Source: Owenia fusiformis
Lineage: Eukaryota; Annelida; Polychaeta; Sabellida; Oweniidae
NCBI GenBank assembly: GCA_903813345.2
Contig: CAIIXF020000002.1
Span: 20,288,455-20,352,454, forward strand
Length of the DNA: 64,000 bases
Direction of reading: 5' to 3'
Shown here one piece after another: positions 1 through 64,000 of the stretch; position 1 is the first letter of the stretch, and the number at the start of each line of letters is the position of its first letter. The notes beneath the pieces were generated by a model, which saw only the letters and a list, made by a program, of their open reading frames with translations, did no database searches and was not told the origin of the DNA. The translations under genes and the position numbers were made by a program.

Positions 1-1
1 T

Positions 2-25
2 AAGTGTTTGTTATGCAAGGATTGA
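2..25 (+). CDS. 3' end of a tandem paralogue of the lysozyme-like/ITIH-C gene (last 7 codons and stop)
   Basis: The first bases read K-C-L-L-C-K-D-stop, the same eight codons that end the complete gene at 11053-11076. The similarity continues into the 3' flank (a cgat motif, a cagatg motif and an atcctggag motif occur in the same order in both). I infer that a second member of the same gene family lies upstream, in the same orientation, and only its end enters the window. Frame and stop are seen directly; everything else about this copy is outside the window. Confidence 0.7.
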   Translation, partial: KCLLCKD

Positions 26-632
26 AATGACTCGATGACACCCAGATGAACTTTATTATGATTATCCTGGAGCCTTTTTAGAACAGATTGTTACGGAATT
101 TTCAAAACTTAGAATACAATTAGTGTTTTCCCAAAATACAATATTTCGTTGAGTTATGCTTTGGACGTTAAGTCAAAAATTATACAAATATTTAAATCTG
201 TTGATGTAAGTACCATGCCTGTGCATCTTTGCACAGGTGCAACTTTGACAAGTGGTATTCCATGAACCCAGAAGCGCTAATGAAATATCATTTTGTGCCA
301 TCAAGTGCCACAGGAACTCACCGAAAATTGAATAAATATTTGTTTTATTATTCACTGTTATATTCCTCGCTCATATGACATATGAATGGAATAACAACGA
401 ACTATTAATGTCGACTTAGTGATAACAATGTACTTCCAATATATAAAATTGAAATTACACTAGACTAATTCATGACTGATGGATAGCATTTGATATTTGC
501 CAGTCATGCGTACAGCCGTTGAATATCAATTCTTATTTTTAGTCACGTGTAGGACATACACCAATCAGAGGGTGAGAAATGTGACAATGATATAATATAA
601 CTATTAATAATACGGTGGTTTAAAGGGTGACA
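26..632. other. 3' flank of the truncated paralogue, no further gene
   Basis: The first ~130 bases resemble the 3' flank of the complete paralogue after 11076. The rest is AT-rich with only short ORFs without recognisable motifs. No RNA gene or structured repeat was seen. Confidence 0.5.
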
Positions 633-1073
633 GGCCATCTCAACCCCAAGTCAACTCAACCAAGTAAAACTCAACGCCAAGTCAACTCAACCCTGTAAAA
701 CTCCGCCCCAGTAAAACTCAACCCAATTCATTTCTGCAATGTCTTTAATTCTATAGTTCATTAACTTCAATAATCCAACATCTTGCATATTTAAACGATA
801 CGTACCTTGTAAAAATATTTGATAGACAGTTAAACATCTTTTAAATAAAATTTTAGAAAATACAATTTTGGCAATTAACAATGTTTTTAACAATGTTAAT
901 GTATTAAAGAAATCAGTAATGACTAATAGAGTCAATCTGAAAAGCATTACAACAAACTTATTACAATATTTAAAACTAAAATAAAATGACGTAAAATATG
1001 ATTAGATCACTCTAAATGAGTTGACTCGGGGTTGAGTTTTACTGGGTTGAGTTGACTTGAGGTTGAGATGACC
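633..1073. mobile_element. Inverted-repeat MITE built of AACTCAACC-type motifs
   Basis: The left end (ggccatctcaacc...) and right end (...ggttgagatgacc) are reverse complements over roughly 58 bp with few mismatches. Both arms contain several short copies of caagtcaactcaacc and agtaaaactcaac. The 320-bp centre is AT-rich and has no coding capacity. No clear target-site duplication was found. Non-autonomous DNA transposon; superfamily undetermined. Confidence 0.65.
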
Positions 1074-2078
1074 AGGAAGCGTTTAGGTTATGAACTCTTT
1101 CAATTTATAGAAAGAAGTAAAATACCCTTTGGCAAAGGGTGAACTAACTATTCTTTTTACTGAACATATACTTGCATTCTATTCGTCATGCATCCTCACA
1201 CCGAAACACCCTGACATGGTAATTAAAGTCACAAGTGGCGGCCACAGGTTCGTATTCGATTCAATTTTCATTAACTGCATGTTTAATAGAGCATCTAGAT
1301 TAAATTCCTTTGGTACAACAATCAATCAAAGTGTCTTTCTACTCATCGTATAGTAAATATGTTTTACCATCGAAATAAAGCTTTAATTTCACCGATCAAA
1401 ATATGACACTGGACTACAGATACTGTATAAATGACAATGGTAAATGTTAAATCGGGATGACATCGTGAGAAATAATAATGAAAAGCCTTCTATTATTCTT
1501 TCAAAAAGATTTTTCTAGTTGAAGGCAGAAAGATGTGATGAGTAACAGAATGGGAAGACAGCGGTAATATTTGACATTTAAAAGACAACAGTTCCCTTTG
1601 TCATTTCTCCAATGTTCCATTGTAATACATCCACCATAGTCCGTTGTCACATCTGTTCATTATTTTAAATTCAGAATCCGTTGTCATTGACAATATGGAA
1701 CACGGCATATTGTGGCGATTCACGACAACATTTGATCGAAATTGGGGTTTCATGTAATAAGAAAGTGTCTAAGATTGTTATGAAATTATAATGGAATCAA
1801 CTTTGAAAATATTTTATGTAACTTCAAAAACGGTTAAAATCGAAGATTCTGTTGTCTTCTAAACTATTTGTTCGCAAGCATGCACATTTTCTTAAACATA
1901 AGATATACAGTAGACACACGCTTGTGATAAAAATGTCGTAGGAACTGTGCCTACAACGCGTGAAATAAGGAAAAAAGAAAAATCATACCTTCGTGGTGCC
2001 GACGTTTTGTTACCGAAACTGATGCGTAACCAGGTAACTGTGTTGTCATAAAAAATAATGTATTTTGGCTTGTGTTTT
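1074..2078. other. Intergenic, nothing recognised
   Basis: About 1 kb of AT-rich sequence. The small ORF at 1129-1353 shows no domain or splice context. No RNA gene or inverted repeat was identified. Confidence 0.4.
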
Positions 2079-2760
2079 GATTTGAAAATACTAGAAAAAA
2101 TGCAAACGATATAGGTTACGAAATAAATACAATATTAGTTGGGCCATAAGAAGTAGATTCTTTGTTTTGCGTCCTGGAAAAATCCAAATCATGCAAGTGT
2201 ACAAGGAAAACAAACACAAACTCAAGAAAAAACACAAATTTGTTTGCCCAGAAATGTATACATTTTATTGGCATAAAAAGGGATGACATATCAAGTTCCA
2301 GTGATTACCAACACATATTTATACAATATATTTAAACATAGCTATTATTGATGGGTAAAAAATAGGAAAATGCATAATGCATACCAAAGTAATCAACAAC
2401 ACTGTCAATTTTTATGCACATCAAATTATCCGCCATTTAATCTGTTTCTGATTGAACGAAATGCAATGGTACTTTCAGACCCTTTTGATTGCTATTTGGA
2501 TTTGTTTGTTTTTTCTGATTTACTAAAAATCATGCAAGCAAGGGGACGCAAAACAAAGAATCTACTTCTTATGGCCTTGACATTGAAAACATTTATTTTT
2601 GTAGACAGAACATAAAAAAGGCAACAGAATAAATTGATTTGAAAATACTAGAAAAATGCAAACGATATAGGTTATGAAATAAATACAATATTAGTTGGCA
2701 TTGAAAACATTTATTTTTGTAGACAGAACATAAAAAGGCCACTGAATAAATCAATAGATA
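2079..2760 (+). repeat. Tandem duplication (~120-bp unit), first copy split by a MITE
   Basis: The segment tgatttgaaaatactag...aatattagttg occurs at 2079-2141 and again at 2636-2698. The following segment (cattgaaaacatttattt...acataaaaa) occurs at 2579-2620 and 2699-2740. The second copy is continuous; the first is interrupted by the 435-bp element at 2142-2576. The duplication therefore preserves an empty target site next to the filled one. Confidence 0.8.
2142..2576. mobile_element. MITE with perfect 33-bp terminal inverted repeats, TTG target duplication
   Basis: Both ends read ggccataagaagtagattc inward and match perfectly for 33 bp. Comparison with the unbroken neighbouring repeat at 2636-2760 shows TTG on both sides of the insertion, i.e. 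a 3-bp target duplication. A GG-starting terminus with a 3-bp duplication is compatible with PIF/Harbinger-like elements, which usually prefer TWA; this assignment is inference. The interior has no transposase. Confidence 0.8.
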
Positions 2761-3167
2761 CTTAAAATGTTTTTCATCACTCTCAGTATTGATATCTGAG
2801 CATCTGACTACAGAATCATATGTTTGAACTTGAGAATGAAAAACATCATTACAAATTACGTTTTGATAATTGTGCAGTTATCTGTTTACCTCAAAGGGAA
2901 AGTGTACAAACTATTTTAGTCGTATAACAACGTTAGATAAAATAAACAATGAAATAAATAAATTGCTTTGAGAAAGTATTTGAAATAAAATTATCCAAAT
3001 GTTTACAATTCTATATTTAATGTCATGATATATTGTTGGTTATTACATCAGACGAACACAATGAACTTTGAAAGTAGATTAAATGATTGCTTTTTAAGTA
3101 TTACTACGAAGGTTTTCACACCAGTGGAGAGATGAGAGATGCGTCTCACCCTTACATACAGTGTACG

Positions 3168-3181
3168 GTTACCACGGCAAC
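3168..3181 (+). promoter_or_regulatory. Candidate RFX X-box upstream of the lysozyme-like gene
   Basis: GTTACCACGGCAAC is a near-palindromic 14-mer matching the RFX X-box pattern (GTTRCC, two-base spacer, GGNAAC). It lies 30 bp before the ATG at 3211. No TATA box is evident nearby. RFX factors drive ciliary genes in animals generally; whether this site works is inference. Confidence 0.45.
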
Positions 3182-3210
3182 AACACTAGTCACTGAAGAG
3201 GATAGCAATT

Positions 3211-3253
3211 ATGGGAAAATCATTTTTGATCTTTCTTTTTACTATAATCTTAG
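3211..3253 (+). CDS. Lysozyme-like/ITIH-C gene exon 1 (signal peptide)
   Basis: ATG plus 14 codons (MGKSFLIFLFTIIL), ending phase 1 at G before donor gtaagg. The strongly hydrophobic run is a typical secretory signal core. Confidence 0.75.
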
Positions 3254-6200
3254 GTAAGGTAGTACATTTGCATACTGACATTTTCTCAATACGTCCGTGT
3301 TCTGGACAAGGGAGGCATTTTACATGTTCTAGCCATTCTGAAAAAACAACATTTGTTTTGGTTTTCCGGAAACTTAATTATAGCTGTAAAAAGTTCGTAT
3401 TTTAACAAATATAGTATTGTTTAGTTATTGTATAAAATTTTAGATACACCATGGTTTTCAAAGATTTTGCAAGACATGTTTGATACCAACATTAATCTTC
3501 ATAACCTTAACACAAGGTAGCTTAATCAATCAATTTTATATTCCTAAATGCTAAAAACAATCACTTTTTGTACTTTTCTGCACTGTACAATATAAATACC
3601 ATTGATATGGCAAAGAAAGTTGGTGCTTTTAAAGACAGAATCAGATCTAGCAAGTGTATCAGTATAACTAATTAATTATCATCAAAATATTCACGAAAAG
3701 TGTTTCAATTTTAGAATATTTTTTGGGCTAATAGCATCCCTTTGTCATATCTATCTAAAAATACAAAGTGATAATTTATTTGAGGAAAACTAAAGATTTT
3801 TACAAAAATGCATTCACTGAATCATTTGTCTATAAATATGGTTACCTTGTTTATTATTTTGGGAGAATTTAAACCTTTCCCCATTTTTGCACTTTGAATC
3901 TTCATAACTTCACCAATTCATAATATATCCTGGATCTTTTGGGAGATATTATATTTGAGATTGTCAGGAATATAAATTGCAAATGGTAGGTACTGCCATG
4001 GCCGGCTTTGAAAGCCAGTTTTTAAAAGCCGGCTTCCCGATGACTGCCTTCGAGCACTTCTTGGAATAGGGCCACATTCAGAGTGGATATATCCAACCAT
4101 GGGAGGCAATAGATGACACCTTCTGTATTCCTTTTGAAACTAAAAGTTAGGTTGAACCAAGTGTACACAAATGCAAGAACAGGAAACCATACCAACATAT
4201 AAAAATGGTTTTCTTGTCATAATAAGGCACCGAACTGTTCTATAAATATCCTTCAGGTATATCTGCCCAAAAATCCGGTAAAAAGGTTGTCAGAGATGCA
4301 TTGAATAAACTGGGAAATTTTGATGACAGTCCTGATACACGCGACCTCATGGAAAAAATTGCAATAGTTGAATCCCGCAATGGCGAGGATCCAAACACAT
4401 ACAAGGGAGATAGAGGTGGAATTTGGCAGGTGAGTAATGCCTTTTCCAATGCCTTCATAAAGGAACTTTGCATTTATATTGGAGTCTATTTTTAATTTTG
4501 AAATCTATTTATTGCATAAGTAGATTTTTTAGCTCTGCCAAAACCTATCATTCTCATAATTATTAGACTTCAGATTTCAAATCTGGGGTGTAATACTTTT
4601 GTCAGCTTTCTTCATTCTTTTTTAACACACATTTTGACTACTATAAGTGATTACTTTATCTGCTATTACACATCTGTATCAATCTGGTCAACTAGGGGAA
4701 TGTGTCAACGTTTTTTTTCTAGGTCAAGGTCAAAAACTGGGTCAATTTTCACGGTCATCCCTTAATGTTTGTGCTCCATCTTCATTTTGATCAGTATCCA
4801 AAATTTGTGCCAAAATCTTCAAAAACATACCAAAATCACCCTATGTAACAAGTTTCCTGCTTAATGTCAGGTCAGGCAACATGAGAATTCAATTTTATGC
4901 GATCTGTTTTCATAGGGTGTGCATATGTAGTAAAATGAAAGTGTCATCAACTTTATCCACTTTTGTAGTTCTTGTTGATGATTTATTATACTTTCCTGAT
5001 GATCATGTGACAAAAAAGAATGGTGCCAGTTATTTTACCATTGATATATTTTCTTCTCAAAGCAACATATACGACAACATCAATGAACATGTAAAGTACA
5101 GGGTGACACAAAAATGACACCCACTAATTTTCTCAATTATTAAGGATTCTTCGTGATTTTTGTGTCTATAAGACACATTGACTAGTGATTTGGTGTAAAA
5201 TTGAACTTAATTTTGGCCAAACACTACTGTTGTAACTTACATTTTGGAATGCCTGTAATTTTTTCACATTTGAAAGTTGAACCATGATACTTGGCGAATC
5301 AATGTAATTTTGGATAAGCTTTAAAATGATATATGACACATACTATGAAGACACTGGTATATGTCTGCCTAGGGGGGGGGCATACTTTCGGCACACCCTG
5401 TATGTGTTTGCTATCTCTCGAGATTGAAAAGCTGTGCTACCACATATTCCTTATGCTCCAGAGTGTGTCGTTGTCTTTATTTGGCAGGTGTCTAAGATAG
5501 GCTTTGACGATACCCAGAACATAAGATCACATCCGAAACTTGCAAGATATCACAAAAGGGTATTTGATATATTTGGAATCAAGTGGAATGAGATTACATA
5601 CGAAGACCTTAGAGATCCATTTCTGTCTGCTTTGGCTGCAAGACTGTATTTACATACTACTGAAGCAGAAGCACTACTACCTGAAGCAGGAGAGCTTGAG
5701 GCACAAGCGAAATACTGGCTAAACTTCTATAATAAGAATATTAAAACTGTGAAGCAAGAAGAATTCATTAAACGAGTGAATGATTACAAAACTATTACAG
5801 GTAATATCCAGAATACACACACAACAGAGTGTCTAAGATGCGTTGTTCAATCCAGTTCAATGAGCACTGAATTTTTTCAGCCCAGAATCTTTTTGGGTTG
5901 GGCCCAAAAATTTTGGCCCAAAATTTGAAATTGGCCCCTCCCCCTTGTTAGCTTCTGGATCCGCCAGTGATGAATATACCTAAACTGGTATGCAGGCTAT
6001 TATATCACTTCTTCTGTTCTAGTTGTTTGTATGTGACACACTGGCACATACATTTGCATAAACTCACTTGCATAAACTTACATAAAATTAATCAAAATAA
6101 CTTTAAAATCAGTTTTATTGTTAAAAAAGTCAATTTCTGAAAAAACTCAAAAAGATGAGACATAAGTTCTCACGCGATGATTTAATTTATTGGAATATCA

Positions 6201-9200
6201 CCATTTGGTCTAATTATTACGGTTTAATAAAACGCATAACATGAAAACTGAACTTACAGGTCTTGCGGTACATCCACTTTTCTGCAAATTATCCGTCCCA
6301 TTACCATACATGTATGGGGTTGTTCAATGTTCATTCATGTTGATTATGGTTCTTTCAGATAAATCATATAGAGACCCCCACCTTGTAAAGCAAATCAACC
6401 TACAGGGTGATAAGGTTTGTTATATACTGACAGGAAAACCAGAGAATTTTGTTCGCTTATTCCATTCTCCAGAAGTTGGTAAGTATCGGTGATTAGTTTT
6501 ACGAATTTACACGGGTATAATCCAGGACCCGTTCAATCGCGAGCAAGTACCCGTTGAAAACACGAATATACGCGATTATTTGTATCACCCGGGAATATTG
6601 ATCACAAGGGTAAAAACACACCTTACTATTCTTTGATACCTCAGCAATCTTTCCGAATGGGTAAATGTGATTCTGAGGGATCCTGAAGCAAGATTAGGAT
6701 CTGAGATCAGAATGAAACTAGGCTTTACATACAAACACGACTTTTATATCTTACTGTAATTTAAGAATATTTAATATTTGATTACCAGGTTTGACGGTTA
6801 ATGTTGGTTTCCAAGAGCACGACTGGTTAGATAAAGCTGCAGTTGTTACTAAAGGCTCTATAGTTCAGATCACAAAGAATGCAATCACTGTGAACAATGT
6901 TGATGTTTATGATTGGTCCGAACGGCAACTGGAAACAACCGGGTTGACTATTGAGGTAGAGTTGCATTATAAAATGTACTTGAGGTAGCATTCATCCTCG
7001 GCGAATTCAACTGCCGGTTGACGGATTAACCAACTATTCAATAGCCAAATCGTACAGATCTTCAACTATTCATATTCATATATGACCTGGCCAGCTGGCG
7101 GCTAGATTCGTGAATGCTATTAAAATTTGCAAGCACATGATATCATAATCATTTTTTATTTTTTCAAGATTTCGAAGGAACGTATCTTACTTCAGTACAA
7201 TAAGGGGGTGGGTGTAAGTGCAGTGAAGGATGGCGAAGGGTTGAATTTTGAATTTGATCATGATATTGATCTGAAGACTGATGGAATATTTGGTGAGTAT
7301 AACAGTATAGTCATGTGTTTTCAGTTTCACGTTTTTAAAGATATCCGGCATCCGGAATGGCATTAGTTTTTCTTATGGGAAAATGACTTGGGGAATATTG
7401 CAATAGTGCATTTGCACCTTAAAGAGAGAATCAGATATAGCGAGCAGTCTAAACAAAAATTGTTTCAATTTTAGAATATTTTTGGCTCATGTCATTCCTT
7501 GACATGTCTATTTTCTAAATATCACTCAAGAGCATAATTTATTCCAGGAAAACTAAAGATTTTTACAATAATGCATTATTTTTTTATAAGAATGGTTACC
7601 ATTCTTATTATTTGGGAGAATTTAAACATTTTTCACTCATTTTGCACTTTGAATCATCATGGGCTTTCAACTAGAAGCCCATGGAATCATTAATAACTTC
7701 ACCAATTTTTAAAATTATGTGAATCTTTTGGCCGGGAGATATTGTATTTGATCTTGTAAGGAATAGATTGGTAGGTCAATTATACATGTTGCTTGTAATT
7801 TTGGTACCCCCTATAGATCAGATTCTGCCTTTAAGGTAAACATAAGTACGGCAATAAGCTGATAATATTTTAAATTCAAACTAATCAATTATTACTTGGT
7901 ACGACAACAAGAATAATGAATATGTTACGTTATGCTGAGAAAACACTGATAAATATTTAGATAATGCAAACAAATATGATATTAGCTCACAAATACGTAA
8001 TAATAAATAAATTATCATATCAAACAAATCGAAAACAAGCATGGCAATCATTTACTTTCGACTTATCCCTTGCAAAGATAAGCGAACGCTTCGGATTTTT
8101 TGATAAATATGGATGGAAATGTTTCTTTCGAAATCTACTTTTTGATCGAGAGGCAAACTGCCCACCTCTAATTTCATGAAACAATGTTAAATCCACTTCT
8201 CTTCAAATTTAGATTTGGTCGGTGTTTCCATAAATACGCGGTACTAACTCACCGGGGCGTATCGAAACCAAAACGACCCGCAAAACCGTTAATTTGAATT
8301 TCAAACCTACCCTTTCTTTGGAAAATCAATGATTGTGAGTCTCACAGTACACCATTTTTCTTCAAACTTGTTCCATTAAAACCTTCACAGAAATACCTTT
8401 CACTCGAGACATTGCTTTTGTGTACAGAGTCACTCGTTTTAGCGGCGTTTTGGTCCCCAGATGTGAGAAGATGCAAATCTTCAGAGATTTCAACCAAAAT
8501 CCTCGATATCGCCAGTTCTTTTATTATTCTCCCCTATATTTTACACAAGGACTCCCATTACAACCCTCAATCTCTGCATCAACATATTTGTTACATTAAA
8601 CACAGCAATTTCCAAAAGTTCTACGCATCTGTTCGAAATTGATCAAAACGCCCCGTTCTCTTCCAAAACGCCCCGTTGGATATACACCTTATCAGTAGTC
8701 ATAGACTCTGTGGGGCGTTTTGGAAGACAACGGGGCGTTTTGGTCAATTTCGAACAGTTGCGTAGGACTTTTCAAAATTGCTGCGTTTCATTTAATAAAT
8801 ATGTTGGTGCAGCGATGGAGGGTCGTAATGGGAGTACTTGCGCAGAATATGGGGGAGAGTGATAGAAGAACTGGCGAGATATCAAGGATTGTGGTTGAAA
8901 TCTCTGAGGATTTGCAACTTCTCACATCTCGGGACCAAAACGCCGCTAAAATGAGGGACTTTGTAAACAAAAGCAATGTCTCGACTGAAAGGTGTTTCTG
9001 TGAAGGTTTTAATGGAACAAGTTTGAAGAAAAACGGCGTAGTGTGAGACTCACAATCATTCATTTTCCAAAGATAGGGTAGATTTGAAATTCAAATTAAC
9101 CGTTTTGCGGGGCGTTTTGGTTCCGATACGCCCCGGTGAGTTAGTATCGCGTGATTAACATTTTTCTAGCGTAGCCAATGAATAAAAGAATGGCTGAAAA

Positions 9201-11076
9201 TTAATACCTTTGTTGTCATGCCTGATTTGTCCAAGTACGATACGTAGACTACCCACCGGATGAAATTAACTCCTACTGCTTATAATTCATTAACAATTAC
9301 ATAAGTACAATTCAATGTTCAATAATGTGAATATATAGTAATCAGTGTACAGTACATTTCAAATAATAATATCTAATAATGATATTGAATCAAAACAGTA
9401 ATAATATTCAGTGAGTTGAATAAACGTAAAATAACTGTTGCTCGCAATGTGCCTTATGTGCCCGCCTACATATATCACTGTTCCACAACTAGTTATTTTG
9501 ACGGAACGTCAATGTAACAAAATGGATGAATTCGAACTTCCTGGTTATGAGTTTTTTGTTTTCTTGATTTAAACCTACTTATTAGTCAAGTTACAGATTA
9601 TAATTTGGCACAAAGGTAGAAAATGTAGTCTGGGCTAGTTTTAATAAGTTTATTCGATTTGGAATTTGATTTGTAAATGAAGTTGCAATACATATATTTA
9701 GCCCCTCGCTTTTGCTACATTGACGAAAATCCGTTATATTACCAATGTATGTTACTTTGACGACTTACGTCAATGTAACATAAGCGATGGTCTAAATGCA
9801 TGAATTACAGCTTTATTTACAAATCAAATTCCAAACCGAGAGCATTTCTCAAAGCTGGACTATGTTGTCTAACTTTGTGCCAAATGATAATCCGCAACAT
9901 GACTCGTAAGTTTAAATCGAGAAGACAAAAACTCGCATTCAGGAAGTTCATCCATTTTGTTACTTTGACGTTTGACGTTCCGTCAAAGTAACTAGTTGTG
10001 GAACAATGGTGTATGTGCTGGCTTAGAATTCAACTGACCCCCGTCTGCGCTACCTAGGCCTAGGACCGCAGTAAACCACTTGACTCGGCACCTACTTAAT
10101 ATTCATTATTCATATAAGATAAACGATACGCATCGTCTCTTTCCACTGAGTCTAGAGCAATCGAAACCTTGTGGTTAATGTTACGCGGTAAACACGATAC
10201 AAAAATATGTCATATTCCGCAACGAATATGGCATATTCACTTGCGGTGTATGACAGATTCACCTGCGGTATATGGCATACACACTAACCAATGAGAAAGT
10301 GATACGGAAGTACGCAATTGTCAATTGCATCGATTGAACGAACAAGTAAATCGTTATAAATTATTATAATGATTACTGAATCAACAGTACTGTGTATCGA
10401 ATATATTAACTTAGCAGAAGTATTAGTCACCAATCTCGCGTAATAAACTTACTCAATCAATCCAGGATTCATATATTAGTACTCGACGCACTAATTATAT
10501 TGGTAATCCAGCGTAGTTTTACATTTAGAGTCGATTCTCGCAACCAATCAAATCAAGGCTTTCTGTATCACGTTTTCACCTGCGGTATATGTCATATTCA
10601 CCTGCGGTATATGGCATATTCCGCAAGTGAGTATGACATATTCCGCAGGTGAGTATCGGGTATTCACTGAAATCGATGTATCGCATATTCACTGCGGAAT
10701 ATCGCATACTCACCTGCAGAATATGCCATATACCGCAGGTGAGTATGTCATATTCACCCGTATCACAAATACCGCGCAACCATTAATGTATGCCATATAC
10801 CGCGTAACAGTTAAGATGAACGATACGGTCGTCCCATAAAACATGATACCTAAAAAATATTTGTATTTTACAGGACAAATTGGTCAAAAGATTGTAAAAC
10901 TTGAGAGGCAACATAGTAAAAGACATGCTCTCATCACACTCAATGATGGTAGAAAGATGCGTTCTGCACTTATTCATGAGCAAAAACCAGGGATGTGTTG
11001 GAATCTAGACCAGGATTTTTTCACAAAAGCAGAACTTTCATCTTTTATGATTAAATGTTTGTTATGCAAGGATTGA
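3211..11076 (+). CDS. Secreted lysozyme/transglycosylase-like + ITIH C-terminal-like protein, seven exons, complete
   Basis: Seven exons with GT-AG introns and compatible phases join into 1,143 coding bases, 380 residues plus stop. Residues 1-18 form a signal peptide (LIFLFTIIL core, ISA-Q cleavage-like site). Residues about 25-165 resemble the lysozyme-like fold of SLT transglycosylases: IAIVESRNG carries the candidate catalytic Glu, followed by GGIWQVSKIGF. Residues about 178-370 resemble the C-terminal domain of inter-alpha-trypsin inhibitor heavy chains (PF06668 type): DPH near the start, then a Cys, GLTVN, a DGIFGQ segment like HGLLGQ, and a late CW. A plausible role is an extracellular enzyme acting on peptidoglycan or chitin-like glycans, anchored to matrix through the ITIH-like domain; that is inference. 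The lysozyme-like part is the less certain assignment. A paralogue ends at position 25. Confidence 0.75.
3625..4010 (+). repeat. Dispersed repeat copy related to the MITE at 7417-7836
   Basis: Long colinear similarity to 7417-7780 (shared blocks gtttcaattttagaatat, ggaaaactaaagattttt, tttgggagaatttaaac, cataacttcaccaatt). The right terminus is lost or replaced by a short GCCGGC hairpin near 4000. It lies in intron 1 of the lysozyme-like gene. Confidence 0.7.
4257..4429 (+). CDS. Lysozyme-like/ITIH-C gene exon 2 (first half of catalytic domain)
   Basis: Acceptor ccttcag, donor gtgagt, 57 full codons. It carries VESRNGEDP, where the Glu fits the catalytic acid of lysozyme-fold enzymes, and ends in GGIWQ. 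Confidence 0.8.
4430..5487 (+). other. Intron 2 of the lysozyme-like gene, flanked by a 12-bp direct repeat
   Basis: The string atttggcaggtg spans the exon 2 donor and also the exon 3 acceptor, so the intron is bounded by a perfect 12-bp direct repeat containing AG|GT. It contains the TA-flanked MITE 5099-5400; the rest is unremarkable AT-rich sequence. Confidence 0.8.
5099..5400. mobile_element. CAGGGTG...CACCCTG MITE with TA target duplication
   Basis: Terminal inverted repeats CAGGGTGACACA and GGCACACCCTG are flanked directly by TA on each side (5097-5098 and 5401-5402). TA duplication points to Tc1/mariner-type mobilisation. No transposase is present. Confidence 0.75.
5488..5800 (+). CDS. 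Lysozyme-like/ITIH-C gene exon 3 (second half of catalytic domain)
   Basis: Acceptor tttggcag, donor gtaata, 104 codons then phase 1. It starts VSKIGFDDTQN and contains DPFLSALAARLYL, a helix resembling the goose-type/SLT lysozyme core. The donor is a weaker match than the others. Confidence 0.75.
5868..5976. repeat. Fragment of the GGGCC/ATCCGCC repeat family
   Basis: Runs of GGCCC-AAAATTTT and the terminal motif ggatccgccagtga match the better preserved copies at 12476-12749, 33836-34119 and 52576-52733. It lies just inside intron 3. Confidence 0.65.
6359..6478 (+). CDS. Lysozyme-like/ITIH-C gene exon 4 (start of ITIH-C-like domain)
   Basis: Acceptor ttctttcag, donor gtaagt. It encodes RDPHLVKQI, a conserved-type Cys and GKPENFVRLFHSPEV, which parallels the opening of the ITIH C-terminal domain. 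Confidence 0.75.
6789..6955 (+). CDS. Lysozyme-like/ITIH-C gene exon 5
   Basis: Acceptor gattaccag, donor gtagag, phase 1 to phase 0, 55 full codons. It begins GLTVNVGF, matching the GLTVNGQ-type motif of ITIH heavy chains. Confidence 0.75.
7169..7292 (+). CDS. Lysozyme-like/ITIH-C gene exon 6
   Basis: Acceptor ttttcaag after a T-rich tract, donor gtgagt. It encodes 41 codons ending LKTDGIFG, like the HGLLGQF segment of ITIH C-terminal domains. Confidence 0.75.
7417..7836. mobile_element. MITE with CCTTAAAG...CTTTAAGG termini
   Basis: The left end ccttaaagagagaatcaga and right end agattctgcctttaagg are inverted repeats with small mismatches. A related copy is at 3625-4010. The centre holds a small hairpin (gggctttcaactagaagccc). 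It lies in intron 6 of the lysozyme-like gene. Confidence 0.7.
8236..9152. mobile_element. 917-bp foldback element with ~430-bp arms
   Basis: The two halves are reverse complements over almost their whole length (ends acgcg-tactaactcaccgg and ccggtgagttagta-cgcgt), leaving a loop of roughly 35 bp near 8680-8710. GGGGCGTTTTGG occurs repeatedly near centre and ends. ORFs inside are mirror images of each other and not genes. A degraded fragment of the same family is at 41900-41980. Confidence 0.85.
9480..10004. mobile_element. 525-bp foldback element with GTTCCACAACTAGTTA ends
   Basis: The left arm from 9480 and the right arm to 10004 are inverted copies, including the TGACGGAACGTCA dyad and a second TGACG/ACGTCA hairpin near the centre. 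It lies directly after the preceding foldback element in the same intron. Non-coding. Confidence 0.8.
10179..10809. mobile_element. Element with TGTTACGCGGTA ends, GTTAA target duplication and an internal CACCTGCGGTATATG array
   Basis: Perfect 12-bp terminal inverted repeats TGTTACGCGGTA / TACCGCGTAACA are flanked by GTTAA at 10174-10178 and 10810-10814. The interior repeats a ~22-bp module, cacctgcggtatatggcata, in both orientations (left block 10210-10290, right block 10575-10800). The modules are themselves near-palindromic. No ORF of interest. The apparent ORFs at 10576-10839 come from the array. Confidence 0.75.
10874..11076 (+). CDS. Lysozyme-like/ITIH-C gene exon 7 (C-terminus)
   Basis: Acceptor ttttacag, 66 codons then TGA. 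It continues QIGQK and includes GMCW; a CW pair also occurs near the end of ITIH C-terminal domains. It ends KCLLCKD, identical to the paralogue fragment at the window start. Confidence 0.8.
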
Positions 11077-11082
11077 AATAAA
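11077..11082 (+). promoter_or_regulatory. Candidate polyadenylation signal immediately after the stop
   Basis: AATAAA directly follows the TGA of exon 7. The paralogue fragment at 26-31 has AATGAC at the same place, so either a later signal is used or the copies differ in 3' end. Confidence 0.35.
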
Positions 11083-11282
11083 TCGATTGCACACGCAGAT
11101 GGACTAGTGATAACAATAGTATTTCAACATACATTTTTGCATATTTATCCTGGAGTATTGATTTAAAACAGTTTGTTTAGTTGTATGTTGCAACATTTAA
11201 TAATCTAGTAGTTAAGAGAACACATGGCGAATGAAATGCATGATCAAATGACGTTATTTTGCTCATCATAAGTATTTTTCTT

Positions 11283-11796
11283 AAGCCCGGTATACACCAA
11301 TGGGGCAAAATCCCACTTGCCCCATCGAGTCCCATCTTGCCCCATCGAATCCCAATTTGCCCCATCGAATCCCACGAAGTCCCATTGGACCTTGATGACT
11401 TTGCCCCATCGTGCCCCATGGAGTCCCATCAAGCCCCATGGAGTCCCATCAAATCCCACCGTGCCCCATTGGTGTATGTCGGGCTTCGCACAACACGTCA
11501 TATGACCGAAAATCCCACGATGCCCCATGGAAAGAATGAACATGTTCATTCTCGATGGGACTCCATGGGACTCCGTGGGATTTTGCCCCATCGAGTCCCA
11601 CCAAGTCCCACGTGGGACTTCATGGGACCTCATGGGACCTCGTGGGACTCGATGGGGCAAGATGGGGCAAAATCCCACGAAGTCTCATGGAGTCCCACGG
11701 ACTTCATGGGGCAAAATACCAAAAGGTCCCACGAGGTCCCACGCAATGTTAAGTCTATGGAGGTCCCAACTTGCCCCATTGGTGTATACCGGGCTT
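11283..11796. mobile_element. Palindromic element made of TGGGAC/GTCCCAT modules
   Basis: Ends aagcccggtatacaccaat and attggtgtataccgggctt are perfect inverted repeats. Everything between is a degenerate series of ~11-16-bp modules (ccccatcgagtcccat and its complement) switching from mostly one strand to the other near the centre. A third internal terminus-like copy (attggtgtatgtcgggctt) lies at 11468-11486. All overlapping ORFs are by-products of the modules. Confidence 0.75.
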
Positions 11797-12027
11797 TACA
11801 TGGCGAGGCATGATATCAAGGGAAATTTTGCATGTCTTGGCGTGACCATTTGTAACCACACCTGGAATGTGAGCAAAGTTGTATGGATGAACCCTGTCAA
11901 ATCCAAGTAGGCTAGATAAACCCCGGAAAGTAAACAGTGTAAATGAGATTCAAAGCACAATCCTAAATACATAGAATTTTCCCAAGGTAGCGTCTTTATT
12001 GCCCCTTTATTAATGATATATTCTCAG

Positions 12028-12372
12028 TTAGACTAACATTATACACTTTCTTAAATCTATAAACGTCATACCCGGTACACGTAAATTAACGTCAGTGAGG
12101 GCGTGGTCTAAATAACATGGTACAGTATAAATTTCAAGCCCATCTGTATATAACGATGATTCCGAACATTGATTCAGAAATCGCTCAATAACAGTACCCC
12201 CGGGTCCGTACCATTGGCAAATGAGTGTAGAAGTCTTAGCAGTGTTAGTAATACATTTTTTTTCCAATTTTCCTCTTATTTCACCATGTTTTTCATATCT
12301 GTCCCATTTATCAGTATATGTATTCCGGATTTCTCCAACCAACAATAACGAGGGTGGCCCTTTTCGTGCCAC
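12028..12372 (-). CDS. Unrecognised 114-codon open frame, possibly an exon or gene relic
   Basis: Open from a non-ATG codon after a stop at 12375. It has four spaced cysteines and otherwise complex, non-repetitive composition (TDKWDRYEKHGEIRGKLEKK, then CQWYGPGGTVIERFLNQC). A possible acceptor (gttggttggag) lies near its start on the minus strand, which would make it a terminal exon. No family was recognised. It lies between the lysozyme-like gene and THOC2, transcribed away from THOC2. It could equally be chance. Confidence 0.2.
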   Translation of the reverse strand: MARKGPPSLLLVGEIRNTYTDKWDRYEKHGEIRGKLEKKCITNTAKTSTLICQWYGPGGTVIERFLNQCSESSLYTDGLEIYTVPCYLDHALTDVNLRVPGMTFIDLRKCIMLV

Positions 12373-12475
12373 TTATTGAGGCCACGTATTTATTACATAA
12401 ATGCATGGCCTTTTTGGATTATTTTAGGCCAATTTATAAAAAGGGCCTTAAATTTTCAAAATGACACCAATCTCT

Positions 12476-12749
12476 ATGGCGGATCCGGTGGGGGGGCCCA
12501 TGGGGCCCGGCCCCCCCCCCTAAGTTTGGCCCAGAAAAAAAAGTTGGGCCCAAAAAATTTTAAGCCAAAAAAGGCCTCACGGCCACAAAAAGTGGGCCTT
12601 TTGGTCATTATTGGGCCTTATTATTTTGAAAAAAATGGGCCTCAAATTTTCAAAATTTGGGCCCACTTTTCGGTTTTAGTGGTTTTAGGAGGTTTTTTCT
12701 CTGAGCTCAAATTTGGGCCCCCCCCTGTTGGTTCCTGAATCCGCCACTG
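12476..12749. mobile_element. GGGCC-rich MITE with GGCGGATCC/ATCCGCC ends
   Basis: Left atggcggatccgg and right tgaatccgccactga are inverted. The interior is rich in GGGCC and AAAATTTT. Other copies are near 5868, 33836 and 52576. Similar ends (agtggcggatcc) are widespread in marine invertebrate genomes. The 12376-12738 ORF derives from it. Confidence 0.65.
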
Positions 12750-12863
12750 AATCTGAGGCATCCGATTTCGATCCCGGATTTAGATTATGTGTTCCCTCCC
12801 GGGGATGTCTGCATAAATAAGTTTCGTGCAGTGCAATTTCTTTCCATCCTGGCACTTTTCAAG
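12750..12863 (+). promoter_or_regulatory. THOC2: Presumed THOC2 core promoter / 5' UTR
   Basis: The start codon is embedded in AAGATGGCG, a YY1-type motif frequent at starts of animal housekeeping genes. A pyrimidine run (ttctttcc) about 20 bp upstream could be the initiator, and cataaataag near 12812 is a weak TATA-like string. The promoter abuts the MITE 12476-12749. Function is inferred. Confidence 0.35.
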
Positions 12864-12928
12864 ATGGCGCTCGTTTTCCTGAAACCAGAAAGTTACAAAG
12901 CTTGGGATAAAGGTGGAAAACAAGAATT
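12864..12928 (+). CDS. THOC2: THOC2 exon 1
   Basis: ATG plus 21 codons and two bases, donor gtaagt. It encodes [19 protein letters not shown], matching the W-x-x-x-G-x-G-E start of THOC2 proteins. Confidence 0.85.
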
Positions 12929-15900
12929 GTAAGTGTAAACTATCGTAACTCATATCGTAAGAATTTATCCCAGTGTTCCATTTTCAACACGCTGTGTTTG
13001 CATATTGATCTGTCAACGTTAAAAATCAGAATTTTATCAAATATAATGGGCACATGATTTTTCTAGAATATTTTTTGATGTTTACAGTGGGGAACATAAA
13101 GCATGTATGAAAAATACATGCTGTCGCACATGTAATAAATTCTAACCTTAGTGTATTCAGTGCTCTATTTTCTCCGTCCTAGTAAGTCCAAATATAGTGG
13201 AATTTGTATCCATAATGTAAAGTGGGGGACAAAAATAAATCTCAACCCTCAAAAGTTGTCACAATGAGCTAAATTCTAAGTTTCATGTCTCAAACTCTCC
13301 CAAGTGGTAGAAAAATAATTCCCATCCACTTTAAGTAGCACAATAAATGAATCCAAAGCCTCATACCTGCAAATGATGGATAAATCCCTACCAAATCGGA
13401 CTAATGTTTTCATGAATTGCCATGTTTGTGATCCAAGGAGGATTGACTCCCAGAATGCAACATCAAGTAATCTTATTTATTCGTGACGTATTTCAAAACG
13501 GCGGAATGGCATTTTGAAAGCTGACACGTGTCATGTTGCATTCTGGGAGCCAACCCACATTGCGGCGTAATCTGGCTCCAAAATCACCTCAACATTTGAA
13601 GAGTCGGCATTAACATGTGAATTCCACATCAAATTTTTAAGTTCTTATTTGTCATTATGGACACAAATTCCACTATATCTGGACTTACTATGACGGAGAA
13701 AATAGAGCACTGAATACACTGAGGTAAGAATTGATTACATATGCGACAACATGTAATTTCCATATGCCCGAATATGTATATTTCAGATTTTTTAGTTTTT
13801 TGTGCAATAAGCCTGTGCCGTCTTGTAATTTGAAGAATTTCAGCCATGTTAATCTTATTGAAAATAACATGGCAGAGAAACATCCAAATATAAGAGGCCA
13901 CACACTTTATAAGCCAAACTAGAAGCAATCCAAGATATACAAATGTTATTCATGTACATTATGAATATACTTTTCCATATATTATTGCACAATGGTCTCC
14001 CAATTTCTTATTTTTGCCGTTCTACTGACGAAATGAACCAGTGAAATGGACTTTACTTAGAGTCCATTTCACTGCTTCATTTCGTCAGTAGAACGGCAAA
14101 AATAAGAAATTGGGAGACCATTGTGCAATAATATATGACCGGGCTTTCTTTATATTAATTGTACACAAAAGTGTGATGTTTTAATTTCTATCTTTTATTT
14201 ATTTCACTTGTTTTCACTTCTAAGCTACCCACTAAATCTAGTTATGTCTTTTTGAAGTCTAGGCCGAAAGTGACCCAAATCTCTCACATGGCATATAGTA
14301 TATTCTTCAAAACCAGACATCACATGATCACTTCAAATCTGTTATGTAAAAAGTTTAACAATAGGAAGACTGCTTCAAATCCTAATTAGAATCCAAGATA
14401 TAGAAATGTAAATTAAATGTAAATTAAAGAAACATTTGTAAGTCTGAAGATGCTCTGAACAATTGTAATGATTGCATATTTAATGTGAGAAACTGACCAG
14501 AGATATCCCAGGTGTACTACATGACCTGTTGTTTATCTAAATGCTTTTTGTATCATGTTTCCATTAATTAATTTACAAAGTAAAAACAAAGTAAAAGTAT
14601 AAGATATTAATTATAAAATACAACATGAAAATCACTCCGTCACATTTGCTTCTCCTCCAAAGAATGCGTCCCGCATTCTAAATGAAAATCACTCCGTTTA
14701 ATCAGTCCAAAGTCAAAAATATATAACCTGTAATGTTAAATTCTATCAAAGTATAAAATAATGTAAAAATGTTATATCAACGTCCAACGTTGATGTCATC
14801 GTCCAATGTTGATGTCATCGCCTGGAGATGAGGAGTGTCATATTGTCCTTCCTTCCTGAAGTAAAGTCACATTGTTTATAATTGTAGCATTATCAGAGTT
14901 AATATAATTCAGCATCATTTTTATTAATTAAGAAATTCATCATATTAGAAGATTAATAACTCCTCCATACATTTTTGAGGCCATAAGTCTACCAACTTTC
15001 AAATTGTCTGCTAGCAATTCTTATTTTAAGCAATTTAGTGTTCAGAGTGGTCGCATATATATATATATATTTTTAAACACCTATTTGTATACTCTACTTT
15101 ACAATTTACATACTGTTTATCTAACTAAAATCATCATAAACTACCATAATAATTATTAAACTCAATAAAACAATTATAAATAGGACAATTTCTTTGTGAA
15201 AATACCCAAACTGTAATTAACAACCAACAAAGGTAATTGATCACTCATTATGCACCAGCACAGAATTTCACGTGATGATTCTGTTGCCAGTAAAAACTTT
15301 AACTTGGCACAATCCAATCCTGTATTTTCTTGAGTTAAAAATTACAATCATATGTAAAGGAGAAAAAAATCTTTTATGGCCTATTATAACCATATCTAGT
15401 TAAAAGTAACTTGCACTAAATCCTACCTTTCTACTAAGTTTTGTTTATAAACACTGTTAATGATGCACATCATAATTGTTTGTGCAAACTTTATCTGTAC
15501 CATAATGCTTTGGTATATGACCTTTGTCTGGCACATTTAAATAATAATGAGAAACTCACATTGATGAAGTATAAGAGAAGTAAGGCAAATAATCCCTTGC
15601 AATTGAACCTCTTAAACAATGTAAACTGACTGTAGCAGTCCATGAATTCAATTTAAGTTGTACATAGATATCCAATTTAGGATTAATTAATTATATATTT
15701 TGAACAATTAAGATTATTATAAGTTGTCATTCTCAAATTAACTGGTCCCAATTAGTGTCTAGCTCCCAGGAAGTAGTTTGCACCCAGTAACTATATTTAC
15801 TAGAAGGCACTATACTAAATATTAGTAAATAATCCTAACACTTTATTAGTTTACAGGTTAAGACATCTAAAAATATTAGCAGGGTTGGCCATGCAATATT

Positions 15901-18900
15901 GACACTTTTATTTTGGCTCACTATATCTTATCCTTTTTCCTTAGGATTTCACTTGAACTACATTTCTTTCACTTTCACTTGGACTACATTTGTTTTACTT
16001 TCACTTGAACTACATATGTTATTCTAACTAACACTTCTACACACTATATGTACTACGTGCTTATGTCAGAACTTGGACTTACCTTACTGTATAAATGACA
16101 GCAAGGTGGGGTTGCCGCATTCGTGAGCCACTACCTGCCCCTTTAATTAGACGTTAAGACACTGGCTACACAATTACATACACAGATAACAACGTCTTAT
16201 TACTGCATTTGTAATGTGGGGTTTTAGCCATTAAATAACTCAGACTAGGTCGCACGCTGTCCTAGGTTAACCTTTTCTTTAAGGTTTGATCTTCCTGGGA
16301 TCCGCAGATCTACTTGTACATTAAATAGACCTGTGTTTTAATCCTCTTGATTGGAACCAGATATTCTCTTTATTTTTCACTTGCTTTATTATCATTTCAC
16401 TTGCTTTATTACATTTCATTTACTTTATCATTTCTTACTTAATACTCTTTTATCTTTATTTACACTTGACCCTTACCTTAATTTAATAGCATCATCTCTT
16501 ATACCTCACCTGTGTTGTATACTTGTACCATAGAATATATCAAACAATAAACTGCTATAGTTTCTTTACAATACCATATCATACATCATATAATGCCTAC
16601 ATGTACTTACTCAAACAACTAACTAATATGGGACTTAAATGCATGCGTGATGTATCGATTTGCTTTCTTATCTAGTTTTCCTTTTCCTTACTTTACCAGT
16701 GTTTGTTTTGGTGATATGGTATTCCCTTATTAAATTTCTTGGAATATTTTCTTCATACTCCCATGTACTCTTTTTCTCATTACGCCACTTCACCTTATAA
16801 CACTTTTTTCCATTGTGTTTACCACATGCCAAGAGTCGCTCAACTTCTTGTACCTGAGGTGGCTGCTGATCACTTTCACTACTACTATCACTAATACTAC
16901 TACTACCTTGATCAATATGATTGTCATCCTGTAATACCTGTCCCTGTTGAACTCTTGGTATATTTGTTGGTCTTGTCTCTGGATCTACATAAGGCTTCAA
17001 TCTATTTGCATGTACCAAAGACCTCAATAAACGATCATCACTACACCTTATTAGTTTGTATGTCATGTTAGCATTAGCCCTTACAATGTAATATGGACCA
17101 TGATATTTTCTACAATGTTTAGGTGTTAGACCTGTTGGAGTTTTAGGCACATGTAACCATACTCTATCACCTACCTTGAACTGTGGTAGTTTCGCCTTTT
17201 TATCATGTTGGGTTTTAGTCTTTATCTTTGCAGCTTCTTGATTCTCTTTAGCTATATCCCTTGCTACCTCTAAGTTAGTCTGTATATCTTGTAGTCTGTC
17301 TGTGACTGTACTTTGTCCCATACTTACTGGTACCATAGTATCTAGTGGCATAAGGGGTTCCTTACCATACAACAAATAGTAAGGGGAATACCCAGTTGAC
17401 TCAGTTGCTGGTGAAAACCTATAAGAGGCTAAAATACCTGGTAGAAGTTGTGGCCAATTAGATTGTTGTTTATCAACAAAACACCTAAATGCTTGATTGA
17501 TTGTACTGTTCATCCTTTCGCAGCTTGAATTGGTCTCAGGGTGATAACTTGAGGTTGCCCTGTGTTCAATACCAAACATTCTACACAATTCTTGAATAAC
17601 TTTTGACATGAAATTCTGGCCTCTATCTGTAATTAAAGTCTTCATGGAACCATATCTACATATGAATTCTGTAAACAATACCCTGGCTACCTCTGTTGCC
17701 TCTATAGATTTCAAGGCTACCGCTTCTGGCCACTTCGAAAATGAGTCTACAATCAAAAGAATGTACTGAAATCCATTTACCTTGTGTATAGGTCCTAGTA
17801 TATCCATGTGGACACGACTGAATAGACTTCCTGTTGGTAATGGTTGTAAGGGTGCTCTCTGGCCATGATACCTTTTTGATTGTTGACAAATTTCACACGA
17901 TTTTACATATTTCTCTATGTCAGAATACATTTTTGGCCAGTAATATTTGTACCTGATTGTGTTGTATGTCCTATCTTGACCTTGATGCCCTCCCATTAAG
18001 GAGTCATGATAACACTGTAGAACATCCTCTCTCAATTGTTGTGGTATTGCTAATTGTATTACAACTCTGTCTGATTTATGACCTTTTCCCCTTGGATAAT
18101 ACATATGATATAGAATACCATCTTTGATAAGAAAATCCTGACTTTCAAGTATTACCTTTCTTGCTAAGTTCTCTTTGTCTGGTAACTCATCTTGCTCTAA
18201 ATACTTTATGTACATTTGCAGTTGGGGATCTTGTCTTTGTTTATTTTGAAACACCTCATTTGATGATTGAGTAATTTCACATATTGAACTTAGGGCACTT
18301 AGGTCACTACACATACCTGTTTGTTGTTTTGATTCACTTATTGGACACTTTACATTTTGACCTTCTGACCCTATATTACCTGTTTGCATTGTAGTAGGGC
18401 TTGGAATACTATAAGCTACCCATTCATCAGTGCAGCTGTCTTGTGTAATACCTGAGTCCTCTGTTTGTATTGTTGTGGTTTGTTGACACATTTGTTTACA
18501 TTCATTTACTTCATATGGCCTCCGACTTAATGCATCTGCATTTGAATTTGATTTGCCACACCTGAACTCAATGGTGAAATCATATGCCTGGAGTTTGATT
18601 GACCACCTACCTAGCCTACCTGTATGATCTTTAATTGATTGCAGGTACTTTAATGAGATGTGATCAGTGTAAACTATAAAATGTGCATTTGCTATGTATA
18701 TGTGGTATTCATTGATTGCTTCAATTAAAGCAAGGCATTCTCTCTCAGTAATGGACCACTTTCTCTCTCCTGTTGAGAGTGACCTACCTCCATAGCTAAC
18801 TGCTCTCTCTCTCCCTTGTTCGTCTATTTGACCTAATATGTAACCAATAGCTGTACCTGAAGCGTCACATGATATAATGAACGGCTTTTGTAAGTCAGGA

Positions 18901-21900
18901 TATACTAACACTGGTTCTGTAGTCAACATAATTTTTGATTCTTGAAATGCATTTTCACATTGTTCATCCCAAACAAACTCGACATTTTTTCGCATAAGAT
19001 TGTTTAGTGGGGCTACTATGTTACTAAAACCCTTAACAAATCTGCGGTAAAAGTTACAAAGTCCCAAATATGCCCTTACCTCTGTGACATTTGTAGGTTG
19101 TGGGTATGATAGAATTGCCTTGATCTTTTCATTGTCTACTGTTATACCTTCTTTGGTGAAGACAAAACCCAAATAAACAACCTTTTCCAGTGCTAGTTTA
19201 CACTTTGAGGGTTTAAGCTTCAAATTTGCTTTTCTAAGTCTTGTGAATACCTGGTCTAAATGGTTTAAATGCTCTTTCATGTCTTTACTAAAAACAATTA
19301 TGTCATCACAGTAAACCAACACAAAGTCCCATGTAAGACCTTTCAAAACATCATTCATGACCCTCTGAAATGACATTGGTGCATTTTTGAGGCCAAAAGG
19401 CATTCTGTTGAACTGAAATTTGCCCTTGTGGGTTACAAATGCTGTTTTATGCTTTGAGGTTTCACTAAGAGGTAATTGCCAAAACCCACTATGCATGTCC
19501 AAAACTGAAAATATTGTTGCTTTTGAATGCGCTATGCAATCTATAATGTCATTTAATTGTGGAAGAGGGTAATGAATTGCTTCTGTGTTTTTATTGAGCC
19601 TTCTGTAGTCTATTGCTAACCTGTACTCATTTGACTTCTTTTTCACTAACACAACAGGGCTAGCATATTCTGACACAGAATGTTCAATTATGCCATATTC
19701 TAACATTTGGTCACATTGTTTGTCAATTTCATTTTTCTGTTCTTGAGAATACCTATAGAATCTTTGCTGGACTGGCTTATCTGATTTTGTTCTTATAACA
19801 TGCTCATATGTACTATTTGCACAGCCTAGCTCATTCATGTTTTGAGAAAAGACATCTTTATTTTTATCAATGAAAGTTATCAATTCTGCCTTTTCCCCTT
19901 CTGGTAATTTACATTTCTCTAGATTGATACCTGATGTTTGTACTTCACTACCAGTAGCTACATTATTTACACATGCTGTTAGTCTTGGTTCATTAGTAGT
20001 ATATGTACTATGTTTAATAGGATCTCCCCTTTGTAAAATGACAACTTTTTGTGTGAAGTCTATGAGTGCTTGACTTTGTGAGAAGAAGTCCTCACCTAAA
20101 ATTACATCATGATTTGCACTTTTGAGGATATGCATTGGTTGAACGTACTCAAATTCTTCAAATTTTAGAGGAACATTTGCCACACCCAGTACTTCTAGCT
20201 TGTGAGTTTCTCCCCCAGCCCCATATAACTCAATATTAGTTGGACTGATAGGACATTTCTTGTGCAAGTTCAATTTTTCATAGAGTGCTAATCTCATACA
20301 GGATTGTTCTGCACCAGTATCTACCAAGGCTTTGATATTATTGTCAACTATGTTTGTATGAATAATTATGTTTGAAACTGATCTTTGCAAATTAACCTTG
20401 ACTGATTGAACTGCAGGGATGGCCACCTTGCCACTATCACTTTTCACTTGTTTAAACTTTTGATTGTCAACTTTAGTTTCAAGGTGCCCATCCCTATGAG
20501 GAACAGGCGCGAGTCCTCATTTAGCAACGTTTCGACACCTATACGAATAATGCCCCCCGCGACCACACTGAAAGCACTGCTTAAACCTAGCATAACAATT
20601 TAATGAAAGGTGGTTTGACTTACCGCACCTCTCACACTGGTTTCTGCTTGATGAATTTTGCTGCATAAATTGTTGGTCATGTTGGGGATACCGTTTCTGT
20701 TGTTGCGTAAACTGTTGATTCCCAGGAAATTGGTTCTGTTGTTGAAACGGATTCTGCGGTTGATACTGCTTTTGCGGTTGGTACTGATTCTGCGGTTGAT
20801 ACTGGTTCTGCTGTCTTTGGGCACTTTGTTGCACTGGAAACTGGTTATTGTTGGCATAGCGTTGACCCATGGCATCGACTGTGACTGCAGCAACGGATAG
20901 CTTATCGACTTTATCCGTGAGAATTTTAATCGAGGCTGCTAACATCTCTGGCGCTGAATCTTGGGGCATGTTGCTATGAATCCTTGCGAACTTAACAGCT
21001 TGTTCTAAATTTTCAGGTTCTTTGAGCCTTACAAAGTTCTTTGTAGATGTATTCAATCCTTGGACAAAGAGTTCTTTAACATCCTCAGCATCCTTTTTTA
21101 GTCTACTGGTATAATACATGAGCTTGCTGTGAAATTCATCCACAGACATATCATTTTGTTTGAGAGTATCCAATTTATCCAACAACTCCCATCTTTCCGA
21201 TTGTTTGGGTGGGAACCTCTCTTTAAGTGCTTCCGTCAATTCCTCCCAGTCGTTCTTTGTATTTTCCTCTAATTGTTCAAAGTATTTTGCTGCTTCTCCT
21301 TTGACTAAAAGTGGGATTAAACTACATTTTCTTTGTTGGTTCCAGTTCTTTAAATTTGCGAATGTGTCAATAGTGTTTAACCAAATAATAACGTTTTCTT
21401 CTGATTTTCCATGGAATTTGTCCAATATTGATAAATCCATTGTTGTTAAACCTCAGGCAGCTCCACCAAAATATGACCGGGCTTTCTTTATATTAATTGT
21501 ACACAAAAGTGTGATGTTTTAATTTCTATCTTTTATTTATTTCACTTGTTTTCACTTCTAAGCTACCCACTAAATCTAGTTATGTCTTTTTGAAGTCTAG
21601 GCCGAAAGTGACCCAAATCTCTCACATGGCATATAGTATATTCTTCAAAACCAGACATCACATGATCACTTCAAATCTGTTATGTAAAAAGTTTAACAAT
21701 AGGAAGACTGCTTCAAATCCTAATTAGAATCCAAGATATAGAAATGTAAATTAAATGTAAATTAAAGAAACATTTGTAAGTCTGAAGATGCTCTGAACAA
21801 TTGTAATGATTGCATATTTAATGTGAGAAACTGACCAGAGATATCCCAGGTGTACTACATGACCTGTTGTTTATCTAAATGCTTTTTGTATCATGTTTCC

Positions 21901-24900
21901 ATTAATTAATTTACAAAGTAAAAACAAAGTAAAAGTATAAGATATTAATTATAAAATACAACATGAAAATCACTCCGTCACAAATATATGGAAAAGTATA
22001 TTCATAATGTACATGAATGACATTTGTATATTTCAGATTTTTTAGTTTTTTGTGCAATAAGCCTGTGCCGTCTTGTAATTTGAAGAATTTCAGCCATGTT
22101 AATCTTCTTGAAAATAACATGGCAGAGAAACATCCAAATATAAGAGGCCACACACTTTATAAGCCAAACAAGAAGCAATCCAAGATTTACAAATGTCATT
22201 CATGTACATTATGAATATACTTTTCCATATATTATTGCACAATGGTCTACCAATTTCTTATTTTTGCCGTACTACTGACGAAATGAAGCAATTAAATGCC
22301 ATAAAAAGCAACACAGCATATTGTCAAATGGAAATAAAGCTAGGGGAAGTAACAAATATGCACATTAATTTACCCAGTCAGCCATTTTGAATGGCACTTC
22401 CTATGTAAACAAATAATTTTCAATCCCAAGTTTTAACATATGTGGGCTATAGTCTGAATATTTTCATTCCAAATTTCAAAAAAATTTCAGACTAGAGGAT
22501 ATAGTCTAATCCATAATGACAAATAGGAACTTCAAAATTTGAAGTGGACATTCACATGTTATGCCAACTCTTCAAATGTTGAGGTGATTTTTGAGCCCGA
22601 TTACGCCGCGAGAAGGGTTGGCTCCCAGAATGCAACATGACACGTGCCAGCTTTCAAAATGCCGTTCTGCCATTTTGAAACCTGTCACGAGTAAATAGAG
22701 TTTCAGCTGGAAATTAACATTTTGGTAAAAAAATTCTATACCTGCACATATTATTTTCTGGTACAAAATTGAGTATGAAGGCATTTGTATATTTCCTTGC
22801 TTTTTTTTTCAGGAAAGTATGATTACAATGTCTACTTTTAGTAAACTTGGAAACAGGTCAATGGAAATTATGATGCAGAGAGCAAAAGCCTGATTCATAG
22901 ACCAAAATATATCTAATAGTGTCTAATAACTCAAGCCCCTCTCTGTAGCCAAAACCAAAATGTCCTGTACCAAGTGTAGCTAAACTAAAGAAACGCAAGT
23001 GTTATGATTGAATCAAACTGAAAATTAAGATTTCAGCAATAAACACTATAAGTTCATGTACATGTATTTAGCAATCATCCCTATTCCCTTTCACAACCAT
23101 TTATCAATCAGCTATGTTTTTGTCAACTTTTCATTCTACAATAACTTTCATGTTTCTGATGTCAGGTATTCAGGCATTGATATTACCTACTGTTTATTAT
23201 GATATCATCCCATTTCAGTACCAAACTGTGCAAGGGCTACTTAAAAGACAAAGACCTAGACGGAACCCAACAAAAAGATGCGAAGAGGGTGGTTTACGAG
23301 TTGTTCTGCACTGTGGTGAAGGGTCATCTTAAACCAGAACAAGCAGCTGCCGTTCTGGGTGACCTTTCCGTAAGTATTGATTTCCAGTAAAACCTGTCTT
23401 TGTGAACACCTCTCTCTAGTGAACACCTGTGTCTAGTGAACACATTTTTGTGGTTCTATAGGTGTTCACTGTACACAAGTTTTCCGTACCTCCAAACTTA
23501 ATAGATGACATATTTATGATCTTATTGAATAAAGTTTGTACATGTATACTGAGGAGCCATCTATTCATCCATCTGTTCATTTTTACGTCCGTTGGGACAA
23601 CTAAAATACATGCTAGACCTACAATAAAATAATAATAACAAAAAGATTACTCTTTAATCAATATTGACATTAAAGCTTGATACTTGTTTGTTTATGTGAG
23701 CCCACGTTTTGAAACAGAAAAGAAGCCCCATCAATTGAATGACATTATAAGATACAAAATATAGTGCCATTTACAATAATTATATGATTATACCACATCA
23801 TGTATTATGTAAATAGCCCACCTGTTGAAACAGAAAAGTAGCCTCATCAATGGAACACCATTACAAGATCATAATTTTTGTAGCCATTTTTATTATGCCC
23901 TTAACATCAGTCAATATATATTGACATTGAATTTAGTTTCAGTGTACAATGGGACATTACAAAAATATGATAAAATATATTCAGTGTGAATCAACATTTT
24001 GAAAAATTGAATTTAAAGTCTATGATCTAGTTTAATAAAAATCTTTCTAGACCACCTATAAAAGTGTTCTTTGTCTCCTCTATTCATTAGAACACCATAA
24101 TTACACAGGATTCAATCAAATCTAATCCACACATAAATGCGACTAAGCTAAAGTGATCAGATTGACAGGTGTTTACATTTTAAAGTTTTTGATCAGGTAA
24201 TCTTTGGTAGATTAAAAACTGAGAAAAAGTGTTAACAATGAAACATATTCAGATTAAAATGATGTTCATATATAAATTATTTACAGCAATATTGGTGAGT
24301 CAAATCTTGTAATATCCATTTTTCTACTTTCAGGAATCGTACAAAGATGTGATGTCCCTGTCTGCAGATATTCTAAGTATACTTGGTACGGGATAAATTT
24401 TTCTACTTATTCAATCTCTCTGAGAAATGTAAAATGTGCTACTCTACAGTCCTCCTGTCACCAGATGGAGCTGGTGCTTCTTCCATGTCCCGCCACGCGG
24501 TGCCTTTTAATTCTCGAGGGGTTATCTTAACAACCGTGAAGTCTCGGGTCCACCCAATACTCCTCGGATTCGCTGGCAGCTGAATTTGGTGGATGCAAAT
24601 CTCTTAATTCAAAGATCTCAAAGCCTTTTCTGTTCCCAGGGTGAAATTGAAAGTTAGAAATATCACAAGGCGATTGTCTTCTTAAATGGTCGTAGTTTGA
24701 ATCCAAATTAAATGATGTGTTTCGGTAGATGTGAAGATCAATTAGTAAAAGGTGTTTTGAATCCAGAAATGGTGAGATTTGGAAATCCAGTCCATCATAA
24801 ATAGATGCGTGTGAGTAATTAGCCCAGTCAATTTTTATACTAGTTAAATCAGGCATTGGATCTCAGGATCTCCGTGTAATAGATGAAGCTTAGTTCGATG

Positions 24901-27900
24901 TACAGCTGAGGACACTAAAATGATAAGAATCAAGCTGTGTTGAAGCTGTGAGTTATCTCATCACGAAGGAGTGGATTTACTGAGATGTCATTATGTGGAC
25001 ACTTTTATGCAATCCTGAAATTTAATGAAGATAAAAGACAGTTGAAATTGTAAATGACAACAAAAATGATTCAACCAGAGACTTTTGGACTGTGTTAGCC
25101 ACTTTCGAGTTGAAAAACATAAGTGTGATGTATGTTTGAAATCCTTAGAGTGAATTTTACCATGAGAACCAGGAATATACGGAGCAGGGAGCAGGATGTA
25201 GTCAAACTGAAGAATATGCATTCAAGATAAGACCCATGAACTCTTAAAATCATAAACCAACTGATCTGGACTTCATAAATACATTAAAGAAGAAAGGGAT
25301 ACAGAATTTTGAGCTGCACCAAACTCTCAGAATATTGCAGTGTGTTGATGGAATCTGGATTATATTGCAGCAGATATTGATAAAAAGATTATCATTAAAA
25401 TCAATGGATTATCCTATTACACGTGTTTGGATTTTATACATTACAATACATTACAGGATTCAAGGAAAAAATGGCCTGTTATTCTGGCACATGTGTGGCT
25501 ATTTAGTGAGTGCAGCTATTTAGTGAGTGCAACTATTTAGTGAGTGCAGGTATTAAGTGAGTGTGACCATTGGAGGAAACAAGTGTTTGGGAGTCACTAT
25601 ATGCTCAATGTGTCTTTGGTTTCAAATGATGCTTCACTTTTCAATTATCAGTCAATATGAATTGAATTCAAACAAGCTAAATCAGCACATTAGTCCCAGA
25701 ATGTCATTTTAAAACATCATAAACTGACACGGTGTCAAAGTTTAATTGCTTTTCATCTCTGTGTCCCTCTTTTTCATCCTTTATTAACTAGTCTGCAAAC
25801 ACTTTCGAGCCTTAGAGATTGAACATTGAAAACTCAGCACTTTGCTTAACTTTAGGACCTCATTATATCGGAAGTTAAGTGTCATTTTGAAACCCAAGAA
25901 AACAGTTTTGAGCAATAATATTAATACTGAATTATATTATTATATCACACTGGATTATTTAAAACTAAAAGTGATAAAATCTGGATCTGATAGAGAATTC
26001 TGGATCAACTTGAAGAATGAATATTATTTTTATTAGTGATTTGTGCTGCTGGATTATCAACTGGTCAGAAAATATAAAAAGATTGATCGCATCATATGAA
26101 TACATAAAGATGAACGATTTCATGAAACGTGTGTCAGATATTGCCTCAGCTAAAAGCTACAATATAGTTGATGTGATGGCGTTCCCATTATCAAATAATT
26201 TCTTTGAAATTCTGGATCTGCAATAGTCAACATCGAATATAAATAATACCAGTGCTTTGAATGTTTCGATTCAATAAGTGCATCTATACATATGGATTAT
26301 CACAAAGAAATGGAGATATATGGAAACGTTAATTAAGTTGCAGTTTATGTTTAGTATATTGGATGTGATGTTCCTTTGCACTCTGCATGTCCAAAGGAGT
26401 TCAACAGATTATCCAGAAAAATGTGGTCAAGAATTTTGAAATCATATTGCCATGAACCCTCTTTAACAGCCTTTTCTTTTAATCTCTAAAGTTTTGCATT
26501 AACTTCTATCATGGTGTAGAGTGGTGTTTGATCCAAATACATGAAAAGCAATTCTTATTGTTAGGTTTTACAAAGTGAATTGAGAATATGGACACTTTTT
26601 GAGCATATAATTTTTGGTATTTTCAGTTGAGCAAATTCTTTGCAACAAAAATAATTCAGACTTGGAATTCTATATTAGCACACTTCTACAATATCAAACT
26701 ATTTGTAATCAAATGCAGTTGAGAATATCCTTCATATTTTCGGAGCATCCTTTTAATAAGGCTGGAAAAATGTTAATAACCTAAAATTTAATACAAGTGA
26801 AAATAAAGATCTGTGAATAAACCTGAAGAAACAAAACAAACATTTTGATCAGTGAAAATTTGGGCTTGTATTGTATGAAAGAGTATAACATGTAGTTGAT
26901 CATAGCATGATGTCTAGTTGATCGTGTGAGTGTATTATGACAGCATGTAGGTGCTGATGGTCTTGTAACAACATGCAGCTGATCATGGCAATATGCATTG
27001 CACCAATTGACATCATGCAGTTGATCATATGGCAATATGCAGTTCATCATATATCAACATGTGGTTGATTGTTTGACAATATGCATTGCACCAATTGACA
27101 TCATGCAGTTGATCATGTGGCAATATGCATTGCACCATTTGACATCATGCAGTTGATCATGTGGCAATATGCATTGCACCAATTGACATCATGCAGTTGA
27201 TCATGTGGCAATATGCATTGCACCAATTGACATCATGCAGTTGATCATGTTGCAATATGCAGTTCATCATATATCAACATGTGGTTGATTGTTTGACAAT
27301 ATGCATTGCATCAATTGACAACATGCAGTTGATCATGTGGCAATACACAGTTGATCATGTGACTGTATTATTACATACATGCAGTTGATCGTTTGAAAAC
27401 ATGCAGTTGATCATGAGGTTATATGCAGTTATTATTTGAAAACATGCAGTTGATCACATATTTATATGGGGTTATCATTTGCTAACATGCAGTTGATCTT
27501 GTGGTTATATGCAGTTATCATTTGCTAACATGCAGTTGATCTTGTGGTTACACGCAGTTATCATTTGATAACATGCAGTTGATCATGTGGTTATATGCAG
27601 TTATCATTTGAAAACATGCAATTGATCAAGCGGATATTTGCAGTTATCATTCAATAACATGCAGTTGATCTTGTGGTTATATGCAGTTATCATTCAATAA
27701 CATGCAGTTGATCTTGTGGTTATATGCAGTTATCATTTGATAACATGCAGTTGATAATCTGGTTAAATGCACTTATCATTTGAAAACATGAAATTGATCA
27801 TGCGGTTATTTGCAGTTATCATTCAATAACATGCAGTTGATCTTGTGGTTATATGCAGTTATCATTTGATAACACTCAGTCAATCATCAGGTTGCATGTA

Positions 27901-30900
27901 GGGCCGTGCCATTCGACCGGAATCGGTCCGAACCGCGGACTTTTGTTAAAATACCGGAATTCGGAATTTTAATATCATGTTCCGAAGGGTTTCGGAACAA
28001 TATCGGACCCTTACCTTAGTACTTGCTTTGAATCGTTAATATCCGTGACCATTGTTCCTCCAGTGATGTTTTCCTTCAAACTACATCCAATTTGCATGTG
28101 TATTACTCGCATAAACAAAATAAATAGCGGAGAAATCAACAGAAATCAAGTTTTGTTTTACGAACTTTGACCTTCGGATTTCATTGGAAGTAGGAATCGA
28201 CGGGGCGAAAATACTCATAGATAAATGAATAAATTTACTTTTCCATGACGTCTTACAATCTAACAGCGTTAATTAATTACATTTTAACTCTTACAATATC
28301 AGATTAATTAGTTTTTCAATTTCGTTGATTTCGTTTCAAAACTTTTTCAATTACGCATGCGCATTATGGTCAGAGCAGCCGGAAGTGAAAACAAGTAGAA
28401 AAAAGATCGAATTTTCTCTCTTTTTACAGATTTTAGAGTCTATTTCTTTCGTAAAAACATTCAAACTTGCTTGACAGGAAAGGTAAGTGTTAACCTGACA
28501 AACTTGGACGACGATATCGTCATGATCGCCGTCGAACTCACTCATACATAATTATTTTCATTTGTGAACCAAAAGGGGTTCCGAAAGTTCCGATTCCGTG
28601 AGACCAAGTTCCGGTTCCGATTCCGAACCGTCCGAACCGGTTCCGGCACAGCCCTAGTTGCATGTGCAGTTTTTATTTGATAACATGCAATTTATCATAT
28701 AATGTAATTATATGCAGTTGATCATTCAATTACATGCAGTTGATCATTTGATTACATGCAGTTGATCATTTGATTACATGCAATCTATCATGTAATTACA
28801 TATTTGATTACAAACAGTTGTTCTGAATATGGAGTTAATCATGTGATTACATGCAATTGATGATTTTATTACATGCAATTGATCATGTGATTATATGTGA
28901 TTGATCATTTGATTGGATGCAGTTGATCATGTGACAATATTTAGCTGGTTGTTTGAGTCTGTGACAACATGAAATGATCACTGATTGATTGATTTTGGTA
29001 TTACATGTTAGATGAAAGTATAACATGCCACAACAAACAGATCATCCACTTATTATTTTCTACTAAAATGGCCAACCAGAGTTTCTCACTTATAGGCCTA
29101 AGGGTGTTCTTTTTGAGGGCCTCTTAAACGCCCAGTGGGCTAAACATTTGAGAAAAGGATTCTTATGCATTGAAATTACTTAGAAACAATGTAATGTTTG
29201 GTAATAAATAAGTGACATCATTCAAGAACTTATTCTTTTTTGTAAACGAAAAATATGACATTATTTAATTGTTAAATAATAATGTTCAAGTTATACCTAT
29301 GAGAAATAAACACTCAGTGGGTCTATAAGGGAGAAACTCTGGTATGGAAATCAATCAGAATTTCTATTTGCACAGAAATCTGCAAGACTTTGAAAACTTT
29401 GAAAACTTCTTCAGACTTGTCTAGCATTAAACCTTTGATGCTGTACAGTAATACTCAGTTGAAAGATTAAAAAAAATTTGACCATTTGAAAAAAACAATG
29501 ACATCTGAACTAACGTCTTGTGATGTATTTGCGAATGCAAGTGGGCATAGCACCCACCTAGGATTTTAAAAATAAGCTTGCACCCACCTGAAAATCCATT
29601 TGCAATTGGCATATTTTGACCAATTTTGGTCCAATTTTAGGGGCACATTTTAGAAAACATTATTTCCAGTTTAGTTCATTATGTTTACAAATATGATAAT
29701 TCACTGAAATTAATAGGGGAGAAAACAGTTGTTCCTTGGAAATTTTGAAGGTGAAAGGATATATGCCCCCAAGCTGTATTGCAACCCAAGTTACAGTAAT
29801 GGTCTACTCCTTTAAAGGACAACTGTAATAGCTTTTCTCAATTTGCAGCTACAAAAATGCGGTTTTCTTCATTATAAGCCCAACGTAGAGTTCTTGCGAT
29901 AGCCATTATAAAATAAATGTTAGATAGCTGCTAACGATCATAGATAACGAAATCAACTGATCAATCAAATTGGCCCCCACGTGATTAGTAACGTCATATA
30001 CAAAATATAGTTTGTTTTATTGGTTCCTTAGTAATCACAACGTCACGGCAACCATAGGATTGTTGTGTAAACAAATAACAAAACATTATGACGTCATGAT
30101 CTAATGAACCAACACGGGCCATGTGGGGACCAGTGAGAGATCACGTGGGGGCAAAAAACGTCACAACCAATTCGAATATTGCTTATTAAGCAGCTATAAT
30201 GATTGTTAGAGTGAAATAATTTTCACACTACTGATGAGAAAACATGTCCAAATACATTTACCATAAAATTATATTGCTTCCTTTCGGTTAAAAATACCAT
30301 TTCATATCTGCTTTAAAGCTTAGGTGATGCTAAGTTTTGAGGCAAATTTAAGCAAAGTGTTGATGCTCAGGGACTGAAAAAAATTTACTTTACGTCCCAG
30401 GGGATGCAGATATTGTTTTACCTGGGACATTTTATTTGAATTTAGAAAAAAACATCCCTGGGTGATAATAGGGTTATCTGCATATTGATTCATGTTTGTT
30501 CATCTATTTTAAATAAAGAATTATATTTTAACTTATGTTACGCATGGCTCATCTATTCAAGTCAAAAATGAGCAAACATTGTGGAGGTTAAGTGACACAT
30601 TTTTAAGAGAACCTGTATGTGAGCATGGAATATTTTGACCTACGGGATTATTGTCCCGCTCTCAATCAACTTTCCCAGGGACCTAATTTCAAAATTATTT
30701 TCCCTATTCTTTATACTCAATCAGCCAAGTAGACACTACAAATGGGAGAACTAATATATAGAGGAGCATAATTCTACAAGTTCATGTACAACTTTTAATG
30801 TGTAACTTAACTTCCCTAATGTGAGATTCAAGGCCTAAATTCTTAATTCATTGGGTCATTTTTAGATACATCGATCTTTATTGTGACTAGTGGAATTGCC

Positions 30901-33900
30901 CCAATTTTAAAGAATGATATGGGGACCTGTTATAATGAATATGAGGAAAGTGAAAAGAATAACTAACATAAATAGTCATTTCAATTTTTTAACACAATTT
31001 TTATGTGTTCAGGCCCCCTTTTTTAAGAACAGTTGAATCCCTGGGACTACCCTTTTACTAGTCGAGCTACAAGCCTTTTTGTCCCCCCCCCCAACACACC
31101 TCCCTTGTGTGAGATGTTTTCATAGCTATGGTATCAGGTAGTTAGTGGGAGGGGGGTCACAGGGGCTTGTAGCTGGACTACCCTTTGTCTAATCCTACTG
31201 CAAATACTGTGATCTTAACTTGAGCTAAAGGCCTCGTATGGGTGATAGTATTGAAGTTTAAAGTTTTAGTATTGGGGGTTGTGCATTAGTTGATATGTTG
31301 CAGATATTGAGACAATCTCCCTGGACAGGAAGGATGAGAGGGACAAGTTCCTTGCACTTGTACATGCTTGCCAGGTAAGATAACTACAGTAAAACATAAC
31401 GAATTTAAACACTTCTAAGACTGGCAAAAGTGTTCGTATTAGCAGGTGTTCATTTTTTATATTAACATGTAAATCAATGGGAGATGCTATAAAGCAACAA
31501 ATTGGACTTGGAAAAAGTGTTCACATTGAGAGGTGTTCAGATTAGACCGGTGTTTTGCTACTCATACAAAGGGTTATGTCTGTAATACCTTTTTGTACAG
31601 TCTATGTGCTTGGTTATAATGTAAAAGATTGGTTGACATACACAGGAAAATCTGTAGATTCAAACACATCTCATAGCCGTAGGGACCGGGGGTTCGGTGG
31701 GTTCAGACGAACCCCCGGTCAGGGTTTCCCCAAAAAATATTTGTGGAAAACCAGAAACATTAAATTCAATTTATATGACCAGTAAATAAAAACATAATAA
31801 AGTTGTACAATTCTCTCCAAAAGTTTGGCAACCTTAGGCAAGGGTTGGGATTGTCTAATTTTGAGAAGACCCCGGATCATCATGACATTATCCAAAGAAA
31901 TAACAATAATTTCGCACAACTTAAAAGCTGCTTCATATCCGGTGAAATAAAGCAAATGTCTTAATACTAAAAAAATTGATTTAGTTTTGCAATATATTTC
32001 GATTTACTCTTTAAATCTTTTTCAAGCAGCTGAAATTTTTTCCCATAATTATAAATTTTGTTCAATCAATTTAACATAAAATTTGTTATTATTTTTTTAT
32101 TTTAACATAAAAACAACAGTTACTACTTATTGTCTTACTACTGATGAAAACACATTTTCTTTCAAATCTGTGCGCCTTCGTTTTGTTCAAACAAAAAAAT
32201 CTTGCCTGGAGCTGATTAGTCCCCAGGAGCAAATATCAAATAATAGAAACTTTTTGGAATGAAGTAGTATGAAAAGCACACATGTATTTATCATTTATAA
32301 ACACAAGCATTTGAATGGGTATAGCATTTATTATCCATCACTTTGATTTCTTTTGTGATGTGACTGCTAAACTTAGGCCATAGCCAAGATTTTTCAAAAG
32401 AGTTCTACTTTTGCTGAATTTCAATGGACATTTGTAACGTGCATGCTCCCTAATTCACGTGTACACCTCCATATACAGGTTGACCCAGAAAAATTACCCT
32501 CTCATTTTAGTATAAACTCAAACATGATTTTTTAATTTATCTGCGTATATCAGGTATGGTCTAGTGATATTGTCCAAAAATGTTGAAAATGCAATTTTCT
32601 GAAATTGAGATTTCTGTCTTAGCCATTATTTGAGCCATTTCTGGATTGTTTTCATACACATTATCAATAGAATGTAAAATCTACCTTCAAACAATTCAAC
32701 AATCTCGTCAAATATGATGCACTGACTGCTTATTAGGTAAATTCCAATGATTTTTGCATTTAACCCTCTATCTACACAAAAAATCATGAAAAGTCCTTTA
32801 AACGGAGATATTAAGTCATTCCCAAATTAAGGAGTGACGTTTTGGGGGCACCTGTACTTGGACTTGAATTTGAATTTTGAATTTTATATATTCAATTCAA
32901 AGAAAGAACAAATAGGTATTTTCAGCACTATAGTAGGAGTCTTTTGTTGTAAGGCATTGCAATTTGAAAGAGGTTTACTTTTAGAGCCTACGGAGTACAA
33001 TGGATATTCTGTTATGTCAATTATCAACTGCCACTTCTATCGTCAAAGTGTATCATATAGCTATAAAGACTTTTTTGTACGCCATGATTAAATAAATGTT
33101 TCATTCTTCGAAAATATTATACAAATATTGAATTCTGTGGAGTTGAATATCTGTATATATATCTGAAGGTGTATTCACCGCAGCCCGAATGGAGAGGTGA
33201 ATACATCCCTAAGAGATTAATACAGATATTATTGAACCTTTTCTTGGGAGGACTTCCTGATACAACTTCACCGTCTGTCATATCGGATGAAAATACTTTT
33301 TACTAAATTCCCGGGAATTAAGTGATGTGACGTCATTTTTAGTGAATACCACTATTTATTCAATTAAAATGACGTCATTTCCTTAAAGATGTGTTAAGAT
33401 TTGCCATTAAACTTAGCTAAATATATGTTAACTCTTGATTTGAATTTCATTAAACAAATGTAATATTAAAATCATGATCTTGCCTTTAGATTTCAGGATA
33501 TCTATTGAGTAAAAGATTCACCATTTTAACATAGAAAATCAAATTGTCTAACTTTTTCAAATTCAATTGTATCTTGCCAAAAATGGAGGTATCGGACATG
33601 ATGTCAATTTATTTTTTCCAGCACTAAAACAGTTTTTTGCTTTACACTGTACATGTTATACGAATAATAATTCAAACATAAGGAGGCTTAAACACTCCAT
33701 GTGGGAGTTTACAGTTGACACACTTTTCGGAGGGGTGTAAATTGTATGTAAGAAAATTACAAAAATGGTTTTATATGAGGAACCCCAATGAAGGTGGAGA
33801 TTTGTGGATAATATAAAAAAATGAACCCCTGGTCGCACTGGCAGATCTGGGGGGGTGACCCGGCAAGGCCCAGAAAAAATAATTGGGCTCATAAAAAAAT

Positions 33901-36900
33901 TTTAGCCGAAAAAGGCCTTAAGGGCCCAAGAAGTGGGCCTTTTTGGTCATAAATGGGCCTTCTAAGGCCTTATTTTTTAATTTAAGGCCTAATTTTGAAA
34001 AAAATGGGCCTCAAAATTTCAAAATTTGGGCCCACTTTTTGGTTATAGGGGCCCAAACCTTTTTTCTCAGACCAGAAGTTCGGGCCCCCCCTTGTTGGTT
34101 CCCAGATCCGCCCCTGTGGTCACCAAATCCTGGCTACGCCACTGCATCTAAACAAAGCCCCTATTGGTGTGAACATCTCTGTTGCAAATAGTCTACTACA
34201 TTGACTCTCTAAAAGAGTCCATTGACAACTTGAACCATTATCAGAAACATATGCTTATCTGAACACTTTGGCCTGTCTTACTGACATTTGGATTGCACTG
34301 GTTTTTATGTGACCACTCCACAAGTAGTGACATATTGTTATAGTCTGCAACTTTTTTTTGTTGACTGTATTTGGTGGTTGGTGTCCAGTGGTTGGTGTTT
34401 GGTGGTCATCATTTAGTGTCTGTAACAAATGGCAGGTGGTGACATTTTGCATGTTATTGCAGATAATGCTACAGAATTAATTCAGTATCCCTCAATGTGT
34501 TCCTATATACTGTTGATGCATAGATTAGGCCATTCAAAGTTAATATGTTTAACTTCTTGATTATGTATTATGTCATAAGAAATATTGTAATGAAGTAAAC
34601 CTGTTTAAAAACTCCTCTTGTTGAGAGCTCAAATTTTAGGAGGGCGGGAGGTAAAAAAAATGTGAAAGATGGATTTATCTTTGAATGGTCTTATCAGCGG
34701 GTGGAGGATTTTGCTCTAAGAAGTGACTCAATTTATCCAGGTCAAGCTTTTACATTCTAGAACATTATGTTTCATATATGAAGCATGTTGGAAGCCACGG
34801 CATATTATATGGTGTTTGTGGAAATTATGATCCGCACATAGAAAATATACAGCTGTGACAAATATTTCATACTATTATACCGGTGTATCTTTCATAAGCA
34901 ATATTTCACACTCTGTAGACAGATTGCATAAAATTTTAGTTTTATTATTCAGTATTGATATTCTTCACTCTCTTAAGATCGTCACTCATGTTTTTAGCCT
35001 TTACCTTTATCTGACTGAATTTTACATTGATTATAAAGAACATATAAAAGTACATGTTAACTGGATGAAATACCAGCTGGGGCTTCTTATTTCCTAGACA
35101 CGTACAGGCCCGTAGCCAGGATTTGCCAAGGGGGGTTCACTTTTTGAAAAATTCCAAGGGGTTCATTTTTGACAATTTTGGGTCCAAAAATGGCCAAAAT
35201 CACTTAAAAAGTGCTCAGCATGGTGAAAAACTGCATGATTTTGAAAGAATTTTTGGCCAGGGGGGGGGAGTTCGCCCGAACCCATGGTATGGGCCTGATG
35301 TATAGGACCAATCAGAGTGTTACCTGATTTCAGAAATTCTTACCAGATGAGATTCTCAAAGAGCGACTCGACCAAGGTTCCCTTGAAGCCCTGGGCCTTA
35401 TTCAATCGCAACAGGCCTTCCAACAGAAATATGTCAAGACTAAAACAAAACTCTAGTAAGTATATGATGTTTTACTTCAAATATTGCCATCTACAACATA
35501 AATCTTGTCATCAATATTCAAGGAAGATTGACTCAGTTCAGTTGACTGTTCAAGCTGGGTTCCACTAGGCTTATTGAGAATTATACCCTATGTAAATATT
35601 AAATAAAATAACTAAAAATATTAGAGCATATTTCAGTCCCTCTATTTTCTCTAAGATGCACTACAATGCATGTAAAACCATGTAACTACCCTTGCCCACA
35701 TTCTTCCACAGTGTGAAAAATGTGGGGAAGTTAAGTAAAAATAAGATGAGAGTTACTTCATTTCCCCACATTGCTCCACAGTCACCCACATTTTTCCCTG
35801 AGGTAAAAGTGTGTAAAAACAAGAGTGCCATCTCCTGTTTTTACCTAATTTTCCATGCCACACATGGGAGGATTGAAGTAAAAATGTGTAGAACTAAGTG
35901 AGAACATGTACCCTTTTTCTCCACGCATGTAAAAAAATTGTTTTTTTCCTAAGGGTGATCTGTTTAACATTGTTACACCTGCAAGAATAGAGCCAACATT
36001 TCATTTCATTTGGGCATGCTGGGAAAATTACATGGTGGCCATTTTACTCGCCATATTTATCAATGTGTGTCTTGTTTTAAGATATAAGAATTGTATCTGT
36101 ATCACCCAATGCAGACAGATCGCCTAAAATTACATTCATATGATGCGAGACTCGACATTGAACGGGAAACTGGAAACATTTTGTCACCAATGTATCAAAT
36201 TATTTTTACTGCTTAATAAATGGTGAATGACAGTCACGTTAAGCTCTACAAGTATGGGAATAGCATGACACTCTGATATTTCAAGGTAACTCGTTTAAGA
36301 AAGGTGATTGAAATTACGATGTGAAGATAACACAACGAGATATTTCGCATGCTCAGCACCAAAAAGATGCATCTCTAAGTGGAATTTTGTATTCACATAC
36401 ATCCCTTTGGCGCTGAGCATATGATTTGTAGATTTCTTTGAAAAACTAAGAAATATAAATACATGTACAAATTTTTCAAAACAGAAAAAATATGCATAAA
36501 TAGTAAGGCCTGCAGGTCAAATTCCCCCTGGTAGCATTAACATTGGTCTTTATATTTGAAACTTATGATCGGACATAAGTATGATGTTACTTTTATTTAA
36601 TACCTTGAGAGACTCGACATTCAACATTCAACAGGAAACTAGAAACATTTTGTCACCCATATTGTAGCAAATTATTTTCCAGTTTCCCGTTGATTGTTGA
36701 GTCTCGCATCATACGAATGTAATTTTAGGTGATCTGTCTGCATGGGGTGTTTATGCTTTTCAGTTACAAGCAGTTGAAGTTCAATCTTCTCAGAGAGGAG
36801 AGTGATTAAGAATTGTATATGTATGCTTTTCAGCTACAAGCAGTTGAAGTTCAATCTTCTCAGAGAGGAGAGTGAATAAGAATTGTATCTGTATGCTTTT

Positions 36901-39900
36901 CAGTTACAAGCAGTTAAAGTTCAATCTTCTCAGAGAGGAGAGTGAATAAGAATTGTATTTGTATGCTTTTCAGTTACAAGCAGTTAAAGTTCAATCTTCT
37001 TAGAGAGGAGAGTGAATAAGAATTGTATCTGTATGCTTTTCAGTTACAAGCAGTTGAAGTTCAATCTTCTCAGAGAGGAGAGTGAAGGATACGCTAAGCT
37101 CGTCACTGAACTCAACCAAGACTTCAGCAACTGTCTTAGTGCAGATGCCCTACTCAAGAACATCAAAAGTTTAATAGGTAAGTAGAGTAAAAAAGCAGAG
37201 ATTAACATTTGTAGGCAAACCCCTGTAAATCATGAACAACCAAAGGAGGTAATATGAAATATATTCCTCCCAGAACAATATTCAGTGATATTCCCATCCA
37301 CATTTGACCAGGCACCGCACCCAGTTGAACACTTCAGACTGCCCTGTTGGTACCTTGGTGAAGCTTTGCATCCAGTTGAAAACATTGGTCTGCCTGAACG
37401 ATTTTTTCATAAAATTGCAAAAAATAAAGTTTTAACCTAAAATGCCAGCCTGTTTTGCTTGATAACGATATAAAATTCTCCCATGCAATTTAAGAAATGT
37501 CTGAACTTATATTCTTTGCACTAAAAAGTCTTCAATCTGCATTGTTTCTAACAGTCTGATTAGCAGAGAAACTATAGGCATTTTTTTGTCTAAAGCAGCT
37601 TATGCCTGGGTCACATTTGCTCTGATCCATCGGCCAGCGCCTGGCCGATTGAGTGTTTTTTCAATATTGTATTCAATTTTGAACAATTACTCAATCGGCC
37701 AGGCGCCATAGTGAAAATCGGAGCAAATGTGACCAAGGCATTGGCCTTACTTTAAAACAGGTACTAATTACACGAATAAAAAATCAATGACAGAGCATTT
37801 TCCCAGGAATTTACTTTGTTGATAAATCAGTTGAATTGAAGGCACAGGTGTAACAATTTGTATACAAGTAGAACCTGCTTACAAAGAATGCTGTCCGGAC
37901 TGGCCAAGATTGTTTCTTGTAGACAGGTGTTCTCTACAGAAAGGCTCCATGTTTTGGGCAAACCAATTTGCTGAATATGCATTTAATTATTGTAGACGAT
38001 GAGTTACTGATGTTATAGCAGAGCAACGTTGCTACTGTTAGTCAACTCAATTTGGTGATCAATTTAATTTGGCGAATTGCAAAAATTCAATTTACCAATT
38101 CATGTCTTTGCCAATTTTTCAGAAATTCTCATGAGATTTTCGTCGGAAAAATCTTGTATCGTGGTTCAAATGCTCAAGATCTTATTTATTCAATAAATTG
38201 TACCATTTAGATGAAAAAAATTCTGAATACTCATGAATACCATAAAACTGTCCTTATGAAGATTCCGTTGCAGGGCTCAAGCTGAAGCGTCGAATTTTAC
38301 CAGGAGTACAGTAGCGTAAATTGCTAATTTTTTACTTTTCAATGCAAAACAAAAACATGTAAAGTGCATTGAGTTATTCTATTTGAATAATTTGATGAGT
38401 ATGTTGGAGTTATTCAAGGTAGGTTGAGCCGAGAACACTTGAAAACATTGCTACCGGAAGTGAAAGTTTGTAACTTTCCAAAGAAATTTTTTTGGAACTT
38501 TTTTCCAAAATCATTCATTTAATCGCGAATAAATCGAGTGTTCAAGAGCCTCTACTCGAGTAGGATAATTCACACGAGTCCCACCACTACAGGAAGATCA
38601 TCCGTGTCACTCTGACTTGGAATAACAAAATATCAGGTCATAATATAATAATTAAATTGTGAATAATATGAGGATGTATTATGTAAAGTTTACAAAGAAA
38701 TGGCATTCCTGCAAATTGTCACCAACAGCCATTTGTAACAAATGCCGAACACCAACTGCTGAATACCAAACACCAATCATCAGTGGAGACTGTACAGAGT
38801 ACTGAAAATTATAGATACTCAAATTCTAAATACCTATCCAGGAATATTAGCATCTTATTTTCAATGATGTTATTAAATCAAAAAACATTATGGACAATAG
38901 TTTAACTGTATCAGTGTTTAACAATCATATACATAATAGTCAGTTTACTGTTTTTTACTGAACTGTTTAGTTGTCCTGTTGAAATATTCATTTTTTTCCC
39001 CACGAGGGAATCCTTTAACAATATTACCATTAGTGAAGCCATATAGTTCTTTAGCGCTGTTACGTAGACGAGCTGCATATTCACCAAAATTACTCCGGCT
39101 TATTATTAAAACATCGCAGTGGCTTAGAATATTGAAATCTAATGCGACCTTCTGCATGCCTTGACATGCTTGATTTTGATTGGACCTATCGGTGTGGGTA
39201 ATCACCCCCTCTGTGTCTGCAATAGTAGTTGGGAATAATCGTTTGGCACTTTGGCGTATATTCTCTGAATCCGTGGTTACAAATATTTTGTATTTGATAG
39301 AGTTGTTGTACTGCGCTAAAAAGTCCCAGATTATTGGAAGAAACTCTGGTTTGTTTCGGGTGGGGTCATTTGGAATTGTCGGGTTCTTTCCAATGCGAAT
39401 TTGCGCACATACAAGAGACTTGTTTTTTGTACTATGGAGAAAGTCTTCCAGCTTCTTTTGGAGTTCTTGTTGAGGTTTAAATAGTAAATTGTGTAGTTTT
39501 GGAAATATGTAATCCATGCTCAGATTTGAGGGATTAAATCCTAATTCAATCAGTCTGTCCTTATAGAGTGCATTTTTAAATGCTTTTATCCAATCTATGT
39601 TATTTCTAAATATAATCACATCATTAGAGTATCGTTTCTCGATATGTGTGTTTGGTGTTCCTATCTCTTTCGGACTAAACTGTTCATTGTCGATTAGGTA
39701 ACGCTGAGTTTGAGTCAGTCCCTTCGGCAAATTAATTGACCAGTTGACATGATTCGATACGTAAACTTTGGTCAGAGCGCATGGGTGATGATGCTGGATT
39801 ACAAACTTCCTCTTTGTCACTAAGGACCACATAAATGTGCTTGTTATACCTGTCATTCTGTCACCCCAGCCACCACACATCCCGGGACATAGATAAACAA

Positions 39901-42900
39901 TATATTTAGCCTCAGAATTTTCCTGAATATGCTTCACTTCATCACGTGCTAAAGATATGTTGATGTTTACTGGAAAATAATGATTATTTTTAGAATTTTC
40001 TGTTGTATCCTTTCTCTCTGCACCAACTTGAGAATTACCAAGTTTGTCATTGCTGTTTTTAAGTACGATGTTTCCAACTTGAGTTTGTTTGTTAGATAAA
40101 TATTCAGTTTTGTTTCTCAAAAGCTCCATATTTTTTTCTATCCAATATTTGTATTGAACTAAGCCTACATTCCAATAGTTTGATAACAGTATACTGAGAA
40201 ATATCAGTGAACATGAACATACAATTAAAAGTATGAACACTTTTTTGCCTGATTGCTCCATCACTCGAACCAATAACAGTATACGTGTGTGCTTTCCCTA
40301 CATGTATTTATGCGACTACTGAGCTATAAAATTGAATACAGCAAAATACACATTAATTGCTACATAGTAGAAGTTTCTGATCTGGTTTTAAGTGACAGTT
40401 TTACACTGTAAATAAATCAATAAAAGAGTAAATTAGACCCAATTCTTTACAAGTCTAGTTTGTATAATATTCCATTCATGAAATTAAGTGTATACACTCC
40501 CCTCCATAAGTTTGGCAACCTTAGCTCCACCATTGAACTATGTGTTAAGGCCTCTTTACGTTTGAATTTTTATTTACTTAACCGGCGATGAAATAACTTA
40601 TAATATTAATGGAATCGTAACTTGACTTTATTTCCAATACCTCCAAATTTTCTCAATTTTTTTCCTCAATTACAATAGGTCGAAAATGATGATAAATTTG
40701 ATGAATTTTTGAAAACCGTCATTCCCATGTAATCCAATGGGAAATGGAGGGTTCGGGGCAAATCAGAAATCAGGATATCTTTTCAGTAAAAGATTCAGCA
40801 AAAAATATTTTTATATAGAAAATTGAATTGTCTAACTTTTCTGTACACTGAGTGTTTAGTTTATTTGATGAATACTAAAGTTACAGCGCTTCAAAGTCAT
40901 TTTTGAAAATAATTTTTCGCCTCCTGTGTTTTTTCAATGGGAGAGGTTTTTTGAAAAACAATTTTGACTTTAAAGCCCTATAACTTTGTTGAAGCTGAAG
41001 AAACATATCAATTTTTGTTAAATAAAGTTAGCAAATTCAGTTGCCTACCTAACTCATATTTTTTGCATGGACTCGGATGGATGGATATACTGTCACATGA
41101 CTTGCGGCAAACGTACCATTTCCCATTGGTTAACATGGGAATGTTGATTTTCAAAAATTTATCATCATTTTCGACCTATTGTAATTGAGGAAAAAAATTG
41201 AGAAAATTTGGAGGTATTGGAAATAAAGTCAAATTACGTTTCCATCAATAGTATAAAAAAATTCATCGCAGGTTAAGTAAATAAAAATTCAAAGGTAAAG
41301 AGGCTTTAACACGTAGTTCAATGGGGGATCTAAGGTTGCCAAACTTATGGAGGGGAGTGTACCTCCCCCATTTCAAAGGAATCACTCAAGTTCAACATTA
41401 GGTTATAGCGTCTCAGGCTAATGCACACGTTGACTTATCTCATGACTTATCATGTGTAAATACATTTATAACTTAAAACTTAAGCTTAATTAAAAATAAG
41501 TTTTCTTGAGCATCCAGTTGAATAAGTATATGTGCAACATTTCAAATTGATTTCTAATCATTACTTTAAAGAATGTGTACAAATGAAGTTAGATTAGCTA
41601 GTTTTTTTTAGTTTATTTTTATGTCAACACCCTCTCCATTTATTTGTGATGGCCCGTGGCGGTTGGCGATTGGCGTCTGTAAGAAATGCTTAGTTGACGT
41701 CTGTAACAAACAACTTCCAATAACTTAATAAATACTGCTCAGACTGACTTCATTTTTTTCAAAATCACCCACGAGATTTCAGAAGTTCAAATCTAATTAT
41801 AGATTTTTAGATTTGACCTTCTCAAGGTAAAAAAAGATTAGACCTTCAATGACTCTGTATGATAGAATAATGTACCTACAGAAAGGCATTTTTGTTTTGC
41901 TTTTTAAATGAAACAAGTTTGAAGAAAAACAGTGCATGCAGTATGAGACCCAAAATCCTTGATTTTCAAACATCAAGTTGGTCTAAAATGACTGTTTTCA
42001 ATGTACATAGTTGGACCCCTGTGTTTATCATTCACAGCTGAGTGATCTTACCCTGTATGTAAAGATGGTCACAGGTTTTTTACTTCATATATATTTTAAC
42101 TGAAATCAGTGATCCAATTGAGTGAACAGCTCTGTATCTATATATTGAATTTTCACTGTTATATTCAATTTCTAAAGAATTTAGTTAATTAGTGGACTCC
42201 CCATGTGGAAATTTGTCAACCAATGTAAAACTATCCCATTGGTTAGATGCTAGACTCTGTATACAAAAATGACATTTTGGCATATGAGAACATTTAATTT
42301 TATTTCATTTTCATGATAAATATCAATAATTTTGAATGAATTTAAATGTTGCACCCAAATTCAAAAAAATGTCCCAATTGATGTCGCCATATTATCTCGG
42401 AAAATATTAGTGGTGTATCTTTAATTTCTGTATATATTTCATCAATAACCTCAAGGCCATATGTGAACATTCATTTTTGAATGAGAATTTCATTAATGTA
42501 TTTTTTACCACTGGGCTCTAAAGTGTCAAAATGAATCATTCGCTACTGTCGCCGTTTTGTATTTTGATTTTCAAGTCATGTTTACAGGTATTTATTATCA
42601 CATTTTGTTCAATGTCCAAACTTTACTTCGCCACCGCATGTTTCTAAGAGAAAGTGATTAACAAAACCCATCTTGAACGATATATTATTTTGTACAGCCT
42701 TTCAAAGGGGTGCCGCCAGTTTCAGAAAATTCAGAAAAATCATTGTTACTTGATTCATTCATTCCAATTATATGAGTCTGGAATTGAGATAAGAAATGAA
42801 GAAAATGTAATTTTGAAAGATTGTTTATGTTTTCAATAGAGGACATGTGTCAAGTCCGAGGTGTGTCTGCATTTTTTCACATTTTTTTGAAGAAACAAGC

Positions 42901-45900
42901 CAGTGCCTTGAGTTTGTTTTAAGAAAAAAATGTTCATTACCATCAGAAAAAAGTGTTAGACCACTTGGCATATAAGCTTTTACTCTTTCCATAAAATGAT
43001 ATCAAACAAACAATAGAAATCAACTACTTGGAGTTTGTGTAGCTCTCTTGCAATTAGCAAAAAGTCCAATTAACCACATGTTCGAAATAATTGTTGCTGT
43101 ATTATTCGTTACAATGAATACGAGACTAAAATGGGGCATTATTATTGGTTTTAGATGTTAGTGTGTTAGAGTCTGCCATTGCTTAAAAATTGGATGTTGC
43201 ACTTCTGTCGCATGAATTTTCGCACATATAAGAAAATATCCATCACAAACAGATCTGATGAAATTTACTTATTTTGCCGATCATACAGAATATCCATACA
43301 CAAAACTAAGTTTAACTTATGATAAAATAGTTTAATATTGCATAAAACTAGCTTGGTTGTATTTTTGATAGCTTGGGAATTCAAACACTTGTTATAATTG
43401 GTGAATTCATCGTTATGTATGTAACGATGAATTCAATTATCTTTGATAGGATTATAAACATAATTGGCATTGGTATTTTTGTTCACAATTAATTTCCATC
43501 AAAACTAGAGGATCTGGTCGTCATAAGTTAACATTCAAAAAGGTCAAAATTAGTTTATTTATGTTTAAATCGTATTAATTCATGATTAATACATCAAATT
43601 AGTTATTGAACGAATGATTGTGATATACTAGGCCCGGGGATATAAAGAGTGTGCTTTATTCATAGAATATTATAAATGTTAAAAACATTTGAATATAATG
43701 CCAAAGAAATGCTTATCTCAATCTGATAGACTGAAAACAAATGCCATACAGCTCATGGACTCAATCTGACCATTGTTCATTGAAAACTAAGTTTTCAAAT
43801 TAGCAGAGTAGCAGATCCATCAATGGCTGCACTGCCCTCCGTTGAGTCAAAACACATGTTCCCCCTATAAATGTAAAATGGGGTAAAGTAGACAATAGCT
43901 GGGCAAATGACTGACTGTTTTAGTGGCATTATACAATTTATGATGTAGATCATGTAGATATGATCAAGGCAATCTCAGTTGATGTTGATTAAATTTGTGT
44001 GGCACTTTAAGCATCATCACACAAAAGTAACGAAACTTTCTTCCAAGATGATTTTTTGTTCAGCGAATCTAAGTATTACGTATTGCTTGTATATGTTCGG
44101 GTGTGACTGAAATATATTTTATTATTGTGTAAACAACAATCACCAACTAAAACGTTCTAAAAAGTAGAAAGCCACGAGCTTTACCGACCCAATGTTTGTG
44201 TCGGTAAAATTTGACAAATCAACGACGGCCCTGTAGCGTTAGCTCATTATTATGCACGGTCAAAAACAAGTACACTTTTCACCGGGACTTTTCACGAACA
44301 AATCTTGCACAAATTCATCATGAAAATACAAATATTTTATCAGATGAATATCAATCAGAGTTTAGTGGATGCTGGAGCATCGATCGGATAACCGGAGGTG
44401 AGAAGATTTCAACAATAAACGTTGAAACGATCGCTGAATTCAAATGATCGAACATGTAGGCTGAGATTCAATCACTGATGTACGACTACATGACCCGCTA
44501 CATGGACTATGTCTTCCTGCATTTTCATCGCAAAATCAGTTTTAAATCAATATTGAATCGCACGATTTAATTTATATTAATGCCAATGTACATTTAATTA
44601 CATAATATATTCACTGTATGTACAGAGATCGCCTAGTATTAAAAGTGGGTGATCAAAGACTCGACAAGATGCGCAAAATTCAAACATCTTGTAACGGTTA
44701 TTTTTAAAAGATTTATTTGTGTTTATATTACACGCTACTGGTGATTCAATAAGGTTTTGTAGGCACAAGAACACCCATATGCTTTGAAAAATATATATTA
44801 CTTTGACCATTTTTCGTATATGTGATTGATTTTACGATGTAAAGATATAAATGCGATATAATATGTGCTGTTTTATTTAAAAAGCTTTAAAATATCAAAA
44901 ACAATAGAAGATTTTTACTCACTTTAATTTTTTATACTTAGGTAGGGTCTTGGGCTTCCATTTGACCATGATAAAGTTCACGTTTCCTCTTAAATAACAT
45001 GGAATAAATATTTTAACACAGAAATGAATTGATCGGCCTATAGCGTGAGTTTCAGCAGATCATACACTATATGCTTTAAAGAGAAGAAAATGGGGTTTCA
45101 TGCAAAATGTATGTCCAAATTAAAATAAACATGTACATCACCGTTCATTGATTTATTCGATTAAATGGTCACTGTGTGCGTATATTCTGTTATTCTGTCT
45201 ATGTTTGAATACAATATGATATGTACACTGTACACTGCTAAGAGAAAAACCTTTTGAAGCGTAACACCTTATAAATGGAACAGTTTTTAAAGTCACATTC
45301 CAGTCCATTTATTTTACACTCTGATTCCAAGGTATGAAAACTTAACACCTTGGCATGGCATCCAAGATGATCGTCGAATTGTAATGCAAGAATTGAATAA
45401 ATCATAAATGAAAATGCACTTTCTATTTCATTGGGGAGTTAAATCATTATTTTGCAGCAAGGTATCAATAAGTTATAGAAAAATGTAATGACCTTCAGTA
45501 GATGCCAGTAGTCAGTTCCCAGTTTCACCACGAGGTGGCTAACTTGGGTCATATGTAAATGATAGGTATAGGGGAAAGCTGCTCTATAGTTAGTTCAACA
45601 AGTTAAACCCAATACCACGGCCTTCATTTATTAATCTGAATGTTCTTGTTACCGTGGTTGGGTTTAACTTCCGTGCCATGCCTTCATTTGATGCAAATTT
45701 TCACTACCAATTATGAATTAAACGCGCATAAAATTTCATGCGCTACCAGAGGCCACCATTAAAATTTTTGCATCTTGGGCGGAATAGGCACGGACCTTAA
45801 ACCTAGGGCGGGCCACAAGATATGTCAGATGAGAAATAAGGCCCAGACTAGGTTTAACTTGTTGAACTACTCTATAGTTCAATATTCAGAAGATTTATTG

Positions 45901-48900
45901 ATCAATTTTCAACTAAGGTGTATAGGTGATTAGCTTGAAAATGTTAGAATTGTATGTAATCGAATGCAAAATAAACGCCCAGTGGGCGTTTTTAGAGAAA
46001 CAAAGTTAGATAAATACTCTGCTATTCTAGACAGCGTTATGTGGATGGGCTGAGGAAAAGTTCCAGTTTAGGCTTTGGTCATATGTACATTAAAGATTTG
46101 TTTGATTTATAATTAAAACCAAATCTTTACTTGTCAAGCTCATAGTTCTTCTAATCATTCTAAATTTGCCTCTATTTTCAATAATCTTTCTCATCTTCAT
46201 CATTTCATCTTCATGGTGTTCTATAAGATGATTTATAATGTTTTGAAATTTAACAGTTCGTAGTGAAGGACAATAGAAACATGTAAATCCAACCACTCTG
46301 AAATGCAAAGAACATATCATTAGAATCCACAAGGTAAAATCACTCACTTGGCTGATCATATTTTTTTTTTATAACATCCTCTTATTCGATACTGAAGGGG
46401 AGTTGGAACGTCTGATATGCATGTAATGTTAAGTTTTATGTATATTAACCATAGATGATATTGGTTTTGTGGTTTTGGCAATCTAAAAACAGGAAATTTT
46501 GTGAAAAATACATTTTCGTTCGACGGGTTTTTGATTTTGCTTCTTTTATCAACTCAGTTCAGGTATTTCGGTTGATTTAATCACTGAATCCTGTTACCAA
46601 ATGAATCTTGAGTCTCTTATACAGCATATGGAATACCATCTGTAGGTAAAATGACTTTAAACTGGTAAAGAGAAGACAAACAAACATACCTTTCCTCCGA
46701 CATTTTGGATTTTGCGCATCTTGTCGAGTCTTTGATCACCCACTTTTAATACTAGGCGATCTCTGTACATACAGTGATATTGTAACTCTAAAGAAACACA
46801 CGATCAGATCATTGAATTTCAAGTCGTAGACAGGAAGTTTGCTTTCTTTATGCAGGTCAACCTGATAACGTTGCTAGGGTCACTTGAAATTGTATTGAAT
46901 GGGAATTGCTTTAATAACACAGCTACACACGCAACAACATATTTTGCTTCTATTCTGTACCTGAATTTCTTATGAATTATTCATTTTTGACAAAGTGTAT
47001 TTGAATGTCATGAAAATTTGAAAATGTGTTTGAATTATGAAATATCTAATTTTAAAAGTTATAAATACATACAGTTTTACTTGAATATTTATATGTACAT
47101 GCATACTCTACAACATACAGTGTTCTCCACAGGATATTTTCTCAAGTTGGCGCAAAATTCTCATTTTCACAATTCAGACCAAAATTGGTCAAAATATGCC
47201 CATTTGATTTTTCTCATTTTCAAGTGGGTGCAAATGGATTTTCAGGTGGGTGCAAGCCTATTTTTAAAGTCCCAGCTGGGTGCTGCACTCACTTGCTTTA
47301 ATACTTGGGGAGATCACTAACATGTATTTTATTCTCATATACCATCAGCTCAATGGCATTGTCCTATAAATCATCACCACTCTTTATATCATTTCTCATT
47401 TTCTCCTTAACCTGCTCTAGTTTCATGAGTTTGTGATATAAACTATTCCAGTAAAAATTGCCACCTTTTGGTACATCAAAGAAGCTATGATGTATTGGCT
47501 AAATTGATGATGTCATTGGTTGTACTTTTTATGTCATCACCAAAAATTGGGGACATATTAATGGTCTCCGTTTTTTGTGACGTCGTTTTGGGATTGGCAG
47601 TTGGCGTCTGTAACAAATTGTTGACTTTTTGCATGTTAATGCCTTGTTCATTAATCCTGTTTTTGCTTGGACGGATGATTTACATTTTCATAAAGTCACG
47701 ATTTGATATCATCCCAAAAAACTATCAATTGGCAGTATTATTTCCTAAACCTACAAAACAGTCTAATCAGAATGGTATTCGGACTGGTCAAAGGTGTTTG
47801 AATTTGCAGGTGTTCACATTTCAAAGGCTTTTCGTATGGAACTCTCTGGTAGATTAAAAAATGGACTGGAAAAGAGTTTGCATTGGGAGATCAATGGTGT
47901 AGCGTCATATATGCATAAAACGCCATGGCGTACTCTCAAAATTTAAATAACAGTTGATTTTTTTATATTGATTTGCTCCACTTACTCTTAAAAAATGTAT
48001 AAAATGCCCAATAATTTACATTTTATTAGTTCATTTTCGGATTTCAAAATGCCCAAGAATGCTTCAAATGCAATCTCATTCTTGGGGGAGGACCCCCTCA
48101 AATCCTACTCAAAGCACGTTCATTTCACTCATGGCATACACTCACAAAATACCCACGCTACGCCACTGGGAGATGTTCGTAAAATAAAGATGTGTTCAAT
48201 ACACAGGTTTAATACTGTACATTTGATTGCTGTTGTATAATAACCAATTACATTATTTTTGATTTTAGGTGTTCACATTTCAAACTTTTTCAACATCGAA
48301 GTCTCTAGCAGATTAAAAGATGGACTGAAAAAGAGTTTGCATTAGGAATTGTTCAGATTAAAGATACGTTCAATGTTCAAGTTTTACTGTCCATTTAATT
48401 GCTGTCTTATAACTTTACAGGATGCTTTAATTTGGACCCTAACCGTGTGCTAGACATCGTCTTGGATACGCTGGAATGTCGACCAGACCAAGCGGAGTTC
48501 TTCGTCATGTTCTTAAAGGGTTATATGAAGAAGCAGGATACAGTATGCCACATGTTGGGCTTTAAGTTCCACTTTTATCAAGTAAGACCTTAATGTGATA
48601 TATCTACATAATGAATATTTTTCACAAATATTATAATGTTACAGTTTTTCATAAAAATATTATTAATAAGTTTTTCATAAAAATATTATTAATAAGTTTT
48701 TCATAAAAATATTATTAATAACATCGAAATTGAAATTTCATGTCAATAAAGAAGTAAAAACACCTGCCTGAGATGAATTACACTGGAAGAAATGCCAGTT
48801 TTGGAATATGCTATATATTTCATTTGATGATTGGCTGCTTGGGAATATACCTCTCATCAGTCCCCCCTTTTCATGACATTTTACACTTGATTGGGAAATA

Positions 48901-51630
48901 TTATAAGTTTATATTTGACTCAAGTTTAGTATATGACCAATCAGATAGTGGGGATTATGACAAATGATGTAATGATGAAATTTTCTGCAGTATAGACAGA
49001 TATAGGTATAGTTTTGGAGGTAATACTTTCTCTTAATACCCTACTCTCCTATTCCCTTACACAGAGGATCAAAACGTTTCCTAGTTTTAAGTAAAAAACA
49101 AAGTAGGTGACACCAAGTTTTTGTTTGATTATGAAGCATATTATTATGTCATGGTTATTTTAATATAAAAATATACACTCTATGGTAAAATAACTGTTAG
49201 GCCTCTGATTACTCAACCACCTTAAAAGAGTTGTGTTTTAATCATTAACTTACAAGAGTAATAAAATGTGAAAAATGTGCTTAAATCCACATCTTGAAAA
49301 CAATATTACAGTGATCTCCCCACCTTTAAAGCAAGTGGGTGTAGCATCTGAGATTTCAAAAACAGGCCTGAAAATCCATTTGCATCCACTTGAAAAGAGA
49401 AAAAACATGAAAAATTTGGATATTTCGACCAATTTAGGGTCTAAATTGTGAAAATGAGAATTTCGCACCCACTTGAGAAAACATCCTGTGGAGAACACTG
49501 TGATGCATGACATTAACGAGAAAATTTATGTTAGAAATGAAGTTGAAACTATAAAAGTCCTTGTTTAAACTATAAAAGTCATTGTTTTAAAGCTTTGTAT
49601 TACAACTATACACATAGCCTATACAAGTCCTATTAAACACACCTGTTACTGAAGGCCACTGAATATTTTAATCCAGAAAAACATTTAATCAGGTCTTCAT
49701 AACTTCAACTTAAGACCTATTTGCCGTGCGAAACATGGTTTAATATTTTGATGAATATGTTGAAATATAACAAGGTTTGAGTTTGCTTGGACTCAATGTT
49801 TCCACGACTCTTCTTTTAGAAGTATTTGGCCTTTTACAATTTTTTATTTTTGAAAAGCCTCTTTTGTATGATTTTACCGCTTTTTTTTATTTTAATTATC
49901 AACTAATTAAATATAAAGCCCATTGTTTCCCCTTGGTTTACGTGGGAATGACAATTTTCAAAAATTCATCAAATTTAGAAGAAAAAAAAATGGGAAAATT
50001 TGTGGCATTGGAAATGAAGTCAAGTTACATTCATCAATAATATAAGTATTTTCCTCGCAGGTTATGTTCTTTGTTGCAATGCATTAACATTTAAAAGAAA
50101 TGTTTAATGTAAGAGCCTTCAGAGCACAGTGGATAATATTATATTGTTATTTATATTTGGTCTTTTTGGAATTTCAGACTATGTTTCATTCCATTAATAC
50201 AATACTATTTGTCATCTGTCAATGTGCGCCATGATTAAATAAATATTACACTCTTTAAAAGTATTTGCTATTTAACATACTATAGTATTCAGTAAGAACT
50301 GTAAGTTTATAGGGCCATTATGAACTTCTCTATAACAGAATGAAATAGCAAATAAAAATCTTTTGATTTGGAATCTTTTCAAAAATCAGCTAAAAGAGTG
50401 TGAATTGCATGTTTCAGAATTCGACATATCTGTGAATGAAATCGAAAGAATGAATATTATGGATGACAAATACAAAAAATGCTTTTATGTGAGGTACACC
50501 GATGAAGGGGGAGATTTGTGGATAACATAAAAAATCGAACCCCTGGTCACCAATTGCTGGCAAGTCATATTAAATACACCTGTTACTGAAGGCCACTGAA
50601 TATTTTAATCCAGAAAAACATTTAATCAGGTCTTCTAAGTTGATTCAAAATGCTACACACTGTGCTGCACTATTTAAAACATTTTAAATGAGTGATTTGC
50701 CATGATTGCTTTATTCATGATGTTTGCACCCTATGTAGATGAATTGCATAACATTACATTCTCATGATGTGAGACTAGACATTAAGCAGGAAACTGGAAA
50801 CATTTAATGACCCATGTATCAAATTATTTTTTACTGCTTAAATGGTGAATGACAGACACATTTAGTTCTAGAAGTATGGGAATAGATACAAAAGACAGAG
50901 ATAGGGTTGAATAGAACAATGTTCACCCCAGGATTTTATCTCAAGCGTGAGCAAAATTCTTATTTTCATAATTTAGACCAATGATCAAAATATGCCTATT
51001 TTTCATGATTTTTCTAATTTTTGAAGTGGGTGCAAATGGAATCTCAGGTGGGTGCATGCCTATTATTAGAATCTCAAGTGGGTGCAGCACTCACTTGTCC
51101 TAATGGTGGGAAGATCACTGTAAAGTTTAAAAAAAAGTAAACTCACTATTATATTACTCTAAAAATAACGCAATTCATACTGAATTGGTTCTGATGCCAT
51201 TCAAACAGTTTTAGGGTGGAAAAGGATTCACTTATAAAATTTCAAACACTTTTACATTTTTGTTCATACACAATGCTGCCATGCATAAATCATAGATCTA
51301 TCAAAATAATCTGGTTTTCTTATATCATCAATAGAGGTCAGGATTTGTTGGATGGCGTTGCATTCAACAATTTTAGTTAGAAAAATATCTATGATTCATG
51401 ATGCAAAATATGACCAATGACCAATTTCTGTTCATTGTTAAAAGACTGAAATCACATCTGAATGTAAAGGAAGGGAGAAACTCTAATTAATAAACGTTTA
51501 TGTATACAAGTACAGTATTAAACTTTCTTTGCAGGAATCATCAGAGCTAGAAACTCCTGTCTCGCTTTATAAGATGGCAGCACTGTTGTTGAAGCACAAC
51601 CTCATACAGTTAGAGAGCCTCTACCCACAT
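12864..51630 (+). CDS. THOC2: THO complex subunit 2, N-terminal 284 residues in eight exons (gene continues beyond)
   Basis: Eight exons with consistent phases join into 852 coding bases that align along their whole length with the N-terminus of animal THOC2: [121 protein letters not shown]2 is the scaffold of the THO/TREX complex, which couples transcription to mRNA export in the nucleus. Human THOC2 has about 1,590 residues, so over 80% is missing; no later exon was found up to 64000. Introns reach 10 kb and are full of transposons. Two antisense genes lie inside or just after it. Exons 6 and 8 have tandemly duplicated edges. Confidence 0.9.
13115..14135. repeat. Left part of a nested inverted-repeat element split by the LTR retrotransposon
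   Basis: 13115-13219 and 13655-13760 are inverted copies. 13440-13555 carries inverted gactcccagaatgcaacat ends. 13580-13660 recurs inverted at 22500-22590. 13780-14035 recurs directly at 22030-22285. 13980-14135 forms a large hairpin centred near 14052 (agtccatttcact). Together these show a composite, repeatedly inverted repeat that existed before the retrotransposon entered. Short ORFs here are not convincing genes. Confidence 0.7.
14136..14644 (-). repeat. 3' LTR (minus-strand sense)
   Basis: 509 bp; on the minus strand it starts TGTGACGG and ends GGTCA. By eye identical to 21474-21982. It contains AATAAA on the minus strand near 14197-14204, about 60 bp before its end, a likely polyadenylation signal. 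Confidence 0.9.
14645..16667 (-). other. Two-kilobase non-coding stretch between pol and the 3' LTR
   Basis: After the pol stop at 16668 no minus-strand ORF over 60 codons was found until the LTR, so there is no envelope-like gene. The stretch has short repeats (aagtgaaa/aagcaagtgaaat on the minus strand, 15950-16010 and 16375-16440) and a duplicated gatgtcatcgtccaa segment near 14785. Its role is unknown; it may be an unusually long 3' UTR. Confidence 0.7.
14649..14658 (-). other. Candidate polypurine tract
   Basis: GGAGGAGAAG on the minus strand, four bases before the 3' LTR, is where plus-strand DNA synthesis would be primed. Confidence 0.6.
16668..20516 (-). CDS. pol: Chromovirus Pol polyprotein (protease, RT, RNase H, integrase, chromodomain)
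   Basis: Open for about 1,282 codons directly after the gag TGA at 20517-20519 and in the same frame. The first in-frame start-like codon, GTG at 20447, is not convincing, so Pol is probably made as a Gag-Pol readthrough product. Counting from 20447: aspartic protease DTGA at 43-46; RT with [11 protein letters not shown] and the YCDD active site at 379-382; RNase H at about 524-640; integrase zinc finger H814/H821/C851/C854 and DDE residues D882, D941, E977; a GPY/F-like module (HGPYYIV); chromodomain at about 1199-1243 ([17 protein letters not shown]). It makes and integrates the DNA copy of the element. No frameshift or internal stop was seen. Confidence 0.93.
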   Translation of the reverse strand, partial: GLAPVPHRDGHLETKVDNQKFKQVKSDSGKVAIPAVQSVKVNLQRSVSNIIIHTNIVDNNIKALVDTGAEQSCMRLALYEKLNLHKKCPISPTNIELYGAGGETHKLEVLGVANVPLKFEEFEYVQPMHILKSANHDVILGEDFFSQSQALIDFTQKVVILQRGDPIKHSTYTTNEPRLTACVNNVATGSEVQTSGINLEKCKLPEGEKAELITFIDKNKDVFSQNMNELGCANSTYEHVIRTKSDKPVQQRFYRYSQEQKNEIDKQCDQMLEYGIIEHSVSEYASPVVLVKKKSNEYRLAIDYRRLNKNTEAIHYPLPQLNDIIDCIAHSKATIFSVLDMHSGFWQLPLSETSKHKTAFVTHKGKFQFNRMPFGLKNAPMSFQRVMNDVLKGLTWDFVLVYCDDIIVFSKDMKEHLNHLDQVFTRLRKANLKLKPSKCKLALEKVVYLGFVFTKEGITVDNEKIKAILSYPQPTNVTEVRAYLGLCNFYRRFVKGFSNIVAPLNNLMRKNVEFVWDEQCENAFQESKIMLTTEPVLVYPDLQKPFIISCDASGTAIGYILGQIDEQGRERAVSYGGRSLSTGERKWSITERECLALIEAINEYHIYIANAHFIVYTDHISLKYLQSIKDHTGRLGRWSIKLQAYDFTIEFRCGKSNSNADALSRRPYEVNECKQMCQQTTTIQTEDSGITQDSCTDEWVAYSIPSPTTMQTGNIGSEGQNVKCPISESKQQTGMCSDLSALSSICEITQSSNEVFQNKQRQDPQLQMYIKYLEQDELPDKENLARKVILESQDFLIKDGILYHMYYPRGKGHKSDRVVIQLAIPQQLREDVLQCYHDSLMGGHQGQDRTYNTIRYKYYWPKMYSDIEKYVKSCEICQQSKRYHGQRAPLQPLPTGSLFSRVHMDILGPIHKVNGFQYILLIVDSFSKWPEAVALKSIEATEVARVLFTEFICRYGSMKTLITDRGQNFMSKVIQELCRMFGIEHRATSSYHPETNSSCERMNSTINQAFRCFVDKQQSNWPQLLPGILASYRFSPATESTGYSPYYLLYGKEPLMPLDTMVPVSMGQSTVTDRLQDIQTNLEVARDIAKENQEAAKIKTKTQHDKKAKLPQFKVGDRVWLHVPKTPTGLTPKHCRKYHGPYYIVRANANMTYKLIRCSDDRLLRSLVHANRLKPYVDPETRPTNIPRVQQGQVLQDDNHIDQGSSSISDSSSESDQQPPQVQEVERLLACGKHNGKKCYKVKWRNEKKSTWEYEENIPRNLIREYHITKTNTGKVRKRKTR
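20517..21440 (-). CDS. gag: Chromovirus Gag with two CCHC zinc knuckles
   Basis: 307 residues from an ATG only 33 bases after the 5' LTR. Residues about 1-160 match the retrotransposon Gag capsid type ([38 protein letters not shown]). A Gln-rich linker of QYQPQN repeats follows. Two CX2CX4HX4C knuckles ([28 protein letters not shown]) bind RNA. It forms the particle that packages the element RNA. The frame ends NVAK-TGA and is followed in frame by Pol. Confidence 0.92.
   Translation of the reverse strand: MDLSILDKFHGKSEENVIIWLNTIDTFANLKNWNQQRKCSLIPLLVKGEAAKYFEQLEENTKNDWEELTEALKERFPPKQSERWELLDKLDTLKQNDMSVDEFHSKLMYYTSRLKKDAEDVKELFVQGLNTSTKNFVRLKEPENLEQAVKFARIHSNMPQDSAPEMLAASIKILTDKVDKLSVAAVTVDAMGQRYANNNQFPVQQSAQRQQNQYQPQNQYQPQKQYQPQNPFQQQNQFPGNQQFTQQQKRYPQHDQQFMQQNSSSRNQCERCGKSNHLSLNCYARFKQCFQCGRGGHYSYRCRNVAK
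21451..21468 (-). other. Candidate primer binding site
   Basis: On the minus strand TGGTGGAGCTGCC starts five bases after the 5' LTR. A leading TGG would pair with a tRNA CCA end. I could not identify the tRNA. The whole 5' leader before gag is only 33 bases. Confidence 0.45.
21474..21982 (-). repeat. 5' LTR (minus-strand sense)
   Basis: 509 bp, same length as and apparently identical to the copy at 14136-14644; followed on the plus strand by the target duplication AATATA. Confidence 0.9.
21983..22690. repeat. Right part of the inverted-repeat element split by the retrotransposon
   Basis: 22030-22285 repeats 13780-14035 in direct orientation. 22500-22590 repeats 13580-13660 inverted. The GGCTCCCAGAATGCAACATG motif near 22620 matches, inverted, the one at 13530-13555. 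Joining the left flank (ending 14135) to 21989 restores exactly the inverse of sequence found at 13965-14000 and 22205-22245. Confidence 0.7.
23219..23369 (+). CDS. THOC2: THOC2 exon 2
   Basis: Acceptor catttcag, donor gtaagt, 50 codons. [19 protein letters not shown] is the conserved YELS-HVIKGNLK-type block. Confidence 0.9.
23370..24333 (+). other. THOC2 intron 2
   Basis: It starts with a GTGAACACC-rich piece (23395-23475) of a dispersed family also seen near 31395, 47785, 48270 and 57745. Beyond that a loose duplication (cccac-tttgaaacagaaaag) lies near 23700 and 23825. No gene was recognised. Confidence 0.5.
24334..24385 (+). CDS. THOC2: THOC2 exon 3
   Basis: Acceptor ctactttcag, donor gtacgg, 17 codons then phase 1. 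[17 protein letters not shown] leads into the next exon (DIET). Confidence 0.85.
24386..26884. other. First part of THOC2 intron 3, no recognised gene
   Basis: A minus-strand ATG-initiated frame at 24527-24856 (109 codons, [20 protein letters not shown]) is complex in composition but unrecognised; it could be an exon or chance. A short tandem repeat, ctatttagtgagtgcag, ~18 bp, four copies, lies at 25497-25558. The rest is AT-rich single-copy-looking sequence. Confidence 0.35.
26885..28960. repeat. GATC-rich minisatellite (ATGCAGTTGATCATGTGG units)
   Basis: Degenerate repeats of about 21-22 bp combine into ~43-44-bp higher units: caatatgcattgcaccaatt + gacatcatgcagttgatcat in the left half, and atgcagttatcatttgataac + atgcagttgatcttgtgg further right. 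Blocks run 26885-27898 and 28657-28960, split by the hAT-type insertion 27899-28656. The array evidently existed before that insertion. Confidence 0.85.
27899..28656. mobile_element. hAT-type non-autonomous element, 8-bp target duplication GTTGCATG
   Basis: Ends TAGGGCCGTGCC and GGCACAGCCCTA are inverted repeats. GTTGCATG flanks both sides (27891-27898 and 28657-28664), the 8-bp signature of hAT. Subterminal regions are rich in TTCCG/CGGAA. The interior contains promoter-like motifs (CGCATGCGCA at 28354-28363, CCGGAAGTGA at 28379-28388) and a strong donor-like AG|GTAAGT at 28482-28483. On the minus strand an ATG at 28545 opens [17 protein letters not shown]. No transposase. Confidence 0.85.
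28961..31303. other. Rest of THOC2 intron 3
   Basis: It contains a degraded copy of the CAGTGATCTCC...GTGGGTGCA family (29510-29680, minus orientation) and the CRE/E-box cluster 29972-30163. C/G-runs occur near 31080-31155 with an inverted gctacaagcc/ggcttgtagc pair. No gene was recognised. Confidence 0.45.
29972..30163. promoter_or_regulatory. Cluster of CRE and CACGTG motifs inside an inverted pair
   Basis: CCCCCACGTGAT at 29974 and ATCACGTGGGGG at 30140 are inverted copies. Between and next to them are a full TGACGTCA (30090) and ACGTCA half-sites at 29991, 30040 and 30158; one is joined to CGGCAACC. Density is far above chance for AT-rich sequence. It may be an enhancer or the motif-rich body of an old transposon. 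Confidence 0.4.
31304..31374 (+). CDS. THOC2: THOC2 exon 4
   Basis: Acceptor tatgttgcag, donor gtaaga. It encodes [15 protein letters not shown] then LALVHACQ, parallel to the DIETN...KRDYF region of vertebrate THOC2. Confidence 0.85.
31375..32475. other. First part of THOC2 intron 4, transposon debris
   Basis: 31395-31560 is a copy of the AGTGTTCACATTGAGAGGTGTTC-type family. 31676-31735 carries a GGGGGTTC/GAACCCCC inverted pair like the family at 35105-35297. 31805-31835 is one terminus of the TTTGGCAACCTTAG family (complete copy at 40495-41358). No gene. Confidence 0.5.
32476..32854. mobile_element. CAGGT...ACCTG MITE with TA target duplication
   Basis: Termini CAGGTTGACCC and GGGGGCACCTG are flanked by TA at 32474-32475 and 32855-32856. 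Similar in style to the element at 5099-5400. Non-coding. Confidence 0.6.
32857..33835. other. THOC2 intron 4, middle
   Basis: AT-rich; includes decayed pieces resembling the internal part of the 40495 element (33480-33560) and, at 33740-33835, a segment shared with 50460-50560 (ggagatttgtggataa). No gene seen. Confidence 0.4.
33836..34119. mobile_element. GGGCC-rich MITE copy
   Basis: Left cactggcagatctgggg and right cccagatccgcccctgtg are inverted; the interior GGGCC/AAAATTTT pattern is as in 12476-12749. Confidence 0.65.
34120..35104. other. THOC2 intron 4, distal part
   Basis: 34330-34450 is a copy of the TTGGTGTCTGTAACAAATGGCAGGTGGTG family (others near 38700 inverted, 41660, 47580, 61260). 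Otherwise unremarkable; no gene. Confidence 0.4.
35105..35297. mobile_element. Short MITE with CAGGCCCGTAGCC-type ends
   Basis: CAGGCCCGTAGCCAGG at the left and CCATGGTATGGGCCTG at the right are imperfect inverted repeats. Internal GGGGGTTC/GTTCGCCC pieces fit the same family as 31676-31735; a fragment sits at the window end (63945-64000). Confidence 0.55.
35334..35455 (+). CDS. THOC2: THOC2 exon 5
   Basis: Acceptor ctgatttcag, donor gtaagt, 40 codons and two bases. [17 protein letters not shown] and KTKTKL are strongly conserved THOC2 segments. Confidence 0.9.
35456..36102. other. THOC2 intron 5, proximal part
   Basis: It contains a cluster of CCACA-TT and GTGTGTAAAA motifs (35690-35930) with loose internal repetition. 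Its last bases (ataagaattgtatctgtat) equal the start of the 70-bp unit repeated at 36751-37085. No gene. Confidence 0.5.
36103..36749. mobile_element. MITE with ~70-bp inverted repeats inserted just before the exon 6 acceptor array
   Basis: CACCCAATGCAGACAGATC at the left and the inverse of CACCCCATGCAGACAGATC at the right match over about 70 bp with few differences. The left flank ends gtatctgtat and the right flank resumes tatgcttttcag; the unbroken gtatctgtatgcttttcag occurs in the following tandem copies, exposing the insertion point and a probable TAT duplication. Confidence 0.75.
36751..37085 (+). repeat. Five-copy 70-bp array of the THOC2 exon 6 3' splice site
   Basis: Acceptor CAGs lie at 36761, 36831, 36901, 36971 and 37041, exactly 70 bp apart. 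Each copy carries tgcttttcag plus the first 41 bases of the exon. Copies 1-4 continue GAGAGTGA(A/T)TAAG, an in-frame stop if spliced to exon 5; copy 5 continues GAGAGTGAAGGA into the true exon. Differences between copies are few (ctacaag in copy 2, ttaaag in copies 3 and 4, cttaga in copy 4). Confidence 0.95.
37044..37177 (+). CDS. THOC2: THOC2 exon 6 (last of five tandem acceptors)
   Basis: Only the fifth copy of the repeated cag|TTACAAGCAG acceptor continues into an open frame ([14 protein letters not shown]...[10 protein letters not shown]). Donor is gtaagt. The four upstream copies run into TAA. Confidence 0.9.
37178..38944. other. THOC2 intron 6, before the nested glycosyltransferase gene
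   Basis: It contains the hairpin MITE 37603-37740, a TACAAGTAGAACCTGCTTACA-type fragment near 37866-37960, and at 38700-38790 an inverted copy of the TTGGTGTCTGTAACAAAT family. No gene. Confidence 0.45.
37603..37740. mobile_element. 138-bp hairpin MITE
   Basis: tgcctgggtcacatttgctc and gagcaaatgtgaccaaggca are inverted ends; CGGCCAGGCGCC/GGCCAGCGCCTGGCCG lie in the arms. It resembles in style the GGCC-AGTCACAT element at 59799-60459. Confidence 0.7.
38945..40273 (-). CDS. Type II membrane glycosyltransferase, fucosyltransferase-like, intronless
   Basis: 442 residues; ATG at 40273 with an alternative ATG four codons later. A short cytosolic tail, one transmembrane segment (residues about 11-30, [19 protein letters not shown]) and a ~100-residue stem precede the catalytic region, the layout of Golgi type II enzymes. 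[16 protein letters not shown] (134-149) resembles the GxGNR loop of GT-B fucosyltransferases of the GT37/GT11/GT23 group; QIRIGKNP (291-298), VTTDSE (332-337) and [19 protein letters not shown] (386-404) fit the donor-binding half. Several N-glycosylation sequons occur. It would add a sugar, probably fucose, to secreted glycans; the exact reaction is not assignable. It lies antisense in THOC2 intron 6. Being intronless, it may derive from a retrocopy. No disabling mutation seen. Confidence 0.8.
   Translation of the reverse strand: MVRVMEQSGKKVFILLIVCSCSLIFLSILLSNYWNVGLVQYKYWIEKNMELLRNKTEYLSNKQTQVGNIVLKNSNDKLGNSQVGAERKDTTENSKNNHYFPVNINISLARDEVKHIQENSEAKYIVYLCPGMCGGWGDRMTGITSTFMWSLVTKRKFVIQHHHPCALTKVYVSNHVNWSINLPKGLTQTQRYLIDNEQFSPKEIGTPNTHIEKRYSNDVIIFRNNIDWIKAFKNALYKDRLIELGFNPSNLSMDYIFPKLHNLLFKPQQELQKKLEDFLHSTKNKSLVCAQIRIGKNPTIPNDPTRNKPEFLPIIWDFLAQYNNSIKYKIFVTTDSENIRQSAKRLFPTTIADTEGVITHTDRSNQNQACQGMQKVALDFNILSHCDVLIISRSNFGEYAARLRNSAKELYGFTNGNIVKGFPRGEKNEYFNRTTKQFSKKQ
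40495..41358. mobile_element. Inverted-repeat element CACTCCCCTCCATAAG, TA target
   Basis: Both ends read TACACTCCCCTCCATAAG inward followed by TTTGGCAACCTTAG, and the arms match inverted for over 200 bp (also AATTTTCTCAATTTTTTTCC). TA at both borders suggests Tc1/mariner mobilisation. Decayed relatives lie at 31805 and 49780-50060. The ORF at 40964-41188 is not a transposase. Confidence 0.8.
41361..44611. other. THOC2 intron 6, middle part
   Basis: 41640-41720 is a TTGGCGTCTGTAACAAA fragment. 41890-41985 is a fragment of the 8236-9152 foldback family (aagtttgaagaaaaac). A short inverted aacgatgaattca pair lies near 43405-43435. No gene was recognised, though 44160-44450 is less AT-rich. Confidence 0.4.
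45590..45869. mobile_element. 280-bp MITE with 8-bp target duplication CTCTATAG
   Basis: Ends TTAGTTCAACAAGTTAAACC and GGTTTAACTTGTTGAACTA are inverted. CTCTATAG stands on both sides (45582-45589 and 45870-45877). An 8-bp duplication suggests hAT. A second internal GGGTTTAACTT pair is present. It inserted into the 2.16-kb element. Confidence 0.8.
46090..46703 (-). CDS. Candidate two-exon small C2H2-like protein carried by the 2.16-kb element
   Basis: Exon 1 is 46690-46703 (ATG TCG GAG GAA AG, donor gtatgt), starting just inside the right terminal repeat. Exon 2 is 46090-46297 (acceptor tttgcatttcag). Spliced, they give 73 residues: [14 protein letters not shown], then HLIEHHED and a basic tail. 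C-x2-C followed by H-x4-H or H-x3-H spacing suggests one zinc finger. It could be the N-terminal end of a deleted transposase, such as a DNA-binding domain, or a small regulator. Splicing is predicted, not shown; the gene lacks any catalytic domain. Confidence 0.4.
46782..48420. other. THOC2 intron 6, distal part
   Basis: It contains the MITE 47118-47319, a GGCGTCTGTAACAAATTG fragment at 47575-47645 and two GGTGTTCACATTTCAAA-type pieces (47785-47880 and 48265-48370). The ORF at 47468-47857 overlaps these repeats and shows no domain. Confidence 0.45.
47118..47319. mobile_element. MITE of the CAGTGNTCTCC family (copy 1)
   Basis: Ends CAGTGTTCTCCACAGG and TTGGGGAGATCACTA are inverted. The interior carries GTGGGTGCAAATGGATTTTC and TGGTCAAAATATGCC, shared by copies at 49309, 50917 and 62160. 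Confidence 0.7.
48421..48581 (+). CDS. THOC2: THOC2 exon 7
   Basis: Acceptor ctttacag, donor gtaaga, 53 full codons. [20 protein letters not shown] is nearly invariant in THOC2. Confidence 0.9.
48644..48721 (+). repeat. Three-copy 26-bp tandem repeat
   Basis: gtttttcataaaaatattat repeated at 48644, 48670 and 48696, starting about 60 bp after the exon 7 donor. Copies look identical. Confidence 0.85.
49309..49500. mobile_element. MITE of the CAGTGNTCTCC family (copy 2)
   Basis: CAGTGATCTCCCCACC to CCTGTGGAGAACACTG; inverted orientation relative to copy 1. Confidence 0.7.
50917..51120. mobile_element. MITE of the CAGTGNTCTCC family (copy 3)
   Basis: Left end decayed (caatgttcaccccagg); right end GGGAAGATCACTG; interior GTGGGTGCAAATGGA and GTGGGTGCAGCACTCA as in copy 1. 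Confidence 0.6.
51535..51630 (+). CDS. THOC2: THOC2 exon 8
   Basis: Acceptor ctttgcag, donor gtaagt, 32 codons. [20 protein letters not shown] matches the LYRVAAVLL region. Its last 15 bases and donor are repeated downstream. Confidence 0.85.
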
Positions 51631-51800
51631 GTAAGTAGAGTTTACAAAATATGCATATTCATTAGACAGCCTCTACCCACATAGAAGTAGAGTTAACAAA
51701 ATACACTCATTCATTAGACAGCCTCTACCCACATGTAAGTAGAGTTAACAAAACACACACATTCATTAGACAACTCCTTCCCAAATATATGTAGAGTTAC
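51616..51800 (+). repeat. 52-bp array of the THOC2 exon 8 5' splice site
   Basis: agcctctacccacat (end of exon 8) plus gtaagtagag and 27 intron bases repeat at 51616, 51668 and 51720, with a decayed fourth start at 51772. Copy 2 has the donor mutated to atagaagt; copy 3 keeps gtaagt. Using the copy-3 donor extends the exon into an in-frame TAG (CCC ACA TAG). Confidence 0.92.
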
Positions 51801-52575
51801 AGTTAAACTAAATACAGACATTCATGAGAGGAAACTAGGCATATTATATAATGCACTTGAATAAATAAATTTTTAGTCTAATTAGACTGAAATTCTCTGT
51901 GAGTATTTTACAGCTTGAAAAGTTTTTTTTACATGTGTTATATAGAAAAAGCTAGGGGTATAGTGTGTAGTAGTATTTGCACCACCAAAAGTAAGGTATA
52001 ACAATTTAATTATTGGTGTATTATGTCACCCCCAAGAAGTGGTCATTTTCTGCTAATAGCTGACACTTTTTAAATCAATATTTGAAAAGGGGTCTAATCA
52101 CAGATTTTTTCAATATTTTGATTTTTGTTTATCTTAAAAAGCACAGAAGTTTCAAAACAGCAATGGGTTATGTCTGAACAATTTTGTCTTGCAGATGAGA
52201 CATAGACCAAAAGGACGGATTTGAGTTAAGCACATTTTCCTCTTAATCTTGGGCACATTTTTGGCTCAGTACCTCAATTTTAATTTTTGTGACTGGTTTT
52301 CCTGTGTTGAGGCTTATTTGGTGTCAGTGTCCGTATGTATGAATTGTAAACTAAAACCACTAAAACCTGTAAATATGTTACATTGATTTTAATAATAAAA
52401 AAAAAAATAAAATAAAAACTGCCTCAGGTGGTGACATTTGTCAAGTAGATGCCTTATAGTTGTATCATATACTAGTATCATTATCATTCATGCAGCTAGG
52501 TGCTTCTAACAGGAAATGAAAAAGCAGAAAATCATGCAAAGCGTGTTTAATAATGCACATGATCTGATCATAAGC

Positions 52576-52733
52576 ATCAATCACCGGCAGATCTTGGGGG
52601 AGGGGAGAGGGGGCAGGCATGGGGCCCGCTCCCACTAGGGTTAGCCCAGAAAAAGATTTTGGGCCTAAAAACTTTTTTCTGACTTCAAATTTTGCCTCCC
52701 CCTTTTTTAGCTTTCAGATTCGCCACTCTCCAT
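52576..52733. repeat. GGGCC-family MITE fragment
   Basis: accggcagatcttgggggag to agattcgccactc with GGGCC and TTTTGGGCC inside; shorter than the copies at 12476 and 33836. Confidence 0.6.
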
Positions 52734-54535
52734 TATCTGCCAGATCCACAGGCTCAAATATGCATTCTGACTGTCTTAGGGGTACACAAAATTTCACAAA
52801 GATGGATAGTATTTTACAATTCACAACAGTTAAATGAATAGTAGAATAAGCAAGAGATAAAGTCAACAGGTGTTCTGTTGTTTATTTCACATGTACAGCA
52901 GAGAGAGAATATTCTACTTTCTTTTATCTTGGCACTGGCATAGAGTTTATAGCATGGTGTGTTTTAAGCCAGGGAGTGTTGAGTTTATAGCATGGGTGTG
53001 TTTTAAGCCAGGGAAAACACTACATCATGTTTTATATCTAAAGGGAGTTTCAATTCCTCTAAGAAAGATTGTAATGCTCAGTGGTGGATCTATTTGAACA
53101 TGTTTTATTGTCCCCCTAAAGAGAAACTTGGTTCCATTGAGATGTTATATCATCGTGAATTACAGGTAATCGGCTATTTTTACGAGGCTTTCTAACAGAA
53201 ATATTGTCATTACTATTGATTAAACAGAAAATATTGTGAAATCTGTTATTGCTTTCTTTTTGGATAAATTGCTGCTATTTTTCAGATTGAATTATTTTTT
53301 CGTGCATGTAAACTGATTGATTTGATATCACATAATTTCTTTATTGACAGTAATTTAAAGTGACGTTGAAATCAACTGGATTCTGAGATTGAATACAAAA
53401 ATAATTTCTCATGTTTACATACTGTTCCCCTCGTCATGTTAATTCCACTCAATTTCTCTATAAAAGCTGCCAATTCTTCTTCATGTTTATTTTATTTGGA
53501 GTTATTGTGACACACATTTTTATTTTTATTTGTATGACACATATTATTAATTGTATGACATACATTAACTTGTATGGAATCCAGGTTTACTTGTAGAACA
53601 TACATTTTTACTTGTAAGACACACACTTTTACTTGAATGACACACATTTATATCATGTTCTATCAGTGCCACTCTTTTTTGGGGTTATTATGGATTTTAA
53701 AAGATGACAAACCACTCCATCTATCTAGATTCGTAATCTTCTAAGTGGATAGATGTGTAGGTCAGTAGTTCTTTACATTGAAAAGGAAACTGTTCTTTAT
53801 GCTCAGTTAGCCAATCTGTTCCATACAGTTTGTTCAATAACTACATAAATTCACAATATTTGAATGGGGTCAGCTCAAAACCATTGCTCAATAATTCTAC
53901 TATATGATGAGGGAGGGGTCAGCTTGACTCAAAAATCTAGTGTTAGTTTTCTTCCAGTGATTTTTGTCAAATTGTAATTTTACCCAAAATTTCTCAGAGA
54001 CGTCACAACAGAATTTTCGAATTATTTGGATTTTCTTTTTTTGAAGTATTTCCAAAAACAATAGATGTTTATTTGTTGATACACATGTTTTTCTCTCTTA
54101 CTTGTTTGATATCATGTGGCTTGGTATAAGCTATCATTCGCAAAGTCAATTGCAGCTGACGATATGTCATTGATTGCTTTTTTGTGACCAACTCATTTAA
54201 ATAGGAATATGAAAGTACTATAGTTGATACAATTTATATTTGGCAAATATATAGCTATCAAAATGTCAGCCAACAGCCAGCAGTTGATACCAGCGAATGC
54301 AAGTGCAACCTGCATGTAAATGAATAAAGTGACTGACCACTTCCATGCTGGAGAGATCACTGCAAAATTAAAATAAACCATTGATTATTTCAGCATGTGT
54401 TTGAAAATAACAAAACACTGAGATAATGACTCAATTTTCATCAGTTTACATAGTTGATTTGACAAATTCTTGCATTTTTTGCCAAAATATTGCGGTTTTC
54501 CAATTTAAATCTAATATATTACAAGCTAGATTGTA

Positions 54536-54600
54536 ACGAGCCACTAAGAATGCAACGAGCCACTAAGAATGCATCGAGCCACTAAGAATGCATCGAGTCA
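54536..54600 (+). repeat. Short 21-bp tandem repeat
   Basis: aacgagccactaagaatgc repeated about three times with a/t variants. Confidence 0.8.
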
Positions 54601-55745
54601 AGTATTTTACAATCATGTTTCCCATACTATCAAACTTGTCAATTATTTTTCAATTATTGACTTGTTCACTATTATTTATGCTGTTGGTGACCCTTACTTT
54701 TCCATTAAATGTCTTTCTATGTATTTTTCAATACTTATTTTCTCTAGGAAGTCTCTTTTAATACATAACTACATGGCATTTCTTGACCATGTCATTCCTA
54801 TGTGCTCCCATTGCAGGCTTCTTCCACTCTGCCGCAATATCCCCCGTTTTAAATGACGCTAGCTGTGATTTTAATTACTGGTAAACTACAAAGGTGAAAG
54901 CAATACTCAGTGGCGCAACAATGCCTCGCTCAGTGGTTTCTTAATTTACTTCACTATAAATTCTACTTAGTGTCAACATCGCCTCATCGCTGTCTTTAGT
55001 TTTTCTCCTATATAACTGTTATTACAGATATGAGATTAATTGAACGTAGCATGCCCTACCTTAGTGCCGTGGTTGAAATGTCACATTGTTATTAATAATA
55101 AAGTCATGAGGCTCATGTGTTTGGTTTTGCTAGCAACAAGATATACCAGAGACCTACTGTAACTTTTGTGTATCTTTGATTGAAAGTTGATACTTTTCTG
55201 CTATTACGATGATTTTGAAATGTTTAGAGTATGTAAGGATAAAGCTTGAATCTTTGAAATACAAATAAAATATTTTGTGATTGGATTTTGGGGATTATAT
55301 TTTGTTGATTTGATATGAAAAACAAACTATTGATATTATGATTAGGTGTCAGTTAAGTCAATGTCATCACAATAATTGTGCCCTTCTTTCCAAACTCAGA
55401 TAAGAGGGGGTCTGATAAACCAGAATTTGTCAATAGGTGCACATTGATTTTGGAACTGTCACATTTCACCCTATGTTGACAGATCACAAATTAGAACCTC
55501 TGGGTCATGTTGAATGACGTTTTACAGGAAAACAGAACACAATTGGTCATAGTATATCAATTTTATGTTTTTTAATGTTTTTGAATGTTCCTTAGTGCCT
55601 ACATGTACATTTCATATCTGAAGCTAAAGCATGGCTAGATATACCAAAGACAATTTTTATATATATTTTACATTGAAATCCTTTTAGTTCTAACTTTTTA
55701 CGTTTTCATTATCTTGAGCCACCCAGTGAAGAAGTGAGGACTATG

Positions 55746-56986
55746 CTAGACACTGGATGTTTTATGTAAACTATTTTTACTATATGAACTTACATTATAA
55801 GTCCTTCGTACTTTTTTGCAGCGTAGAATTTTATAAAATGCTCTTCGAAAGTCGGGATTGAATATATGGTATATAACTGGGTTTATCATGCTGGCTGAGT
55901 AGGCCAGGAATTCGAAAATTGTCACCATTGTGGGTGTGATATATTGTCGGCATTGGACGCAGAGACTCATTGTTGTGTATGCCAAGAAGAAAGGCAGGAA
56001 GAATATCACAAACACTGCAAATAATATGCCAAGAACTTGTACAGCTTTCCGAGCTTTTGCGTCGGCGTTACTTTGACTCCTGGTTGAAGAATTAGTTGGG
56101 CGATCTCTCGGAATGCGGTGATAGTTATTGCCATTCCCTATAGATGTCTCTTTCCATTCGTCGCCTAGGTTACGCCTATATGGGCTCCCTGGAACACTGC
56201 CTGTATCCTCGGGATTGGACCGGCTCTTTTTCACATTATTGTCAATATCGTGGTTTATCCCAAGTGAACTTTGACACGACCTTAAAGCGTGTGTATTTTC
56301 AAGGCAAAGATCTATGTCTGATCTTGACGCACTGAATGTTCTATTTCCATTAGTTAGCTCAAGTTGTATGGAACTTCGCTTGGCAGAAGCGTCTTTATTG
56401 TATTTACCGACACTTAGTCTCCTCTCACTTGTTAAGTCAAACATCGAATTACGCTTCTCCATGAACGTATCTTTCACTTTGTAAAACATATAGGACATGT
56501 TCGATACTTGACTGGGTGAGCGGTTTAATCTGTGTTTTTCCCCATTGCTCCCAGGGGGCTCTGATATACAAACTTCAGGGGCGGGAGTATATCTGGACTT
56601 TCCGCGTGTCTTGTAGAGTTCTCTCACAGTTAAAACATACATAATAGTCATGATGAGCAGCGGAAGGTAGAATGACGACACAGTCGCTGATATGACGAAA
56701 GTCGGTGTCTCTGGACCGCATCCCTTATAATACATTTCATCCATATGTGTATCAAGCATTGAGAGAATGAACAAGGGGCCTGCGATGCAAATCGCAACTA
56801 TCCAGACCAATATTATTTTTAAAGCTGTGTTGCGTTTAGTGCGTTGGAGACCATATACTAAGGGGTCTTTGAACGTCCGATAGCGATCTATTGAGATCAT
56901 ACACAGGTGGATTATAGTTGAGGACGTGAACATTACATCTAGGCTATACCATGTGATACACACCATCTTGGGCACTGGGAGACATC
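55746..56986 (-). CDS. 5-HT2-like aminergic GPCR, exon encoding TM3 to C-terminus
   Basis: The exon begins at 56986 after acceptor tttctacttgtag and ends at a TGA/TAA-type stop at 55746, about 413 codons. TM3 has Cys3.25, Asp3.32 (codon 56937-56939) in SLDVMFTSSTIIHLC and the DRY motif (56880-56888), very close to the SLDVLFSTASIMHLC pattern of 5-HT2 receptors. ECL2 has its Cys (CGPETP), ICL3 is long (about 190 residues), TM6 follows KARKAVQVLGI, TM7 has NPVIY, and the tail ends TSSV, a class I PDZ ligand as in vertebrate 5-HT2 receptors. The TM6 toggle Trp6.48 is Phe (FFLPFF). Plasma-membrane receptor for a biogenic amine, probably serotonin. The N-terminus, TM1 and TM2 exons lie upstream (higher coordinates) and were not found. 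The first coding part is duplicated three more times upstream. Confidence 0.85.
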
Positions 56987-57510
56987 CTACAAGTAGAAAT
57001 ATAGTAAATAAGGTAGGCAAATTAGAATGAGAACGTCCAATAGCGATCTATTGAGATCATACACGGGATTATAGTTGAGGACGTGAACATTACATCTAGG
57101 CTATACCATGTGATACACACCATCTTGGGCACTGGGAGACATCCTACAAGTAGAAATATAGTAGATAAGGTAGGCAAGTTAGAATGAGAACGTCCAATAG
57201 CGATCTATTGAGATCATACACAGGTGGATTATAGTTGAGGACGTGAACATTACATCTAGGCTATACCATGTGATACAGACCATCTTGGGAACTGGGAGAC
57301 ATCCTACAAGTAGAAATATAGTACATAAGCTAGGCAAGTTAGAATGAGAACGTCCAATAGCGATCTATTGAGATCATACACAGGTGGATTATAGTTGAGG
57401 ACGTGAACATTACATCTAGGCTATACCATGTGATACACACCATCTTGGGAACTGGGAGACATCCTACAAGTAGAAATATAGTAAATAAGGTAGGCAAGTT
57501 AGAATGAGAA
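56871..57510 (-). repeat. Four-copy ~160-bp array of the receptor exon start (acceptor + TM3)
   Basis: Copies begin (plus strand gaacgtcc) at 56871, 57031, 57188 and 57348; the second is 157 bp because of a 3-bp deletion. Each carries, in minus sense, a tttctacttgtag acceptor and the coding sequence up to DRY-x-TF. The true copy continues into KDPLVYG; the extra copies read DRYWTFSF and stop at TAA at the junction. Confidence 0.95.
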
Positions 57511-59096
57511 GAAAATGTCGGTCTTTCGTGGTTAAAAATGCAGATCTCTCAAAATCTCATTAAAATGAGACTTTAATGAGATTTCAAAGCTTTATAGAAA
57601 CTCCTCTATGAATTAACTTTCTACCTCAAAGCATGAAATTATTAACAAGTTCAATTAAGAACATTATTAATAAATTTTGTGGTAGCTCGCTTATGGGGTA
57701 ACAAGGCATTTGCATGAAAATATGAAAAGTGGATTGTTGGTACAGTACAGTACAGTAAAACCTGTCTAAATGGAACGTCTTTAGAACCTCTTAAAAGTGT
57801 TTCACTTGGGAGGTGTTCCACTAATAGAGGTTCATTTAACATTGAGTCAATTGGTCTCTGAAAAGTGTTCCACTAACAAAGGTGTTCTAATTCTTCTGTA
57901 GTTCACAGGTTTCACTGTAATAACACCAACCAACCAAGGGAAATAATCCCATACTGCATATCTGATTGTTTGAAAAATTTTCCTTCAGTAGTTGAGAAAT
58001 TTATAGAATTGAGAATAAAATTAGGGGATATGTCACCCTTTATTTGATATAGGACACAATAAATTCTGAAAGAATGTGATATTGGATTTCATATAGAGTC
58101 TAAAGTCAATTTTTCAGGATTGAATAAATGATTGATAGATACTTCATGAGACAGATATTTTATGTTCCTAAAGTGACAAAACTTATTCAAAGCAGTCTCA
58201 ATATGCTATATTTAGGAACGCTTCTATTCAATTAGGCTTAAGTGAGATTTCAGGAGATTCTGTATTATTTATCAAAGGATTCGTAGAAATGGCTGAAGTT
58301 AGAGAAAAGATTAAGACATTTTGCTGTTTAAGAGTCAAAATGACATGAAGACCCTGCTTGGGTATTATTTTGTCAATTAAATATCTTGATTTACAATTTA
58401 ATTATAGGCTTTTGAAACTGAAGCATCTTAGACTTGACTTTTCCCGATTTTACATCAATAAATGATTGCACAAGACTTCCTGATTTTACATCTAAAAATG
58501 ATTGCACAATACTTTTCCCGATTTTACATCTAAAAATGATTGCACAATACTTCCCAATTTTACATCTAAAAATGATTGCACAAGACTTTTCCCGATTTTA
58601 CATCTAAAAATGATTGCACAAGATTTTTCCAGATTTTACATCTATAAATGATTGAACTAAAGTAAAGTTAAAATTTCAACCTCTGTAGACTGTCAAAAGA
58701 TATATTCAATGCTAAACCAACATTGAGATAAACAGGAGGCTCATCAGAGTTAAAGTGGTTGATCAAAGGGAGTAATAAGGGAGCAAGATTTCTCCTTTAG
58801 GAGACAGCCGGATCGATGTTGATGCCTCCAAGCATGACTTTCATAACAACAATTTCAAAAATTAGAAATGATGGCAGGAATCCTTCTAAAGCAAGTAAAT
58901 TTTATTTTAGTCATAACTGCTCAAAATCTGGATTGAGTCTCCCAGTTATCTATAGTATGCAATAACAATTGCATTGGATGAAGTAAAATTAGGGGGTCTC
59001 CCAATGAATATATCGTATAATTTATTTCAGAACTGATCAAATTCTGATCTTGGTTTGTGATTCTTATCGAATGAGATTTCTTTATTATTTAATCAA
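57511..59096. other. Between receptor array and satellite, no gene
   Basis: 57735-57920 is a TACAGTAAAACCTGTCTAAA / GTGTTCCACT family copy. 58440-58650 is a short tandem array. Remaining sequence is AT-rich. Exons for receptor TM1-TM2 were searched for by eye and not seen. Confidence 0.4.
58440..58650 (+). repeat. Tandem repeat, ~37-40-bp units
   Basis: gattttacatctaaaaatga + ttgcacaagacttttccc, five to six copies with small length variation. Confidence 0.85.
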
Positions 59097-61230
59097 GTAC
59101 AGTTAGACCTTAAATTGAAAGCCATTGGAACCAGCCAAAAGTATTTGAATTAAGCAAGAGTTCACATTTCATGTTTTTATGTCATCATCGCAAGAGTACA
59201 GTAAGACCTTAAATTGAAAGCTATTGGAACCAGCCAAAAGTATTTGAATTAAGCAAGAGTTCACATTTCATGTTTTTATGTCACCATCGCAAGAGTACAG
59301 TAAGACCTTAAATTGAAAGCCATTGGAACCAGCCAAAAGTATTTGAATTAAGCAAGAGTTCACATTTCATGTTTTTATGTCACCATCGCAAGAGTACAGT
59401 AAGACCTTAAATTGAAAGCCATTGGAACCAGCCAAAAGTATTTGAATTAAGCAAGAGTTCACATTTCATGTTTTTATGTCACCATCGCAAGAGTACAGTA
59501 AGACCTTAAATTGAAAGCCATTGGAACCAGCCAAAAGTATTTGAATTAAGCAAGAGTTCACATTTCATGTTTTTATGTCACCATCGCAAGAGTACAGTAA
59601 GACCTTAAATTGAAAGCCATTGGAACCAGCCAAAAGTATTTGAATTAAGCAAGAGTTCACATTTCATGTTTTTATGTCACCATCGCAAGAGTACAGTAAG
59701 ACCTTAAATTGAAAGCCATTGGAACCAGCCAAAAGTATTTGAATTAAGCAAGAGTTCACATTTCATGTTTTTATGTCACCATCGCAAGAATACAGTAATG
59801 GCCTAGTCACATAGCCCGGCCGATGTCCGGCATTGGTAGAGCTCGGTGGATTTTTTTGGTGCCACCGAGCTCTCCTCATCGGAAGCAGAGCTCGGTGACG
59901 TGAACGGACTCTGTCCGGACATCTTCAGGCGACCGACCGAACACCGGCCGGTGACCGTACGGAGTCTGTCTCAAAATGGTAGTTTTTTTCTGCCGATGTG
60001 GCAGCAACTACCGGCCGGAGGTCAACCGGACATCGGAAGGAATACGGCCGGTACCCGAGCAGGTAACAGGACACCGTGCGATCGCCGGCTGGGTTGTTAA
60101 TGGGCTTTGAACAGTGACTGGCCGATGCTCTGTCCCACATTGGCCGGAGCTCGGCCGCTGTCCGTTAAAAAACCTCGTCCTCTGGTTGTCTCAGATGCAC
60201 GGGACACCGGCCGATACTCGGCCGTGCACCGGCCGACGTGTTTTCCGATGTGGTTACGATGGGGCTGCGATGACATGATGAGGGAGCTCGGTGAGAGCCG
60301 GTGAAATTTAACTCCGAAGTTAAAATTTCACCGAGCTACCACCGATGCGGTTTTAAGCAACAAACGCCACGGATGTCCGGCCGGTGTTCGGCCGAGTTCG
60401 GTGAAAATTGCATCGCTGGCTCATCGTTACCTCATCGGCCGGGCTATGTGACTAGGCCATTAGACCTTAAATTGAAAGCCATTGGAACCAGCCAAAAGTA
60501 TTTGAATTAAGCAAGAGTTCACATTTCATGTTTTTATGTCACCATTGCAAGAGTACAATAAGACCTTAAATTGAAAGCCATTGGAACCAGCCAAAAGTAT
60601 TTGAATTAAGCAAGAGTTCACATTTCATGTTTTTATGTCACCATCGCAAGAGTACAGTAAGACCTTAAATTGAAAGCCATTGGAACCAGCCAAAAGTATT
60701 TGAATGAAGCAAGAGTTCACATTTCATGTTTTTATGTCACCATCGCAAGAGTACAGTAAGACCTTAAATTGAAAGCCATTGGAACCAGCCAAAAGTATTT
60801 GAATTAAGCAAGAGTTCACATTTCATGTTTTTATGTCACCATCGCAAGAGTACAGTAAGACCTTAAATTGAAAGCCATTGGAACCAGCCAAAAGTATTTG
60901 AATTAAGCAAGAGTTCACATTTCATGTTTTTATGTCACCATCGCAAGAGTACAGTAAGACCTTAAATTGAAAGCCATTGGAACCAGCCAAAAGTATTTGA
61001 ATTAAGCAAGAGTTCACATTTCATGTTTTTATGTCACCATCGCAAGAGTACAGTAAGACCTTAAATTGAAAGCCATTGGAACCAGCCAAAAGTATTTGAA
61101 TTAAGCAAGAGTTCACATTTCATGTTTTTATGTCACCATCGCAAGAGTACAGTAAGACCTTAAATTGAAAGCCATTGGAACCAGCCAAAAGTATTTGAAT
61201 TAAGCAAGAGTTCACATTTCATGTTTTTAT
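59097..61230 (+). repeat. 99-bp satellite array, highly homogeneous
   Basis: Units start (gtacagtaagacc) every 99 bp from 59097 to 59790 and again from 60553 to 61147, about 15 in total. Differences between units are single bases. The unit contains attggaaccagccaaaagta and cgcaagagtacagtaagacc; its start resembles the TACAGTAAAACCT end of the dispersed family at 57743, suggesting it grew from one transposon end. One unit is interrupted by 59799-60459. Confidence 0.95.
59799..60459. mobile_element. GC-rich PIF/Harbinger-like element inside the satellite, TWA target
   Basis: Perfect 27-bp terminal inverted repeats start TGGCCTAGTCACATAGCCC. The interrupted 99-bp unit now has 9 + 93 = 102 flanking bases, so three bases are duplicated: TAA at the left and TTA at the right. 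TWA is the PIF/Harbinger target. The interior is far richer in G+C and CpG than the surroundings (repeated CCGGCCG and GAGCTCGGTG). No transposase; ORFs inside are not genes. Confidence 0.85.
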
Positions 61231-62159
61231 TCTCCAACTTTTTGTAGACAGTGTTTGGAATTTGGTAGTTGGTGTTCAGCAGTTGGTGTCTGTAACAAAT
61301 AGCAGGTGGTGTCTTTTTTGCATGTTAATGCCATTTGTAATATGAGTCAATGGGAGATAAAAAAATTAGGACAAAAAAATGTGTTCAAATTGAGAGGTGT
61401 TCATACTAAAGGTGTTTGGAAATTCAGGTTCTACTGTAGTTCACATCTTGCGCAATATTCCAAAATCTAGAGTCGACTTGACTGAATATTTTAGTATACT
61501 GTCAATATCAGTGGCAAAGATGATTGTGGAGCTGGAGTATATCCTATATCCAATTCAATGCAGTTTGAGCTGATTTGTTTGATGCCATTTAGCAGGCACC
61601 GATTCGATCAGTATTCGATGTAGAAATGGCACCAAATTAAATTGGTTGTGTAGAAGTCCGAATTTGGTTTCAATATTATAGTCCATAAAACAGTCAGATC
61701 TTCAGTCAAATATTTTTCTCATCTATTATCAACAGTTTTAATTATTTGTCACATACTGGAAGGTTAGTGTATTGTCATATTACTAACTAGTTTTATTATC
61801 CAATCAATGTTTTTGATGCCTTTATTCCTCACATTTTGATGGGCTCATACCATATCTCGATGGATCAATAGTTATAAAGTTTTATAACTTTTTATATGAG
61901 ATCTCATTAATCATATATGGTTTTCATGTTTTATATATTATGTTCTGAGAGTTGTATTATCTTCATAGACTCCCCTTAGTCCTAAAGCAATTTGTTGAAG
62001 CATAGCATACATTTCAGGCAGTTGACTGAGACTAATTAGCCTCTCAGTACATCTCAAGATTCTATTTGAGACTAACATACCACAAAAAATGATTGACATA
62101 TTTTCCAGGCTGAAACACTTAACAAGACATGGTGACCAACTGTGGGTTATATATCAGTT
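61231..62159. other. Unique-looking AT-rich stretch
   Basis: 61245-61440 is a TTGGTGTCTGTAACAAATAG ... GAGAGGTGTTCA copy ending tctactgta. No gene. Confidence 0.4.
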
Positions 62160-62375
62160 CAGTGATCTCCCCAGAATTAAAACAAGTGGGTGCAGCACCC
62201 ACCTGAGATTTTGACAAGAGGATTGCACCCACCTGAGAATCCATTTGCTCCCACATGAAAATGAGAAAAATCATGAAAGATAGGTGCTAGGCATATTTTG
62301 ACCAATTTTTTGGTCTGAATTGTGAAAATGAAAAATTTGCACCCACTTGAGAAAAAAATCCTGTGGAGATCATTG
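62160..62375. mobile_element. MITE of the CAGTGNTCTCC family (copy 4)
   Basis: CAGTGATCTCCCCAG to CTGTGGAGATCATTG, interior GTGGGTGCAGCACCCACCTG and TGGTCTGAATTGTG. Confidence 0.7.
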
Positions 62376-62499
62376 CTGTTATAAGATTGTCGATCTAATA
62401 TCTAATTGATGTCTAAGAGCAATGGCCAGAAGAATAACATAGGTATTTGAGAAACACACCAAGAAAACAATATAGACATAAATATAGATTACAAAGTAA

Positions 62500-63290
62500 C
62501 AAGCCCCAATATCCTGAGCAATGATCAAACTCTCCAATGACATGACACCTTTCCCCACCAACATGCAACCGTTATCGTAATAAAAAAAAAACAAGATACA
62601 TTTTGAAGCGTTACACAAGAATATCCAAGCAATGATCAAACTCTCCAATGACATGACACCTCTCCCCCCATCATACAACCATTATCACAATCAAAAAAAC
62701 AACAAGATACATTTTGAAGCGTTACACAAGAATATCCAAGCAATGATCAAACTCTCCAATGACATGACACCTCTCCCCCCATCATACAACCATTATCACA
62801 ATAAAAAAAAACAAGATACATTTTGAAGCGTTGCACAAGAATATCCCAGCAATGATCAAACTCTCCAATGACATGACATGACACCTCTCCCCACCATCAT
62901 GCATCCATTATCACAATCAAAAAACAACAAGAGTCATTTTGAAGTGTTACACAAGAATATCCCAGCAATGATCAAACTCTCCAATGACATGACACCTCTC
63001 CCAACCATCATACATCCATTATCACAATCAAAAAACAACAAGAGACATTTTGAAGCATTGCACAAGAATATCCCATCAATGATCAAACTCTCCAATGACA
63101 TGACACCTCTCCCCACCATCATACAATCATTATCACAATCAAAAAACAACAAGAGACATTTTGAAGCATTGCACAAGAATATCCCATCAATGATCAAACT
63201 CTCCAATGACATGACACCTCTCCCCACCATCATACAATCATTATCACAATCAAAAAACAACAAGAGACATTTTGAAGCATTACACAAGAT
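62500..63290. repeat. ~111-bp satellite, open reading frames on both strands
   Basis: About seven units containing gatcaaactctccaatgaca and acaagagacattttgaagc. Period is 110-111 bp (one longer unit near 62870 with an extra acatg). As 111 is divisible by three, 37-residue peptide repeats stay open on both strands (plus MIKLSNDMTPLPTI, minus GVMSLESLII). No start context, splice signal or similarity supports a protein. Confidence 0.9.
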
Positions 63291-64000
63291 GTGTTATAAA
63301 GATTATATTAAGAGAGAATTTCAGTGCTTTATATAATATTTTAAGAGAAAGAGCAGGTGACGTTACGAATACAATCATCATTTAATTTGATCAATGTGAC
63401 GTTTAAAGATCCTTGAACAAAATGTCAAGAAGTTTCAGGCGGAAAAGAGACTAATTCTCATTCATTTGATAATTGCTTTGTCGTCAGCTAAATAAAGAAT
63501 TGTGGGAGTGATTTTTCCTTGAGAAGATGCATTGTCTTTTAAATCATTATTTTTTCTCATTTAACCTTGAGTCGAAGAGTTTATATAAGGCAGTTATGTA
63601 TCATATTTCATTACATGAATGTAAAAAATGAATGTATTTATATCATTGTAATCCTTTCTCGCCATGTAATCGAAGACAATTTAATCAAATACATGTACAG
63701 TGTACTGTACTTTTTTTTTCATTATTTATTATAAAATGTGATAGTGGTGAGAGTTTTGTTTTATTGTCAGGGGCCAGTTTCTAAAAGCAACAAAACACAA
63801 ATCTCTCTATTTTGTAACTTCAATTATTGTCCTACTAATGTAAGCTAGCTTTTAGTAGTTTGATTTTGCTTCTTAAAAGAGAGCTTCATACAAATTCTTT
63901 TCCAGAGAAAATACTTGCCATTTATTTCATGATAAAACTCATAAAAAGTCATGGCAACATAAAAACTGCATGATTTTTAAAGAATTTTAGGCCAGAAGAG
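63291..64000. other. Window end, no gene
   Basis: AT-rich. The last ~55 bases (aaaactgcatgatttttaaa) match the interior of the repeat at 35105-35297, so another copy begins at the window border. Confidence 0.4.

Follow-up and report, generated by a model that had tools for sequence, protein, structure and literature searches.

Mirages, as described in amphioxus, are minisatellite-like tandem duplications that extend over an exon–intron boundary, on either the acceptor or the donor side (PMC3087553, PMC3902484). Their units are given as approximately 10–160 bp, with the AG or GT present in many, not all, copies, and the genes reported to carry them include Adh3 and the globins BflGb6 and BflGb9, with troponin C and PGBD5 also named (PMC3087553, PMC3902484). 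Regular splicing is reported to be undisturbed for the Adh3 and globin mirages (PMC3087553) and for those of Adh and troponin C (PMC3902484). In the literature surveyed, we recognized no report of mirages outside cephalochordates. Here we describe five near-identical tandem acceptors at exon 6 of THOC2 in the annelid Owenia fusiformis, in a window of 64,000 nucleotides (the whole stretch of DNA that was analysed). As in amphioxus, the array unit contains the exon–intron boundary; the Owenia case differs in that it comes from an annelid, with arrays at 5 of the 51 placed boundaries of THOC2 and at 4 of 80 sampled kinase boundaries. The splicing evidence concerns amphioxus only.

Several other described systems share single features with this locus. 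As in poison exons and unproductive splicing coupled to nonsense-mediated decay (NMD), decoy acceptors would give premature stops, but the Owenia stop is supplied by the intronic spacer of a 70-bp unit. NAGNAG tandem acceptors also compete at one exon; their AGs lie within a few nucleotides of each other, whereas the Owenia acceptors are spaced by 70 nt and each has its own pyrimidine tract, which places them outside that class. Where competing sites are separated by at least 20 nt, the choice between them is assigned to first recognition (PMC9225289). Intron gain by tandem genomic duplication likewise involves a tandem copy of a segment that carries a splice signal, but the Owenia unit spans an existing boundary. 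Internal tandem repeats in human duplicated genes are similar in that minisatellite expansion alters exon/intron structure, but they are counted by exon, intron and frame, in a section that does not take splice-boundary copies as its subject (PMC2812944).

The array occupies positions 36752–37086 of the plus strand (Tandem Repeats Finder: period 70, 4.8 copies, 96% matches, no indels, score 621), and a repeat of such exact period and identity is not due to chance. Each unit consists of the end of intron 5 and the first 41 bases of exon 6. Copies 1 to 4 are full units (36752–36821, 36822–36891, 36892–36961 and 36962–37031) with first exonic bases at 36764, 36834, 36904 and 36974, and the partial copy 5 (37032–37086) has its first exonic base at 37044. 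The full units differ pairwise at 2–4 of 70 bases, and copy 5 differs from them at 1–2 of the 55 common bases; it is no farther from the other copies than those are from one another. Complete codons of the exon 6 copies differ in three cases, all of them synonymous, which is a weak signal (0.05 if transitions were random). Exon 5 (35334–35455, plus strand, in the numbering of a first-pass annotation) ends in ..AAACTCTA|GTAAGT at 35455, with the donor CTA|GTAAGT. Joined to any of copies 1–4, it reads 14 residues, then D or E, and then an in-frame TAA, so that translation stops after 15 codons. Joined to copy 5 the frame continues, and this is the only copy of the five for which it does. Exon 6 proper (37044–37177, 134 nt, donor GT at 37178) is followed on the same strand by exon 7 (48421–48581) and exon 8 (51535–51630, donor CAT|GTAAGT).

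Exon 6 matches two solved chains of THO complex subunit 2 (E values of 2e-13 and 4e-13), and a search with the N-terminal exons joined together hits PF16134 (THOC2_N) with an E value of 4e-54. A 361-base query from the locus was found at a single place genome-wide in a search that scored the best candidates only. The acceptors of copies 1–5 score 9.7, 9.1, 7.8, 9.9 and 7.8, values comparable to those of real acceptors. The first-pass annotation, which had assigned the gene to THOC2 and proposed five near-identical acceptors at an exact 70-bp period, all of good quality and only the last of them productive, thus agrees with the repeat search, the scoring, the protein matches and the translation from exon 5.

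We sought a stronger productive acceptor among the five copies and found that copy 5 is not the strongest. With leave-one-out scoring, the four decoy acceptors score higher than 16 to 19 of the 24 real acceptors of THOC2. The introns that flank exon 6 are 1.3–1.6 kb and 11.2 kb long, and the exon measures 134 nt via copy 5 and 204–414 nt via copies 1–4. For human exons with long flanking introns, the sites closest across the exon are reported to be favoured (PMC9225289). The same source reports that the upstream site is preferred on average at human 3′ splice sites, and that long introns on both sides reduce this preference but are not shown to reverse it; some leak of splicing to copies 1–4 is therefore plausible. 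No Owenia-named THOC2 protein occurred among the best 120 of 1280 and the best 120 of 236 matches (two length ranges), so we infer that copy 5 is used because a functional gene requires it. Most likely, the exon-proximal acceptor of copy 5 is the one used, and the remaining copies give at most leaky transcripts that are bound for decay.

The exon 6 array has counterparts elsewhere in this genome, at acceptor and donor boundaries alike. Tandem arrays lie across 2 of 26 acceptors and 3 of 25 donors among the placed THOC2 boundaries, and these five compare with means of 4.0–6.2 expected from circular shifts; across the 51 boundaries, neither enrichment nor depletion is supported. Arrays with a period of 25 or more make up 12% of the 264 kb examined, so that some array across some splice site is to be expected. 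One of the THOC2 arrays lies at the donor end of exon 8 (51610–51799, plus strand, 52 bp × 3.7) and keeps the GT in one of three decoys. Another, a 60-bp donor array (L016:1170–1847), has one frame open for 236 codons and a GT in all 11 decoys found. Weak self-matches (66–67% identity) near an exon at 182829–183021 were excluded from the THOC2 boundary arrays, as were arrays at 206154 and 221884 because they are confined to introns. On the minus strand of the window, a rhodopsin-family GPCR (PF00001) has an acceptor array of 160 bp × 4 (56871–57510), in which the three upstream copies, read in the last copy's frame, hit TAA.

In the kinase sample, drawn from elsewhere in the genome, 4 of the 80 boundaries of 40 exons are spanned by arrays (exact 95% interval, 1.4–12.3%), with an array coverage of 4.0% in the exon flanks. 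These comprise an acceptor array (86 bp × 3.8) and a donor array (71 bp × 2) at a single locus (L033), a donor array of 54 bp × 4 (L042) and an acceptor array of 51 bp × 5 (L054). The three L033 decoys are almost identical to each other and 13% away from the productive copy. Some of the donor arrays are open in frame, and a ‘poison’ outcome is thus no general rule. The kinase sample suggests that several per cent of Owenia splice sites carry boundary-spanning arrays.

Across 43 decoy copies from 10 arrays, we compared the splice dinucleotides with the expectation from the divergence of each copy elsewhere. The AG is retained in all 16 acceptor decoys (13.9 expected) and the GT in 22 of 27 donor decoys (20.3 expected), giving 38 of 43 overall against 34.3 expected (P = 0.08; the copies are not independent). 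Purging of decoy sites was not detected in this sample, and the decoys are neither purged nor clearly guarded; the slight excess of intact dinucleotides leans, weakly, towards use.

We consider it likely that the exon 6 array is a mirage, that is, a minisatellite lying by chance across an intron–exon boundary and one of several in O. fusiformis. The repeated splice site is probably tolerated clutter and not a special switch, because comparable repeats cover other splice sites within the genome samples examined. The array would have arisen by tandem duplication of a segment that starts 29 nt upstream of the acceptor cut and reaches 41 nt into exon 6. It would then have grown to five copies, the likeness of which could reflect recent expansion or exchange between copies. 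A terminal-inverted-repeat (TIR) element of 647 bp (36103–36749, unstranded) sits inside the intronic part of copy 1, its right end two bases short of the array; its 74-bp arms (36103–36176 and 36676–36749) are 92% complementary, and a related piece lies at 50727–51017. On its left flank, a 19-nt remnant, ATAAGAATTGTATCTGTAT (36084–36102, plus strand), is 89–100% identical to the intronic spacers of the repeat. As the repeat's own spacer is kept there, the simplest reading is that at least one duplication is older than the insertion; the element would have entered copy 1 once the segment had duplicated at least one time. It is copy 5, the last, that adjoins the exon body, which is a matter of geometry. 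Its acceptor would be used through exon definition with the donor at 37178, given the long introns and the shortest exon; copies 1–4 would be intronic passengers, and any leak to them would end translation after 15 codons, presumably followed by transcript decay.

That leak might itself be costly, with a sizeable and constant share of THOC2 transcripts spliced to copies 1–4 and degraded, so that output is lowered without regulation. The decoys outscore most real THOC2 acceptors, as noted above, they lie upstream, on the side preferred on average at human 3′ splice sites (PMC9225289), and every one of them leads to a stop. If each array were costly, however, decoy sites should be purged and boundary-spanning arrays depleted, and we see neither, in the 10 arrays or relative to random placement in THOC2; the reported amphioxus cases also splice normally (PMC3087553, PMC3902484). 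We regard a costly leak as unlikely. A selected NMD switch or autoregulatory loop that acts on THOC2 through poison acceptors is very improbable. The premature stop in every decoy and the marginal excess of intact sites over all arrays (P = 0.08) would fit it, and feedback is conceivable given the role of THOC2 in mRNA biogenesis, but no feature identified here distinguishes the exon 6 array from the others in THOC2 and in unrelated genes, and arrays with an open frame occur as well. Among the options raised by the first-pass annotation (tolerated noise, a truncated isoform or a decay switch on THOC2 level), tolerated noise is best supported; a switch particular to THOC2 is not supported, as like arrays occur at four other THOC2 boundaries, the antisense GPCR exon and kinase exons, at a rate close to random placement, and some are open in frame.

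Tandem arrays are a classic source of assembly trouble and a single haploid assembly was examined, yet a true copy number of one is extremely improbable, given that the copies differ at several positions, that comparable arrays occur at other places, and that 335 bp is short against a reported PacBio read N50 of ~26–31 kb with Illumina polishing (PMC9977687). The decoys could also be raw material for new exons or introns, a reading compatible with a mirage, for which tandem-duplication routes to introns have been proposed (PMC3087553, PMC2891723). Its likeliest example is the 60-bp THOC2 donor array with its long open frame and intact GTs; for exon 6, the decoy stops count against it, and we hold this reading to be improbable.

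Near-identical tandem splice sites provide a natural test of spliceosome choice, in which sequence is nearly constant and position varies, and such arrays would make the proximity rule of exon definition testable from RNA-seq that already exists. Gene predictors may misplace exons in genomes that are rich in them. More speculatively, and in our view improbably, the arrays could form a heritable dial tuned by copy number, in which each further decoy diverts a small part of the transcript to decay or adds an in-frame repeat, so that array length sets how much THOC2, and the product of many other genes, is made; if true, minisatellites would control splicing throughout the genome of a protostome, with natural experiments in splice-site competition. 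Arrays at several per cent of annelid splice sites would carry what has been an amphioxus curiosity into the protostomes.

At the acceptor of THOC2 exon 6 (36752–37086 in the window, which is G000:C2:20288455–20352454 of the 498-Mb assembly), a 70-bp unit occurs in five copies, each containing TATGCTTTTCAG plus the opening 41 bases of the exon. Copies 1–4 are followed by intronic spacer starting (A/T)TAAGAATTG, and copy 5 by the remainder of exon 6. When exon 5, which ends in TA at 35455 before GTAAGT, is joined to any of copies 1–4, translation meets a stop after 15 codons; only copy 5 reads on. The first-pass annotation had described these five copies, the stops and the single read-on, and every sequence statement checked holds. 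Scored with a matrix built on 24 other THOC2 acceptors (whose own leave-one-out scores span −2.8 to 14.0), copies 1–5 reach 9.7, 9.1, 7.8, 9.9 and 7.8, and copy 5 is therefore not picked out by sequence strength. The published Owenia fusiformis assembly is described as built from PacBio reads of a single male's sperm and polished with Illumina data (PMC9977687).

Terminal inverted repeats of 74 bp bound a 647-bp element (36103–36749) that ends two bases short of the array; to the left of the element lies ATAAGAATTGTATCTGTAT, the array's own spacer. The simplest order is that duplication came first and the element then entered copy 1. A related, partial element with terminal inverted repeats lies at 50727–51017; both are in THOC2 introns.

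Exons were placed by tblastn of a human THOC2 query against the window and the next 200 kb (L002–L021). THOC2 runs for about 200 kb, and 27 exon pieces were placed between 23.2 kb and 222.9 kb; the first coding exon is not among them, so we keep the earlier exon numbering. Self-comparison of the 27 pieces revealed further boundary arrays. In the 52-bp donor array of exon 8 (51610–51799, + strand), GT is kept in one of three decoys (copies of the site other than the one adjoining the rest of the exon), and read-through hits a stop in the second unit. Another donor, at about 183529 (L013:9529), has ten copies found of about 51 bp. At the donor at 205215 (L016:1215; array L016:1170–1847), with about twelve copies found of mostly 60 bp, the frame is open for about ten units, and decoy donors would, as predicted from sequence, add 20-residue repeats rather than stops. 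An acceptor array at 210803 (L016:6803) has four copies of 132–142 bp. One whole exon with its flanks is duplicated 923 bp apart (L014:9171 and L015:94), with 100% identity over the 278 bases compared.

The 119-kb intron 8 also holds an 8.3-kb satellite of 63-bp period (L008:2844 to L009:1184). Intron 6 holds a fucosyltransferase-like single-frame gene (38945–40297, − strand; PF03254 just above cut-off), whose protein relatives include sequences from Owenia, octopus and Lingula. Two long open frames of 1282 and 311 codons (16671–21452, − strand), upstream of the earliest THOC2 piece placed, are putatively retroelement-like by their motifs.

The exon 6 array is not special to that exon: further arrays occur in THOC2 and in an unrelated gene of the window, a rhodopsin-family GPCR (PF00001), whose acceptor array (56871–57510, − strand) comprises four copies of about 160 bp, three of which reach TAA in the frame of the last copy. 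Across THOC2 we placed 26 acceptors and 25 donors (GT adjoins 21 of the 25 donor ends, and the other four are one base off), and 5 of these 51 boundaries lie inside tandem arrays. Circular shifts of the arrays under four settings gave means of 4.0 to 6.2 boundaries (P of at least 5, 0.37–0.60). Arrays with a period of at least 25 make up 12.2% of the 264 kb, or 9.1% without the one 8.3-kb satellite. In five 10-kb stretches sampled on other contigs they make up 9.2%, unevenly spread (4.7, 3.4, 38.1, 0 and 0%).

Elsewhere in the genome, we took from 144 protein-kinase matches the first 40 in order whose open frame did not exceed 154 codons. Five were left out along the way: three belonged to a local C3 cluster, one was an inverted neighbour on C5, and one contained five stops. 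With 450 bases per side and match ends as a proxy for exon ends, arrays cross 4 of 80 ends (exact 95% interval 1.4–12.3%), in 3 of the 40 exons; arrays cover 4.0% of the flanks, so about 3 crossings are expected. The crossings affect the L033 acceptor and donor, the L042 donor and the L054 acceptor, with splice signals plausible by eye, at loci known as PF00069 matches alone. At four other kinase loci (L043, L051, L052 and L059) arrays are confined to the flanks. THOC2 and kinases pooled, 9 of 131 boundaries lie in arrays, but THOC2 was chosen because the finding sat there, and the kinase frequency is the fairer figure. In the match table, kinase-domain fragments (G000:C10:2256896–2257205, within L066, where no array was called) and helicase-domain fragments (G000:C4:29162068–29162455) each recur on the same strand at a spacing of about 180 bp; these repeats are perhaps older boundary or exon duplications.

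The first-pass annotation had also raised the possibility that the poison acceptors of exon 6 act as a switch on THOC2. A clear deficit of intact decoys would point to harm, and a clear excess to use. We compared 43 decoy copies from ten arrays (gapless alignment, at least 60% identity; copies below this, among them the first at 210803, were excluded) with the number expected intact given how far each copy has diverged elsewhere. All 16 acceptor decoys keep AG (13.9 expected) and 22 of 27 donor decoys keep GT (20.3 expected), or 38 of 43 together where 34.3 are expected (P = 0.08 for a total this high or higher, 0.97 for one this low or lower, with copies non-independent). The ten arrays thus show no deficit, and the excess is slight among non-independent copies. 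Nor is poisoning universal: the 60-bp THOC2 donor array and the 54-bp L042 donor array are open in frame. A switch on THOC2 is improbable.

It is always the last acceptor or the first donor that adjoins the rest of the exon, which follows from geometry and is no evidence of use. Copy 5 must be used enough for the worm to make THOC2, and exon definition would be the simplest route to it. Exon 6 is 134 nt long via copy 5 and 204–414 nt via copies 1–4, between introns of 1,308–1,588 nt and 11,243 nt. Human data are described as favouring, with long introns, the sites nearest across the exon, although for 3' sites the upstream preference is reported as reduced only (PMC9225289). From exon definition and these data we expect splicing mostly to copy 5, with some leak to the other copies.

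The exon 6 array matches the description of amphioxus 'mirages', minisatellite-like duplications of intron–exon boundaries on either side, which are known from Adh3, globins, troponin C and PGBD5 and are reported to leave regular splicing undisturbed (PMC3087553, PMC3902484). Among the titles and abstract openings listed, from a literature with few subscription journals, we recognised no report of mirages outside cephalochordates. Earthworm metallothionein genes, described as carrying intronic minisatellites and exon-4 duplications absent from the transcript (PMC12783039), come near the Owenia fusiformis arrays but may differ from them in kind. What we describe is a boundary array in an annelid, from a phylum for which we found no earlier report, and it is one of several in those parts of the genome that were sampled.
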